Positions 1 through 64,000 of a stretch of DNA of 64,000 nucleotides are shown here, piece by piece. The first letter of the stretch is position 1. Every line of letters begins with the position of its first letter. A program made the translations under genes and the position numbers. Source of the stretch: Opisthorchis felineus (taxonomy: Eukaryota > Platyhelminthes > Trematoda > Opisthorchiida > Opisthorchiidae). The stretch lies in NCBI GenBank assembly GCA_004794785.1, contig SJOL01006491.1:1061377-1125376 (forward strand), written 5' to 3'. The notes under the pieces were generated by a model. The model saw nothing but the letters and a program-made list of their open reading frames with translations, was not told the origin of the DNA and did not search any database.

Positions 1-519
1 ATTCGGTAAATCCGAAGAATTAGATTTCAAGGGAATGCTGGTTCGATCAAATTGTGTTATGCCAAAACACTCGGTACCCTGGATCAATTCTGGCGCGTTC
101 GTATTCTCATTCTACCTTGTGGGTTGCCTGCGTGCAAAGGATGGGAAGGCAAATTCTCTTAAGCACGTGCTGCCTACAGCGAAGACCCATTTGAAACAAT
201 CAAATATGTCCCGTTCCAATGCCAACCGACCGACTGAAGCCAGGGTTGTCTGTCGCCCAGACCAGAAACGAACACACTTCATTCGTTTTCCTGATTCCGA
301 CGTATAACAAAAGGTATTTTCGATTCACAGAGGCATTTGTCACTGTAAGATAAGACCCGGAACCGTGCAGACAGGCACAATCATTGGTTTGGTTGATGCT
401 ACCCTGGTGATTCTCAGACATTTACTGGACCTCAGTCCACTTTTCGGTAAACCGTTCGAGTGTTCGGCAAATTAGTCACATCGCTCAAGCGTGAGCAAGT
501 TCACTTGTTCGGGTGTGAT
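1..519. other. Unannotated stretch, no recognised gene
   Basis: Only short ORFs (90 codons or fewer) are present, with no domain I recognise and no repeat shared with the rest of the window. Confidence 0.5.
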
Positions 520-775
520 AATTCAGGTGCGTGCGATGGTGGAGTAAAGGTAACACGCTCACATCGCATGTTAGATATCCGGAGTTCAAACCTCATCAAG
601 GTCAAAGATATGCACTGGTAATGAGCTCTCATAAGAGCGAAACTCAGGTTCAGTGATTATCCCCTTTGGTGCAAACTCACCAGAATAATTTCGTCAGGAC
701 AGCAGGAGGACTGTTCAAACCGGAGCGATCTGAACGTGAAACCATATTTTACTTGGTATTGGACAAATGATAGTG
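520..775 (+). repeat. HHR-2 family repeat (tRNA-like head plus hammerhead), copy 1
   Basis: The head resembles a tRNA-type Pol III promoter: a stretch around 545-575 with alternating 'ggtaacacgctca' character, then a degenerate B box 'gttcaaacc' near 586. A hammerhead-like module follows at 613-655, then a tail with 'tttggtgcaaactcaccaga' that is shared with the copy at 35740-35990. The module order is identical in the copies at 16.0, 35.5 and 35.8 kb. Known relatives by architecture are the schistosome Sm-alpha retroposons, which combine a tRNA-like promoter with a hammerhead. This copy is diverged. Confidence 0.7.
613..655 (+). ncRNA. Degenerate hammerhead ribozyme (HHR-2 copy 1)
   Basis: Helix I strands CACTG (613-617) and CAGTG (651-655) are perfect complements. 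Helix II GCTCT/AGAGC and the GAAA box are intact. The CTGATGA box reads GTAATGA and the palindromic helix III plus cleavage site (ACTCGAGTC in the best copy) reads ACTCAGGTT. The helices are better preserved than the core, and this copy should not cleave. Confidence 0.6.
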
Positions 776-1073
776 ATGGCCATCGGCAAAGACAGATTAA
801 AGTTAAATTTACTATTCATCCAGAACATCAAGGTCCGTAACGTCATAAAAAGATTCGGAACCCTCAAGCAGTTGGCTTGTTGTTTCTTCACTGAATGTCA
901 TTTTTCTTACCATCGAGAACCGCTTCAGGAGAAGTGACAGGATAGTTGAAATTGTTAGTACGTTTGTATGTATATCACTTCCGATTCGCACCCTGAGAAG
1001 ATGGGAGAATTAGCACGATCTGAGTTACTGCTCCAGAGATTATTGGCTAAAAGAGTCATTTGTTTTGATATCC
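776..1073. other. Unannotated stretch
   Basis: I recognise no coding region, RNA or repeat here. Confidence 0.5.
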
Positions 1074-1275
1074 GAGCTCGAGATAGCTCAGCGAATAAGG
1101 CGTCAACTTATTGATCGAAAGGTCTGTGATTCGAATCCAGCTCCGGCAACTCGACTGCTCCTGTCTAGGCTTGGGTAGCCTGACGGTATCTCAGCCCTCA
1201 TGCTTCCTTCAGATGACATGGCAGCTATGCACCAAAAGGGCTTGAGAGCTGAACGACTAATTCTATTTTTATTAA
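1074..1275 (+). repeat. tRNA-derived SINE (SINE-1), copy 1
   Basis: The head has an A-box-like 'tagctcagcg' and a B-box-like 'gattcgaatcc'. A tRNA-unrelated body follows with 'tctaggcttgggtagcctga', 'tctcagccctcatgcttcct' and 'cagctatgcaccaaaagg', then an A/T-rich tail. The same body occurs at 14.4, 30.7, 35.2, 44.5 and 62.4 kb. From about 1125 onward this copy matches the opposite-strand copy at 30.7 kb almost exactly, but the heads diverge. Confidence 0.85.
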
Positions 1276-2610
1276 GGATATTACCCGTCGTTCTAAAACG
1301 TTAGGTTTGGTTGCAACCCTTCAACCCTGTGGGCAGATTTTTACCAGTACGAACGAATTAAAATACTGGTCAGATCATCTAGCGAGTACTTGCAACTCAC
1401 AACTAATCAGTCAAAGGGAATTCGTACCTGAACAGCATTCCTCAATACCGCACTGACTTGTATTACTCGTAACAGCATCCCAATTGGCTGGAACTTGTGA
1501 TCTGATATTCCTACGAGTTTGGGCACTGATTCTCAGCGATTCACACGCCTTTAGTTACTATATGGATCTGAGTAGACTCGAGTCAAGTTTTGAGATGGTA
1601 ATTTGAGAAGGAGATATGTGGGCTAAGAGGACAGGGTGACCTTAGGAGCAGTACAGACAAGGAACCTCCAGGAGAGTCTACGACCAAAAATTTACCGCGT
1701 CTACTTGTTCCTGTAGAACTCACATTGGAGTGTTTCATCCTCCTGGCTCGGAGTAAGGATCACTTTCCAGTAATATTTTGATCAAACTACATTGATATAA
1801 GACCAAAAGTTCAAACGGTCCACTTGTCAGGTTGGCAATCAGGTACCTTAAACATACGAATTCCATAGGCGTTTCCTGAATAACACGAACGAAACGCTTG
1901 TGTTTGTGATTCCCTGGGATGACTTGTCCTAGTGGACTCAAATGTGATATGCACAGGTGAAATGCCTTCAGCCGCACTGTTGATTTTCTTCGGTATCCCA
2001 TTGTCTTCGATTCATCCAGATTCATTCACTATCTTGTGGCCCTTTTTACCACCTGTCAGTTCAGTCGGAGTTTCTGAAGACTGACGACTATTATAAACGA
2101 CAGATGCACTTTAATACTTTCACGACGAAACAACTGTGTGCGCTTGAAACACCACTCGTGAATGGACAGCTGAACGCTAGCATTGATTCGGTCATTTGGT
2201 CTCTCTTTTGCTTGTTCAGAGAATTGGTTTCACAGTGTTTAGTCAGTACCAGACTGAAAAAATGTCACATATATCCTGTCACACCTTGTGTAGGCTCAGT
2301 CCTGGTTTACTTTTGGTTACCTTATGTATTTATGATCCGTCACCGCGTTCACATTTCCCAAGTGTCCTCCCAAAAACCTTGACAGTGAGTTGAAATCGAT
2401 CACTCAAGGCTAAAATACGGGCACCCAAAAGTTGCAATAAAAAAGCCATAAATATATTTTACTCAGATTTTTATTTGAGAAAAAAACTATACCAACTACC
2501 AAACTGTGTCCCTCATTGTTGTCATTCATTTGTCAGACTTTTGTGAAGTGTAAGAGCCCATCAGACTGCATGTATGTATGTGTTTCACCACATAGGATCC
2601 GATAACTTGG
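1125..2610 (+). repeat. Left arm of a ~1.48-kb near-identical inverted repeat
   Basis: This arm is the reverse complement of 29331-30816 (paired coordinates sum to 31941, no indels seen). Every block I compared between 1141 and 2590 was identical. The first mismatches are at 2593 and 2604, and matching stops near 2612. At the other end the match fades inside the SINE head. The shared sequence has only ORFs under 100 codons with no recognised domain, so it appears non-coding. Confidence 0.9.
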
Positions 2611-2626
2611 CCACGGGAAGTCATAT

Positions 2627-3114
2627 CTCTGTTTGCGAAATACACCCATTTTCACACCAATTGTATTTTCACGCCAGACTGGAATGAATCCTAACTGAAT
2701 CTCTCGTTTATGATATTTTTCAACTGAATGTGCCGCACAAAGGTCGCCACCTCATGTTTCGAAGTATATTTTCTTGGATGAAACTACTCACGTGGCTACT
2801 GAAAAATGTTCCACAGCTCACGACCGTTACCAAATGAAAAATCAGGTAGCCTTTGGGCAGCACATTCAGTTGAACAGCATCATAAACGAGATATTCAGGT
2901 TAGATTCACTAGATTCTCGCATAAAAACTAAACTAGATTGCAAATGAGTGTTCTTCGTGAATTTCGTACTGTTTGGATTCAAACAGATCATGAGGTTGGC
3001 GGAAACTCGGTGACCGGGCCCACCTGATGAGCCCGCGATGGAAGGGCGAAACCGGTCATGGGCTGTCGAAGAGTTTTTAGCAACCTTGTGAGCAGTTGTA
3101 TTCATCCTCTGTGT
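2627..3114. repeat. HHR-1 family repeat, inverted pair
   Basis: Bases 2636-2830 carry an HHR-1 unit in minus orientation, and 2833-3105 carry one in plus orientation, meeting head to head near 2831. Shared blocks include 'gcagcacattcagttga' and the hammerhead arm. Near-identical octamers at the ends (ctctgttt 2627-2634, ctctgtgt 3107-3114) may be a decayed target-site duplication. The end sequence 'gcagttgtattc' matches the right end of the clean insertion at 40975 ('gtagtgtattac'). Confidence 0.8.
3019..3062 (+). ncRNA. Hammerhead ribozyme, core intact (HHR-1)
   Basis: Reading 5' to 3': helix I strand CCCAC (3019-3023); CTGATGA (3024-3030); helix II GCCC (3031-3034), a 9-nt loop, then GGGC (3044-3047); GAAA (3048-3051); palindromic helix III ACCGGT (3051-3056); cleavage-site C at 3057; helix I strand ATGGG (3058-3062). 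All catalytic-core positions of a type I hammerhead are present. The closing 1.1/2.1 pair is C x A, probably a CpG-decay change from GTGGG. Helix III is only 3 bp with no loop, so cleavage would probably need a dimer pairing two copies through the palindrome, as known for other short-helix-III hammerheads. Confidence 0.85.
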
Positions 3115-3635
3115 TGTTTAACATACCATTACCACGTCTGTGGGGCGGACCACCAGAGGCCCTTCTGTGTGCGCCGTGGGGCTCAGTAGTTCAGTGGTAC
3201 CCATTTGAGTCGACAGGTATAAGCCACCACCTGGCCTGTCCCTTCCTCTGGTCTTTTTCCCCGAGTCTGCACCGAGTACAGAGGGTTCAGGTGGATGCAC
3301 ACTCGGCTCAAGGCAAACCATATATGGCGCGCGTGCCTATCGTCTCACTGCGATGTGATAGGCCAATCTGGAAACTTATGCCAGCCGGCCACTTGTCAAC
3401 AGCAGACGCACGACCGCGGAAAGGAGTTCGAATACGGCTTCAGCATTCCTTCACTCATGAGCCACAGAGGTTCCATGGGAAAACCGGGGTGTGTGCATTA
3501 TTCTTGTGGATTAACTTACTAGCACACAGGTCATACAGGTCATACTAAGATGCGGGTGTATGCATAGTTTTTACCGTGGTAGATAATAGGTCACAGCTAC
3601 TAGCTGACAATATATTGTATAAATACACTGCAAAA
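3115..3635. other. Unannotated stretch
   Basis: There is a 150-codon ORF at 3096-3548, but it overlaps the repeat end, lacks any recognisable motif and faces an equally open frame on the other strand. I see no gene. Confidence 0.45.
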
Positions 3636-4100
3636 AATGGGACAAGTCAAAAGGTGACTTATCGTTTGGGCATAACTGGTAAGAGCTCCTGAGTGAAAGT
3701 CCGGACGCGGTACATGATTGCTTTACAGTCTAACTGATACGCATATTCCGTAGTTGTCCGTGGGCTTGTGGAGTTCGGTTGTCTTCCTGTCATGTGCATT
3801 TGCGCGTTGCGTCGAGCCACATGAGTGTTTATTGTGCGCAATGTGAAAAGAGAGGTAGCCATTCCTGCCTGACCTGATGTGGGTGAAGGCCGTTGGCATG
3901 GCACGTGATGCAGGTGATAGCGGAGTAAACAAAATGGACGGGTAATTGTAATGCACACGTACAGGTCGAACCAAGCGAAGTGGTCGAAAGTTTAATTAAG
4001 CAAATAGGAACCGCTACAAACTCTTGGTTTAACAGATCTTTCTGGTAGTGCGGAATCAATCATTGATTCAGTGGTGACGTTGGTTTAAAAGTGGGTATTC
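3636..4100. repeat. Dispersed repeat C, copy 1 (unidentified)
   Basis: This stretch shares ordered blocks with 17795-18290 in the same direction, for example 'aaaaggtgactt', 'gttgtcttcctg', 'ttgacctgatgt'/'ctgacctgatgt', 'aacaaaatgga' and 'ccgctacaa'. I see no coding potential or terminal repeats. Its class is unknown. Confidence 0.7.
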
Positions 4101-4939
4101 AACGGTGAAACGTTGCTTTTTATGCCTTTAGTTATGACACAAGATATGCGGAGACTATCAAGACGGGAGCCGGCAACCAATCTGAAGGCACCTACTTATG
4201 TGGGGACCGAACTCAGGTCGTCGAAAATGCAGCCCATGGCCTGATCCACCCGGCCAAATGGACCTTGTGTCAGTGGCTTATTCGTCTTGTCCACGAAAAC
4301 ACTTTTTACTCTATGGCATTAAAGTTAAACTAGCTATATGGCTAATGGAATACAGTTGTGCCCCAAGTGGAGACCATCCGTCAAGCATGGTGAAAGTAGC
4401 CTTTCTTGGGGGAGGGAAGTCCCAGTTCAAATAAATCAGCCAAATCCCTCATTTTGTGTGACAACCGAGTGAGCCTCAAGTCAGATATTCCATCTTTTAA
4501 AGGAAATTTGTCGTCTCCTTTTACTTCATACCACTCTGTCTGTGTGCGTGCTACCTTCTGGAATGAATAATCGAATTATAGTCTACAAAATTGGGATGCG
4601 ACTCAGTTCGTTCGCAGAGTGTTATTCGTTGAATCAATTGGTCCGCAGCCTTACCCTTTATCCTAAGCACTGTCTGCTTTTACTTGTCGTTCACTGGTTC
4701 GTGGTCATATGATTTATCACGTGAGGTGATAAATACAGACTAACTGATAAACCAGCGTACACACATTGGTCAACTATCACGCTGATGTAGTAGGACACAT
4801 TGGAACAAGGGGGTTAACTTTCACCTCGTAGCCATGTGTAGTAATAAAATGCACAGTCCGCGTTCGAAAGTGGATGAAACTAACGTACACGGTCCACGTT
4901 ATGCTTTTTTTTCCTTCGGTTGCACAATCAGAATAATGT
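4101..4939. other. Unannotated stretch, possible repeat tail
   Basis: Bases about 4110-4190 resemble 28245-28320 ('gactatca.gacgggagccgg' against 'gactatca.gatgggggttac'), so a further dispersed repeat may end here. Nothing else is recognised. Confidence 0.4.
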
Positions 4940-5353
4940 ATTTGTATTAATGCGCACTGTACTACTCATAAGGTTGCTGAAAATTCTTCGACAGCCCACG
5001 ACCGGTTTCGCCCTTTTTGGGGCTCATCTGGCAGGCGCAGTCCCCGAGTTTTCGTCAACCTTATGTTCTACTTGACCCCAAATTGGACTGTTTTCAAGAA
5101 CCGTCCAATTTGGGGTCAAGTAGAACATAAGGTTGACGAAAACTCGGGGACTGCGCCTGCCAGATGAGCCCCAAAAAGGGCGAAACCGGTCGTGGGCTGT
5201 CGAAGAATTTTCAGCAACCTTATGAGTAGTACATTGCGCAGAATTACATGCATCGCGATATCTCGAATATCGTAGCAACTGGAACATGAGGCGGTCTGGT
5301 GCAGCACGTTCAGTTGCATGGAAGCCTCACAAACGAGAGATTCAGCTGGGTTC
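4940..5353. repeat. HHR-1 repeat with a perfect 128-bp inverted repeat
   Basis: Arms 4961-5088 and 5103-5230 are exact reverse complements over 128 bp, separated by 14 nt (5089-5102). Each arm is the HHR-1 hammerhead arm. To the right the HHR-1 body continues (the 'cgatatctcgaatatcg' palindrome, then 'gcagcacgttcagttg') until it runs into the N gap. Other HHR-1 inverted pairs are clearly diverged between arms, so exact identity here means a very recent event, gene conversion or an assembly fold-back. Confidence 0.9.
5156..5196 (+). ncRNA. Hammerhead ribozyme with one core substitution (HHR-1)
   Basis: Helix I is CCTGC (5156-5160) with GTGGG (5192-5196). The first box is CAGATGA (5161-5167) instead of CTGATGA, so the essential U4 is changed. 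Helix II, GAAA (5182-5185), palindromic ACCGGT and cleavage-site C (5191) are all intact. A mirror copy with the same substitution lies on the minus strand at about 4995-5035. Both are probably inactive. Confidence 0.75.
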
Positions 5354-5384
5354 NNNNNNNNNNNNNNNNNNNNNNNNNNNNNNN
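5354..5384. other. Assembly gap (31 N)
   Basis: A run of 31 N interrupts the HHR-1 body, which suggests that the repeat was collapsed or could not be resolved. Confidence 1.
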
Positions 5385-7965
5385 TAGTAGTGTTAGTGGC
5401 AGTAGTATGTTTTCAAGCAGGATTTGCCCGTAAACAACCTTTAGAGCATCAGTACATTTGAGTGATATCACTAGGCTTGGAAGGCATTCAGAGGCAAACC
5501 AATTTTTCTTCTTCTACCTCACAGGTTTGCGAAATGAGTCGTACATGATCTAGGAAAGTATCTCCGGGAAACAATAAGAATGAAGTTCCATGACCTTAGT
5601 AATTTCCAACCGTTAGCAGCTTAACACTGACTCGGAAGTGCATTGCGACGTCTTTTGGACTGAACTGAAGAAAATCTGCTCCAACTTTGTCGGACAGGAT
5701 CATCTTATTTCCCGTGATGTGATTGCCTAAAGACCTGGGGTAGTCAGATGGGTTACAGCCTTCATCGAGTGAGTGAGCTCACAATGCCTCAAACAGTTCG
5801 TAGAGGTGACCAGAAAAAAACAGCTGAGCTCATGCTCCATGATGCATCTCATGATCTACCGTATTGTGCACAAGCCATGGACCACATATTCATACGGAAG
5901 ATTCAATTGTCAGGCCCATTGGGCAATACGAAGAATGTACACCAGAGACAGTCAACAGATTCCACTCGACTTCTTAACCTTCTGACCCACCATGACTAGA
6001 CCCAAAGTAATTGCTATGGCACACAGTGTTCGCATTTCCAGATTTTGTAGAAGTGGGTGATCTCGAGTGAAAAGAAGGAAGGCCAAACATGAGAAAATTC
6101 GTCGGTTCGTTTTGAAGATTTGGACATTTCACCCAAGAGTCCAATGGGACCCGGACATAATAGTCCCCTTAGAGGATAATTCTTCATTTTAGGGGAGCAG
6201 ATTGAGGTAGGGCAGTACTGTTCCGATGATTGCGTGCCCATTTATAATAATAAATAGCTCACCCATCTGGTGTGAATACTGGTCTAACCAAATTTAACTT
6301 ATTCAGACAATCTGGCTATTGTTCAATGGTCTGATTAAATTGTCTTAGTGTTTATCGACCTTCGCGAAAGTTACCAGGCCATGGGCTTGGGATTTTGCAC
6401 CTATATTACTCGAAATTTGTGGTAAATCTGTGGCTGGATAGTAAAACTCTGTCACATGGATCCTTTTTGGGACTCATTAGGACAGTTAAAACACTGCCTG
6501 TCAATCTGTGCTTTTAAGGTTTGCCGGAAAGACGGAAAACTCCAAATGATTGGGACTCCAGCATGTCCTGACCATTCCTAATGAGGACGACTGTCAGGTT
6601 CACGATCCACGCACGTTTTCTGCTCTCTCTCCCTCTCTCTGCTCATCAATCTAAATACGGAGGAATACCTCGGGCGACTGGGAGTTTCTGGATTATGTCT
6701 CACGGAAGCAGCCAGTGGGCAGTTGGTCCTGTGGGCGACACTTATCTATCTATGTGATTAACTTCAGTTGGTTTATCGTCTTTCCTTCGAATCGTCGCGC
6801 GTGCCCGGCAGAATTTGGTGACCAAACATTCGAACTCTTATTAAAGCATTCGGGAGGAATGTTTTGTTTCAAATGTATTATGACTGTCTTTTATTCTTTC
6901 GACAGAGACAAAAAACAAACAATATTGTGGAAACCGATGTTCAGAGCGTCCCCAACAGCGACAGGATGCTGGAACTTTCTCCATCTTTGTCTAGTTATCA
7001 AATGACATTTCAAATGTACGTCTGCGGTTAACTCCCTGGCATCCTGCCAGAATCCATAAGCCTAGGTTCCTCTTGAGGAACTGCTAATTCCGAACTCGTT
7101 GACTGTGCTGGTCAGCTAACTAGACCACCTTGCTTGATCGAGGGAAATCGACTCAAGTGTTGTCACACAAATGGCGCACAATGTGCCGGTGCACTATGCT
7201 GTTTGGCTCACAACTGCGAGTGCAATTACTCAAGCATTTAATTGGACCCCAGTAGTACGCCTCGGTGATCCGACCGTGTAGGTAAAATATAGCTTCACCA
7301 TGGTATACCGCGCCTCAAATTTCACTCTCGCTGGTGTACCAGTAGCTGAACTACTTAAATGTCCCGGTATTATCAGGCTATTATTACATCAGAAGTCATT
7401 CTTTCGAGGGTTGTGTCATTCGCATTTGAAGGTCTGATGTTTGGGTAATTTTAACATTGAGACTGCATGCTGGTCTTTATACACTGCACCATGCCAGTTT
7501 CGGTGTTGATGCCAGCTTCACCGGTTACTGCTTGGGGTCTATCCAGGAGTTTATTATCCAGGACAGTTCCCGCTTCTTCAAAGTGCCGAAAAGCTTTTAG
7601 TGACGTGCAATGGTGAGACAACTTTCGACTTGAACCAATCAGAATAAACTTGTCTACCGTTACCACGGTAGACACTCACAGATCATCAAAGGATCCGGGT
7701 AATCTCAGACATTGTTTTTGTGTTGAGCTATTGTACCATCCTGCCCACAAGACAAAGTACAAGACAGTCCGGCAACTTCCCTCCATATCTGTCCTGTATT
7801 AACAACACCTCCACTGTGACTAGTACCTAAAACAAGGAAAGATCAATAGGTATGAAGCATGTTTGTGTATTCCGATGTTAAGTGTCATTTGGAGACCACC
7901 GGATTCATAGATCGAACCTAAAGTTAACCTAAAATGGCTGAGTATGTTCAGAATTTTGTTTCGTC
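5385..7965. other. Unannotated stretch
   Basis: Only ORFs under 100 codons are present, without recognisable motifs, and no repeat is shared with the rest of the window. There is a short pyrimidine run near 6620-6645 (ctctctccctctctctgctc). Confidence 0.45.
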
Positions 7966-8985
7966 ATTGTGCACCTGGTCCTGACGACCTTCCACCTGCT
8001 CTGTCCATGGATGGCGGTAAATTCTTCAGTCAGTGCCTGCCTATCCTATTTACGTCCACCTTGGAGAAAGGGGCCCACGGACAACTGCGGTGAACCGATA
8101 AGAATGCCCGTTTTCAAAAGGGATACTCGCTGTGAATGTAGTGACTACAGAGGTGTCAGTTGGACTACCGTTGTAACAAGGCTTCTGGCGTCACTGATTC
8201 TCCGTCGTCTTACGGCGGCACATGATTCCTTGTCTCGTGGAAATCAAGCAGGATTTCGACCGGGTCGACCACATCTTCACACTCCGTCAGGTATTAGAGC
8301 AACGCCATAAGTGTAGACGACCCACACTCCTGGTTTTCCTTGACTTCAAGGGTGCATTCGGTTTTGTCGACCAGTCAGTGCTATTAACCACAACAGCTCA
8401 ACAGGATATGCCCCAGAAGTTTGTGAACATAAGCCGGCCCCTATATTCACATACTTTTGGGCGTGTGAGTGTGTACGGTGAGCCCTCTAAAAGCTTTCCT
8501 ACAAAAGTGGTGTACGACAAGGAAGTCCACTCTCTCCATTCTTGTTCAGCTTCGTCGTCGACGAAATAATGATGCGAACGCTGGAAGCTCTTCCAAACCC
8601 CGATGTTCAAATCGTTGCTAGTGAGAGCCTTGTCGATCTGGAGGACGCAGACGATGTCATCCTCATCATCGAAGACCAAGGCGAAGCACAAGCCCTGTTG
8701 AATAGATCGACTACCGTCATACCATTCTTCGGCATACACCTTGCACCTTCAAAGTGCAAAGTCATGCTACAGAACGTGCAGTCTTCGAACATAAACTTTG
8801 GAATTCAAGGTTAATCACTGGATGCTGTGGAGAATTTTACATACCTCGGTAGTTTATCAGCTCTGACGGAAACGTATCTGGTAAAGTCAGTGCCCAGCTT
8901 CTAACGGATGAAACTTCTGGAATTACGGGATAGCAAATCGGACGCTTTTCCCTTCCAGGTTGATGCTAAACACGCCTTATTCTTC
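7966..8985 (+). pseudogene. RTE-type LINE reverse transcriptase, decayed fragment
   Basis: Translation in shifting plus frames gives a run of RTE-clade reverse-transcriptase landmarks in order. They are APGPDDLPPAL (from about 7971), a block with SDYRGVSW..LLASLILRRL (8130-8215), QAGFRPGR and IFTLRQVLEQR (8245-8310), LVFLDFKGAF (8330-8360, palm motif A region), LEDADDVILI (8638-8670, where the catalytic YADD has lost its Tyr), and LAPSKCKVMLQ (8740-8775). At least four frame changes and several stops break it. The endonuclease domain and the C-terminus beyond about 8985 are missing. Homology to flatworm RTE elements is recalled family knowledge, and the fragment cannot make an active enzyme. 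Confidence 0.9.
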
Positions 8986-9225
8986 ATATCTCCAGACAGA
9001 CAAACAACATAACCTCCTCCGAAGGTAAAGTGCGTGGCAGCCCCAAACTACAGGATTTAGAGGGAAATTTGTTTAAAACCATGCTTCCTACCACGTTTCG
9101 GCAAAGCCACTCATGCCTACATTCAGTCAAAACCTGACATCCACAGTTGCATCCAACATATGTTGTTGCAAGGTGACGAGAGGAAATCTTACGTAAGTAG
9201 CTAACTTGCGAATTGTGTAACACTT

Positions 9226-9263
9226 GAATAAGTATTTATTTACTTATTTATTTATCTATCTAT

Positions 9264-9298
<35 letters not shown>

Positions 9299-9303
9299 TT
9301 CAT
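9226..9303. repeat. (TTTA)n microsatellite
   Basis: A tract of about 78 bp, mostly tttat units with a few tcta interruptions, lies shortly after the RTE fragment. It could be an expanded LINE tail, although about 240 bp separates the two. Confidence 0.95.
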
Positions 9304-10671
9304 ATAACACACCGAGTATCGAGATCCACACAATACTGTGTCGTTTTGGTTGCAAACTCTGACTTCATTGTAACAGGTCAAGATTCCACGCCATTCTTTT
9401 TTAGCTGACACGTCGGCTCACCTAAAACTCACTTAGAACGTAAACCAACTCAGTGGTTTTATTCTCAAACAGTCAAGTTGACCTACGCCATTAAATGTTT
9501 AGCCAGTCAGATAGTCATGCGAGATCCGGTGCACTCCTCAAGTCTCGTGCTCAGCACTAAAACTGTGATCTCGGTCAAAAAATATTCGAAATAACTTGCT
9601 TGAAGGAAAATGGCCATTGTGTACTTCTGTTGGTTAGACCAGATGATTCAATGCTGGTTTCACAGGCACGTTAGTTGTGTTTGTGTGTGTGTGTGCACGC
9701 GCAACGTAATTACACAGTCACCAGTTGCGATGAGCTCCGTGTGGGCCTGGTCGCTCTGGAAGCTGTCATAGTAACGGAGCAATCATCCTTACCTCTTGTG
9801 TGATGTATCGGTAGCTGTGATTCGTTCTTCTAGAATTGGCACGCACAAAACAAAAATCAGGCAGAGTGTACAACGCTAAGTGTGTGTACAAAGAAAATGT
9901 ACCTTTCTTGGTGTTTTGGGTCGATTTGGCATGAGGTAAAATATCTCGTCATACTCGTTCCAGTGCCTTTTCATCCGTACACTCTCTCTGGTACACAATT
10001 TTTGTTCTACGGAATGGCACTTTTGGTGTTTTGATCGGAAAGCAATGTGTCACAACTTGTTCACAGTTGACACCTGTCGACGACAACATTATGATTCAGC
10101 CTTTTTTCACTAAGCCCACCTGAAAATACCAGTGCTATGTGAACGTGATTTTTCGATCGGCGTTCGCTGGCCTGAAACAACTCCATGGGTCAAATGGAGA
10201 GCAGTTTACGTCAGCAATCTTTCGTTAATATTCACACAGTTTATACACTTTATAATACCCCTTTTATTGTCAAACCAATGCTCCTTCACGACTGTCCTCT
10301 GCTCACCAGTGTCCTAGTGGATGGCTGACCGCTTTATGACGTAACGACCTCAACTTCGTAACCCTCTGCAGACAGATTTACTTTTTGGAATGAAGTTTGT
10401 AAGAGACAAAGATAACAAGGAATATTCACGAAATAGTCTCTATGACGAACGTCAGTCAATTATAGTACACAGTCGCATGAGTGATCACCTGCATACATTA
10501 GATAGCTGCAACAAACTCCGGCGCCGGTAAGCATACACTTTGCAGATGAACTCTAATGAGAGATAAATCGAGCCTAGAGCTTCCTGCTCTGTCAGGAACC
10601 AACCAGATTAGTTCTGTCTGGACAGGAGCTACATATCTCTCAACTACCTGCGACTAATTTTTCGAGAACTA
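9304..10671. other. Unannotated stretch
   Basis: I recognise no gene. A short (gt)n-rich tract lies near 9675-9695. Confidence 0.45.
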
Positions 10672-10710
10672 GAAGGAAAGGAAGGAAGGAAGGAAGGAAG
10701 GAAGGAAGGA
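10672..10710. repeat. (GGAA)n microsatellite
   Basis: About nine aagg/ggaa units in a row. Confidence 0.95.
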
Positions 10711-11654
10711 ACTGAATATTAAGGAAGCCACTTAATAATTACTTCGGAAAACCTTATTGGAAACATCTAAATTACTGAACGGACATCAAGCAATTCTCGG
10801 TGGACTGTATAAGCTACGATGTCGGACATAGGAGAGAAAACGCGTTTCGTGGTAGTTTGACTAGGTCAACAAGGTCTTACACAAAGGGTTACCTTCGTAA
10901 CCCAACTTGTGTGTAGGACAAACACCGGTTTGCAATCGACCTTTACTCCGCAATAGTTCGAACTGATAATACAATCCAACCAAGCAAAAAACCGATGCAG
11001 TGCACTGAACCAGTATACATGATTGGTCGATACGCACGCATGTATGTATCCAACTGTCTGCGTTAAAATGAAGATCAAAGTTCTGTGTTTATAACTCATT
11101 TGCATAGTTTGTTGGTGTGAACGGAATATTCCGACGAGTTTTGAATGATTCTTTAGTTAATGATGGTCTTACACCGAACGTGCAGCACTAGGACAGACGC
11201 AGAGTCCATTTGTGCCGACATTCGATATGTCGCTTTTCATTCCCTTGGATTAATGTAGTATGATAGATGAATCCCGGAGTTTACACCGGGATTCCCACAA
11301 TCCAGTGAGCCTTCAGTAATGCAGACTAGTACGAGGCTTTCGGTGCAAGTTCACCAACCTTACCGTGCTTCACGTAAAGGTTCAAAACCAGTTGGCCTTC
11401 ACAGAAGTTGCCACTGGGGGATGTGTCACACTTGGGAGGTTTCAATTTACAAGTGGTCACCTTGCAAATGGGTCATCTTAACCAGCAACCCAACCAACAA
11501 CCCAAAAGCCCAACCAACAACCAACATACCATCAATTTTTAGATAACCTAACCTTTAACCAGGTGACAGTTATTGCAAAACTTGTACGTAATAACTATCA
11601 TAGGAAGAAATGGAGTGACCGAACTCCCGAAAGAAGAGGCACTGAATTCGCGAA
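10711..11654. other. Unannotated stretch
   Basis: No gene is recognised. A C/A-rich simple repeat built on ccaacaa lies near 11479-11530. Confidence 0.45.
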
Positions 11655-11790
11655 GTAGGTTAATCTGAAGACCAATTTGGCTATAACGGGAGACTCAGCC
11701 AAGTCCCAACTGGACCGCTCGTTTATGATATTCTTCAATCGAATATGGTGCACAAAGACCGCCGCATCTCGCATTGAAAAATATCCCCAA
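11655..11790 (-). repeat. HHR-1 body fragment
   Basis: It contains the HHR-1 body blocks 'accaatttgg', 'gggagactca', 'tcgtttatgat' and 'tgcacaaagaccgccgc' in the minus orientation. The ribozyme arm is absent. Confidence 0.7.
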
Positions 11791-12408
11791 GTAGGAGAAA
11801 CCACTGCTGTTAGAGACCTTTGTGTGATGCGGTTTTGTGTTCTTCCACTCGCATCATTTAGACGCCTAGGAGGATTTTTCAGTATTTTGAGACTGATAAG
11901 CATTTGAAAATATGTCGCACATGTTTTAGCAAATTGAGTAACCATGATGAGGATGCAGTAATGCCTTTTTAGACGTGTATCTCCTAGATAAGGCTTTGAC
12001 AAACACGCTAGAGTGGGATAAGCCATCTGTTGTTTTGTCAAGTCGTCGTCGTTCACTGCTTTTTTCTAGCGTTAAATATACTACACTTTTCTGACTCCAC
12101 TAGCCTGTTTTCACATGTACCTAGACGCACTCAGAAAAAACACGCTTCAAAATCTGCTACTAGATGTAACTAACTCGGTTAATAAATCAATTCGCCTCAC
12201 TTCAGATTAACACTGATCGATTGCGCACTTGTTAGGAGGACGTGACTGACGAGTTATAATTACACAGGTAACTTTGGTAATCACGTTCATCTAAGAAAAA
12301 TCCAGTTTCATCTGGGTGTCTTGGTAGCGCAAAATTGTGAGCATATACACCGTCAAAATATTATCCGCAAATAACCTCAAAGCGAACTACCTTGAAAGTT
12401 TTGAGTAG
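11791..12408. other. Unannotated stretch
   Basis: A 152-codon minus-strand ORF (11598-12056) overlaps the HHR-1 body fragment and has no recognisable motif, so I regard it as chance. Confidence 0.4.
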
Positions 12409-12815
12409 CTTCTTGAAGGAAACTACTCATAAGGTTGCTGAAAACTCTTCAACAGCTGTTGATGGAACAATCAGTGTGCAAGTGAGTGTATTTCACGAAT
12501 TGCATCCACTTTGGATTCAAGTAGAACATAAAGTTTATGAAAGCTCCAGGACTAGGTTTACCTGATGAGGCGAGGTGGAGGGGCGAAACCGGTCACGACT
12601 TTCCCAAGAGATCTCAGCAACCTTATAAGTAGTGTTCCGTCGAGAAAAGTTACTGAAACATCTGGAATATCCTACCAAATGAAGAGCGAGGCGGCGGCCT
12701 TTGTGCAGCACATTCAGTTGAAGAAAACCATAAATGACAGATCCAGCTGGACTTCAGCTGAGTCTCCCGTAGAAACCAAATCCGTATGCAAATGAGTGTA
12801 TTTCGTGAATGACTA
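12409..12815 (+). repeat. HHR-1 family repeat, with inverted 5' piece
   Basis: A short minus-oriented HHR-1 arm piece (12409-12460, 'actactcataaggttgctga') is followed by a plus-oriented unit: 'gtgagtgtatttcacgaatt', ribozyme arm 12530-12636, body 12637-12815 with 'gcagcacattcagttga' and 'tgagtctcccgtagaaacca'. The body's final 'gcaaatgagtgtatttcgtg' repeats the block that precedes the arm, showing that units can run in tandem. Confidence 0.85.
12557..12599 (+). ncRNA. Hammerhead ribozyme core, helix I lost (HHR-1)
   Basis: CTGATGA (12562-12568) and GAAACCGGTC (12585-12594) are intact. Helix II is imperfect (GGCG...GGGC), and the helix I strands (TTTAC, ACGAC) no longer pair. It is probably weak or inactive. 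Confidence 0.7.
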
Positions 12816-13544
12816 CACACAATGCGGTAAAACGTTGCAGCTCTGCTGGAAAACTCAAGGATTAGCTATGGTTCAAACATAAACGCTAACTCACTCCATC
12901 AATGTTATCTTCTTCGCCTTCTTTTCTATTTCTCACTGAAACGCAGAGTCCCGGCAACAGTGATTGCACAGATCCCCATCGCGTCTTCCAGTTACCTTCC
13001 CTCGACTGTTGTTCGCCAAGAATTGCCCTCCCTCGGATCAAAAAATATTTTTATCATGTAAATCGGCCATCCAATTAAAGTGACACCTCGCAACTGTTTA
13101 CTTCATTAGGCGTTGAATGCAAACACTAAATTCGAACCTCATAAAATCCACAATCCTAGTTTGCTTCTTCACTGTGACGGACGCAGTTGACCATGGGGTA
13201 GAAGTGTTCGTTGTTAACAACTCTACCGGAGGCCATTCCCAGTGCAGGCCCTAGTCCTCATTTGAGCAACTAGTCCCTCATCATATCCAGTAAACTCCTC
13301 TGTGCTTATCGATTCTTTTACTCACAGTGTGACTTCATGTAGTCATTTCCACTGTTTCTCAAACAAATCTTTCTGGCCTTATGTTGGAGCGCTAGTCATC
13401 TACTGAATAAGACAGTATTCGACAGTTTTTCATCTTCTCTTTGGTTTCCGCATCTCCAAGGTTCACACGATTTTCTTTGAGAATATTCTTAGCGGCAGAA
13501 TTCCCCATTTTCCTAACCTTCATCTCCTGAATGTTTCCACTGCA
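12816..13544. other. Unannotated stretch, possible LINE 5' remnant
   Basis: This lies directly upstream of the Jockey-like reverse transcriptase and may hold its degraded endonuclease part, but I can recognise no motif. Confidence 0.35.
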
Positions 13545-14302
13545 CATGTCTCTGTGCTGTTGCAAGAAACCACCAAGTGTGTAAAGGCTGAAGTTTCCCA
13601 TGGTTCCCTTGGTCCTGATGGTATCCTTCATTGTGTTCCCTACCTATACCATAGAACTTTCCGTTTTTCTATCTTCGAAATGTCATCACGTACGCCCTAT
13701 CCCTGAGGGCGACCCCTCATCCGACCCGTACGACCAGCGCCCTGTTTCTACCACCCTTTTCAGTCAGAAGTTTGGAGTCACTCTTGACCACATAAGTTCT
13801 GCGTGGTCAGGAAAACGACAGCCTATTGGGCGATCATCAACATTTGGTCAAACAGTAGCTCTACTGGTGACCTAGTGTATGCCTGTATGTGTTTCGGACT
13901 AGTCTGGTCAAACCGAATAGTATGTTTTACAGTTATGCAGGCTTTCGACAGAGTATGAGACCAAAAATCAAGTACCAAATTACCAATATACAAACAACAT
14001 CCTGACTTGGCTGACTGGACTGTAAATTTCCGACGAAATGCTCGATTGAATATAAACCTTGGAATACCCTCCGCGTCCCAGATACACAGGATCAGTGCAG
14101 GTGCTCCAGAGAGTCTATCCTTTTCCCAACACTTTTCCTGTCGTTTATCAATGATTTCTTTTCCGCTTTTAGTTTCGCGGGTGAGGAAACCCTCCAGGTT
14201 CATTCCCTCATTCCCTCATTCTGTTGGAAAATTTGTCTCATCTTGTATTGCTGATGATCACACGCATGCTATTACTACACTAAACACTGATTTTACAAAC
14301 GT

Positions 14303-14313
14303 TCTTGTTTGGG
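14303..14313. repeat. Direct repeat, 5' side of SINE-1 copy 2
   Basis: 'tcttgtttggg' here matches 'tcttgtttagg' at 14507-14517 with one mismatch, which fits a target-site duplication. LINE coding sequence continues on both sides. Confidence 0.7.
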
Positions 14314-14314
14314 G

Positions 14315-14506
14315 TGAGCTCTAGGTAGCTCATTCGTTAAGGTGCGAACTTAGAGACCGGCAAGTCCGTGCATGGAGCCCAACCTCAGCATTTCGACTGT
14401 TCCTGTCTGGGCTTGGACAACCTGACAGTATCTCGGCCCTCGTACTTTTATCGGGGGACATGACAGCTATGCGCCGAAAGGATGTGGCAACTGACCGATC
14501 AGTCGA
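14315..14506 (+). repeat. tRNA-derived SINE (SINE-1), copy 2, inserted in the LINE
   Basis: It starts with 'gagctctaggtagctcattc' (compare 'gagctcgagatagctcagcg' at 1074), has a degenerate B box, and then the family body ('cctgtctgggcttgg', 'tatctcggccctcg', 'gacatgacagctatgcgcc'). It is younger than the Jockey-like LINE that it interrupts. Confidence 0.85.
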
Positions 14507-15062
14507 TCTTGTTTAGGGCTCGTTGAACCCAGCCCCATTCAAAACAACCAAATCCGGAGACAGTTGTCACTCTCCGCCATTCACGCACCAAAATCACTCT
14601 TTTCATGGGCCCCTGCTAGTCTCTTTTTAAGCAACCTCATTTACCTTCGCAAGTAACAACAATTGCGATTCGAGCACCCAGAAACCTCGGTTTTCCGATC
14701 TCCCATCCCAGCTTCTTCCACCGTATGGTTCTCAGATGTCTCCAAATCTCTTTCAGTTCGACACAAAGTTGTGCATCCTGTGCCTTCTCCTCCTCTAGCC
14801 GATAAACTGCAAACTCTTTCTCTCACCATTTCATCGCTACTACCACTGAAGTCGTCTCTACCGTACCTTGCTTGCACTCGGGCAGTCGCCGTAGTGCTTC
14901 TCCGGCTTTCGACGGCAAGTTTCAGACCCCATTGTTAGACAGAATAACATTATTGTTCACCTTCCCCAGGAATGCTATCCTCTTTGGAATTTTCCTCCAC
15001 TTTCTCTTCCGCTAATTTTTCTAAGCCTCAAGTTTACGAAACTCGGAAAATTATTCCCAGAA

Positions 15063-15890
15063 ACTGATTCTTTAGGATTCTACAGATGCACAAGGCAAAG
15101 AGCAGCACGACAGTTTTGGTTCTCAACGATGATTACAGCTTATTCACCCTCCTAACAGGAAACGACCCAACTAAGGGGACGCTTTGCTGCCTTCTCTTGG
15201 AGAATAATGCATATTTAGGTGTCATATCCATGAAGCATATTATATTCAGTGAAAATGGATTGTGGATTGTCGCACTGCTTCAAAAAATTTACTTCAAAAT
15301 ACTTGAGTACCTGTTTAACAGAATTCTTTAAAACGCACCTTTGGTTGGAAACATCGCGAATGAGACAGTTATGTGGAATTAATCTGAATCGCCTGTTCAC
15401 ATCTAAGGTGCACACATGACAGATCAATGATTTTGTTTTATGCTAGCTTTAATCATTCGTGTTTGTGTTTTAGCTTCATCTAATGTGCTAATCTAACGGA
15501 TACTCGTAACCGTTGTAAGCAGCGTTCAAATTCTAACCAAATGTTTCAGTCTGATCGGCAGTTCGATCGCCACCATCACAGTTCCGTTTGCTAGGTGAAA
15601 CTGCGACCCAACAGTCTCCAGATTCAAGTTCGAACGGTTGACCTGACACTCGCTGTTGGTGTTTGTGGTTCACGTGCCTGTAGTTATTGTCAATCTAAAG
15701 TTAGTCGCTGCGCGATGAAACAGCCGGATCACCTGACGCAGCACATTGTTAGGCACTTGGAGTAAATTGACGCACTTCACCTCTCATTCGACCTCTGTCG
15801 GTGAATGGTGCAGGCATGCAACACATGCAGTCGACAGACTGGCAGTGTGGGCAACTTTTTGGTCGGTATGCAGGATGCAACTGACCCGGG
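15063..15890. other. Unannotated stretch
   Basis: No recognised feature. Confidence 0.45.
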
Positions 15891-16140
15891 GTATCGGGTT
15901 TTCATTTTTCCGGCTGAAAGCTTATTCACGTTCACAGCACTCGCATGTGAGCAGTCTATTATTCTCGTGAGTCCACAGCGGCGGGGTTAACACTGGACTC
16001 GAGTTTCGCTCTCATTAGAGCTCATCAGCACTGCGTACCCTTGGTCGGGTCAGGGTTTTAACTGCAGGCATCTGACATGCGAGGCGAGCATGTCGCCACT
16101 ATTCCACCTTATTCGTGGCTGTGGGTAACGGCAGTGACTA
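15891..16140 (-). repeat. HHR-2 family repeat, copy 2
   Basis: On the minus strand it reads: tRNA-like head (from about 16118, with 'gctcgcctcgcatgtcagat'), B-box-like 'agttaaaaccc', the ribozyme at 16033-15991, then the family tail ('gtggactcacgagaata', 'gctgtgaacgtgaa'). Same order and spacing as the copies at 0.5 and 35.8 kb. Confidence 0.85.
15991..16033 (-). ncRNA. Hammerhead ribozyme, core intact (HHR-2)
   Basis: On the minus strand: helix I strand CAGTG (16033-16029); CTGATGA (16028-16022); helix II GCTCT, loop AATG, AGAGC; GAAA; palindromic helix III ACTCGAGT; cleavage-site C (15996); helix I strand CAGTG (15995-15991). All conserved core bases are present. Helix II is a perfect 5-bp stem with a 4-nt loop. 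Helix I has one G x G mismatch, which is C-G in the copies at 0.6 and 35.8 kb (CACTG with CAGTG). The sequence is unlike HHR-1 apart from the core, yet the fold is the same. This is the best candidate for an active ribozyme in the window. Confidence 0.9.
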
Positions 16141-17630
16141 CGCAGGTGCATGCACAATTTTGACGCAGTAGAGCTGCAGGTGGATTCGGCGTAGATAAAC
16201 CAACGTCCTTCAACTGGTTGAATCTTGGAAAGTACACAAAACTATCATATACAACAGATATCAAACGAATAATAAATAGGCAACTCACTACTTCAAAAAG
16301 TAGGTTGTTCCACCTCTTCTGTAAGGCCGAAATTCTAAAATCCAAACACTGAATCTGACCGTCTGGGGACAAAGGAGTCCAGCGCTAGCGAATAGCAGAC
16401 ACAAAACAAACCCCTCTGAAAATGAGTCACTACCCTGAAGAGGTCATCACCGCGTGACCTGCAGTGAAATGCCTGTCTAAGAAGGCTTACCCCCTGGAGA
16501 GACAGAAAATTTACCTTCCTCTTGGTGCTCCATTTCATCACACTGACAAGTCTGGATGAAGAACGACGCAACCGGGGCGGCTTGATTATATTCGGTAGGA
16601 CTGAAGTAAATGCACCCTGTCTTAATTAGCCTCCAGCAATAACTTATTGCTAGCGTTTTGAATGATGAGTGACAGTGTACCAAACATTCAGATACTGATT
16701 GTCGATCGTAACCCTTTGTAAATTTCACCTGAAAGTACCACACTAACGATGTATGACTCCAGCGAAAGACTGTAATTAGGTTTTTGCGAATATATATATA
16801 TATATATATATATCGCACTAAAGTAAATGAAGTATGCAAGCAAAACTTGCCCGTATACTAACTGAAGCTCTTCCGTATTCTTCCCATTTTTATCATCTAA
16901 GGTAACTGCACATACCTAACTCATTTACCCTTCGCACAGCTCTATTTCATAGTTCTGACAAAAGTGACGTTCAGACTGGGGCGACAGAACCTCCCTCAAT
17001 TCGTTCTGGAACTCTGAGCTAAACTCTTAGTGTGAATAAATTTAATTCTAAATGCTCCTCTGCTTAGGTAGCATAGCTGCGGAAAGAAGAGAATGGAGAT
17101 AAAAAATTGTGTTGACGGAGAGTACTACAAATTTACGGGTGTTTATCTTAGTGGTAGAGGTTATAAATGGTTATCGTATCAATCCTCCAAAAGAAACCGC
17201 CCCGAAAAGTCACTCCTCCGAATGGGAGCCATCTCTAGGAGCTATCCAACATGTTCCTTCATGACAGCTTCTTCCTGATGCTGTTCATTCTCTGGGAGAA
17301 GGAAACTGTCTGCATTATTTTGAACAGATTGCAGGATCATGCACCTACGCGTATGTTTTCCACTAGTTTATTGCGAAACTTTCTTCACTGAAAAGTGTGG
17401 AAAAATTCCCAAAGTTCTGCCAACAAGCTATCTCCTAAAGTATACTGCGAAACTAACGGTGCAAATCGTAATTTATCTCCTCGCAGATTTCGCGAAACAC
17501 GAAAATCTGCACCTGATGTTCAGTTTACCTTATAAAACAAGCAGTACCGATCAGCTTTTGCTACATAATTTCTTTGTCTACTCGTATACATTTAGGAGGT
17601 ACGTAGTTTGTTAGCGTTCTAGTTGTAACC
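16141..17630. other. Unannotated stretch with a TA microsatellite
   Basis: A (TA)n tract lies at about 16791-16813. ORFs are 120 codons or shorter and show no recognised motif. Confidence 0.45.
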
Positions 17631-17714
17631 AAATTAACTTAATTTTCAGAAGGTTGCGTGTTCGAATCACGTCGGACTCGCCAGTTGTTGGAACGAAATT
17701 AACATAATTATCAG
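17631..17714 (+). repeat. tRNA 3'-end fragment with CCA, flanked by direct repeats
   Basis: Bases 17650-17683 look like the 3' part of a tRNA. There is a T-arm (GCGTG, loop TTCGAAT, CACGT), then an acceptor strand ending in CCA at 17681-17683. CCA is added after transcription in eukaryotes, so its presence in DNA points to reverse transcription of a mature tRNA. The fragment is flanked by 19-nt direct repeats 17631-17649 and 17696-17714 (17 of 19 identical), like a target-site duplication. There is no 5' half, so it is not a functional gene. Confidence 0.6.
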
Positions 17715-17794
17715 GTGACAAGCACTAACAAAGTATGTTTTTAAGAATGATGATTACAATATTTAGGTGCAGCCTGATAAAAATAAATACGATG

Positions 17795-18290
17795 CGAAAA
17801 ATGGAATAAGCCAAAAGGTGACTTTTCGTTTGAGGACAACTAATGAAAGTTCCTGACTGAAGTTCCGGAGGTGTGACGTGTTTTCTCTGCAGTATAGCTG
17901 CTACACTTGTTACGTAATTGTCCGTGGACTTGGTTGTCTTCCTGATCTGGGCGAGCGTGTGTGTGTTGGGCCGAGTTGCAGCGTGAAGAGACAGTTGCAC
18001 AAACTTGAATACAGCTTGACCTGATGTGGTTGAAGGTCGTAAGCCTGGCGCATAGCGCAGGTGGTAGCCGAATAAACAAAATGGATAGGAAATTGTAGTG
18101 AACTCGTTGTCGGTCAAGGTTGCAAGTGGGACGGGATTTGGGTGTTTGTGACGCGCGATCTAGTGAGTATGGATTTACCAAACAAATTAAGCGAAAATGG
18201 TTGAAGTAACAAGGGGGTGGCCGCTACAACTGCTTTCTCAAACAGTAAAACGATGGTGATGTTAAGTTTAAATCAGTTGTCGTGATTAAT
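17795..18290. repeat. Dispersed repeat C, copy 2 (unidentified)
   Basis: Counterpart of 3636-4100, in the same direction, with the same ordered blocks. A 130-codon minus ORF across it (17725-18117) matches in part the frame of the minus ORF at 3659-3958 (shared PFCLFGYHL/PFCLLRYHL and RPS.TSGQA). It may therefore be an old coding remnant, of a protein I do not recognise. Confidence 0.65.
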
Positions 18291-21200
18291 GGACTTTTCG
18301 ATGTTGCGCAGTGAAGTTGGGACACCCACAGAGTTTTTCCCGTCTCCTGCACTCAGTTGCCTACTGCCCTCTCTTAAATGCCAGACAGACCTCAGAACGG
18401 ATGTGTTCAGTTACACATAAACTAATTTCGGATTGCTTCTCATCCTGTTCTTCAGGTCTTAGCGTTCTGTTCTGTGGAGACCTTTTAAGTCCTTACTAGT
18501 AGGTAACAAAGCCTGGTCCCTCCTTAGCAGACGCCAACAGTGTAAGCTGTCATCCGTCATAGAGGGGTATTTAACAGTGGATTGTCAGTCGAGTCGTTGT
18601 CAAAAGCATATATGCCTGCATCTTTTATGGCTAAAATATGCCTTATAAAGTCAGCCGAAAGCAATTTTCATATCACATTTGCCGGTGGACACATCTAACA
18701 AACGAAAAGCACCCAAAAGGTTCAGCTCCTCCTATATGGATTAAGTAAGTGGGTTGCCACACTCACACGTGTTTGTGTCAATAGAATCAAAGTTTCAAGA
18801 ACACAGTTTACTGTTCACTTTAACCTGAAAGAGCTACGGGTCCGGCAAATTGATCTGTTTAAGTGGTCAAATAAGTACAGACGAATTTTATCTCACTTCA
18901 TTTTCCCCATAACTATGCTCATAAAGGCATACTCCCAACTTCATTTCATTCAGCCACCTGTATCCTTCAAGAAGGAGCATCCTTCCTATGGAGGACACTT
19001 TGAACCCATTCGGGGAACTGTCCCTCTGTATGGTTCCGTAAAGGTGCCGGTAAACATTTTTAAAAATGTGCATTTAGCCTAGTCATATGGAGAAACTAGC
19101 TGTGAAGCTCTACTACCACCAAGCTGCATCACCTAGAGCTATACAGTCTAAACTTCTACGGGATCTTCGAGTTTGATATTAGGTGATTGACAACCTGTGC
19201 TTGCCATTTGATAAAAGTGCCCTGTAGTTTCATAAAGAATCGCTGTTGTCATAATTTACCAGCCAAACACCCGGAACGTCAAATGGCAAGGAACAGTCGA
19301 TGTCGTTGATTTCAGTGCTGATGTCATGGACAGAGAAGCAGTTGAGAATCCTGTGAAATCTACCGTGACAGATCGCATGTTCGACAGTTGTTTACGTCCT
19401 TCTGTGCTAGAGTTACCCTGTTTTCGACTGTTCACAAGTGGCGGAAATTTTTTGGGACATTATTTCCCAATCCATCAGACTGACCACAACTGTATGTTCA
19501 TTCTGATTATGTTGTCTGGTTAAACGTCATAGGCTAAAGTCAGGCAAGCATCCAGTGTTCGATTGGCGGAACCGTTCTGTGATGAAGTGTAGTTTTAACC
19601 CTGCCCCCTCCCAGATTCAAGGACAGAATTAAAACTATCTTCATTAGGAAAATGAAAGTCGACGTACATCATACCATATCCTATGTATTACGGATCATAC
19701 AAAGATTGGACGTTTTGTCTGGTCCCCATCATACAGCATGTCTCCTAGTTTGTCGGTAAGATTGATTTCACAATTGCCTTTCTTGACGAAGTGAATCTTG
19801 AGGACCTAGGAAGCTGGAACCCTGGAACAGCTGAAAAAATCATGGGTCAACCATAAGTTTCACATGATTTCTGACTGCCGGTTAGACTATTTTTTCTTAT
19901 ATTCAGTATTGCGCAACATTATTTTATGGAGAAGTAGGAGTAATGGAGAGTACTAATAACATGAATGGTTCACTTCATGCACGCCTTGTGTCAGAAGGGT
20001 GAGGAGATCTGCTCAATTTATTAAATTAGGTGAATCAAATCCTTATGAATGTGCTTTGTTTTTCTCGATCGCTTCGCCTCTGCCTGGTTCTCAACGTAGC
20101 CACTTCACATAAAGTGTGACCTGGTGACGGTTCGATTATTTTTATCGTTTATTTTTGAAGAGCATGTTCACAGACAAAAAGTAAATGCAAGCGATGAGTG
20201 TGAAAGGGTTACAGGAGAATATGAGGTAAAAGAGAGAAACGTCTCTTTCGAAGTCATGCAACCAACAGTTCCAGTCAGATAAGATGAATCCCAACGTATG
20301 TAAGAATTTTGGTTACGCTATACTACTGCTACTTTCCAACCCTTTCTGCAAAGACAAACTCTCTACAATATCCAAATGACCGTCCACACCAGCTGCAATG
20401 GATTCTGTGCTCGTCTGTCCAAATAGGGTCATTTCTCTAGCGCAGAAAATCTGCCTGGTTTTCTAAGGCCGTGACAGGCGTTACTGGTGTAGCCATAACG
20501 ACGCTCATCGCGTAGTCATATACTAAAACGACTTTTGAGTCGCCAAATGAATAAAGCCGACTGATTGGTCACTACAAAATTTGTAAAAAAAAATTCCAAT
20601 GCCATTAGGGTTACAACACCCTCCGCTACACGACGTGGTTTCTACTAATCATCCGTTGAAGACAAATGTTTTCACCAGACATCACTGAATCGGGTTTCAA
20701 TTCCGTCTCGGAATCTGGCAAGGAGCTCTTGCGTGGTTATGTAGGAGGACTACCTCACCAGTGAACAATGCAATAAATCGGACGATGCTGTTTACTCGCC
20801 CCCGATCTATATCTTCGGGATTGCCGCAGGCATTTGGACAACAAATGGCTCGCAATCAACGCGATGGGACCTGTTACGGAGGGATGTAAACAGCTGTCGA
20901 GGAAAGTAATTTCGGTTACGCGGTCTTTCAAGATAGATTTACTGGGATTTGCTTCGTCGTCGTTGATCTCAAAATTGAAATCAACGCCAGCGCTGACACC
21001 AACGCTTCCTCACGTGCAACCGCGAGTCATTTGTTGAGATCACTGGGTTAAGGAGAAGATGGGATTTGGACCTTACACAAGCCTCTCCGAAGCATGTTGA
21101 GGTACCGCATGTTTTGATAGTAAATTAGAGTAAAACAACAGCGGTGTGCGGCAGAATTTCCATATAATCCATTGATCACGTTTGTTGAGGAACAACGCAA

Positions 21201-23849
21201 CACTCGAGAAGGCCGATGGAACTGCTGCTGCGGAAACTGACTCGAAGGTGTCGCAAAATTCTACCTAGTGTACTATTTCCCACAGCTTTAACTGGCTGAT
21301 TTTTGTAGTAATCAACTGTTTTCAACGACAACTGCTATCCCGCAATTGTACTTTCTTATATCCTTCATGAATTATTAAGCGAAACTGATGTTTGCTGAAT
21401 TTCGAGGACTTTGGTCAAGAGACTCATTCCAAAGCACTATGTACACGGAAGGAAACACAGTTGAGGTTGGCACGTTCTACTGAGAAGACTAAATATCGAT
21501 CATGTGTCAGACTTCCGAATATTGCCCCATTCTCCAACCTGGAATCCCGAGAAACTTACGACGTTGTCAGGTCGGTACTAATGGAGGAAACACGAAGCTT
21601 TACTGAAGTTTGTCTTGACTCAACTTAGATGGCTTCACTAAAATGTTGATAGTAATGTTGTTCCCAACCGCGTCATCTTTCCAAAGCGCTTTTTCGCTCA
21701 ACGTGGTGCTGGCTTCATTTAAGATTCGGAAGTATTCTCCACTCTCAGGTTTGTCTCCCTTTGGTACATCTGCTTACCGCTAATCTGCTTCCAAAATTTA
21801 TGTTAGGAAGAATTACCAAACTTCCCGCACAGCTGCTTCGAGATAGCACACGAGAGAATAATTTCCTCTGAGGACTTATCACACCTGAACATGATTGATT
21901 CTTTGCTTCCGGCTGTTCTGCACCGGCCGTTCCAGACCCTGGTGATCATCCAAGCCAACAGATGTTTACCCCGTCAGATGAGTGTATTTGCACTCACCCT
22001 CATGTGATCATACCAGTGTTCAAACTGTACCCTGAGGTGATGTTGGTAAGGTTGTGTAAACCAGCCTACTGCAGCATTCACGGTAGGCGGGTGGTGCTCT
22101 AGCCAACGAACATTGCGCAGGTAAAGTATGCTCGAGGGCATAATGCATGAGCATGGTGCATTCCCAAGTGTCCTACAAAAGTGTTCAATCGGTGCTTTTG
22201 GTGGTTTGTGCTCTTTTTGATGGGTGAGCTGAATTAACTGGACCTACGGAAACCCACGGGAAACGGATGCCCATAAAGCAGGGTTCTCAGCGTGGATAGT
22301 GTAATGAAAACAACTCCACTATCAGATAGCGTTTATTTTCCCCAGCAAAATGCACTTAACCAACAATGATCATGTGGCACTCAAGTAACTCGACTATGGA
22401 TGAAAGGATAGTATGTTGTCCTACAGCCAACACATCCGTCTCTTTTGAACAATGAAATGACAATTTCAATCCCTCTTATGCATGACGAAATCACAAACTT
22501 TCAGTTATTCACCCATTCAGCCTCTAGGATTTGTCATAAACATTACTATTGGGATAAACCTGAAATTTTGAAAGGGGACGCTAAAGAGACCAAATTTTGG
22601 TTCACTTGATGCTGTTATTCTACTACTCAAATGTGAACGTCCATGATTTCTTTTCCTGAAGGAAAACAACAGACTTACATCCAAGGTGGGTGGTCTAGTT
22701 TGGGCAATTTTGGTCGTGTTTACCATGATATTCGAGGTGCTCTAGTGAACAAAAAAAGCGATGCTCAAGCCAGAAGGAAGAACAGTATTCTGGACTGGCG
22801 AATAAAGCTGTTTGACCGATGCTTCCCCGCGGCTAGCATCTTTCTCAGAGTGCGCCCCGGATCCCTTAAACCGGTGGATGCCTATGACACACAAAATATT
22901 CTGGAACCTGATTCGTTTGTTCCTTGGTTTCTGTGGTCATTGGTTCCATAATGGCAGGAAACTCCTCGGACAGATCAAGAAGCGATAGTGGATTCGTATG
23001 ATGAAAAAATTTTCCATGACCCGTTCCATGCTTGAATGCTAAACATGGATTCAAAACTTCCGTGAAGAGGAAAGCGAGGCTTACAGGAATCACTCTAGAA
23101 AGCCAAGGCCAGGACTTAGTAGCGTCCGTACAGTATCAAGGTTCCACTGAAAGAACGAACCAACCGAAACTGGAATATTCTAGATCCACAAAAATAATAA
23201 CATTTCACTCATGGTTTTTCCACTTGATTCATAGTTGTACGCATTAGTAACAGCAAGATCACGCTGGAGGTGAATAAAACGCCATCAGACGTTTACCTCT
23301 GGGCCTGTAAGGGACCCACTGAATTAACTACCTGCCACTCTAGATTAATGGCGCGGTTCCCTCTACTTGAAAGTCAAACCAGCGCTTCTTACATTTTCCG
23401 AGAAAAATACTGATTAGCTCACAATGTACGTATCCAAGATTTCCGCAGGCAAACCACTCCCCCTCCTGCAGTTGGCGAGGGACGCTCATTTGCAAACTAA
23501 GTTAAAGAACATCATGAGCGAGCGATGTAGCTGGAGTTAACTTGAGTTCCCCGTTAACATCATGTTAATTTGAAAATTAGTGTATTTCGGCAATTACTTT
23601 AGTCGAGTTGTTCATATTTGTTACATGTGTCGGCGTGAGCACGCTGGTGACCCAAAAGGTCAACCTTACAAAAACAATCGTCTGTGTTGCACGAGTTCGA
23701 ATGACAGCCGTTGCAGTGCTCAGTGTGAGTGAAATTCGAATGCCGTACTTATTCTGCCGTAGACCTATTTCACCGCATTCTTCGCCGGTCTGGTTGATAT
23801 AGCTAATTCATAAAACAGAACTGCAGCTATCTCTCCTACATAACACTGC
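18291..23849. other. Unannotated stretch
   Basis: About 5.5 kb in which I find no recognisable protein, RNA or window-wide repeat. All ORFs are about 100 codons or shorter. It could be intron or intergenic DNA. Confidence 0.45.
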
Positions 23850-23950
23850 CCATAGGAGCTATAAAATTCTGAACAACCCATGACTGGTTTCGTCCTTCTT
23901 AAAGCTCATCAGGTAGACTTGATCCCAGAATTTCCATCAATTTTATCCCC
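23850..23950 (-). repeat. HHR-1 ribozyme arm, isolated
   Basis: A minus-oriented HHR-1 arm only ('caacccatgactggtttcg', then 'gctcatcaggtaga'). No body is recognised on either side. Confidence 0.75.
23877..23917 (-). ncRNA. Hammerhead ribozyme core, weakened helices (HHR-1)
   Basis: CTGATGA (23912-23906) and GAAA are intact. Helix III reads ACCAGT instead of the palindrome ACCGGT, and helix II is imperfect. Helix I TCTAC/ATGGG pairs only partly. Cleavage activity is doubtful. Confidence 0.6.
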
Positions 23951-26900
23951 TAACTGATCACAAAATTTGACGCATTTTTGGTGGTAGGCACTCAAGTGTA
24001 AAGTAGGTCAGTGTTAAGGGGAGAGTGAACTGAATGTGTAGCTAGAAATCGCTTGAGTCTCCAAGTAACAGCAACTTCATTTTGAGATGTGTGTGCGCTC
24101 TTTAGCGGAACAGAACCTAATTTCTAGAGGACAAACCACCGGGTGATAACGTTGGTCGTGAAAATTCCGAAGATCAAACAGCGCCAGAAGAAACAGGGAA
24201 CGATTCTCCCAATGTTCTTGGAGCGCTCGAAAAGTTAGCGAACACCGGAAGTTTCGCCGTAGATTGGTGACAACTTCATTCACTGACGCAAGTGACAATC
24301 TCGCAATACTATCTGAAGGCAAGAGGAAACAAATTCTCATATACGACTCACTCCTTCGTTACAAGTAGTCTTTTTTGTTAAAATACACTATCGTAGGCTA
24401 TCGCTTTTTTGATCTTCTCAGGAACTTTCTATCTTCAGAGCATACACGCTTTTCAATGAGCCACCCTCACAACGAATAGCACCTTCGAATAATAAACAGT
24501 TGTAGTGATTCACGAGGCTACTTCTCATAGAGGGGAGATCATATCACAGGATACACAAATGGATGTTTTGATCAGCCACAGTCATTTGACAAATGGTATC
24601 CTGACAATAACCATCGTATCCAGTTATTCAAAACTGTTATTCGTGTCTACAAGTGTAGGCTTAACCCTAGCAGTATTTTGATCCTGATTTCCGCTGCACA
24701 ACCATAGTGGTTGTATAAATCGGGCAGATGAATACAGTGAAATGCTCTGGAAACAAAAGTCCTTATGCTTGGTTCGTCCAAACAGACTCGGGAGTGTGAG
24801 ATGATCGTAAAGGACCTCACTTAACACCAGCCGATATCTCCACCAAAGAATCTACTGAAACAGTCTTTTGAAGGTGCGAAAAAGCACTTTTATTTGCGAG
24901 TGAACAACTGAAAAAATTCCGAAGAATGGTCCTCCAGAATGAGAAAACTGTCTTACAAATATTCTTGCTCTTATAAAAGAATTAGTATCTTAAGGGCTAC
25001 CAATCCCAGTAATGCAGCATGCCTGTTCAAACCCACACTAGTGACTATTGTGCAATGAGCAGTTTCTGAAAATTCCTACTTTAGCTCCGTATCAAAGCGA
25101 TGAGTGCTCGAGCACTATCTAATGATAAGTCTACTTGGGCATTTGCACCAGTATGAGTAAATTTCCTCCCGTTAATTTGGTTCCCAAAGACTGGATGTTA
25201 TGTTTTGCCAGGCAGTTAGATTATCCCGATTTTTTCTCCTGAAAAGGATATTCGGGCTGCGTCGTCCACATATCCAGTAAACCTTACATTTTAAAGAGCT
25301 TGTGCAGTTTGGAACATTGCGTCAAACCTATAGAGTTTCCATATCATATCCTTTAAGATGGATGTCACTCGACAGCCACCAATGTCTACAGCCTGGTCGT
25401 CCGAATAGTTGCAACAAGCAAAAGACTTGACTAATTCAAACGACCAATAATATCCAGCGTTCAATCTTCGGGCCCAAACTTACAGGGAAATGAATGGACT
25501 GAAAGTAACCCGCGTTGCTGCAAATGTTTGTGTTGACCTTCGAATGGATTATGACCAATTCGCAAGTCATAAATAGTCGAAAGGATATTTACTGGTAAAA
25601 TCAACCTACAAACTGTTTTTATTGGTGTAAAAAAGCACTTTGCATTGATCAAGGTGGTAAACCTCAATTTACTGTCCTCCTCCCAACACGTGAAAGACTC
25701 CTGTTAAGGGGCTGTTGCTCATTGGACGGGCATTCTTTGGAGTATTGTTAGCTCTGGGCTTAAAAATCGCTTTCAATACTATCGAAAAACAATTATTGAG
25801 TGTTAATATCCTTTTTTAATTCTAATGCTCCATCTTACAGGTCTCCGCTGTCGGGATGTAGTTTATACTAAACCATACTCACTTTTTTTCATCAAAGAAG
25901 TGACTTGTACAAAGTTCTATCCTTAGAAAATTCGATTGCATTTAGTTATCTGTTTGGACTTCAGCCGGAAATTCAGGTTCGTAAACAGTTGGGGTATATT
26001 TCCACCCACATAACCGTTTAAACGGAATCTCCCCATAACTAGTTACCAATATACATCTTTCAAAATCCCTCACGAATTGTCTGCTACCTTGTGTGTGCCA
26101 ATAAATTTACGAAATTTTAAAGGGGTAACTGAAATTAGTGATAAGGTAAACGCATTCAGCTAATGCACAGGGTAAATTTTATGCTGCTGGATACGACAAC
26201 CGTTAAAAGTTACTGATGCGGTGGACTGAAGTATGAGATCAATTCAGCTAAATTACGGTCAGGAAGCCATTCGAAGCCATCAGGAAGTCTTGTTATGACA
26301 TACAATCTTTCTGTTCGCCGTAGAAACTGCAAATTTCATGATTCACCGACTTGAAAAACATTCTATCAGCCAACACGTTTATCCAGTAGTACGATGCTAC
26401 GTCCGCTTGATTGAGTACTGCTTTTGAGAATGGCTCAACAGTGAGAGTTACTCTGACATGGTGGTAAATGGGTATGGCCAACGTTTGGTCAAAAGTATGG
26501 TGGGATCCTGAAAGGCTCCGTCACACGAGCTCTTTTGTATTTCATAAGTGCGGAGAGATCAGACGCGTGACTATTTGCTAACAGTCTCAGGCCGTTACCT
26601 ATGCACCATGGGTCCATTGATCAGCTTGTGAAGCCGATGGATTTGATTTTAGGTGTGAATATTTTCTCATAGATTTTCTTTTTTTTTGTGAGTGAAAAGC
26701 ACCTTAACTGGGTTGCTAACACATCTGACATGGATTGGTTCAACAACATTCTGTTTACAAGGATTTTCAACGTAATATTACTCAAGTGATTCAGTGGATA
26801 TCATTTTAATCGCTTTCGATGTGTTATTTCATCGCACCATCATTGGGTCACTCAATTTTTCCACTGAAATCTTGATCCAACAGTACTAGTCCAGTCAGCA

Positions 26901-29330
26901 TTTTTGGAAAACCTATCTAACTGTTGAATTATTAATATCGAAGTTTGGCTGCATCTTAAATGAAATTAGCGTGCTTCAACAACCCACAGCCTTTAGCGAC
27001 AGGCGCTACTAGGCCTTAATCGGAATACTGGAAACCGATAATTTTCTCACGCATTCAGATATGATTGTGTGTTGTTAGATTGATTCTGCTTTTCTGTAAC
27101 TGCTGCAAAATCACATAGCTGTCTCCAAAGCTAATCGTTTTCGTGAAAAAAAGATGTACTGTGTTCTTCTCACGACCTTGTCCCGTACCACGTGATCTTC
27201 CGTCTGGAAAAGATCCATCCAGGCGAACAAACGAGAGTCACATGACTCAAGTGATCTGGGTATTTTGTTTTAGACGACACGGAAAGCACAAGAAGTGTAA
27301 CGAGGCTGTCGCGCGATGAGCATGTGGTTTCCGGCTGTTAAGCCTGCTTTTGGATGGTTTGTTTTTCTAGAACTCTTTCAAGAGGATTTTAGTGACTACC
27401 AGATCGGAAACAGCTGGCTGGTTCTTCATTGAACCGCATCGCAATGGGGAAGAAGCCGATTAACAAAATTGATGTAGTGTTTTGTGAGGACGTACTGCCA
27501 GCAGCTGACTACGCTTAGGCCCGTTCTCTGAGATTAATTACTAGGCGCCAGAACTCGGTGAACCCAGTACCATACATTATTTAAATTTAGCGGTATGGCA
27601 ATGAATATATGGCAACACAGTTTTTACAATGATGTAGCAGGTTTTTGAAGATTTTCAACAAATAAGTGAAGAAACAAGTGACACTGTTTATTATGAATAA
27701 CCATTTCCTATATGTGTGGAACAGGAAGCAGATAAAGACAGCGCCCCCAGTTTATACTACCATCTTTAGAGAATAACCAAACTCTTCATAACTTCGAGGT
27801 ATTATCTATTGGACGTAGGGCCCAAAACGAAATCAGTAGGACTAACAGGATATGCTAACTCAACTGTCTAACCACGCATTTCACACGGTTATTACAAGCG
27901 AACCGGACCATCAAAGGAGCGTATAAATCTCTCAGGAAAATAATCCACATTCCTTCGATTATTCTGCATGCTTTAGTAAAACGTCCAACAATGAACCCAT
28001 ATACGAAAGGCAAAACACTTGCGTGGAGAGCCTGTCAGTAAAATCATCCCGCTATCATTTCACAGGTCGGACAACCATCGGGATGTGTTCCACCCCAAAG
28101 TGACTACTGCTCGTAGTGTCTTGGTCTGCTTTTGGGTTCCGGTTATACTTTAGTGTTATGCTGTGTGTAAAAAATGTTTCCTACTCTGTTACTCGACGAC
28201 GAAGGAGATGAACTGTTCCTTTCAAAGCGTCAAAATGTCAGTTAAGGTTACTTTTTATGTTTACGAAACGGCTTTTGTAGTGACTATCAGGATGGGGGTT
28301 ACCGGCCAATTTGAAGACGCGTTATTAAAATCGTAGTTATGGGCTTATTCACTGAACCAGTCGGAAAGAGTTTCGTAGGAAAGGGGGATAGTGCATTTAT
28401 ATTGCAATCGAGAAGAACAGAAAAACCATTTCGTTCTTACAGATGTCGTCATCATCATTGACAGGAACACCAGAAGAAAACAGTACTACTTCACTACCAT
28501 ACAACCATGTCTGAATAAAGCCTTATAGTGGAAAGAAAACAAATGGGACCGGAAAGGGGACCTAGGGCCAGCCTACAACAAACAGCTTAGGTACCTACAC
28601 ATCCAACACTCAATCAGACAATCAGGCTAGAAACTGACAGCATGGAAGCCAATGATATCGGTTAGCCACCATATCTTTCAGTGTCTCCAGCCAAAGCAAA
28701 GGGAGAGTCACGTGGACTTCATCCTGGAAGATCAACAGCACTAACAGCACCAAAACTCTTCGTAACATCCTTCTGTCACGTCCGTTGGACGTCGACCACT
28801 TATGAGGAAGGAGATGCCGTGATTCCCAGGTTTTTGCACTCCCAAACTCATGTCTGGGATCACAAGACTTTCATCATTTGAGCAATGATTATTTTAGCCT
28901 AGTTGGAGTATGGATGTGAAAAGCGATCGGTAAATGGATAAGTCTGCTCAAATCAGTTCAGCTACATGTAATTCCAAATTTGCCGGGGACTTCTGCCTGA
29001 TCAAACGAAAGAAGTTGGACAGATTGGGATAAAAATTACCAAAGATTGTCAAATAGACGAGTATTGTTTTGCCTCATTGGAAAGCACTGGGGAAAGCCGG
29101 AGAATTCTGGGAAGGCAGTGGAGCAGATCGTGCGTTAGTGGTTACCAGCGTTCCTTGAAAGCTTAACTGAAATGAACGATGAATGATGATGTTCCTATGT
29201 GAATCAACCAGGGGAAGCCAAACCTTCGCCCCATATACTGACTACATGTTGAAAACAGTACATTCTTAAAGAAGACCTCGTATTTTATTCTCAAATTAGT
29301 GGCTGGGAGGTGATGATAATCAAGATTGGG
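23951..29330. other. Unannotated stretch
   Basis: About 5.4 kb without a recognisable gene. Bases 28245-28320 resemble 4110-4190. ORFs are short and without motifs. Confidence 0.45.
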
Positions 29331-30816
29331 CCAAGATATCGGATCCTTTGTGGTGAAACACATACATACATGCAGTCTGATGGGCTCTTACACTTCACAA
29401 AAGTCTGACAAATGAATGACAACAATGAGGGACACAGTTTGGTAGTTGGTATAGTTTTTTTCTCAAATAAAAATCTGAGTAAAATATATTTATGGCTTTT
29501 TTATTGCAACTTTTGGGTGCCCGTATTTTAGCCTTGAGTGATCGATTTCAACTCACTGTCAAGGTTTTTGGGAGGACACTTGGGAAATGTGAACGCGGTG
29601 ACGGATCATAAATACATAAGGTAACCAAAAGTAAACCAGGACTGAGCCTACACAAGGTGTGACAGGATATATGTGACATTTTTTCAGTCTGGTACTGACT
29701 AAACACTGTGAAACCAATTCTCTGAACAAGCAAAAGAGAGACCAAATGACCGAATCAATGCTAGCGTTCAGCTGTCCATTCACGAGTGGTGTTTCAAGCG
29801 CACACAGTTGTTTCGTCGTGAAAGTATTAAAGTGCATCTGTCGTTTATAATAGTCGTCAGTCTTCAGAAACTCCGACTGAACTGACAGGTGGTAAAAAGG
29901 GCCACAAGATAGTGAATGAATCTGGATGAATCGAAGACAATGGGATACCGAAGAAAATCAACAGTGCGGCTGAAGGCATTTCACCTGTGCATATCACATT
30001 TGAGTCCACTAGGACAAGTCATCCCAGGGAATCACAAACACAAGCGTTTCGTTCGTGTTATTCAGGAAACGCCTATGGAATTCGTATGTTTAAGGTACCT
30101 GATTGCCAACCTGACAAGTGGACCGTTTGAACTTTTGGTCTTATATCAATGTAGTTTGATCAAAATATTACTGGAAAGTGATCCTTACTCCGAGCCAGGA
30201 GGATGAAACACTCCAATGTGAGTTCTACAGGAACAAGTAGACGCGGTAAATTTTTGGTCGTAGACTCTCCTGGAGGTTCCTTGTCTGTACTGCTCCTAAG
30301 GTCACCCTGTCCTCTTAGCCCACATATCTCCTTCTCAAATTACCATCTCAAAACTTGACTCGAGTCTACTCAGATCCATATAGTAACTAAAGGCGTGTGA
30401 ATCGCTGAGAATCAGTGCCCAAACTCGTAGGAATATCAGATCACAAGTTCCAGCCAATTGGGATGCTGTTACGAGTAATACAAGTCAGTGCGGTATTGAG
30501 GAATGCTGTTCAGGTACGAATTCCCTTTGACTGATTAGTTGTGAGTTGCAAGTACTCGCTAGATGATCTGACCAGTATTTTAATTCGTTCGTACTGGTAA
30601 AAATCTGCCCACAGGGTTGAAGGGTTGCAACCAAACCTAACGTTTTAGAACGACGGGTAATATCCTTAATAAAAATAGAATTAGTCGTTCAGCTCTCAAG
30701 CCCTTTTGGTGCATAGCTGCCATGTCATCTGAAGGAAGCATGAGGGCTGAGATACCGTCAGGCTACCCAAGCCTAGACAGGAGCAGTCGAGTTGCCGGAG
30801 CTGGGTTCGAACCACA
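29331..30816 (-). repeat. Right arm of the ~1.48-kb near-identical inverted repeat
   Basis: Reverse complement of 1125-2610. Its inner end (29331) abuts unrelated sequence, whereas the left arm's inner end abuts an HHR-1 copy. The outer end passes into a SINE-1 head that has diverged from its partner. Confidence 0.9.
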
Positions 30817-30862
30817 GACCTTCCGGTCAGCGAGTGTGCGCCTTAACCACTGAGTACAAGTT
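30666..30862 (-). repeat. tRNA-derived SINE (SINE-1), copy 3
   Basis: On the minus strand the head is well preserved: 'gtggttaaggcgcacactcg' and a B box 'ggttcgaaccc' at about 30805. The body lies inside the long inverted repeat. Confidence 0.85.
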
Positions 30863-32655
30863 ACCATGGTACTTGTTAAAGCTGCTATGAAGAATCGAGG
30901 TTGAATTGTTTGGGGAAGCAAAGCGTCTTATCTAAGGGTTTAATCTATTTAAATAACTGGTACACTAAAGATGAAAATACCCGCAATCTCATTAATAGAG
31001 TTTTGAAAATTCATCAGCCACTTCAGTATGTACGTATTCAGATGCAGTCTAGCTACTTTGCTTTACTTTGTGGCAGCATTCTATTGGAGGGTGATGGGTG
31101 GGTCTCAAGTTCATATCAATTTGCTGCTTTGGATGAAGCACGACGTGCATAAAATTGCAGGCACAGCACCGGTTTCTAACAATGAGAACCACATAAAGAT
31201 CCGGTGGTTTAGCAACAATTCTAACCGCTGAGAGTAATGTTCTTAATTGTCCTCCGGTAAGACTGTGTTCTTCTAAGCGGGTATGTTGGCGGCAGGAGCA
31301 TTTGAACGGCGCGGGATCCGGTGTGCTGAGGACATGTAATCAGCTCCGCGGGGTAAATATGGGAAGGTATAGAGTGTAGTCAATGAGTTCGCTGGCACCG
31401 TTGTTAAATTCTGTGTTCTTCTAATGTACTTTTAGTTGTCTTCCTGAGCACTAGCGGCCAAATAGTTCGAGTCAAATCGAGTCAGTTGAAGTACTGCCGT
31501 CTGATCATTTCGGAGAGTTGTGAAGCCCAAACTCCCCTTTAATACTGACTAGGTTAGAGCAAATAGCTGCGCTTGTGTTAAAAATGTTCCGCTTTTTGTA
31601 TTAATTCCAAGTTCAGTCAGTGAAGTGTGGTGGCCTCTGTTGAATCTGAGAATACGATACTGTCAGCTTAGTTAAGGTCCGTAACCCATAAGGTGGGGCC
31701 TAATGGTGTCCCCGCGAAGGTGTCGAGGCCACGTTCTTTTGTTCATTTGATTTGGGAATTGTAAGGATTAGGCAAAGTGGGCAGTTGGACACCGGAGTCT
31801 TTCCCCCTTAGATGCGACTACTGGTTTGAGTGGTAGTCTTTGATGGAGCTTAGCAGTTTACCTGTGACCCTCAAGTTTGACCAAGGCAATTGCCTTTTGA
31901 TTAAGTCAAGTGCTGCAAGTAGGTCAGCGGTGACAAGAAAGCGTCATTCGGCAATACTGGACAGAAATCAGACGACCGATCCTTCCACAGCCGCAGTGAA
32001 TAACTGTATCCTTCCAATTATTGTAAAGAAAAAGTAATGTAGGAATAGTACCCCTCAACGTTATAACGTCAGTTCATAAAATCTTTGATATCGTTCCCAG
32101 GTACACTCCTCACGGAAGCAGAGAGGTCGCCTTAGTCGCCGCTCAAATTTATTCTTATGTTTAGGCCAACAAACATCTAACTGGAGACAATTCAGAATAT
32201 GCAAAAAGTACTTCCAAGTATCTGGCTAGGTGAATGCTGCGTATCACAATTATATTTACACGGTGAAGATTCGTGATTTGAATGCATGCATTAATGATTA
32301 TTCAGCTACAAGCGTTTGCAAGTGTGCTTACTTTGGTCTCCAGTGCACAGGTTTTCATCAGGCGTTTCAGAAGGAGATTCATGGATTCACCACTCTTGAT
32401 GGCGTTGCAGCTGAAGTTTACTTCACGAGTTTCAAAAATGTTGTGATGGGCAACGACATTTTTTGTTTCTTGTGCTCCTGTACGCTCCCGTTGCGGCAGC
32501 CACCGCCTCCTGGGACTCCAACGTCCACACCATGCAGAAATTAAGTGTTTTAGTCATTCTCCGAAGCTCTTTCGCGATCTTGTCACCGGTTCGAATCATT
32601 CCGCTAAAAGGTTATTGTCGTCATTCTCCCAAACCAACTGATTCCTTCTGAAGCA
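30863..32655. other. Unannotated stretch
   Basis: No gene recognised. A small palindrome sits at the start ('caagttaccatggtacttg', 30857-30875). Confidence 0.45.
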
Positions 32656-32862
32656 ACACTACTCACAAGGTTGCTGAAAATTCATCAACAGCAACCTTGT
32701 GGGTAGCGCTCCGTCAAGAAAGTATGCTGAGATATCTGGAATATCGTACCAAATGAAACATGGGGCATCCATTGTGTAGCACATTCATTTGAGTAATATC
32801 ATATCCAAGAGATTCGGGTGGGGTTAGTTTGAGTCTCCAATTAAAACGAACGAGTGTACTTT
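32656..32862. repeat. HHR-1 repeat, inverted and ribozyme-less
   Basis: A minus-oriented arm tip ('actactcacaaggttgctga', 32659-32678) jumps after about 15 nt to plus-oriented 'cagcaaccttgtgggtag' and the HHR-1 body (to about 32862). The whole ribozyme segment between the two tips is missing, as if deleted at the centre of an inverted pair. Confidence 0.8.
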
Positions 32863-33424
32863 GCCTTATTTATCCTTTTCCATCCTTTGAGAAGCTCAGC
32901 CAAATCTTCGTCCGTTAGTAGATCAGAGCAGGTTTTGAGGGGATGTTCATACCAACCCGCGTTATATCGTCGGATCCTTCTCTTAAAGTTTTCGCCAACT
33001 TCATAGACAGCTTTATCAGCCCGTATGTTCTTTCTCTCTTGTACTAATGTCTTATAAACAGAACTTATCGTTTATATCTGTGATAGATAAACTGCATCGT
33101 GAATGGTAACTTATCTCATTTCGAGATAAAATCCATAAAGACTTCTCGCTACAAGCTTTGGAAATGCTGTGATTTACCGGAGAAATCAGCAGAAATGGGA
33201 CAGATTACGGATAAAAAGCCTGGGACACGTAGTGCACGTTGTGATCTGCCGGATGACCACCGCATTTTATTGGATCGACTGGCTCACAGTTTGTCTTGAA
33301 CCCCATTCAGAAATTTTTGGGAATCAACAGGGGACAGCGTGTGGGAATAAACATAGCTGCCACGCGACTGATTAGCCCAAGGGATGTCTTAAATTCAACC
33401 GAAATTTTCTAGGAAATTGGATAA
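32863..33424. other. Unannotated stretch
   Basis: A faint resemblance to an RTE LINE C-terminus (LGHVVHV..., about 33220) is too weak to call. Confidence 0.35.
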
Positions 33425-33505
33425 GAAGTGAGCCCCAAGAAGGGCAAAACCGGTCGTGGGCTATCGAAGAGTTTTCAGCAACCTTGTGAGTAGTGTATTA
33501 CGTCT
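33425..33505 (+). repeat. HHR-1 ribozyme arm, truncated
   Basis: It matches from 'gagccccaagaagggc' to 'cagcaaccttgtgagtagtg'. The CTGATGA box is destroyed ('aagtgag') and GAAA is preceded by a changed base, so the ribozyme is dead. Confidence 0.8.
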
Positions 33506-35189
33506 ACACAATAATAGGTCCTATTTTAAGATAAAGTAGTCAGCTATTCACTCACTGTGATTTCGCCGACAGCAGCATTTCTTTTCCCCTTATCGTGCTG
33601 TTTGCCTTCAGTCGAAAAACATCAAGTTTCCTGGAACTGTCTGCTGCTAGCTAGACTGATTTCAGGATTTATGGTGAGAGAGGAAGGAAATGTACACAAA
33701 TAATGGATGACTCTAAAAGTAGTGCGAACATGGTTGGCCAGTCAATGGAAGCCCCCCCCCCAATTTGGGTCAACCACATGTGGTTTACGCGAAGCTGAAT
33801 GTGCAGCCGCCTACCTATCTAAACCCAAGGGAGTAATATCAGCGAGCAAACATGAAGAGGCCTGCTAGGAATGATCAGCCGACCCATGCATGAGGTAACA
33901 AAGAGCAGGAGCATTGGCTCTTTCAAACGAAGGCGATTATCTCTTCCAGGCCCCAGAAAATTACTACAACAATGCTCTTTGGGGAATGCCTATTACAATG
34001 CCATTTAAGTGAGCATGGATAGTCAGCTGGTAAACAGTAGTCAAATGGCTGCTGATCCTGTCACCTCGTTGTATGCCAGTAGAGTCGGAGGACGGGTATT
34101 CATTATAAAGTGGAGCTGATTTATTTGTGGAAGATGTTGACCAGGGATGGGAGAAACCCACTTAGGCCTTAACTGAGGCCTGTGTGGTGGCTTTGCGGTG
34201 AGTACATTAGCGACCAACGGGTACGACCCTGCTCGGGAATCTGCACCCGATAGTTGCACCGATCCACGTAGCTACGGTTTTACTCTACATGATATGGCCG
34301 TCCCCAGCGACATTCTTGCGTCCGAGCACTGAAATACGCTGTGCTTCAAAGCTCATCAATCTCACTACAATTGACCTGGCTGTTCTGTCAAGTGTAAGAT
34401 ACTCTCATAATCTGAATCGCGGATAACACTTTCGCAAAACTACCTGAATCCTGCTGTTCTCGAGTTCAGGCTCTACTCTTGAGCTGACCCCATATGAGTT
34501 GTTTCGAGATTCAGTCGTCGGCCGTTCGTTTTAGATGGCCTATTAGGCTAAGCATCAAGTCGCACATGATTTAATTGCTTTGCTCATTTGAGAACTTCCA
34601 TGTTCTTGAGTCGATCTGATTGGTGGTTCTTAGGTGTCTTGCTCGGGCACTGTAGGTGAAAGTTGACAAGAGTTCTGATGTGACTTCGGCGTGTGGTCCG
34701 TGAGTCTGACCTCCATTATGTGTACAATACTAATACTAAAAACGAAAATCAGTCAAAGCATTTTGTTGCTGAAATAGGTTCCTCTGGCCTTCAGAATCTC
34801 CTGCACAATTTTTTGCGGCTCAGTACATTGATGTGGGTTCATATACACTACTTGGTAAGAACTATCACCTGAAGAACAAGTCAGGAAAGAACTTTCCTCA
34901 TGTTTGTTCTACTGCAGCATGGAATAGTACACAATGCAGCTCCCAGCTGGTGTAATGACTAACGTTCGAGAGTTCTGTTGTACAAGACCATAAACGTTGT
35001 CGATACTCAGCAACCAAACAAAAAAGTTTTATTCTCTTGAATCCAGGCAGTTGGCATCATTTTAGTGCTGTTGAGCACTAGAGTGTCTTCGTTAATCGAT
35101 ACATCATGAAGCAACTCACGTTTAGTTGTTGTTGGATTGCATCTTTATTGGTCGGCAGCTCAAGACAGCCAAGCGTTTAGTGCCAAATA
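33506..35189. other. Unannotated stretch
   Basis: No gene recognised. A poly-C run lies at about 33753-33762. Confidence 0.45.
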
Positions 35190-35325
35190 TTGATCGGGAC
35201 GTCTGGAGTTCGTCCCGAACCCTAAATTTGTGATTGCTGCTGTCTAGACTGAAGTAAACTGGCGGTATCTCAGGTCTCATGCTTCCTACCTGTGGCATGA
35301 CAACTATGCACCGATGTTTCCACAG
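35190..35325 (+). repeat. tRNA-derived SINE (SINE-1), diverged copy 4
   Basis: A degenerate B box ('gttcgtcccgaacc') is followed by recognisable body blocks ('tgctgtctagactg', 'ggcggtatctcaggtctcat', 'gacaactatgcacc'). Older than the other copies. Confidence 0.7.
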
Positions 35326-35520
35326 ATGTAAAATTTCATTTGATTTTTGCTCCGTATTTGCAAGCTGGAAACCTAGAATTCGATGGGGCCGCAGCAACAT
35401 CTCATTAGTCGTAGGTGGATGCGGGATTTGTAGAATTCTCGTTCACATCACCCTTATTTGAACAGTTCTTCTCCCGTCCTGGCGCAACTATTCTGCTAAA
35501 GCCACACCAAACGGGAGAAG

Positions 35521-35565
35521 CACTGGAACTCGAGTTTACCTCTTATTGTAACTAATCAGATGTGC
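35521..35565 (-). ncRNA. Degenerate hammerhead ribozyme (HHR-2 copy 3)
   Basis: The first box reads CTGATTA (35559-35553). GAAA has become GTAAA. The palindromic ACTCGAGT and the trailing CCAGTG are recognisable. Probably inactive. Confidence 0.6.
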
Positions 35566-35655
35566 ACATCCTTGGCCGTGTCGGAGTTTGAACTGCGGAC
35601 ATCTGAGGTGAGCGTGTTACCAGTACTTCACCAGCGCATGCTGGACACACCTGAA
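35521..35655 (-). repeat. HHR-2 family repeat, copy 3 (inverted partner)
   Basis: Minus-oriented HHR-2 head and ribozyme region ('cagatgtccgcagttcaaac' on the minus strand, then a decayed ribozyme). It faces copy 4 head to head. Both heads carry the block reading 'gcatgcgctggtg'. Confidence 0.8.
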
Positions 35656-35739
35656 ATAACACGTCTGCTTGAGCGATGTGAGTGATTTGTCCGAGGCCTC
35701 GAACGACGACCCATAACCATCCTGGTTGTGTCGGTCGAT

Positions 35740-35990
35740 TGGTGCGTCGAGCATGCGCTGGTGGAATAGTGCTTGCCTCGCACGTCAGATGTCCGCAGTT
35801 CAAACTTCGACGCGGCCAAGGATATGCACTGTTGGTGAGCTATAATAAGAGCGAAACTCGAGTCCAGTGTTTTTCCGTTTGGTGTAAACTCGCCAGAATA
35901 CTTGCACTGGGACAGGAAGAGGACTGTTCGAACGAGAGTGATGTGAACGCGAGCACCTTTTTAAGCAAACCCAGTTCAGGTGTGATTATC
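35740..35990 (+). repeat. HHR-2 family repeat, copy 4
   Basis: This is the fullest plus-strand copy. It has a tRNA-like head ('gtggaatagtgcttgcctcg'), a B-box-like 'agttcaaac', the ribozyme (35827-35869), and a tail ending with 'gatgtgaacgcgagcacc'. It matches 520-775 throughout. A 133-codon ORF crosses it (35682-36083) but is not conserved in the other copies. Confidence 0.85.
35827..35869 (+). ncRNA. Hammerhead ribozyme, two core changes (HHR-2 copy 4)
   Basis: Helix I CACTG (35827-35831) and CAGTG (35865-35869) pair perfectly. GAAA, palindromic ACTCGAGT and cleavage-site C (35864) are intact. The first box reads TTGGTGA instead of CTGATGA. Helix II is shortened to about 3 bp. Confidence 0.7.
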
Positions 35991-36929
35991 GGGAAAGCTC
36001 CCGCTACCTTAATTTTGAATATCCAAAAAAGAATAGTGGTTGTATGCCTGACTGAATACCAATGCCGCTTAAGTGTATCGTGAACCGTGGTCGAATAAGT
36101 GTACTGACCACTAGACAGTGCAAACATCTTTCAGTAAAAAAAACCCGAGTAGTATCAGTTTGATGGGGGTGTTATTCATTCCTAATCCAAACTGAAAGAG
36201 AGAGAGAAAAATGAAACTTAGGAGGATTTTTTTAACAAGTTGGCACCTTTTAAAGTTCAGTTGCTCCGGAAAACATTTGGGATTACGTGTTCTTCTGAAC
36301 CGACGATAACGGCTAGGCAACAATGTTATCTACCGTTTTAATTCGAGTTGCGTGAGATAAAAACACCCGTTTTGTCAAACGACGTCCCATGAATTGAAAT
36401 CAAACTTGAAAAAACAAAGCCAACTCTGCTCGGTGAACACTAGGGAACCAGATCAAGTAATCAATGCAATGCGCGGATCAATACTCGAACTGACAGAAAA
36501 TGTTGATCGACGTGCATACACATAAAACTGATGGGATCAGAGGAGACCATTTTAACGGTTTTCGGTTCAACCGTCCTCTTACTTGTTCATTGTGGGGGGG
36601 GGATGGTAAACTAATCTGTGGTAGAAACGAATGGAATCAAGATCTATCTTCGCATTTACTCACAAGAAACCTGCGGTGATCAAATTGAAGAATGTTCGTC
36701 GCTGAAACATCTGATTCGGAATATGAGAATTATCGCCTACGGATACAGATCCACAATATAAAGATGACCGGCGAATTTCGCCCCTAATTCTTTTGTGCCT
36801 CCACACCTACGTGAATCGCGATACATCATGTCAACATCAATGAATGGTCGATTGTTCCTGCGTACGGAATGCACTATTGATCCAAGTGACAACTGCCACG
36901 CAACTGTGTATTTCTCCTAAGGTGGTTAC
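35991..36929. other. Unannotated stretch
   Basis: No gene recognised. Short GA-rich (36195-36208) and poly-G (about 36595-36602) runs are present. Confidence 0.45.
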
Positions 36930-37182
36930 TCAAGTAGAGATAATCATTATTGGAAAAAAACAACGAGACACGTCCGCCAAGTCGCTCGCACCAACAACTG
37001 TAGTGTTGTGCGTACTTGGCGTTTGTCATATCGATCAGTTCTGCCAGCGATTGCCGCTTGTTGCGATCAGTAGTGAGCTGAACCAATCGAGTGCATAGAC
37101 CAAGAGTTCTTACGGTGTCAGCACTAATTAGACGACGCAGTAGAGTGCTGAAGTGCGGAGTGATTTTACCATCACTGTTTGT
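36930..37182 (-). CDS. Possible internal exon of an unknown protein
   Basis: A minus-strand frame stays open for about 105 codons with protein-like composition (for example LLRRLISADTVRTLGL and LAELIDMTNAKYAQ). Upstream is a pyrimidine-rich tract and an acceptor-like CAG ending at 37183. A donor-like A|GTAACC follows 36930, but it is a weak donor. I do not recognise the product. Chance openness is a real alternative, since no partner exon could be assigned. Confidence 0.22.
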
Positions 37183-38360
37183 CTGGTGCACGCACAGAGT
37201 GGAAAGGAGACAGAGTAGATAACAAACTACTGTTTTCTACGTTAAAGATCATGATGGCAAATAACGTAGTAGGTAAATAATGTTATATAATGTATATATG
37301 TTGTATAATGTTATATGTTAGAAATGTGTATGTTTATGTTATATAGTGTTATATAAAAAAGACTTCTAAGTTAGGGAAATAGATTAAGTCCATATGCGCT
37401 TGCCAGTGGTATCTTCGTAGGAGCTACCTATATCTCGGGTTGTCCGTAGAGGGTACAGTAAACGCGGACCTGCTAGGCAAAAAGACCTCTCTAAAAGGAA
37501 CACAGAATCTTCTAACGGATATTTTTCACTCAACATTACTCATCACTGCTCGGCTCCCAAAAGTGTAGGTTATTGGGTTTGAAATGTCAGAGATGAAACA
37601 TTATATAATTTTCGACAGATGTACCGCCAGATGAACAATACTCATGGTTGGACCAATCAACTTCTGTTTAAATTGGTGTTGGCGAGTAATTAAATCAGGT
37701 TTGGATTCTGTGATCAGCCATCAGCTGAACTGAAACTGCTTCACGCGTATTAATCAGACGTGGGAACTTAGCAGCGCGCTATTTTTCCGAGTTCTCTGGT
37801 AATCTGAAATTTCTGAACCCAATCAAATAACTGCAAAATGATGAGTTCATCAGTATTTTGTGTGTGGTGTGTAAATGTATCTGGTCCGTTAGCTGGCTAA
37901 CAGTTGCCAAGGTCAGTGTGACGGAAAACAGAATTGTGGTTTCAAACTTGGGCGTAAAGGGGTAAAACGTACAACCATCAGAAACTGAATAAGGTAACAC
38001 AGGCGAGCTACACAACATACGTGGCAGCTAGTCGGCCTAAAAAACGTCTGTACTTCATATCATATGAAATCAGTAAATACTACAATAATCCTTTGTCTTG
38101 ATTCGAGGGAAGCCTTGTTTACATAAACATACCCATCAATCTATGGCTATCTATCAATCGTACGCAACACCCTGTGAAGGTGGGGTTCCAAAAGTTGAGA
38201 TGACAGCATGATTTCACAAACAGCAACCTCGAATTTCCGTGGCAATTTGATTGTAAGTTGAATGTTGTCCTAAATCAGATGGATTAGGAATGGGACAAAC
38301 GGTATATCATTTATTCCAAGAGGAACGATATATGTTACAATTTGGCTGACATAATAATAC
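37183..38360. other. Unannotated stretch with AT-rich minisatellite-like tract
   Basis: Around 37270-37360 the sequence is built from variants of 'gttatataatgt'. Otherwise nothing is recognised. Confidence 0.5.
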
Positions 38361-39290
38361 ATTTTGGAATAATAACAAGTTACACTTGGTGGACACGCTA
38401 AAATCGAATGGTGCGCACGAACCGTCACACGGCGCTTGATGTTTATCACACTCGTTCGACTAATTGACACGCTCACTCAAACAAATAGTGTTTCCCAATG
38501 TCCTCCGAATTCACGATGTTGTGCTGTCCGATTTTTTCCAGCAATCATGTTACCTTAGGTCTTGCATTACAAATGTGAAGCATATCCAGTCAACGAATTC
38601 GGTTTCGAGTGAAGCAAACGAATTTCACTGAAAACTCACCACGTAGGAGAACACGAAGTGCATCGGGCTCGACCTGATGGAACGTGTATTCCAAAAAAAA
38701 TGTTAAGAATCGCTCGTCTGCTTAACCTATATCAATCATCATCCCAAGTATAAGTACAGCTTTCCTTACTCGAAACCGCGTTGACTACCTAGGATTAAAA
38801 GATCTCTAGAATGCTCATTTGCCCGTCTGTTGTCCAGACAACTGGTTCAAATGCCAACTATCCACAACCAGTCTAAACCTACAAGCCGAATTTAGACGTG
38901 TTTGAATCCGCAGATCGATCGATTATGGAAGAAGTCCCGTGAATCACTTGTTGCTTGTGAACGTAGACAAATCCGGATCAAGTGTGGTCTAAATAACTGT
39001 CTCGTTGTCATCATCACTTCCTATCATCATTGTGATAGTCGTCCACAACTAATCTAACAAAACAGAAGGATGGATGCATACAGTGGTGGTTTTGAAGCGG
39101 ATTCCCGGTTAGCCCCTCCCAGTGCCTGTTAAAGATACAATAAGTACCAAAAACGGAATGCCTCTTGATTTCCTGGATGCTTGATCTGTGAATCCGGCAG
39201 CGGGTGACAGCAAGCAGTTTTATATTTAAAAATGAGAAAAGTCCACCTCATTTCAGCATCAGAAGTGGGGTGGCAGGCAAACTATTAATG
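38361..39290. repeat. Dispersed repeat D, copy 1 (short form)
   Basis: Highly similar in order and sequence to 48207-49520, for example 'caacgaattcggtttcgagt', 'ccgcgttgactacctaggat' and 'ctgtctcgttgtcatcatca'. It lacks a 344-bp block and a block of about 39 bp that are present in copy 2. The element class is unknown. I see no coding sequence in this copy. Confidence 0.85.
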
Positions 39291-40137
39291 TCTTACAAAG
39301 GCGTTTGATCCAAGTTCCTCACTTATCATGGGCTATCGATTTTGTTCCAGCTGCCGCTGATCAGGGGACATCACAAACCCGACAAGTCAACCCTGGTGAG
39401 GTTGATATACAGCCTGACTCCAGATAATCCGATCCTATATTCACGTGTTTCTGGTTCCGGTAACCTCTAATTTGACACTTCGAGTTGATCAGATTAAATT
39501 TCATATGTATGCATAAGAACCTGACGACGATGTACCAAAAATGATTCCTTCGCTCAAATGGTTGTAATCAAATCACTAATGAACCACTAAATAAAAGATA
39601 TCAGCGCATACATTAATGTTGGTCGGGGATCTCCTAGTTGATTAACCTTTTTATTGGTCAGCTTTCCGCACCGTCAAAAGTGCAAGCCAAAAAGCGCACA
39701 TTCGAAGCACTAACCAAATGGCCTTTAAAGCACACTGTTGCAGTGAAGATCGCAGTCGCAATTCCCGTATTTATTCATGTCCATGGAAATCAAACGAGGA
39801 ATCAATTTTTTCTGACTTTAGCTAAAATCATGACATCTCAGTGCCGGGAAGATTCCCGACGAAGCTGTCATTCTTTCATACAACTTTCTGGGAGCTCCAT
39901 CATGCTGGTGTGGCAGCATGTACTGTCCAGAACTTAGAAATCTAGGCAAGGTGTCCCTTTCTCTATTAGGAGCCCCCTGTACCGACCACCATTTTACGAC
40001 ACTTCATGGACACAGGTGATTTGATTCAAGAGAAGGCATTATTGGTTTCGCACGAGGTTACGTTTCATATATTTTGTGTATCAAAGGGCTCGTCATATGG
40101 AAGGCAAAATGATGCAACTTTGTTAATCGAACCACCC
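39291..40137. other. Unannotated stretch
   Basis: A 99-codon plus ORF (39638-39937) has no recognised motif. Confidence 0.4.
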
Positions 40138-40202
40138 ATAAGGTTACAAAAAACTTCGACAGCCCACAGCTGGTTTCGCCGTTCCGTTTCGGGCTCAAGT
40201 TG
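40138..40202 (-). repeat. HHR-1 arm fragment truncating the Gypsy 3' LTR
   Basis: A minus-oriented HHR-1 arm piece ('cttcgacagcccacagctgg') joins the Gypsy LTR directly at about 40203. The CTGATGA box is missing. Confidence 0.65.
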
Positions 40203-40326
40203 TCGCTGAATTGATTGACTGGCCGGATGCTTGCCAGCTTCACTACTGAGATTTTGATGGAATTTGAGGGTCTTAGTAGGTTTCGGGCATTCTGGGATTA
40301 TCTTAAGGAATCTGACCTTCCTGACG
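40203..40326 (-). repeat. Partial 3' LTR of the Gypsy element
   Basis: It aligns with 45588-45716 in the same direction ('gatgcttgccagcttc', 'tctgggattat', 'ctgaccttcctgac'). The expected terminal TG has mutated, and the far end is cut by HHR-1 sequence. Confidence 0.85.
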
Positions 40327-40327
40327 G

Positions 40328-40338
40328 CTTCCCCTTTT
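40328..40338 (-). other. Polypurine tract
   Basis: On the minus strand it reads AAAAGGGGAAG directly upstream of the 3' LTR, the expected site for plus-strand DNA priming. Confidence 0.7.
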
Positions 40339-40453
40339 GGCCGTTCAGCGCAAGATTGTCGGCACGGGCCAGTTTGAACTGGTTCTTCTAGTTATCTGGC
40401 GCGACCGGTACAGGGTCTCGGTTGCACCAATGGGTTTGTCTTGGGCGGTACAA

Positions 40454-40465
40454 GTGAAGAAGTGG
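40454..40465. repeat. 12-bp target-site duplication, left copy
   Basis: 'gtgaagaagtgg' is repeated exactly at 40976-40987. Together the copies bracket the HHR-1 insertion. Confidence 0.85.
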
Positions 40466-40975
40466 CTAGCGAAATACACTCATTTGCCAACCAATTTGGT
40501 TTTGTGGGAGAATCACCTGGAACCCAGCTGAATCTCTCGTTTGTGATGTTTCCAGGCAACTGAACGTGCTGCACCAGGCCGCCTCATGTTTCAGTTGCTA
40601 CGATATTCGAGATATCGCGATGCATGTATATTCGTAATGCACTACTCACAAGGTTGCTGAAAATTCTTCGACAGCCCATGACCGGTTTCGCCCTTCTTGG
40701 GGCTCATCAGGTAGGTGCAGTACCCGAGTTTCCGTCAACCTTATGTTCTACTTGAACCCGAACTGCCAGAACCAGAAACGAGAGATTCAGCTGGGTTCCA
40801 GGTGAGTCTCCCGCAAAAACAAATTGGTTTGCATTTCGCTAATTTCGTGCAATTTGGATTCGATTAGAACATACTGTTGACGGGAACTCGGGGACTGCAC
40901 CCAAGAAGGACGAAACCGGTTGTGGGCTATCGAACAATTTTCAGCAACCTTAAGAGTAGTGTATTACGTCTATAT
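40466..40975. mobile_element. HHR-1 element insertion inside the Gypsy element (510 bp, inverted pair)
   Basis: Perfect 12-bp direct repeats flank 510 bp, defining the element ends ('ctagcgaaatacac' and 'gtattacgtctatat'). Inside are a minus-oriented unit (body 40466-40635, ribozyme arm 40636-40765), a junction near 40770, and a partial plus-oriented body plus arm (to 40965). The Gypsy polyprotein C-terminal reading frame continues on both sides, confirming that the element is inserted. The element encodes no protein and must use enzymes made elsewhere. Variable-length duplications with inverted tandem units recall Penelope-like elements and retrozymes, both known carriers of hammerheads. Confidence 0.9.
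40675..40715 (-). ncRNA. Hammerhead ribozyme, core intact (HHR-1)
   Basis: On the minus strand: helix I CCTAC (40715-40711); CTGATGA (40710-40704); helix II GCCC/GGGC with a 6-nt loop; GAAA; palindromic ACCGGT; cleavage-site C (40680); helix I ATGGG (40679-40675). All catalytic positions are conserved. The closing helix I pair is C x A. The outer sequence offers a second helix (AAGGTTG with CAACCTT) that could extend helix I. Confidence 0.87.
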
Positions 40976-40987
40976 GTGAAGAAGTGG
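40976..40987. repeat. 12-bp target-site duplication, right copy
   Basis: An exact copy of 40454-40465. Confidence 0.85.
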
Positions 40988-41077
40988 CCATTGGTGCTGG
41001 TATTGGGAGATCAAAGGTTTCCAACAACGGGTTCAGTTCTAGTGACTGTTCTTCCGCTTTTGGGATACGGCAGTCAG

Positions 41078-42313
41078 TCAGCCCGAACTGATTGACATGC
41101 CGTTTCCATATCGAGGATCCACCTTACCGATTCTTTTGAGGACGACTCCAACAGTCCTGTTTCGGTGTCCAGGGGGATAATTTCTCTCAAGTACACGGTT
41201 TCTAGGCCTGAACGTTGGTTTCCTCTCTGTCGGTGATTGAAAACACGTAAGTGTTGGCAGGATAGCGTCATGGGTAAGTCTCAACAGTCTGTTCATCATA
41301 CCCTCTGCTGGAGAGCGACCGTCTGGGGACTGTGGATTAGGAGTTGCTCTATAATTCAACAGGGACGTATCCAGGACTTCTGCCGTGGTCCCTTCCCCTT
41401 CTGCTTTTGTCAACGCGCGTTTAAAGGTGACTACGAACCGCTCAGCTTGTACGTTGGATTGGGGATGGAGTGGTAGGAAAGTAACATGTGTGATGCCTTG
41501 TCTTCGAACGAATTCACCAAACTGATGGGATGTGAACTGAGTACCATTGTCGGACACAATAGTTTCCGGGATACCGAATGTTGAAAACAAATGCCGCAGT
41601 TTAGTGATGGTTGCCATCGTTGTTGTCTCAGACATAATAAGGACTTCAGGCCACTTACTGAATGCATCGACAACGATGAGGAAGCTTTGTCCGTTAATTG
41701 GTCCGGCAAAATCCACATGGATGCGCGACCATGGTTTTTCTGGCTGTGGCCAAGGCTGCGGCGACTGTCGGTTGGGTAACTTCTGGGCAGCTGCGCAACG
41801 GAAACAACTCCGACATACCTGCTCCATGTGCTCATCCATACCGGGCCAGTAAACATAGCTGCGAGCAAGGGCCTTCATGCGGCTTATCCCTGGGTGTCCA
41901 CTGTGGAACTGTGCTAGGACCCGTTGGCGAAGTTCGGTGGGAATGACAATTCGGTCACCAAAGAGAAGACAGCCACTGACAACAGATAATGAACTCCGTC
42001 GCTGAAAAAGTTTCCGGAGTTCCCCTGATGGACAGGTTGTTGGCCAGCTTGATTGGTGGTACTCCATTGCCTTTTGTAATATGCTGTCATTTTTGGTGGC
42101 ATCTCGGACCGCGTCAAGAGTCACGGGTAGTTGGTTCATGGTCTCCAACACCACAGCACGGACTTCCGGTTCGACGGCAACGGTTGCTATGACGGTGTCT
42201 TCTGGTTCCATTTCATGGGAAGCAATTAAGCGCGTTAGCGCATCGGCCTGCCAATTTTCTCGGTTGAGGCATACTTTACGGTAAAGTTGTAGCCAAGCCG
42301 AATCGTGCCCCAC
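41078..42313 (-). CDS. Gypsy integrase region (411 codons open)
   Basis: Integrase joins retrotransposon cDNA to the host chromosome. The ORF opens in the RNase H/integrase linker. It then shows the HHCC zinc-binding region (FHSGHPG, then VCRSCFRC), the catalytic core with Asp in VDFAGP and in VSDNGTQF, and the third acidic residue in the NVQAERF block (the family usually has NGQAER). A chromodomain-free C-terminal part follows with LNYRATPNP. Near the end a frameshift changes the frame: the expected C-terminal continuation (DMETACQSVRAD) lies in the neighbouring frame (41074-41271). The ORF is surprisingly long compared with the broken gag and reverse transcriptase. The start shown is only where the frame opens, because the native protein is a polyprotein. 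Confidence 0.92.
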   Translation of the reverse strand: MGHDSAWLQLYRKVCLNRENWQADALTRLIASHEMEPEDTVIATVAVEPEVRAVVLETMNQLPVTLDAVRDATKNDSILQKAMEYHQSSWPTTCPSGELRKLFQRRSSLSVVSGCLLFGDRIVIPTELRQRVLAQFHSGHPGISRMKALARSYVYWPGMDEHMEQVCRSCFRCAAAQKLPNRQSPQPWPQPEKPWSRIHVDFAGPINGQSFLIVVDAFSKWPEVLIMSETTTMATITKLRHLFSTFGIPETIVSDNGTQFTSHQFGEFVRRQGITHVTFLPLHPQSNVQAERFVVTFKRALTKAEGEGTTAEVLDTSLLNYRATPNPQSPDGRSPAEGMMNRLLRLTHDAILPTLTCFQSPTERKPTFRPRNRVLERNYPPGHRNRTVGVVLKRIGKVDPRYGNGMSISSG

Positions 42314-43094
42314 CGTTGTAGACGGTTGGCTGTGTAGACCGGGATACCTTTCTTGGAACCTAATATAATCAACAGTGGTCTGTGATCCGCCACAAGCGTT
42401 AAGTATCGGTCGTAAAGCATTTTGTGAAACTCCTTCACCCCACTAAGGATGGCCAACGCTTCTTCTGAACATAATTTCATGTTACTGGAGCCAGCGACCT
42501 TACGGCGTGAGCGATCGCCTTTTGCGTACCATCATGGAATGTGTGGGCTATGACTGCACCAACTCCACGGTTCGATGTGTCAGTTGTGAGAACGACAGGC
42601 AGTTGGGGGTTGAAGTGCGTGCGTAGAAGTTCAGACTGCAACAGCCTCTTCACTTCTTCGAATGCAACCTGACAGTCGCATGACCAACGCCACTGACATC
42701 TCTTGGTCAAAAGCTGGCTGAAGGGTTCGCACAGGAAGGCACTGTAGTAGCCAATCAACCTCCAAAAAGACTTGAGCTCAGCAACATTCAATGGTGGATG
42801 CATTCTCGCAATCGCGTCGATATTTGACGGGTCGGGTCGACGGCCATTTTTATCGATAATAAAACCAAGGTACTTCACAGAAATAAAGAGGAACTCACGT
42901 TTTTCTTTCTTTAGCCGGAACCCATAGTCATTTCCCCGTTGAAGGACGGCATCCCAGCGGGACAGGTCATCTTTAGTGGCCCCCACGACGAGGATGTCGT
43001 CAAGGTATGCGGCAACTCTGGTCAGATTACATAGTATCATATCCATAATCTGCTGGAAGATCGCTGGCGCAGTTTTCGCTCCAAATGGCAATCA
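42235..43094 (-). pseudogene. Gypsy reverse transcriptase palm/thumb and RNase H
   Basis: One frame (43091-42477) carries PFGAKTAPAIFQQIMD, the catalytic YLDDILV (Asp pair intact), GFIIDKNGRRPDPSNI and the start of RNase H (TTDTSNRGVGAVI, where the family usually has DASN). A frameshift near 42478 leads to the rest of RNase H (42480-42235: ADHRPLL, KKGIPVYTANRLQRW). A TGA stop at about 43092-43094 sits directly before PFGAK, where the family has an amino acid. Confidence 0.9.
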
Positions 43095-43216
43095 AGTGTA
43101 CTGGAATAGGCCACGGCGCTTATTGATCGTCAGAAGGTGTCTGGATTCCTCTGCGACTTCAATTTTCAGGTAAGCTTCTGAAAGATCCAGCTTTGTAAAA
43201 TACGTACCGTCGTTCA
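43095..43216 (-). pseudogene. Gypsy reverse transcriptase, fingers/palm piece
   Basis: The minus strand encodes KLDLSEAYLKIEV and LLTINKRRGLFQYT, the palm motif A region with its catalytic Asp. It is cut from the preceding piece by the solo LTR. Confidence 0.85.
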
Positions 43217-43535
43217 TATCAGGAAGGTCGATTCCCGGAAGTAACCACTGGATGCCCGAAATCTACGGAGACCCTCAACTACGCTAGATGCTGACCAGAC
43301 AAACAACGTCCCCTCAATATGCAGCGCGTGACAGCCTTGTATCGAAGCCAGACAGCGCGAGACAGTGTTGGACCAAGGTCAGACAGTGTCCCTCCAATAA
43401 AATAGCTTGAGGCCGTTGTATTTTCCCACTCGCTTGTTCGGAATAAAGCCGTTGTGTTCCTTATCGGTGAGTCTTTCCGGCACTAGGCACTGGAGCGGGG
43501 ACAGCAGTCAGATCGGCGACTCAGCAGATATGATA
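43217..43535 (+). mobile_element. Solo LTR of a related Gypsy element, inserted in the reverse transcriptase
   Basis: Direct repeats 'gttca' (43212-43216 and 43536-43540) bracket 319 bp. The left end (TCAGGAAGGTCGATTCC) matches the resident LTR start, and the right end (GATATGATA) matches its end (GATATAACA). An 'aataaagccgttgtgttcct' block corresponds to the polyadenylation-signal region of the resident 5' LTR. The TG...CA termini have decayed. A solo LTR arises by recombination between the two LTRs of a full insertion, so a second Gypsy copy once sat here in the opposite orientation. Confidence 0.85.
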
Positions 43536-43540
43536 GTTCA

Positions 43541-43815
43541 TTTTGGCAAAACATCGTCAGTTAATGGCAATGGATACTGATAATTGGCCAAGGCATCATT
43601 CAAACCTGTAGAGTAATCAGCACAGATACGCACAGCACCATTTGACTTTTTGACAACCACAACTGACGCAGCCCATGAGGACTAACTCACCGGTTTCAGG
43701 ACTCCGGCATCTTCAAGGCGTCTGAGTTCGGCATCGAGGATTAGCAGAGCCGCGTACTGCACTGGCCATTTGGGTCTGAAAAATGGCTGGATGTCCGGGC
43801 GCAGCATCTGAGACC
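43541..43815 (-). pseudogene. Gypsy reverse transcriptase N-terminal part
   Basis: The minus strand encodes RRLEDAGVLKPV, then a stop, then SSWAASVVVVKKSNGAVRICADYSTGLNDAL. These are the conserved start of the Gypsy reverse transcriptase. Confidence 0.85.
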
Positions 43816-44388
43816 ATCGCTGAAAACGCCATCATATTTCTATTGTAATCGTAGAATCACAGTATCGACTGCGTTACTGGTCCCAAACACTCAAGATTTG
43901 AGTTGTTTTTTATATGCATAAGTTGTCGATCGACAAGGTTGAAAGATGCAAACGACTGATTCAGTTTGTACCCAGCAGGTTAAGCTCACAAGCAGCAAGA
44001 TAGACAATACCGTGATCACGGTGGCCTGCTATCCCCATCTCACAATCGAATTCACGAAGAAGTTGAACCTTACCTCCTAAAGCATTTCTGGCGGTGTTTA
44101 TTGTCGGTCTGAATTTCGGTGATCCGATCTTTCTCTAGGTGCGATGTGGACCAATCGTGACGTCAGAAGTCGTATCAAGCGACAGTCGAAGTGTGCTTCC
44201 GTTTGCTCTGATTCTAACATACTTGCGGCGAGCATCGACCTGGTTATCATTTGTGGCAAATATTGCGTTAAACCGGGTTTCTGGCTGGCTCCGTCTACTT
44301 CGTGACCTCCGGCTTTGGCTGCGTCTTCGATTGGGTTTCCGTGTCCGACACTGGCTTTCCTTTTGTTCATGTCGACTGCACACTGAAC
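43816..44388 (-). pseudogene. Gypsy aspartic protease and second zinc knuckle
   Basis: The frame from about 44388 to 44135 shows CSVC...H...C (second zinc knuckle), an Arg/Ser-rich linker (RRRSQSRRSRSRRS), ARRKYVRIRANGSTLRL and the protease active-site motif LDTTSD (normally LDT/SGA/SD). After 44135 the frame breaks and only fragments follow. Confidence 0.85.
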
Positions 44389-44393
44389 ACTTG
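44389..44393. repeat. 5-bp direct repeat at the SINE-1 insertion, left copy
   Basis: 'acttg' here and at 44582-44586. The Gypsy frame continues between the two zinc knuckles across this site. Confidence 0.65.
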
Positions 44394-44581
44394 GCTAAGT
44401 GGTTAGAGCGCGAATTTATTGACCAGAAGGTCCGGGGTCCGAACCAGACCTCTGCATCTCGACTTCCCCTGTCTAGGCTTGGGCAACCTGGCACTATCCC
44501 AGTCCTCGTGCTTCCTTCGGTTAGTATATAAGCTAGGCACCAAAAAGGTTCTACAGATGGATGATTTATTTATTTTCATTT
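44394..44581 (+). repeat. tRNA-derived SINE (SINE-1), copy 5, inserted in gag
   Basis: The head 'gctaagtggttagagcgcg' and a B-box-like 'ggtccgaacc' precede the family body ('gtctaggcttgggcaacctg', 'cctcgtgcttccttcgg') and an A/T-rich tail ending 'tttattttcattt'. It separates the first zinc knuckle from the second. Confidence 0.9.
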
Positions 44582-44586
44582 ACTTG

Positions 44587-45401
44587 TGCTTTTTATGAGG
44601 AAACGACCACACAAAATGCCATTTGCCGCATTGCCAACATACCAACGGGGGCTTTGCTCCGTACGAATTTGCCTCCGTGGGAGGTTGCCTCGAAGTCATC
44701 TTAGCAATACTGAAAGCAGGGTTGGATAATGGTCTCTCCAACACGGCCGTGTCGTGTTTGAGATTCAAGAGGCGCTGGCACTCGTGAGTAATGGACTGTA
44801 ACGTTATCTCGGGAGATTGTTCAATCTTGTTCTGAAAATGACTGAAGGCCACATACGAAAATAAAACACTTGAACAGGACTTCCGTCATGATAGATAACT
44901 TGAATTGCCCACATTCAAGATTGACTCTACCGGAAGTGATACAGACTGCAGATTCCTTTTTCGCCAGTTTCATACATTGACAGCGAATATTAAACAACGA
45001 CGAACGTTCACCGAAAATTGTTGAGAGTTGTTGCACGGTTTTGTCAAAGCTGAGGTATCGCGTCTCTTGGCAGGATGAAGTTGGAGTAAGGTGTGTGTTC
45101 TGTTGCACTCGGTTTTCCTAGCAATAAGCGCACTCTCCAGGCATCATCGTTGTGCTCCAGTTAGACTTTTAAAATATCGTCGTAACGTCTGAGCCGAATC
45201 GAAGTTTAGACCAGCATCGGGCTCCTAATGGAACTCTGTGATGTTGTTGGGGATCGAGTTGACGGAATTTACATCTGGAGCAGAATTTAGTGGTTTAATT
45301 GTAAGCTGCTGCGTCACATTTTCTAACAAACGTAATTGTGCCATTTCATACTGATTTTGTTGTTGCAGAAGAATTTCCTTCAACGCTTCAGCAGTTTTCA
45401 T
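44587..45401 (-). pseudogene. Gypsy gag (capsid and first zinc knuckle), frameshifted
   Basis: Gag starts at ATG 45401-45399, shortly after the primer-binding site (MKTAEALKEILLQQQNQYEM...). A TAG stop interrupts it near 45190 where the family has Tyr. A second frame (45108-44821) carries the capsid signature FDKTVQQLSTIFGERSSLFN and FKCFIFVCGLQS. A third (44852-44580) carries the C-terminal capsid part (ITHECQRLLNLKHD) and the zinc knuckle CWQCGKWHF, whose last Cys is lost. Confidence 0.88.
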
Positions 45402-45410
45402 GGTTCTATG

Positions 45411-45426
45411 GGTTCGGGCGTCGCCA
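45411..45426 (-). other. Primer-binding site
   Basis: On the minus strand TGGCGACGCCCGAACC follows the LTR end after 3 nt. A tRNA 3' end complementary to it would prime reverse transcription. I cannot name the tRNA. Confidence 0.65.
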
Positions 45427-45429
45427 ATC

Positions 45430-45716
45430 TGTTATATCTAACTTCTGTCTCCCACTCCAGAGCCTTAGTGTGGGAAAAAGACTCGCCAACAAGAACACAA
45501 CAGCTTTATTGCTAACACTCGAGTGTAACGGTTACAAGGGGATTCGCGCCTTTTTGAATGGCAACTTCCATATATCCAGGCTGTTGCTGAATTGATTGAT
45601 TGATTGCCTGGCCTAGATGCTTGCCAGCTTCCCTATTGAGATTTTGGTGGAGTTTGAGGGCCTCAGTAGGTTTCGGACATTCTGGGATTATTTCCAGGAA
45701 TCTGACCTTCCTGACA
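45430..45716 (-). repeat. 5' LTR of the Gypsy element (287 bp)
   Basis: It starts TGTCAGG and ends GATATAACA, so the TG...CA termini are intact. It holds an AATAAA signal followed by 'gctgttgtgttcttgttgg'. The start is shared with the 3' LTR, and start, end and AATAAA block with the solo LTR. Confidence 0.85.
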
Positions 45717-46524
45717 GAAGCAAACCTATTTCCCTCTGTTATGAAATAGACGACGAACAGTACTTCACAAATTTTATCTAAATCTGCAACTACAAGAGTT
45801 ACTTGCCCTGAATGGTGCGCCCGTACACACTTCGTTCCTAAGAGAGCAATTTCCAGTACATATGTTTCCTGGATCCAGTTCTTAGGCGAGTAACACTTTG
45901 GATAGATTGTGGGCAGTTAAAGACAACCGACATAGCAGAAAAGTCACGCATTCTGTTTTTGTACAAAATTCAGCGACGTACTGCGTCTTGACAAGCATCC
46001 AAACGACCCGTTTTTTTGACTAATGCTATATACATCCTAAATTAGTTTCTTATCAAATATACATACACAAGGTTGTGTATATTACACTTAGGGGCTACCG
46101 TATTCCTCCATCGTATAACCACCCTCCCGATACGACCCAATTCGATCACTCTTTCGAAACCACACTAGAGATGGTACTGTGCGTATAGCAAACGTGAAAA
46201 TACAGATTCCTGTGTCGTATTGATTGTAGTCAATTTCTATGAGGCTCTAAGTTATCTGTAGTTGTTTCTTTTTCAAAACGGTGTGCAAGAACTCTGAATG
46301 ACCTACAGCCGAATAGAATGCATCCGGGGGAAAGCGTGAAACCGGGTCTTCCAAGTTTCAAACTAACATTTTATCCAGTTACTCTCATTCCTACCTAAGT
46401 ACGTCACATCCAACCAGGTTACAGGTTGGCTGCTGGGTAAAGAAAAGAGCTAGAAAAAGCGCACTAGCACCATACATTAGATAAATTGGCCTTAAAACTT
46501 TTTCTTGCTAAGAAACATTTGCCT
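45717..46524. other. Unannotated stretch
   Basis: No recognised feature. Confidence 0.45.
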
Positions 46525-46900
46525 AATACTCTCATTTGCACACCAATTTGGTTTTCAATCCCAGCAGAATCTCTCTTGTATAATATTCTTCGACTGAATG
46601 TGTCGCATCAAAAACCACCGTCTCGTGTTTAAGCTCCTACGATATTCGAGATATCGAAGTATATTTTCTTGAATGAAACCACTCACAAAGTTGCTGAAAA
46701 CTCTCCGACATCCCCCGACCGGTTTCGCCCATCCACCTCGGGCTTATCAGGTAGGTGCGGCTCCTGAGTTTCTGTCAACCTTATGCTCCAGTTGAACCCA
46801 AATCGGACGGTATTCTCCAAATGCTGTCACCTACACAGTAACTTGGTCTTGATAGGAGACTCAAGTGAATCCAGCTGAATCTCGCGTTTATGAAGGCCCG
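46525..46900 (-). repeat. HHR-1 family repeat
   Basis: Minus-oriented: body (46538-46680, with 'cgatattcgagatatcg'), ribozyme arm (46676-46805), then the start of the next body ('gggctt...gggagactc...gaatccagctgaatctc', to about 46897). Two body segments in the same direction around one arm again indicate tandem units. Confidence 0.85.
46714..46755 (-). ncRNA. Hammerhead ribozyme with a G8 to A change (HHR-1)
   Basis: The first box reads CTGATAA (46750-46744), so the catalytic G8 is A. Helix II GCCC/GGGC, GAAA and ACCGGTC are intact. Inactive by known hammerhead chemistry. Confidence 0.7.
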
Positions 46901-48206
46901 GGCATTATTCACAAGATACTGTGATACTGGTCGTAAGAACCCCCGAGGGTAATATTGGTATGTCCCACCACGAAGCAAAGTGGTCCCGAAGATTGTGTGC
47001 CTATTACTCACGGCAGTTTTTGGAGAACCTCAGATTCACGCAGATAGGCTTTATGACATTAACTAGTGGCAAACTCACTTGATCCCATCAAATGAACGTT
47101 GTGATTATGTGCAATGACTACTAACAAAAAAGAGTAGTTTCACGGGCGGGGCAAGCAGTAAATTCGGAGTGAGTCGTGCGATGTCATTGTTGTAACTTCT
47201 ATGGCTCATGCGTCCTTTCTAGCGACAACATTATCATGGTACTCAAACATCCATCCAGAATCACGGGCCAACACATTGCATATGACCAACAGCTGTTGCT
47301 GTATAGTTCACTAAGAAGTCAAGTAACACCAGTGTCACCACTTTCACATGGTCCAAACTGTTCACTTTTATCTCAATGGCAAGTTCTCACAAAGCCAATC
47401 GTATCCACGACGCCCCCACATCTTCATACTTTTTCGAGTTACACGCAGATGGGAGAGAAAAATACCCTTAAATTAGACTACAAATGTTTATCGTCGGTTG
47501 CGGATCATGTCACACGTAAAACTCTAACTCAGCAGCGAATACGCTAAAAATTGACGATTCAGAATGCCTGGAATCAGTACGGACACAACCCATGTAAAAA
47601 ATAATCATAGTTAAATAAAAGAATTCTCATCTGTATTCGACTAAAGATTCGTATGTTCCAATCTCCATTTCAAGGGGAGGTGGTCGTTTGGACAAAGCTT
47701 GGTCAGAGCGAATCCGGACACTAAATGTTCGGATTTCATTTATCATCATCATCATTACTATCAGAGACAACAAAATCAGTGTTGACACCGATGCTCCATT
47801 CATTGTCCAGGGATACTGACCAGATATCTGCGCCACGTGTGCTTCCTCCGTCAAACCGATTACGCGTCTTTCTCATCTAGTATGACTTGATAGTCCTAAT
47901 CCAGATACACATAACCGAACAGTTTTGCCGCAACAATGCGTTGGCCACCGCATTTTGCTTAAGCGTTTGTGAAGAAACCTGAAATCGGCCGCCAAAGAAA
48001 ACATGTCATTTTTGCACTTTTGGCTATAAATGCCATAATATTTCGTTATGGCTGTGAAGAATCCCAAATTTTCCATTCGTCACGAATATATGTGATCGGT
48101 GAGATGAACAGAATCAAGAAAATCATTCTGAAACAACTTGTCGCGATGTACTCCCTTCAAACTTGCCTCAGAGTTTTCGGAACGGACCCGCAATTTGTTT
48201 TGAAAT
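46901..48206. other. Unannotated stretch
   Basis: A 123-codon plus ORF (47176-47547) has no recognised motif and lacks clear splice signals. Confidence 0.4.
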
Positions 48207-48766
48207 GATGACATGTTGCATTAGATGTGCGCGTTAAAACCGAATGGTTCGCATTAATCATCACACAGCGCTTGATGTTTATCACACAATTCGAGCTTCC
48301 TTCATTCACGCTAGTCGCATCCATCCGACTAATGGACACGTTCACTGTAACCCAGAGTGTTTTCCAATGTTCTCCGAATTCACGATATTGTGTTGTTTGA
48401 TTTTTTCCAGCAATCGTGTTACCTTAGGTCATGCATTACACATGTGAAGCATATCTAGTCAACGAATTCGGTTTCGAGTGAAGCAAACAAATTTCACTGA
48501 AAACTCACCACGTACGAGTACATGAAGCGGATCGGGATTGACTTGACCAAATAGGTACTCCAAAAAATGTCAAGGAACTCTCATTTGGTTAACTTGTGGA
48601 AGTTATCATCCCATATATAAGTATGGCTTCCCCACTCGAAACCGCGTTGACTACCTAGGATTAAAATATCTCTGGAATGCCCATTTGCTCGTTTGTTGTC
48701 CAGACAACTAGTTCAAACGCTAACAATCCACAACCAGTGCAAACCTACAAGCCGAATTTAAACGCG

Positions 48767-49110
48767 CAATTTACCTCCAGTTATGGGCTTGCTGCCTGTC
48801 TGGGTTACTGCCCATAACGCCATTTTCTTGTCGGTTGGTAACAATACCAGCTCTCGGATTTCATTCAACAAGAACTCAGTGAACTTGGACTTCATCGAGC
48901 GGGGCCAGCTGACGACAGATACACCTGGAATGACATTATGACCTCCTAGAAAACAAGATGGTGAAAAAGCGTTACTGGCGATTATTCCCGAAGGCATTCA
49001 AATCAGACGAACTTCTACGACTGTGAGGAATATGGAAACCGCAAAATATCCCAAGAACAAGTTGACGACCACGGAGGGCAGTATGTCAAATCGATGGACT
49101 AAAGCCTGCG
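48767..49110 (-). other. 344-bp block present only in repeat D copy 2
   Basis: In copy 1 the sequence passes directly from 'gaatttagacgtg' to 'tttgaatccgcag'. In copy 2 the matching points are separated by this block. 'gcg' occurs at both junctions. The block contains the exon-like segment 48775-48945. Confidence 0.8.
48775..48945 (-). CDS. Candidate internal exon of an unidentified protein (57 codons)
   Basis: On the minus strand a pyrimidine-rich acceptor (TTGTTTTCTAG) precedes 171 bp of open frame, and a strong donor (GGAG|GTAAAT) follows. Both junctions are phase 1, so the exon is symmetric. The translation looks like real protein: GGHNVIPGVSVVSWP, MKSKFTEFLLNEIRELVLL and KKMALWAVTQTGSKPITGG. 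I do not recognise the family. The donor lies 8 bp before the edge of the 344-bp block, so almost the whole insert beyond the acceptor is exon. It could be an exon captured by a mobile sequence, or an original exon lost from copy 1. Confidence 0.45.
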
Positions 49111-49520
49111 TTTGAATTCGCAAGTCGACCGATTATGGACGAAGTCCCGTGAATCAATTGTTGCTTGTCAACGCAGATTAATCCGGATAAAGTGTGGTCT
49201 AAATAACTGTCTCGTTGTCATCATCACTTCCTATCATCATTGTGATAGTCGTCCACAACTAATCTAACAAGATAGACGGATGGATGCATAGTGTTTTCGA
49301 GGAGGATTCCCCAAAACACGAAACCTGCTCAAAGTAAGATGACAGTGGATCTTCAGGGTGATTTGAACTACCCGAAAGGGATCCCCGGATCCCCATTGAA
49401 GCATAATCTGTGAATCCGACGACGGGTGACAGTGAGCAATTTACTATTTAGAACTGCGACAGATTCATCTCACTGCAATATCAGAAAATATTGGGGTATC
49501 ACCAGACAACAGACGTTAGC

Positions 49521-50345
49521 GGGCGCACTACTACAGATTAGAAATTGATAAATTTTATTTCTGGTTAGGTTTCTGCACCGCAGGAATTCGGAAGTGAAGC
49601 TGTGGGAAACTGTTTTGAACTGCGTACTCATCTGTCGTGTTTTCGGAAAGGAGATGCAGGAATGCTCTGGTGAAATCTTTCGACCAATTGTCCGGTCATG
49701 AGGTCAAACATACGAAATCTCTTCACTGACCTCAAGAGCAAACTCTTTTAATCAGGGGACACTGCTGAAAACAGATCCAAAGGGTTTAAGCACAGAACAC
49801 ACGTGAGACGGTAAAAAGGGAGTTGGCAGGATTTTGTGCATGGTCTCAACTGCAGTTCCCACGGTGGTGCAGTTTTTGACATCTAGGCTCCGGTTCCATG
49901 CCGTTTGATCTTCATTATTTGAGACTAGCACAATAATCGGTTGAGTCAGACGCTCTGAAGTTATGCAGCCTCAAGTAATCCTGCCAGATGTTTTGTTTAG
50001 GCGGTGTTAAATAAAAAAATTCTAATACATGGCTTGCAACATGTTGGAAAAACTCAGTTTCCCATAAATCACTAGCGGAAATAACGGCGAATAAGTAATG
50101 ATTATAGAACTAACACCCCCTTTTAGTGAAGGGATCCCTAGATAAAGTTACCCCTGGAGGGTGGTGCAATGTCGAGCAGCACCGCTCAGGGGAAACAGTC
50201 CGTGAATTGTTGTTAGTTGACACTGTGCCTTCACCCTCCAGACACCCATTACTGAACCTGAAAAAGACCTCAGGACATCATTACCGACTTCTGCACAATG
50301 AAATCATACACGGCTAAAAGGGTCAGTTCGCAAGGAAGGTAAAAA
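49521..50345. other. Unannotated stretch
   Basis: No recognised feature. This would be the 3' flank of the exon candidate at 50346. Confidence 0.4.
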
Positions 50346-50692
50346 TTAGTAAACTGAGAAGAAGAGATCATTCAAGAGTTGGTCCTCTTCAGGATCCGTT
50401 GTAATGTTTGTACGGTTTGTTTGTGGTTGGGAGTACTCCACACTTGGCCTGAAGGAACGCTCAGTGGATTTGGGTGAGAAAGGAGTTTGTAGCTTTAAGA
50501 ATTTCGAAGGCTGATTCAGAGAGCCACAGATAGGTAGATCCAAGGTGTTGAGTATGGACAGAACATTTTGGAGTTCTTCGAGCGATTCAGCGGTCACGGT
50601 TAGTTTGGTACTTCTTGGTAGGTTCTTGGATCCTTTATCGGTATTGGGTGAACATGAACCGCCTTCGAAAACTTGCTTGCGGTGACCGAACA
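50346..50692 (-). CDS. Candidate terminal exon of an unidentified protein
   Basis: On the minus strand a long pyrimidine-rich tract ending CGTCCTAG directly precedes an open frame of 114 codons plus stop. Composition is protein-like, with a Leu-rich helix-like stretch (SLEELQNVLSILNTLDLP) and a Ser/Thr/Pro/Asn-rich, acidic end (TDPEEDQLLNDLFFSVY, then stop). Entry phase is 1. No polyadenylation signal is obvious just downstream. Upstream exons would lie above 50.7 kb but I could not find them. Product unknown. Confidence 0.4.
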
Positions 50693-53600
50693 CTAGGACG
50701 AGCAAGGACAATAAACAACAAAAGGCAGTAAGATTGCAAGGGGTCTAATCACTCAGGTAACTCCCAAATGAGAAAACAACTCTTATGGAATGAAAGACCA
50801 TGGGGACAAAGCCGATGTATCAGGTACAATGATAAATAAAGGCGATCAGCACAACAGTGGAAAAAGAGAAAAACAATCCTTACACATGGAATTCGCAATT
50901 GGCTGCACGCTCTCCCCTACGATGGTCTGTCCGAAAATAGACCGCTCCTTTAGAATGCACCACGGGGTTCTCCTCTAACCACCTGAAAAGAAGCCACAGA
51001 ACCTTCCTACTCACGTTATCCTTTCTTCGAGGGAAGATCATCAGAAGTCACCATAAACGCTTGTACCTCAGTCTCAGACCAATTGTCAGATGAACAACGG
51101 AATTAGATTTCTTCTTTGTGACTCTACTAGCTGGCGTTCTCTGAGCCGAAAGTGGCAAGGTCAAGAATGATCCTAACCACGCTGCTGAACTCACACGCAC
51201 TACTCTACACTGAAAGGATTCCTACAGAGAAGTGGATATTTTGGTATCTTTACGATCTTCCTCCTAAGGGATGGGTTTGGCATCAAATCGTGGCTAACCA
51301 AGATCGCTCTTGTTCCCTCTCCAGGAGAAATGTGCTCCTCAGAAAGGTTATCCTTTTAGGGGATTACTGTAAATGACGCCTCACGGAGAGCATCCATGTG
51401 GCCTCTTTTTGAGAAGTATCTTCTGGAGGGTCTCACTGAATCCAGGTCTCAGTGAATGTTGTCCCGAGGAGTTGGATGCAGAAGTTCGCATTGTAAAATT
51501 TGCATCTGCTTACAGTCACACTGGAGGAAAATCTCACGGCCTAAAACCGTTACTTGAGGACACTGATTGGGTTATACGCTGCAGAATTCTGTGTGGAATT
51601 CTGTGTGGAGTAATTTCTCTCAGAAAAGCTCTTCCAGGGTGATTCCACTTTCTGGAGAATCTGGTATGCGACTCCACTCCCAGGAGAAGCCAAATCCTGA
51701 ATTCCCCGCAGTGGTAGTGTATGCTAGTCAAATAGGACCTCTGCCGCATGCAGCTGAACAAAAGAAATACACCCGCGGGTTTTATAGCGTCTGGCAGTTA
51801 TAGTAGTGAAGAAAAAGCACGCAACGGTGGCTCTGAACATCTGTTGTCATTTTGAGTGGCCAAGGGCTTTGACTCAAGCGAATTTCTTTTTTTTCAGTAT
51901 TCCCAAAAATTACCGTGAAACTCAAACGCTCGGGGAATCACTACTCTTCTTAAACTTGGGTGAAGAGGGTATGGGGAGTGACAAGCAGCAAGTAGTTAGT
52001 AGTAGTGAGCGCCCACACAGCAACAAGCACACTCTGCTTTACCTCGATATATCTATCTTCTGGAGCGGCTTAGTAGAGGGCCGCGTGGTCATAGTAAAGT
52101 AGCAGCTGGTGTTGCCTTTGAGCTATCCTAGGGACGGACGCCAGTGAAAACTGACTGTGATCGTGAAAGGACTAAAATTCAAAAGTTGGTTCTTTATCAC
52201 TATAATGTTCCTCCCCTTATGGGAGAGAGAGGTCACAATATGTTTGCCTGTCAGTCACGATCCACAGAGATCAACTCTGAAGGGAGGTCCAAACGCCCCT
52301 GTTTCCGTTGCATGCCTAAATGGATCATGAAGCACCATCAAGTTAATATCGGACCACTAGGGTTTTCATTAGAACATCTTAAGAATGGAAGCTCTATGCT
52401 ATCTGGGTGCAAGCCAATCAAAGATTTCAACACTGTTGTCCGTTTGGTGAGACAGATCGAGGTGTTCGGCTGATTCTGAGTAGGACGATTGTTCAGCCAC
52501 TATTCTGAGGACAGCTTGCTTTTCCTTCATGACAAGCATAAAAGTCTAATCAGATCATAAGACAACGTCGTGACTACAGAGGACACGGTAACAGATTAAC
52601 TCTGATAACATGCGATTAAAAATGAGGTGAAAACGTTTATTTCTCAAGCCGTAATCGACCAGACCTTGACTGACGTCAAAGCTTTTAGCGCAGCAAAGAT
52701 CGGGTCTATCATTGGGTATTTGGTCAATCGCAGATCGTTGATCGTCCAGCCCCCCAAAGCAAACAGCCTGCCCAGTGTACGTGCTGACGTAGTCTCGTGA
52801 TCACGCCACGCGTACGGTCTGTGTGTGCATGCGTTTCGCTTCAGTGACGTAGTGGAACACACTTGCACGTGGTGGCCTACCACGCGATGGATAAGGTGGA
52901 CAGGAGAGGGTTATACCACAAACCGGAAGAATGGGAAACCACGGCATAGAAAGGTCGCCACAGTGGCTGAGCATGACAGACTTGTTCCAATGTTGACTGA
53001 AAAACCAAACCGCGTTTGCGAAATAATTTCTCGGCCAAACTTTCTCCGCTTACGTGAGTGAACCGATTCTAATTTGAGGCAAAAGTATCTCTTAAGGCAG
53101 TCAGAAAGCTAGTTATCTCCAAGGGTAAACATTCTTTCGAAGAAATATTGCTTAGCTGCCAGAATTTTTCACGTCCATCGCCTCTTTATGAAGAACATCC
53201 TTATGTGAGGATAAATGACCAATTGGGGAAGCATTAGAAACAAAACTGCCTAAGTCAGCAACTGGTGACAACAAGAATCACACGAAAACCAAACTTGCCA
53301 TCTGCTCAGGATTGGTTGGTAGGCAGGTGATTATGATCTTCACTCTGTTCACCACGTGATGGATCCGGGGGGGGGGGGGCAATAAGAGTGAGTGACCAGG
53401 ACTTTCCAGAATCCCGGAATCTTTTTGAAAAAATCCAGTTAAATTTCGATCCCCGACTAAATGGTTGTCAGACCCCACTGGAGGAACGATGATAAGTTAG
53501 CTAGGCCGTTTGGCTATTCACAAGCAGCTAGACTGCCTGAAGAAGTCATCAGAATTCGAACTCTAAACACTCAATAACCACATAGAGAAGCATTGATGAT

Positions 53601-56181
53601 CCAAGAAAAAAAACGTTTTATCTTTCCTTCACCGAAGAGGAGCCATAAAAATTACAATATCCTTTGTAATTGGGCCGGATATGCTATTCAATGATCACAG
53701 AAAACGGCTGAATTCAGTAATACTGTTGATATACTCCCCCAGTCACTAGGATGCTCCTCTTCACTGGACTCAACATGACTTGGTCGGTAGATTAGCCTGG
53801 GACACGCGCCAGGTAAGACGAAATCTATCATGCGCTACTGATAAGATTTACTGGAAAGGCCAAGACAGACCTTGGTCGACTTAAAAAGCGCATGACTCCA
53901 CGAAGGTTCTAACATTGTACTTTAGTCGGCTGTTGTGATATCAGGGCGACAATACTTGAACACCATAAAGACGATATATTAAGATATTTGACCGAGTTCA
54001 AATGCAGTATCGTTGTCCTATTCTCTGAGCAATTGGATAGCGGGTGGCCTGAACAACGCAGTTATCTCAAGAGTGACCGACAGTTAGTGAAAATGAATAC
54101 AGACTGACAAAACAATCGGCTTTGCTATTTAAGTCTCTAGAAGCTAACGGCTAAAACAGCTCAGAACAACCTATCTACGACAAGCTAAAGGGGGCTAAGC
54201 TCAGAGTCTCTTGAAATTCCGCCGGTGCGATGATCTTTAGGTAGATCTGAGAAACCGTTCTCTCTCTCTCTTAGGATACAAGAGTATCCTGGTGCAACTG
54301 CAGTAGTACCCCAGAGGGAGTATCCGGTTTTTTCGCACCCAGATAATCTCATGTAGAAGAGATGAGGAAGTTGAGTTGTTTGAACAACTGAGCAAAGTGA
54401 GGGTCGAGTAAGAGTGTTCTCACCGTAGATTTGTGCCCGTTCGAATATCGGCTGTGTTTTAGCATCAAATTCAGCTATGACATCTGCTCGGTACGGCACT
54501 ACCATGTAGCTCACCAGGCTTCCCAGACCCAGGCAATCAATATGTCAGAGATAATCCAGAATCATGGGCTTCCCGAAACCTTCACTCTACCTCTCAGTCC
54601 GTAGTGAAAAGAAATTGACGTGTCGGTGACGACGACGTTACGCTTTGTTCAACAGCCTGTTTTGCTGTATAGGCACGAAGTAATGTCTGCTGGGGTTAAA
54701 ACGACTTGGCTAAGACGGCTTACTGTTTAGAAAACCGGGGTAAGTGGCTGTTGTGATATGCATTCGGGTTGAAAGTGTGCATGGCGTCGTCTGATTGCCA
54801 CCAAGTGGTGCATTCAACCGTGTCTCTTCTGTCATTTCCGTTGAAGTGTGAACTAACAGTAGGTACGCGAGACATCAGTAACCCAGGAGAACGAAAATGA
54901 AAGCGATAAGTTCTTGACACTTCAGTTTCGCTGAAAACCATCACTTGGACATTGATAAATGTCCAAGTGATGAGTGAGGCAAAATGAATACTGTGTTTGG
55001 CTTGGGAAAGTGTAAGTGACTAAATGTGGATAGAGGCGCGGTTTGGTGTAAAATTTATGGGACTTGATTTGTGCTTAAAAGAGGGAGTGTTGGAAGGACT
55101 ATCGGAACTATAAAGTATTTCCTCAAGTGAAATCACCACACGAGAATAGGGCAATTCGTCTTACTTATGGACTCAATGCGGTGAACCTTTCTTAAACATT
55201 AGTTGTTGTAATGACTCTCAAACGAATCTACACAGTTTAAACTGTCCAGCGTTTACCCCATGAGCTTAAATTCAACCAGTTTAATTTGGTTCCCTCGAGA
55301 GTCTGGTTGGATCAGTTGACTGGAAATATCACTCCAATATGAAACAATCGAGAGGATATGTAAAAATACATCTTTCACTTCTACTTCAATGCATTTCTAT
55401 TGGGTTCGACCGGACGATTTAGTTGAAGATCACTGAAAGGAACATATAGCTACAATAGAGGGTCGACGTCAGCAGACGGCATGCTAGCCATGAACTGACC
55501 AGTCTGGGTTCCAAATTGCGACTGACAGAAACAAATCATTATATACGGAAAATTCATGAAGGATATTACAACTGGTATGATTCTTATATCTGGCAGAGTT
55601 TCAGAACGGTAGTACGGACTGACGATGAGATATGTCGGGATGAATAATGAAACGTTCGGTCTACCATCGATCCTGTGTGACGTCGAGAAAATTGTTGAAT
55701 CATCCGTTGGTTGATGGCCAGTTATCAGCCAGCGGTGAGTTTGTTCATCTTAACAGTTTCGAATTTGATTGATAAACAACGACCAGCCGGATTATTACGG
55801 GATGGGGCAGTATGTTCATTGACTGTCCAGAAAGCTGTTCAAAACAAACCAGTTCGATTTCTGGGTTACGGTGACTCATTATTGTGGGCGTGTACCCAAT
55901 ATGATGCGACCGCTCAAAAGTGAGCGTGATCAACGATCACTGCACTGGACTTAGGCTTCTGGAATTGCTGGTATGACCTTGACCTGAATAAAATACCATT
56001 CCCATGGAGACGGTGACAATCAAAAGGAAGCCCATTTTGGGGAGAGAGGGGATGTCACTGATAGTCGACATAGCCTGAAGGACCGAATATCACAGCGGTG
56101 CTGCCAATTCCGTACGTTTTCACCCGTCTTAATTCCTTGAGCTAGTTATTACTGGTTATACACCAGACATGAAGTAGCATC

Positions 56182-56185
<4 letters not shown>
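50693..56185. other. Unannotated stretch
   Basis: About 5.5 kb without a recognised gene or window-wide repeat. A minus ORF at 54185-54543 (about 119 codons) is protein-like but unassigned. There is a poly-G run at about 53369-53379 and a short direct duplication 'gaattctgtgtg' near 51586. Confidence 0.4.

Positions 56186-56241
<56 letters not shown>
56186..56241. repeat. (TA)n microsatellite
   Basis: About 28 TA units without interruption. Confidence 0.97.
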
Positions 56242-56244
<3 letters not shown>

Positions 56245-57348
56245 CAGATTTATTCTGCCAGAAAAGCTCTGTGTAGACGAGGTCAACACTTTCTGCCTCG
56301 TGAAAATTTCCTTGCACTGCCGCTGCTGCCTAATTCTGGGCAGGAGGATTGTCAAAACTGCTCACGTACCACGTCGAAAGTAATATTTTGCTTGATTTTC
56401 TCAACAGACTGGTCCAAACAGGTCGAATGTTTCGAAATGTAGGGCTTGTTTGAATGACAAATAGGGTAGTCCGAACAGTAGACCGCACCTTTTTCAAGCA
56501 AGGATGAATGGAAATAATAGAAACGTATCTGGCCATTATTCGTAAGATGCCTCGACAGGGAACAAAGTGTTCCGATATGATTGTGAAAATCAATCCAAAG
56601 GTATATCCATGTCAAATTAAGGTGAGCTAAGCAGTCTACAGTGGCAGTGCGTGCAATCTCATTGTGTGAACCTTCGCAACTCAACTTGCGCAGACGGTCG
56701 GTTATCCTGGTATCGCAAGTGCACAGGAAAATTTAATACCACTGGGAACTACAATGGTCAACTAGGAAGTTGTCCGTTTAGCGAGGCCACATACACGGTT
56801 CAAAACTGGTAAACAGTCGGGAGCAGTACTCTATTCCTCGGATGACAACGAGTGATATGACCAGCGAGTCAGACAACGCTGATCAGCTGTCCGGTTTTTA
56901 ATGAAAGATAACCCATGGTAGGCGGGTCACTTGAACGGATCGACAACGGAAATCCGAAGGAATCAGCTGAACATGGTGCCACACTAAGCTTGACGGGAAT
57001 GGAGCAAGTGATTTTCAACGAAATTAACTTCTGAACACCGTTTTGAGTTCTACATTTATTGCTGGCCAACGTTTCTCTTTTGACATAAAAGATTCGTCAG
57101 GCCAATTCGCTAGGTTGCTGTCGATTATGAGGGAATCTTTTGTTTTTCGTTTTTTTTTGTCAGTTCGTGTGAATGAGTACCAGCTGTATTGAAGGGATAG
57201 AGGGAATGGTTTGCAAGAACATGGGCCGGGTGTGGAGGTATGGGTCTTCTGGTTCATATAAGTTGGGTTGAACACCGTTCAAAATTTTCTTAGTCTGTGT
57301 GGTTAAGTTAGCGCTACAAGTAGGCTAGCGGAAGGGTAGAGGCGTCAG
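56242..57348. other. Unannotated stretch
   Basis: Minus ORFs up to 110 codons (56352-56684) show no recognised motif. Confidence 0.4.
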
Positions 57349-59060
57349 ACTGCAGTTCTGAAACTGAGAAGGACGAGTTTTATCGAGATCTGTCACGATT
57401 GCTTCGGTCAGTAAGGGCGGATATAGTACCCCTGGCGGGTGATATGAATGCTCATGTTGGGCGACTAAGTCCGGAAGAAGCACAGTTAGGTGGCAGTTTC
57501 GGAGTCGATACCCAACGTACGGATAACGAGAAGCGACTGCTCCAGTTGTGTGCTGATTATCGTCTGTTCCTGGTCAGTACAAACATCCAGCACAAACGCT
57601 CAAATCGAGTTAATTGGAGGCCATTAACCGCAACAGTCATGGGCTCAGTTGGATCATGTAGCTATCGGTTACTGATAGAGAGTCTCAATTAAAGATGATC
57701 GTTCCTTCTGGGGTAGGCAACTTGACTCTGATCACTTCGCTTTCCGTCAGCATTACGCGTGTCAAAGAAGAGCAGTTCCATTCATCAGTAGCCCAAGAGT
57801 ATCGAGCTGACCTGGCTAGAAAATTACTGGAAACGCCGATGATGATGACTGCTTGGGAGATGAATGGAGGCGGATTAAAGAAACTATGCTCTCAGCTTTC
57901 GGAACTGTTTGCCCAAGCCACCTTACTCGACCAAATGAACGCTGGACATCGTCGAGATCAGCGGATCTTATTGCTGCCAGAACGCCTATACCAACAACTA
58001 GCAACTGTGGTTGCGCACGCAGAACCCGCAAACACCAGATAATCAGATGCTTGAAGAATGACAGAGAACGCTGGTGGATTTCGAAGGCCCAAGAGATGGA
58101 GAAGGCTTTCACTGAAAGCAACAGCCGCGCCCTATTTCAGTTGATTCGATCAACCGGTCAAAAGAATGCAGGTGTCAATGAAACAAGATGCGAAAAATAC
58201 GGAACGACAATTCACTCTCTCAGTCGTCGTCTTGAGCGATTGGCTGAACACTTCAAAGAACAGTTGAGCTGGTCTCCTTCAACACAACCGCTTGAAAAGC
58301 CCAGTGGGCCTGAATGGAACATCGAGACCAGTCAGTCATCAACAAGAGAAATCCGGTGTGAGATATCAATCCTCCAACGCGACAAGGCACCTGGCCCTGA
58401 TGGTCTGCAACCCGCACTCTTCAAAGAGGGTTGCGAGGTCCTGGTGAATAGTCTGACAACTATACTGCGGTAGATATGGAACGAAAACAGAATACCAGTG
58501 GAACGGAGATCCTAGACCCTCATCCTAGTCTTCAAAAATGGCGCAAGAACGTCATGCGAAAGCCTTCATGGGGCCAGCCTGGTATCCGTTGCACCTAAGG
58601 TGCTCTCTGACATTATTTTGCGCAGGTTGATTGATTACCGGGAGAATCGAGCTGAGTTTGCCATAACCGAGGATGCATCGACCATATCTTTACTTTGAGA
58701 CAAGTTCCTGAACAGCGCCATCACTTCAAAAGTCCCACGTTGGTGTTTTTTCTTTACCTGAAAGCTGCTTTTGACTCCTTCGATCGTCAGAAATTTTGGA
58801 GGCGTATGGCGATCAAAGGTGTCCCTTCCAAATTTTTATCCCTTATGAGGGCACCGTATGCAAACTGCTGTGGGCGCGTACGAGTATACGGCCATACCGG
58901 ACAAACAGAACCACTCGATGTCAATGAATTTGCTTGCTTGCAACACAGGGTCCTCATTCCCTTGTTCTCTTTATCTTCCGTTGACGAAGCTGTAGAAGTT
59001 GGAAACACTGAAATTGGGTACACGGTTTGTGAGGCCAGATACAAACAGCTAAACTATTAG
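57349..59060 (+). pseudogene. RTE-type LINE, endonuclease plus partial reverse transcriptase, decayed
   Basis: The apurinic-type endonuclease runs from about 57366: EFYRDLSRLLRSVR, AGDMNAHVGRL, RTDNEKRLLQLC and LFLVSTN. A frameshift then leads to AQLDHVAIGY (about 57650-57690), and a further change to the SDH catalytic motif in LDSDHF (about 57720-57750). The linker (57853-58473) leads into RDKAPGPDGLQPALFKEG, the reverse-transcriptase entry. A broken stretch (58474-58690) is followed by LRQVPEQRH, LVFFLYLKAAFDSFDRQ (palm motif A) and GRVRVYG (58695-59060). The YADD region and C-terminus are missing. It differs in sequence from the RTE copy at 8 kb. Not functional. Confidence 0.92.
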
Positions 59061-60665
59061 TGAGTCCACTTGACTCCGACCGACCAGTAGACGAGAGCAG
59101 GTGAGGCCAAGCCCAAGGGTCACGTGGTCACCGACCAATCAGGACACAGGATAACAGACTGCCAGACCGAAAAACCAATCGCGATCGAAGGTCGGCTCAG
59201 GCTAGCAACAAGCATATCAACACACGCACAACCACTGATGCACCACTAAGATCCACTCCGTCCCCTAACAACACACTGATGATGTCACCTTGACCGGTGA
59301 TGAAACGTTTACAATGAAATTGCCCGGCTGAGCGAACAAACCAACGACAATCTACGCAACTTGAGCTACAAACATCCTTCTCAGTAGCATAATAGTACAC
59401 CGCCACGTGTCGACCCTGATGACCTAAAACCGCCCTCCACATGCTCGGCCAACTCTAGGTCCTCTGTTCTACTCATATTCTGATTCTCGGTGATTTCCAC
59501 GGCCTTAGCCATCAGTCGCATTGGAGTGAGTCGAAGTCACCGCTTAAAAACTTACACATTTCCCAGACCTATTGTGTCTTGCATCTAGTGTGTGCTCTGC
59601 CATCACAGACTCTATGACCAGCACTTGATATTCATTTGCATTTCTTGGTTGTTTGTTTATTCCTCACTTTCGTTCACCATTTCTGGTGTATAGTTTCCTG
59701 GCTGTCTGGCCTATGTAGGCCCACTTGTAGTGGCGTTAACTTACCCGGGCAGAACACCAAAACCAAAACGATCTTTGGAAGGTGACTTCAACTAAATGGG
59801 TAGGAACCAGGAGAGTCAGATCTCTGCAACCGGCCCAAATTCATGTCAGTTGCTCCCTCTAGCCATTCAGTATAGGCCTTAGCCTTAGATAACTTGCACT
59901 GAATAAGCCTGCCATCAATTGGATATCTTGCTAGTTAGTATGTTTTAAAACTCGACTAATTTTGTAACATGATCATCTGGACTGACGAAGCAATAAATCT
60001 ACCAACTGTTTCAAACTTTCCTGAAACTATGACTTTTCTATCGGTTCCAGGCGTTTCCCAGTTGACGAATTTAGGTTGCTCGACAATCCAACGTGCACAA
60101 AACTCGGTTGAAATTACTTCAGAAATAAGAGCATGTGTGGCGTCAAGGTAAATACAGGTATTCGTCCCATGAGCATAGTTTTGCTCTCCATTTATACAGC
60201 AACACGACAAATACGGAGATCTCTGAAACATAAGTAGGTTGTTACATGAGTTACTTATTGACAAACAAGTGGTCTGCACTGGACAGCATATCGGCTCGGT
60301 TTACTGTGGGTACTGGAAGTATGGCCTGTCAACGTTTTTGATACATTGCATGCAAGACACCCTGAAAGTTACAAGACTGCATACATTTTTCTGAAATGAC
60401 AGACATGAAGCGTATTACACGTGCCTGGAAGGGCAACTAAGGCTGTATTTTTGCCTGTTTCACTTGTCTATCCCTAGGTGATCAGTCGGCTTGTGGATTA
60501 CTTTTGATCTTAAGGGCAGAAACACCTGCTACGAGACCTGACAGTAGTTAGTAAATATTGATCATTCCGTAATTCGTGTCACAGGAGTTCAGTCTGACAC
60601 AGTTGTGTCACGATGCACAATTTATAAGTCTAACTGATGGACTGGATGTTCCTTTGACAGAACAC
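59061..60665. other. Unannotated stretch, possible LINE-associated tail
   Basis: No coding region recognised. It holds the weak hammerhead-like motif listed at 59271-59318. Confidence 0.4.
59271..59318 (+). ncRNA. Weak hammerhead-like motif
   Basis: CTGATGA (59276-59282), a stem TCACC/GGTGA (59285-59289 with 59296-59300), GAAA (59302-59305) and a palindromic ACGT followed by T (59305-59309). Helix II is offset by unpaired bases, and I find no convincing helix I. It may be chance. Confidence 0.25.
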
Positions 60666-60915
60666 CATTTAAAAGGCCGCCTCATACTTCAGTTAGTATG
60701 ATATTCCATACATCGCAGCACATGGTCCGAACGTGAAACACAATTCATAAGGTTGCTGAAAACTTTTCGACAACCCACGACCGATTGTTCCATTCTTGGG
60801 GCTCATCAAGTAGACACAGTACCCGAGTTTCCCTCACCTTATGTTCTACCTGAACCCAAAGTGGACGTAGTCCGCGAAATACACTCATTTGAACACTAAT
60901 TTGGTTTGTTAACAT
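60666..60915 (-). repeat. HHR-1 family repeat
   Basis: Minus-oriented body ('aaaggccgcctcatacttcagt'), arm ('cataaggttgctgaaaact' to 'ccttatgttctacctgaacc') and next body start ('gcgaaatacactcatttga'). Confidence 0.8.
60770..60815 (-). ncRNA. Dead hammerhead ribozyme (HHR-1)
   Basis: The first box reads TTGATGA (C3 changed), and the GAAACCGGTC block is altered to GAACAATCGGTC. The position and flanks are those of the family ribozyme. Confidence 0.6.
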
Positions 60916-62309
60916 TATTTGGCGTGTTGATAATGAGTGCGGCCTCCTTCGGTATGTTCCAAGCGTCCACGGACGATTGGATGAATCATCACCCACAGGA
61001 TGTGACTGCGAGTTATGACACAGTCCAGAAATCTAACCACAGTATATGAACATAGCATCTATAGTCACCATTATACTAAATAGTACAAATTGTCTCCGGT
61101 GCCCAACGCCACTGTCTCCGGGAGATGAATTTCCACATTCACACCACATGCGAAATTGACAACCAAATAAAGAATCACTTACAACCGAAACCTGACGACG
61201 TATGTTTTTTTGTAAAAGTGAGCAACGAAGTGCAACATTTAAGGAGTTCACTACTTCCTTCGATCTCCAGGTGATTTTCTTTCAGCCTCTCGGCAAAATT
61301 CTTTCGACGAATAGAACAGAGTATAGAATGGAAATCAAACTGTCCCTGTGTAGCTATAACGATGACCACGACCATTATTGACTAAAACGATGGCGCATTT
61401 GGGTTGGTATTCACGGAGCATTCGTCTCTCGATAGCCCTCTTTGACACACCAAAAAGGTTCTTTGAATCACCGGAATTTGACAGACCTAACGCGCCTGTT
61501 AGCTTACATAATTTCACGGCACGTTTCTCCGTACACTCAGGCGGATCACCAACAGACTGCCTGAAATATATCCCGCTGAGATTTCTAAACTTATCACAAC
61601 CACTTTCAGCGACCGAAACAACACACGGGAGTGGAAGAGGTTGAGTGATTACAACCTTGGCCGGGATTGACCGATGAAGAACACGCGATTTCCTCCAGTG
61701 GTGCATTTGCAATGTCCAACAGTGTTAAGAATAATGAAATGAAAACAACAAAGCTTCTAGCCTCGAGATATGTGAAACAATGTGGATGCCTAGAACTAAA
61801 CATGGCAACAACAAAACACTATGGCGTGCCTCGTTCAATAAAACTATGGTAATTGCAAGGTCATTCGTGAATCTTTTTGCGCTCATGGCAATGATTTGTG
61901 GCAGTTAATCAATCATGCAGGAAAATAATGCGATAATACCTCAGTCGTTTCGATCGACTGATTGCACCTCATAATGACCTGGAACGACGAATGAAAATTG
62001 ACTTAGCTAAATGATCGATGAAGTAACTTTTGCTGGAGGTAAAATGAAGGTCGAGTCCAGGTTGCGGATTATCATGTGAATGTGTTTGAGTGAGTGCTAT
62101 TTCTCATTTCCACTAATATAAGTTCCAACACAGTTGCAGGTGAATTGATAGGTTCAATCGGCTGATATGGCTTTGGCGACTGGATAGAGAGTACATGGAA
62201 TTTTCCTCAGTTGAGTAGCTTAGTATCTTCTTCTTCACACAACCGTGCTTAGTTCGTCATCCTCAGCAAAGTAAAACATCGTCCTGTGAACTAATTTAGC
62301 GTCTAAAGT
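60916..62309. other. Unannotated stretch
   Basis: A 125-codon minus ORF (61335-61712) has protein-like parts but no motif or splice site that I trust. Confidence 0.4.
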
Positions 62310-62468
62310 GATAATAAATAAAACAATCGTTCAGCTGTAACACCCTTTCGGTGCCTAACTAGCATGTAACATGAAGGAAGCACGAGGACTGAGACACTGC
62401 TAGATTACCCAGGCCTGAACAAGAGCAGTCGAGATACCGGGGTTGGGTTCAGACCAGGTGATCCGGTT
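62310..62468 (-). repeat. tRNA-derived SINE (SINE-1), copy 6
   Basis: On the minus strand the body ('tctcagtcctcgtgcttcct' and 'ggcacc') and a B-box-like part ('ggttgggttcagacc' strand-wise) are clear. The head is truncated near 62468. Confidence 0.8.
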
Positions 62469-64000
62469 CTCCATTGTTGACCTTAGTTAAATGCAAAGGG
62501 GAATTTAAGGGAAGCCGAATTTCCGATGGCTCCCTATCGTTGAAGACTACACAGATACCAATGAGAGGCATATCAATGATAATACATGTACGCATACCTT
62601 ACATAGGAAGTCTGGGTGTTCAAAATTCAGTTTACCTTGTCAGGACACACCGAACAATCTAAGTTCCTAAGTGCAGACCAGTTACTAATGAAGCAGAACA
62701 AGTGCAATCATGTTACACAGTTCTCGAGAACACAACCTCAGTAAACAAAAGAGATTATTTTCGTATTAGGGTCATGGAAACCTTACATTACGCGTTTGTC
62801 TTCTGCGGCTGCGCCAATCCAGCACACTGAGGAATCTATGGGGTTTCTGTTGTTTAACTGGTACTCGCAGTCCTCTAGTGAGCAAGACTAGCCGATTTTC
62901 CGTTCACTTACTACTTATCCGAGTAATACTAACTAATGCATCTGCTGTGATTTGGTCAATTTCCGCCACAAAACGATCATGTAGGAGTGTTTTTGTTTCA
63001 GCCTACATATCTGCTTCATCTGCTTCCCTCTGCGATGCCGTGAAGAGTTTGAGATAACCCGCCGGGTTTTTATTGGAGCTATACCCAGAGGGATTTGCCA
63101 TATGACTATCCACTGAGATTTTTGGCCAGGAAATCTCATTGCAGTGCTATTCAATAACCGACTCAAACGATCCACTGTTGTGCTCATATGGAGAGTAGAT
63201 TCATCAAACAGCGTGGCTTATGATCGGCCACGGATCATCAATGAGTGAATCCACGGACAGCGCACATGTCGACTACGGCTCAGGGGCAGTTTTCGATCAG
63301 ACTGACATGGCAGCCTTTACGACGTTTAGCATTCTATTAGCAAGCAACCTGACGTTTTAGGGGTTCTCTGCGCACCAATTCTAAACTGGCCGGAAATACA
63401 ATGAACATCCGCCTTAAGTGATATACATCGAAATTTTGAGTGTTTTACGTTTAAGGGATCGGAAGAAATATAAAAAATATGTGACCTTGATAGCGCTTCG
63501 CACAACATGGTCGAGTAAGCCATGACTTCGAATTTAAATCGTCATGCCATCAGCTTTTGTAGTATTCTGTGGCTCATCTTGCTCAGTGTGTGAGCGGCTG
63601 TATCGTTTAACAACCATGGACGTGAAGAATCTTCGACTGTGAGACGAGGTACTCGAAAACTGCGCTAAGAATCCAACTGATCAGAATGCTAGAAATATGT
63701 CAGTCATAAGAGGAAAGCATCAGCACATAAATTCGAAATCTCTCAATTCAAAGCCATCCACAATTGACTAGGGAAGACTTATTTCATGCCGGCTGTATTA
63801 CTGTGGTTAGGATGGTTCAAGTGAAGCAAAGCTTGCACAATGCCCGGATAGAATGACTAAAACAACGCTGTTGAGGAATACGTTCAGGACCAACCGGGTT
63901 GTGACTTGCGAAATATACACGAACTATATAGCTTTTTCAGGACATAACAGCAGGCGAAGTATAACTGGCCTTCAAAGTTTATCATCCAATGAACTTTACA
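62469..64000. other. Unannotated stretch
   Basis: Only short ORFs (84 codons or fewer), and no repeat shared with the rest of the window. Confidence 0.45.

Follow-up and report, generated by a model that had tools for sequence, protein, structure and literature searches.

The stretch of Opisthorchis felineus contig SJOL01006491.1 analyzed here (64,000 nucleotides, referred to as the window) carries a complete type I hammerhead motif at 3018-3063(+), which reads GCCCAC CTGATGA GCCC GCGATGGAA GGGC GAAA CCGGTC ATGGGC. From sequence reading and a descriptor match, helix I joins GCCCAC (3018-3023) with ATGGGC (3058-3063), and encloses CTGATGA (3024-3030), helix II (GCCC at 3031-3034 with GGGC at 3044-3047, closing a 9-nt loop), GAAA (3048-3051), the palindromic helix III ACCGGT (3051-3056) and the cleavage-site C (3057), after which the cut is predicted. 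Helix I is paired at five of its six positions in this copy; the pair beside the cut is C.A here and C-G in 26 of the 37 distinct aligned copies of this repeat family, HHR-1. The hammerhead lies at the tip of a long potential stem (2989-3090(+)), in which CATGAGGTTG (2989-2998) can pair with CAACCTTGTG (3081-3090). The whole insertion spans 2632-3096, and comprises a (-) arm with its outer 3' end at a site termed A (2632), and a (+) arm with its outer 3' end at a site termed B (~3096). To its left, the 212 bp at 2401-2612 recur in inverted orientation at 29329-29540 with 99% identity, which reads as a recent repeat or duplication, and the motif region near 2074-2130 is found again at 29.8 kb. 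The adjoining region at 3180-3430 features an A-box-like TAGTTCAGTGG and, ~240 bp farther, a B-box-like GAGTTCGAATACGG, both identified by eye, and is possibly another SINE.

A hammerhead descriptor (CTGANGA, helix II of at least 3 bp, GAAA, helix III of at least 2 bp, and helix I paired at five of six positions) matched the window twice, at 3024 and 16028(-), and produced five matches in 150 Markov-1 random windows. At gathering level, Rfam gave no match in the window. At E<=10, Hammerhead_HH9 (RF02275) matched three HHR-1 copies with E-values of 1.7e-4 to 5.9e-4 (40664-40722(-), 4981-5045(-) and 5146-5210(+)), and a further copy weakly (33429-33455(+), E 4.7). This model is the top covariance match for most copies of HHR-1 and of a second hammerhead repeat, HHR-2, alike, with scores of 19.4-42.2 bits that all fall below its gathering score of 52. 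The copy at 3018-3063 itself reached just 21.8 bits, with Hammerhead_3 (E 4.8 across the whole window, 0.023 across its 301-base stretch), and the best HHR-1 value among nine selected genome loci was that of L045 (Hammerhead_HH9, E 9.5e-7). Matches to MIR837, to mir-BART9 and to miRNAs at 56.2 kb were taken as chance, arising from a perfect palindrome near 5032-5159 and a TA run. Sequence reading, descriptor and sub-gathering Hammerhead_HH9 matches together bear out the motif elements named in a preliminary description of this DNA (CTGATGA, GCCC/GGGC, GAAA, ACCGGT and the cleavage-site C), and support its assignment of a type I hammerhead with a very short palindromic helix III to a dispersed family. 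Two hammerheads with a short palindromic helix III can act as a dimer; in the aligned HHR-1 copies the helix III sequence ACCGGU is paired in 91.9% of cells, and the other helices in 83.2-90.8%.

Iterative nhmmer searches placed the HHR-1 module at eleven positions in the window, on both strands: 2986-3096(+), 4961-5068(-), 5123-5230(+), 12524-12633(+), 23845-23947(-), 33429-33494(+), 40131-40205(-), 40641-40748(-), 40867-40960(+), 46678-46787(-) and 60740-60846(-), with three short 3'-arm pieces at 2783-2849, 12422-12462 and 32658-32715. The repeat places listed earlier, from 2.6 to 60.8 kb, are correct by this search, which adds the partial module at 40.2 kb (40131-40205(-)). Several of these modules belong to inverted insertions. 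The pair at 4961-5353, whose right end enters an N gap, has arms at 4961-5085(-) and 5106-5230(+) that are identical over their overlap and carry a core mutated to CAGATGA. At 12410-12811 a short (-) arm is joined to a full (+) unit of ~333 bp (12478-12811), with its hammerhead at 12562. The insertion at 40470-40974 runs from an A end (-) to a B end (+), with an intact core at 40710(-) and a (+) arm that lacks CTGATGA, and is bounded by the target-site duplication GTGAAGAAGTGGC (left 40454-40466(+), right 40976-40988); the fragment at 32657-32850 is an inverted pair without a core. The remaining features are a 5'-truncated copy that ends at site B (33429-33510(+)), a diverged hammerhead module (23845-23964(-)), a feature that spans the module at 46678-46787 (46517-46893(-)), a copy at 60672-60907(-), and body fragments without a hammerhead at 11639-11767(-) and, as a weak match, 23492-23595(+). 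The 293-309 bp units of HHR-1 are too short to encode a reverse transcriptase (RT) with a GIY-YIG domain, and no reading frame of at least 170 aa overlaps its copies within the window. ARAGORN called no tRNA in the window, and no sign of a tRNA-like head was noted in HHR-1. A separate region at 41078-43091(-) features RT, RNase H-like and integrase domains over two neighboring frames, and is probably a broken Ty3/Gypsy-type element.

To catalogue the family more broadly, the genome (630 Mb, 1848 contigs) was searched with 81 bases of the 3018-3063 region, which gave 1942 first-look candidates; the best-scoring 40 were scored and all 40 matched. The HHR-1 body alone gave 2041 first-look candidates, of which 40 were scored, with 42 matches. 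Our sample of loci combines the best 40 of the 1942 candidates with 20 of the 42 listed body matches and, because the best-scoring loci were chosen, is skewed toward young copies; the first set favors copies that hold the hammerhead, and the second favors copies with the body and site A. HHR-1 is a non-coding repeat dispersed through the genome, with two subfamily units of 293 and 309 bp; the GC of two units is 0.454 and 0.476. Head-to-tail multimers occur. At locus L071 (which includes L061), eight 293-bp units lie head to tail, seven of them identical and one with a single difference, and the array has a variant unit on one side and a partial unit, also variant, on the other. The near-identical inner units and variant outer units of this array (3707-6451) suggest a recent expansion after insertion. 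Across the sample, 10 of 23 pairs of neighboring units are identical over the module, seven of these in L071, and the other 13 pairs differ. When folded as a circle, a genomic unit reaches -90.9 compared with -68.8 +/- 5.7 for shuffled sequence (z -3.9), with 64% of its bases paired, and the typed majority unit gives a z of -4.3.

The preliminary description proposed that helix I keeps its pairing by compatible changes, and that copies be aligned for covariation. Compatible changes are literally present in some cells. They give no evidence of selection, since 89.0% of cells are paired compared with 89.2% in shuffles (37 distinct of 38 aligned HHR-1 sequences); pairs changed on both sides number 4 against 4.4, and the within-family covariation signal is no higher than in shuffles. 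A comparison of mutation rates between core and flanks, suggested as a refuting test, gave a divided answer. Within single copies the two are nearly equal: the 12 core positions differ from the majority in 6.0% and the outer stems in 7.3% (P 0.14 against random position sets), as counted in the 56 modules that were not themselves search matches and that span unit positions 28-82, with the L070 duplicate kept. Purifying selection on single copies is thus not significant, and we set it aside. An intact hammerhead core is retained by 79 of the 106 modules, 33 of the 56 among them. Between subfamilies the module is conserved, with differences at 2 of 108 module positions compared with 37 of 184 in the body, plus 18 gap columns (p 1.6e-6); one member of this comparison is a single genomic unit, and the other is the majority sequence for six genomic units taken at four loci. 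The even decay of single copies counts against selection on inserted copies, and not on the source RNA. We therefore read the module as constrained in the moving RNA and unconstrained in the inserted copy. Exchange between lineages could also have lowered the figure of 2 in 108, and another use of the stem, e.g. protein binding, could account for the conservation as well.

These data bear on whether the hammerhead is merely a fossil or a structural element, such that the repeat spreads without ribozyme activity. This would be compatible with the model of insertion proposed below, and we consider it unlikely, though a serious alternative. It draws on the even decay and absent covariation reported above, and on a purified Penelope-like element (PLE) protein from a lizard, which does not need hammerhead cleavage; hammerhead mutants still insert in vitro (PMC11167929). 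The contrast between module and body across subfamilies argues against it, as do the eight units of L071, which are nearly identical and have their cores intact.

The insertions themselves were examined by mapping 83 of them on the unit, drawn from the window, 39 hammerhead-selected loci and 20 body-selected loci; insertions cut by a locus edge, the L070 duplicate, L001 (the window copy) and L061 (part of L071) were left out. Two RNA 3' end zones emerge, B at 34-56 nt and A at 203-223 nt past the predicted cut. These zones hold 101 of 129 outer 3' ends and 7 of 37 outer 5' ends (Fisher 6.6e-11), and when 150 insertions with random ends were simulated and passed through the same pipeline, 37 of 224 3' ends fell in A or B. 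B ends of one subfamily read GAGTAGTG-ATTACG and A ends GAGTGTATTTCG, in each case followed by the target duplication, and no poly-A or simple-repeat tail was found among the ends inspected directly. The A and B sites themselves bear a likeness that is a hint only, as 0.7%, 1.6% and 21% of the other pairs of sequence windows score equally in three unit variants. The outer 5' ends are scattered; where alignments stop at unit position 108, differences between the subfamilies are part of the cause. Insertions do not usually start at the ribozyme cut: one of 37 outer 5' ends lies within ~10 nt of it, so that linear cut monomers do not normally serve as template.

More than half of the insertions (46 of 83) are head-to-head inverted pairs with both 3' ends facing outward; the other 37 are direct copies. 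Both ends could be classified in 28 of the 46, and 26 of these combine one A end with one B end, the other two being A+A and B+B. This excess has a P of 8.8e-7 under independent ends, and the simulation gave no A+B pair among 74 inverted insertions; 20 of the 46 are not clean A+B pairs. One end of such an insertion is longer than the other, A and B lying ~155-170 nt apart. The apexes at which the arms meet are distinct in 45 of the 46 and otherwise spread over the unit, so that most inverted insertions look like separate events, although 14 apexes form five groups that agree within ~10 nt, and some inverted copies could thus descend from an inverted parent; for apexes near 194-219, a gap in the alignment there may have influenced the position. 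Origin of both arms from one RNA was considered, and the signal is weak on average: among 27 inverted insertions (19 of the 46 have overlaps below 60 nt and were left out), arm identity is 0.894 within an insertion and 0.868 between different insertions. Microhomology at the inverted junction was the same as in simulation (p 0.68) and was dropped.

Of the 83 insertions, 17 lie between target duplications of 9-18 bp, and the other 66 have none of at least 9 bp. In a separate count of 66 insertions (72 mapped, minus four cut by a locus edge, one that coincides with the window copy and one local duplicate), nine have duplications of at least 10 bp, compared with 0.1% for re-paired flanks. The bases just outside the 17 duplications read xTT in 18 of 34 flanks, compared with 3.0 expected, and do so on both sides, as if one endonuclease had cut both strands.

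A second family, HHR-2, is unrelated to HHR-1 and at least ~280 bp long, with tRNA-like A and B boxes upstream of a hammerhead; the boxes were assigned by the A/B-box consensus. In the window, the boxes and the second hammerhead (CTGATGAGCTCTAATGAGAGCGAAACTCGAGTC) lie at 15958-16108(-), with further copies at 476-740(+), as a head-to-head pair at 35442-35947 (35442-35667(-) and 35743-35947(+)), and in diverged form at 10480-10628(+). With open thresholds, Hammerhead_HH9 matches HHR-2 at 15975-16043(-), 35817-35885(+) and 613-655(+), and the best value among nine selected genome loci is E 1e-7, below the curated cut-off in score. A genome search returned 2404 first-look candidates, of which 40 were scored, with 43 matches. 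The majority sequence holds A- and B-box-like motifs and the hammerhead; ARAGORN called no tRNA in any of the 28 HHR-2 loci given to it, and Rfam found none in the four given. Strict head-to-head pairs make up 3 of 48 mapped HHR-2 clusters, with more at wider spacers.

The same genome also carries PLEs. A GIY-YIG search listed six genome places; five were examined, and three of these (L092, L094 and L096) look like PLEs. Pieces of L094 match RVT_1, just under the cut-off, and GIY-YIG; a piece of L092 matches GIY-YIG; and the named relatives of a PLE piece come from Clonorchis, Opisthorchis, Dicrocoelium and Schistosoma, with one weak ant protein (those of a window reading frame come from Clonorchis). 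Downstream lies CTGATGATGTCACCTCGATTGGTGATGAAACGTTTGC, a hammerhead-like minimal motif with palindromic ACGT (by eye), to which Rfam at E<=1 gave no match in L094 or L096. The copies at the three loci stop ~42 nt past the presumed cut or bear a further tail, 29-40 nt long by eye. In the window, a PLE 3' part with a hammerhead-like motif (59276) and a tail, again read by eye, lies at 59139-59365(+); this motif failed the hammerhead descriptor. With the PLE 3' end as query, 3022 first-look candidates were obtained and 40 scored. Among these 40, three head-to-head pairs can be seen, with all 3' ends facing outward; L094 adds a fourth pair. All four inverted copies read (L094 by eye) carry the tail on exactly one end, in a sample of four of which one may not be a single insertion. 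Three have duplications of 11, 12 and 13 bp; the fourth, C969, shows no clear duplication, and an HHR-1 fragment adjoins its tail end. In L101 (about 200-300), a PLE tail end directly abuts an HHR-1 A end; one insertion may be nested in the other, or the template may have switched between PLE and HHR-1 RNA. The xTT motif was not obvious at the few PLE sites inspected. HHR-1 as part of a PLE was considered and rejected: the sequence shared between HHR-1 units and PLE copies consists of apparently nested HHR-1 pieces, besides which L094 gave matches at chance level, with no homology beyond the former. The one-sided PLE tail follows the rule described for a rotifer Penelope insert (PMC3846280) and mirrors A versus B in HHR-1; the two have their grammar in common and not their sequence.

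Our analysis suggests that HHR-1 is probably a non-autonomous animal retrozyme, mobilized by PLE machinery that primes on both target strands. HHR-1 transcripts would be multimeric, and the palindrome ACCGGU in helix III would allow two of their hammerheads to work together as a dimer. Whether uncut or recircularized, the RNA would be taken up by a PLE RT with a GIY-YIG endonuclease, and this enzyme, a dimer in published modeling, would cut both target strands with a stagger. Reverse transcription would then be primed from both target 3' ends at two different internal sites of the RNA, A and B. Extension of both strands would yield two arms inverted head to head, one ending at A and the other at B, and extension of one strand a 5'-truncated or multimeric direct copy. 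The purified lizard PLE cuts and extends both strands, with internal starts at two sites (PMC11167929). Since PLE chemistry predicts much of the HHR-1 pattern, multimeric HHR-1 RNA is the putative PLE template, with A and B as the candidate sites of two-strand priming. The differences between 13 of 23 adjacent units argue for heterogeneous multimers or template jumps, and not for one RNA circle. Further observations count against PLE mobilization. The start site of the lizard enzyme was equal on both strands, with no difference seen (PMC11167929), so that a division of start sites between strands is not known in vitro, nor does this chemistry predict one; the A-B distance of HHR-1 is greater than the 29-40 nt of the PLE tail. 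The lack of common sequence with PLEs, the inverted insertions that are not clean A+B pairs, the xTT motif not obvious at PLE sites, the small difference in arm identity, the apex groups, and the four inverted PLE copies as the whole sample count on the same side. It is an evenly balanced proposition that the inverted A/B insertions record a dimeric Penelope-type RT at work, with both strands cut and primed and one subunit engaged on each site of the hammerhead RNA.

The structure of the insertions also bears on other routes. A LINE could move HHR-1, its inverted copies arising by ordinary twin priming, in which the second primer enters the RNA at a random internal place. The direct copies, the 9-18 bp duplications and the scattered 5' ends also suit LINEs, and the window holds a reading frame at 57820-58470; the frame itself has no Pfam match, and one of its homologs bears an RT domain (PF00078). 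Twin priming, however, fixes one outer end, whereas in HHR-1 both are fixed and, in 26 of 28, are of different kinds, with no poly-A or simple-repeat tail in the ends inspected. We consider a LINE origin improbable.

Snap-back, or self-priming, of cDNA or antisense RNA at a palindrome is another proposed means of making inverted pairs, and would suit the hairpin-rich HHR-1 unit, in which the five apex groups could mark preferred fold-back points. In rotifer Penelope elements, palindromes at inverted junctions have been taken as signs of self-priming (PMC3846280). The same kind of end would be expected on both sides, yet the ends differ in nearly all classified pairs, and the apexes are otherwise spread, which leaves self-priming decidedly improbable. 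A DNA foldback or MITE-type transposon, with the hammerhead in its terminal inverted repeats by descent only, is suggested by ends that resemble short inverted repeats (CGAAATACACTC ... GAGTAGTGTATTACG), but is very hard to reconcile with duplications of varying length, scattered 5' ends and apexes, multimers, and a module conserved between subfamilies.

The preliminary description likened the family in kind to retrozymes, SM-alpha repeats and Penelope elements, and this kinship is supported. The same genome also holds HHR-2, with a hammerhead behind tRNA-like boxes, and PLEs with a hammerhead-like motif, besides head-to-tail multimers of HHR-1. Flatworm type I hammerhead retrozymes, PLE hammerheads and SM-alpha are already known (PMC7229834, PMC8490949, PMC4918200, PMC7761336), and platyhelminths are named among metazoan retrozyme carriers by Cervera and de la Pena 2020 (PMC7229834). 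Its account of non-LTR retrozymes gives them a type I hammerhead, a unit of ~170-400 nt, head-to-tail multimers, GC below 50% and target duplications of more than 4 bp, all as in HHR-1. The highly self-paired unit RNA, a further retrozyme trait, is likewise seen in the HHR-1 folds. These retrozymes are tandem repeats, and the main text lacks the word 'inverted', whereas HHR-1 copies often come as inverted pairs whose 3' ends are of two fixed kinds. PLEs with minimal hammerheads share with HHR-1 a short palindromic helix III, a 3' end ~40 nt past the cut, and head-to-head inverted ends, one of them longer, with similar duplications (PMC3846280, PMC11167929); a typical rotifer Penelope insert has an adjacent inverted pLTR, with a tail optionally on one of the inverted pLTRs (PMC3846280). 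HHR-1 differs from them in being non-coding, in lacking common sequence, and in having ends ~155-170 nt apart instead of 29-40. The schistosome SM-alpha and Sj-alpha SINE-like elements are likewise short trematode repeats with a type I hammerhead (PMC8490949); they are likened here to HHR-1 by description, and HHR-1 differs from SM-alpha in that no tRNA-like head was noticed in it. HHR-2, with a putative head of this kind, may be SM-alpha-like in this respect; schistosome repeats hold a tRNA (PMC4918200).

The machinery that moves animal retrozymes is a standing question. In a review, they are described as having no conserved motif that reveals it (PMC7761336), and the discovery paper names PLEs as a strong but unproven helper candidate (PMC7229834). 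The origin of PLE inverted ends is likewise treated as open in PMC3846280. A literature search of limited depth found no earlier report of inverted two-site retrozyme insertions. With about two thousand first-look candidates, two start sites, and PLEs with like ends in the same genome, HHR-1 makes both the retrozyme-helper question and the question of PLE inverted ends testable. If the inverted A/B insertions do record a dimeric Penelope-type RT priming on both strands, animal retrozymes would depend on Penelope-like elements as their satellites, and PLEs would owe their inverted structure to two-strand priming instead of self-priming. Overall, the mirror-image pattern of HHR-1 copies, so like that of Penelope elements, hints at the machinery that spreads animal ribozyme repeats.
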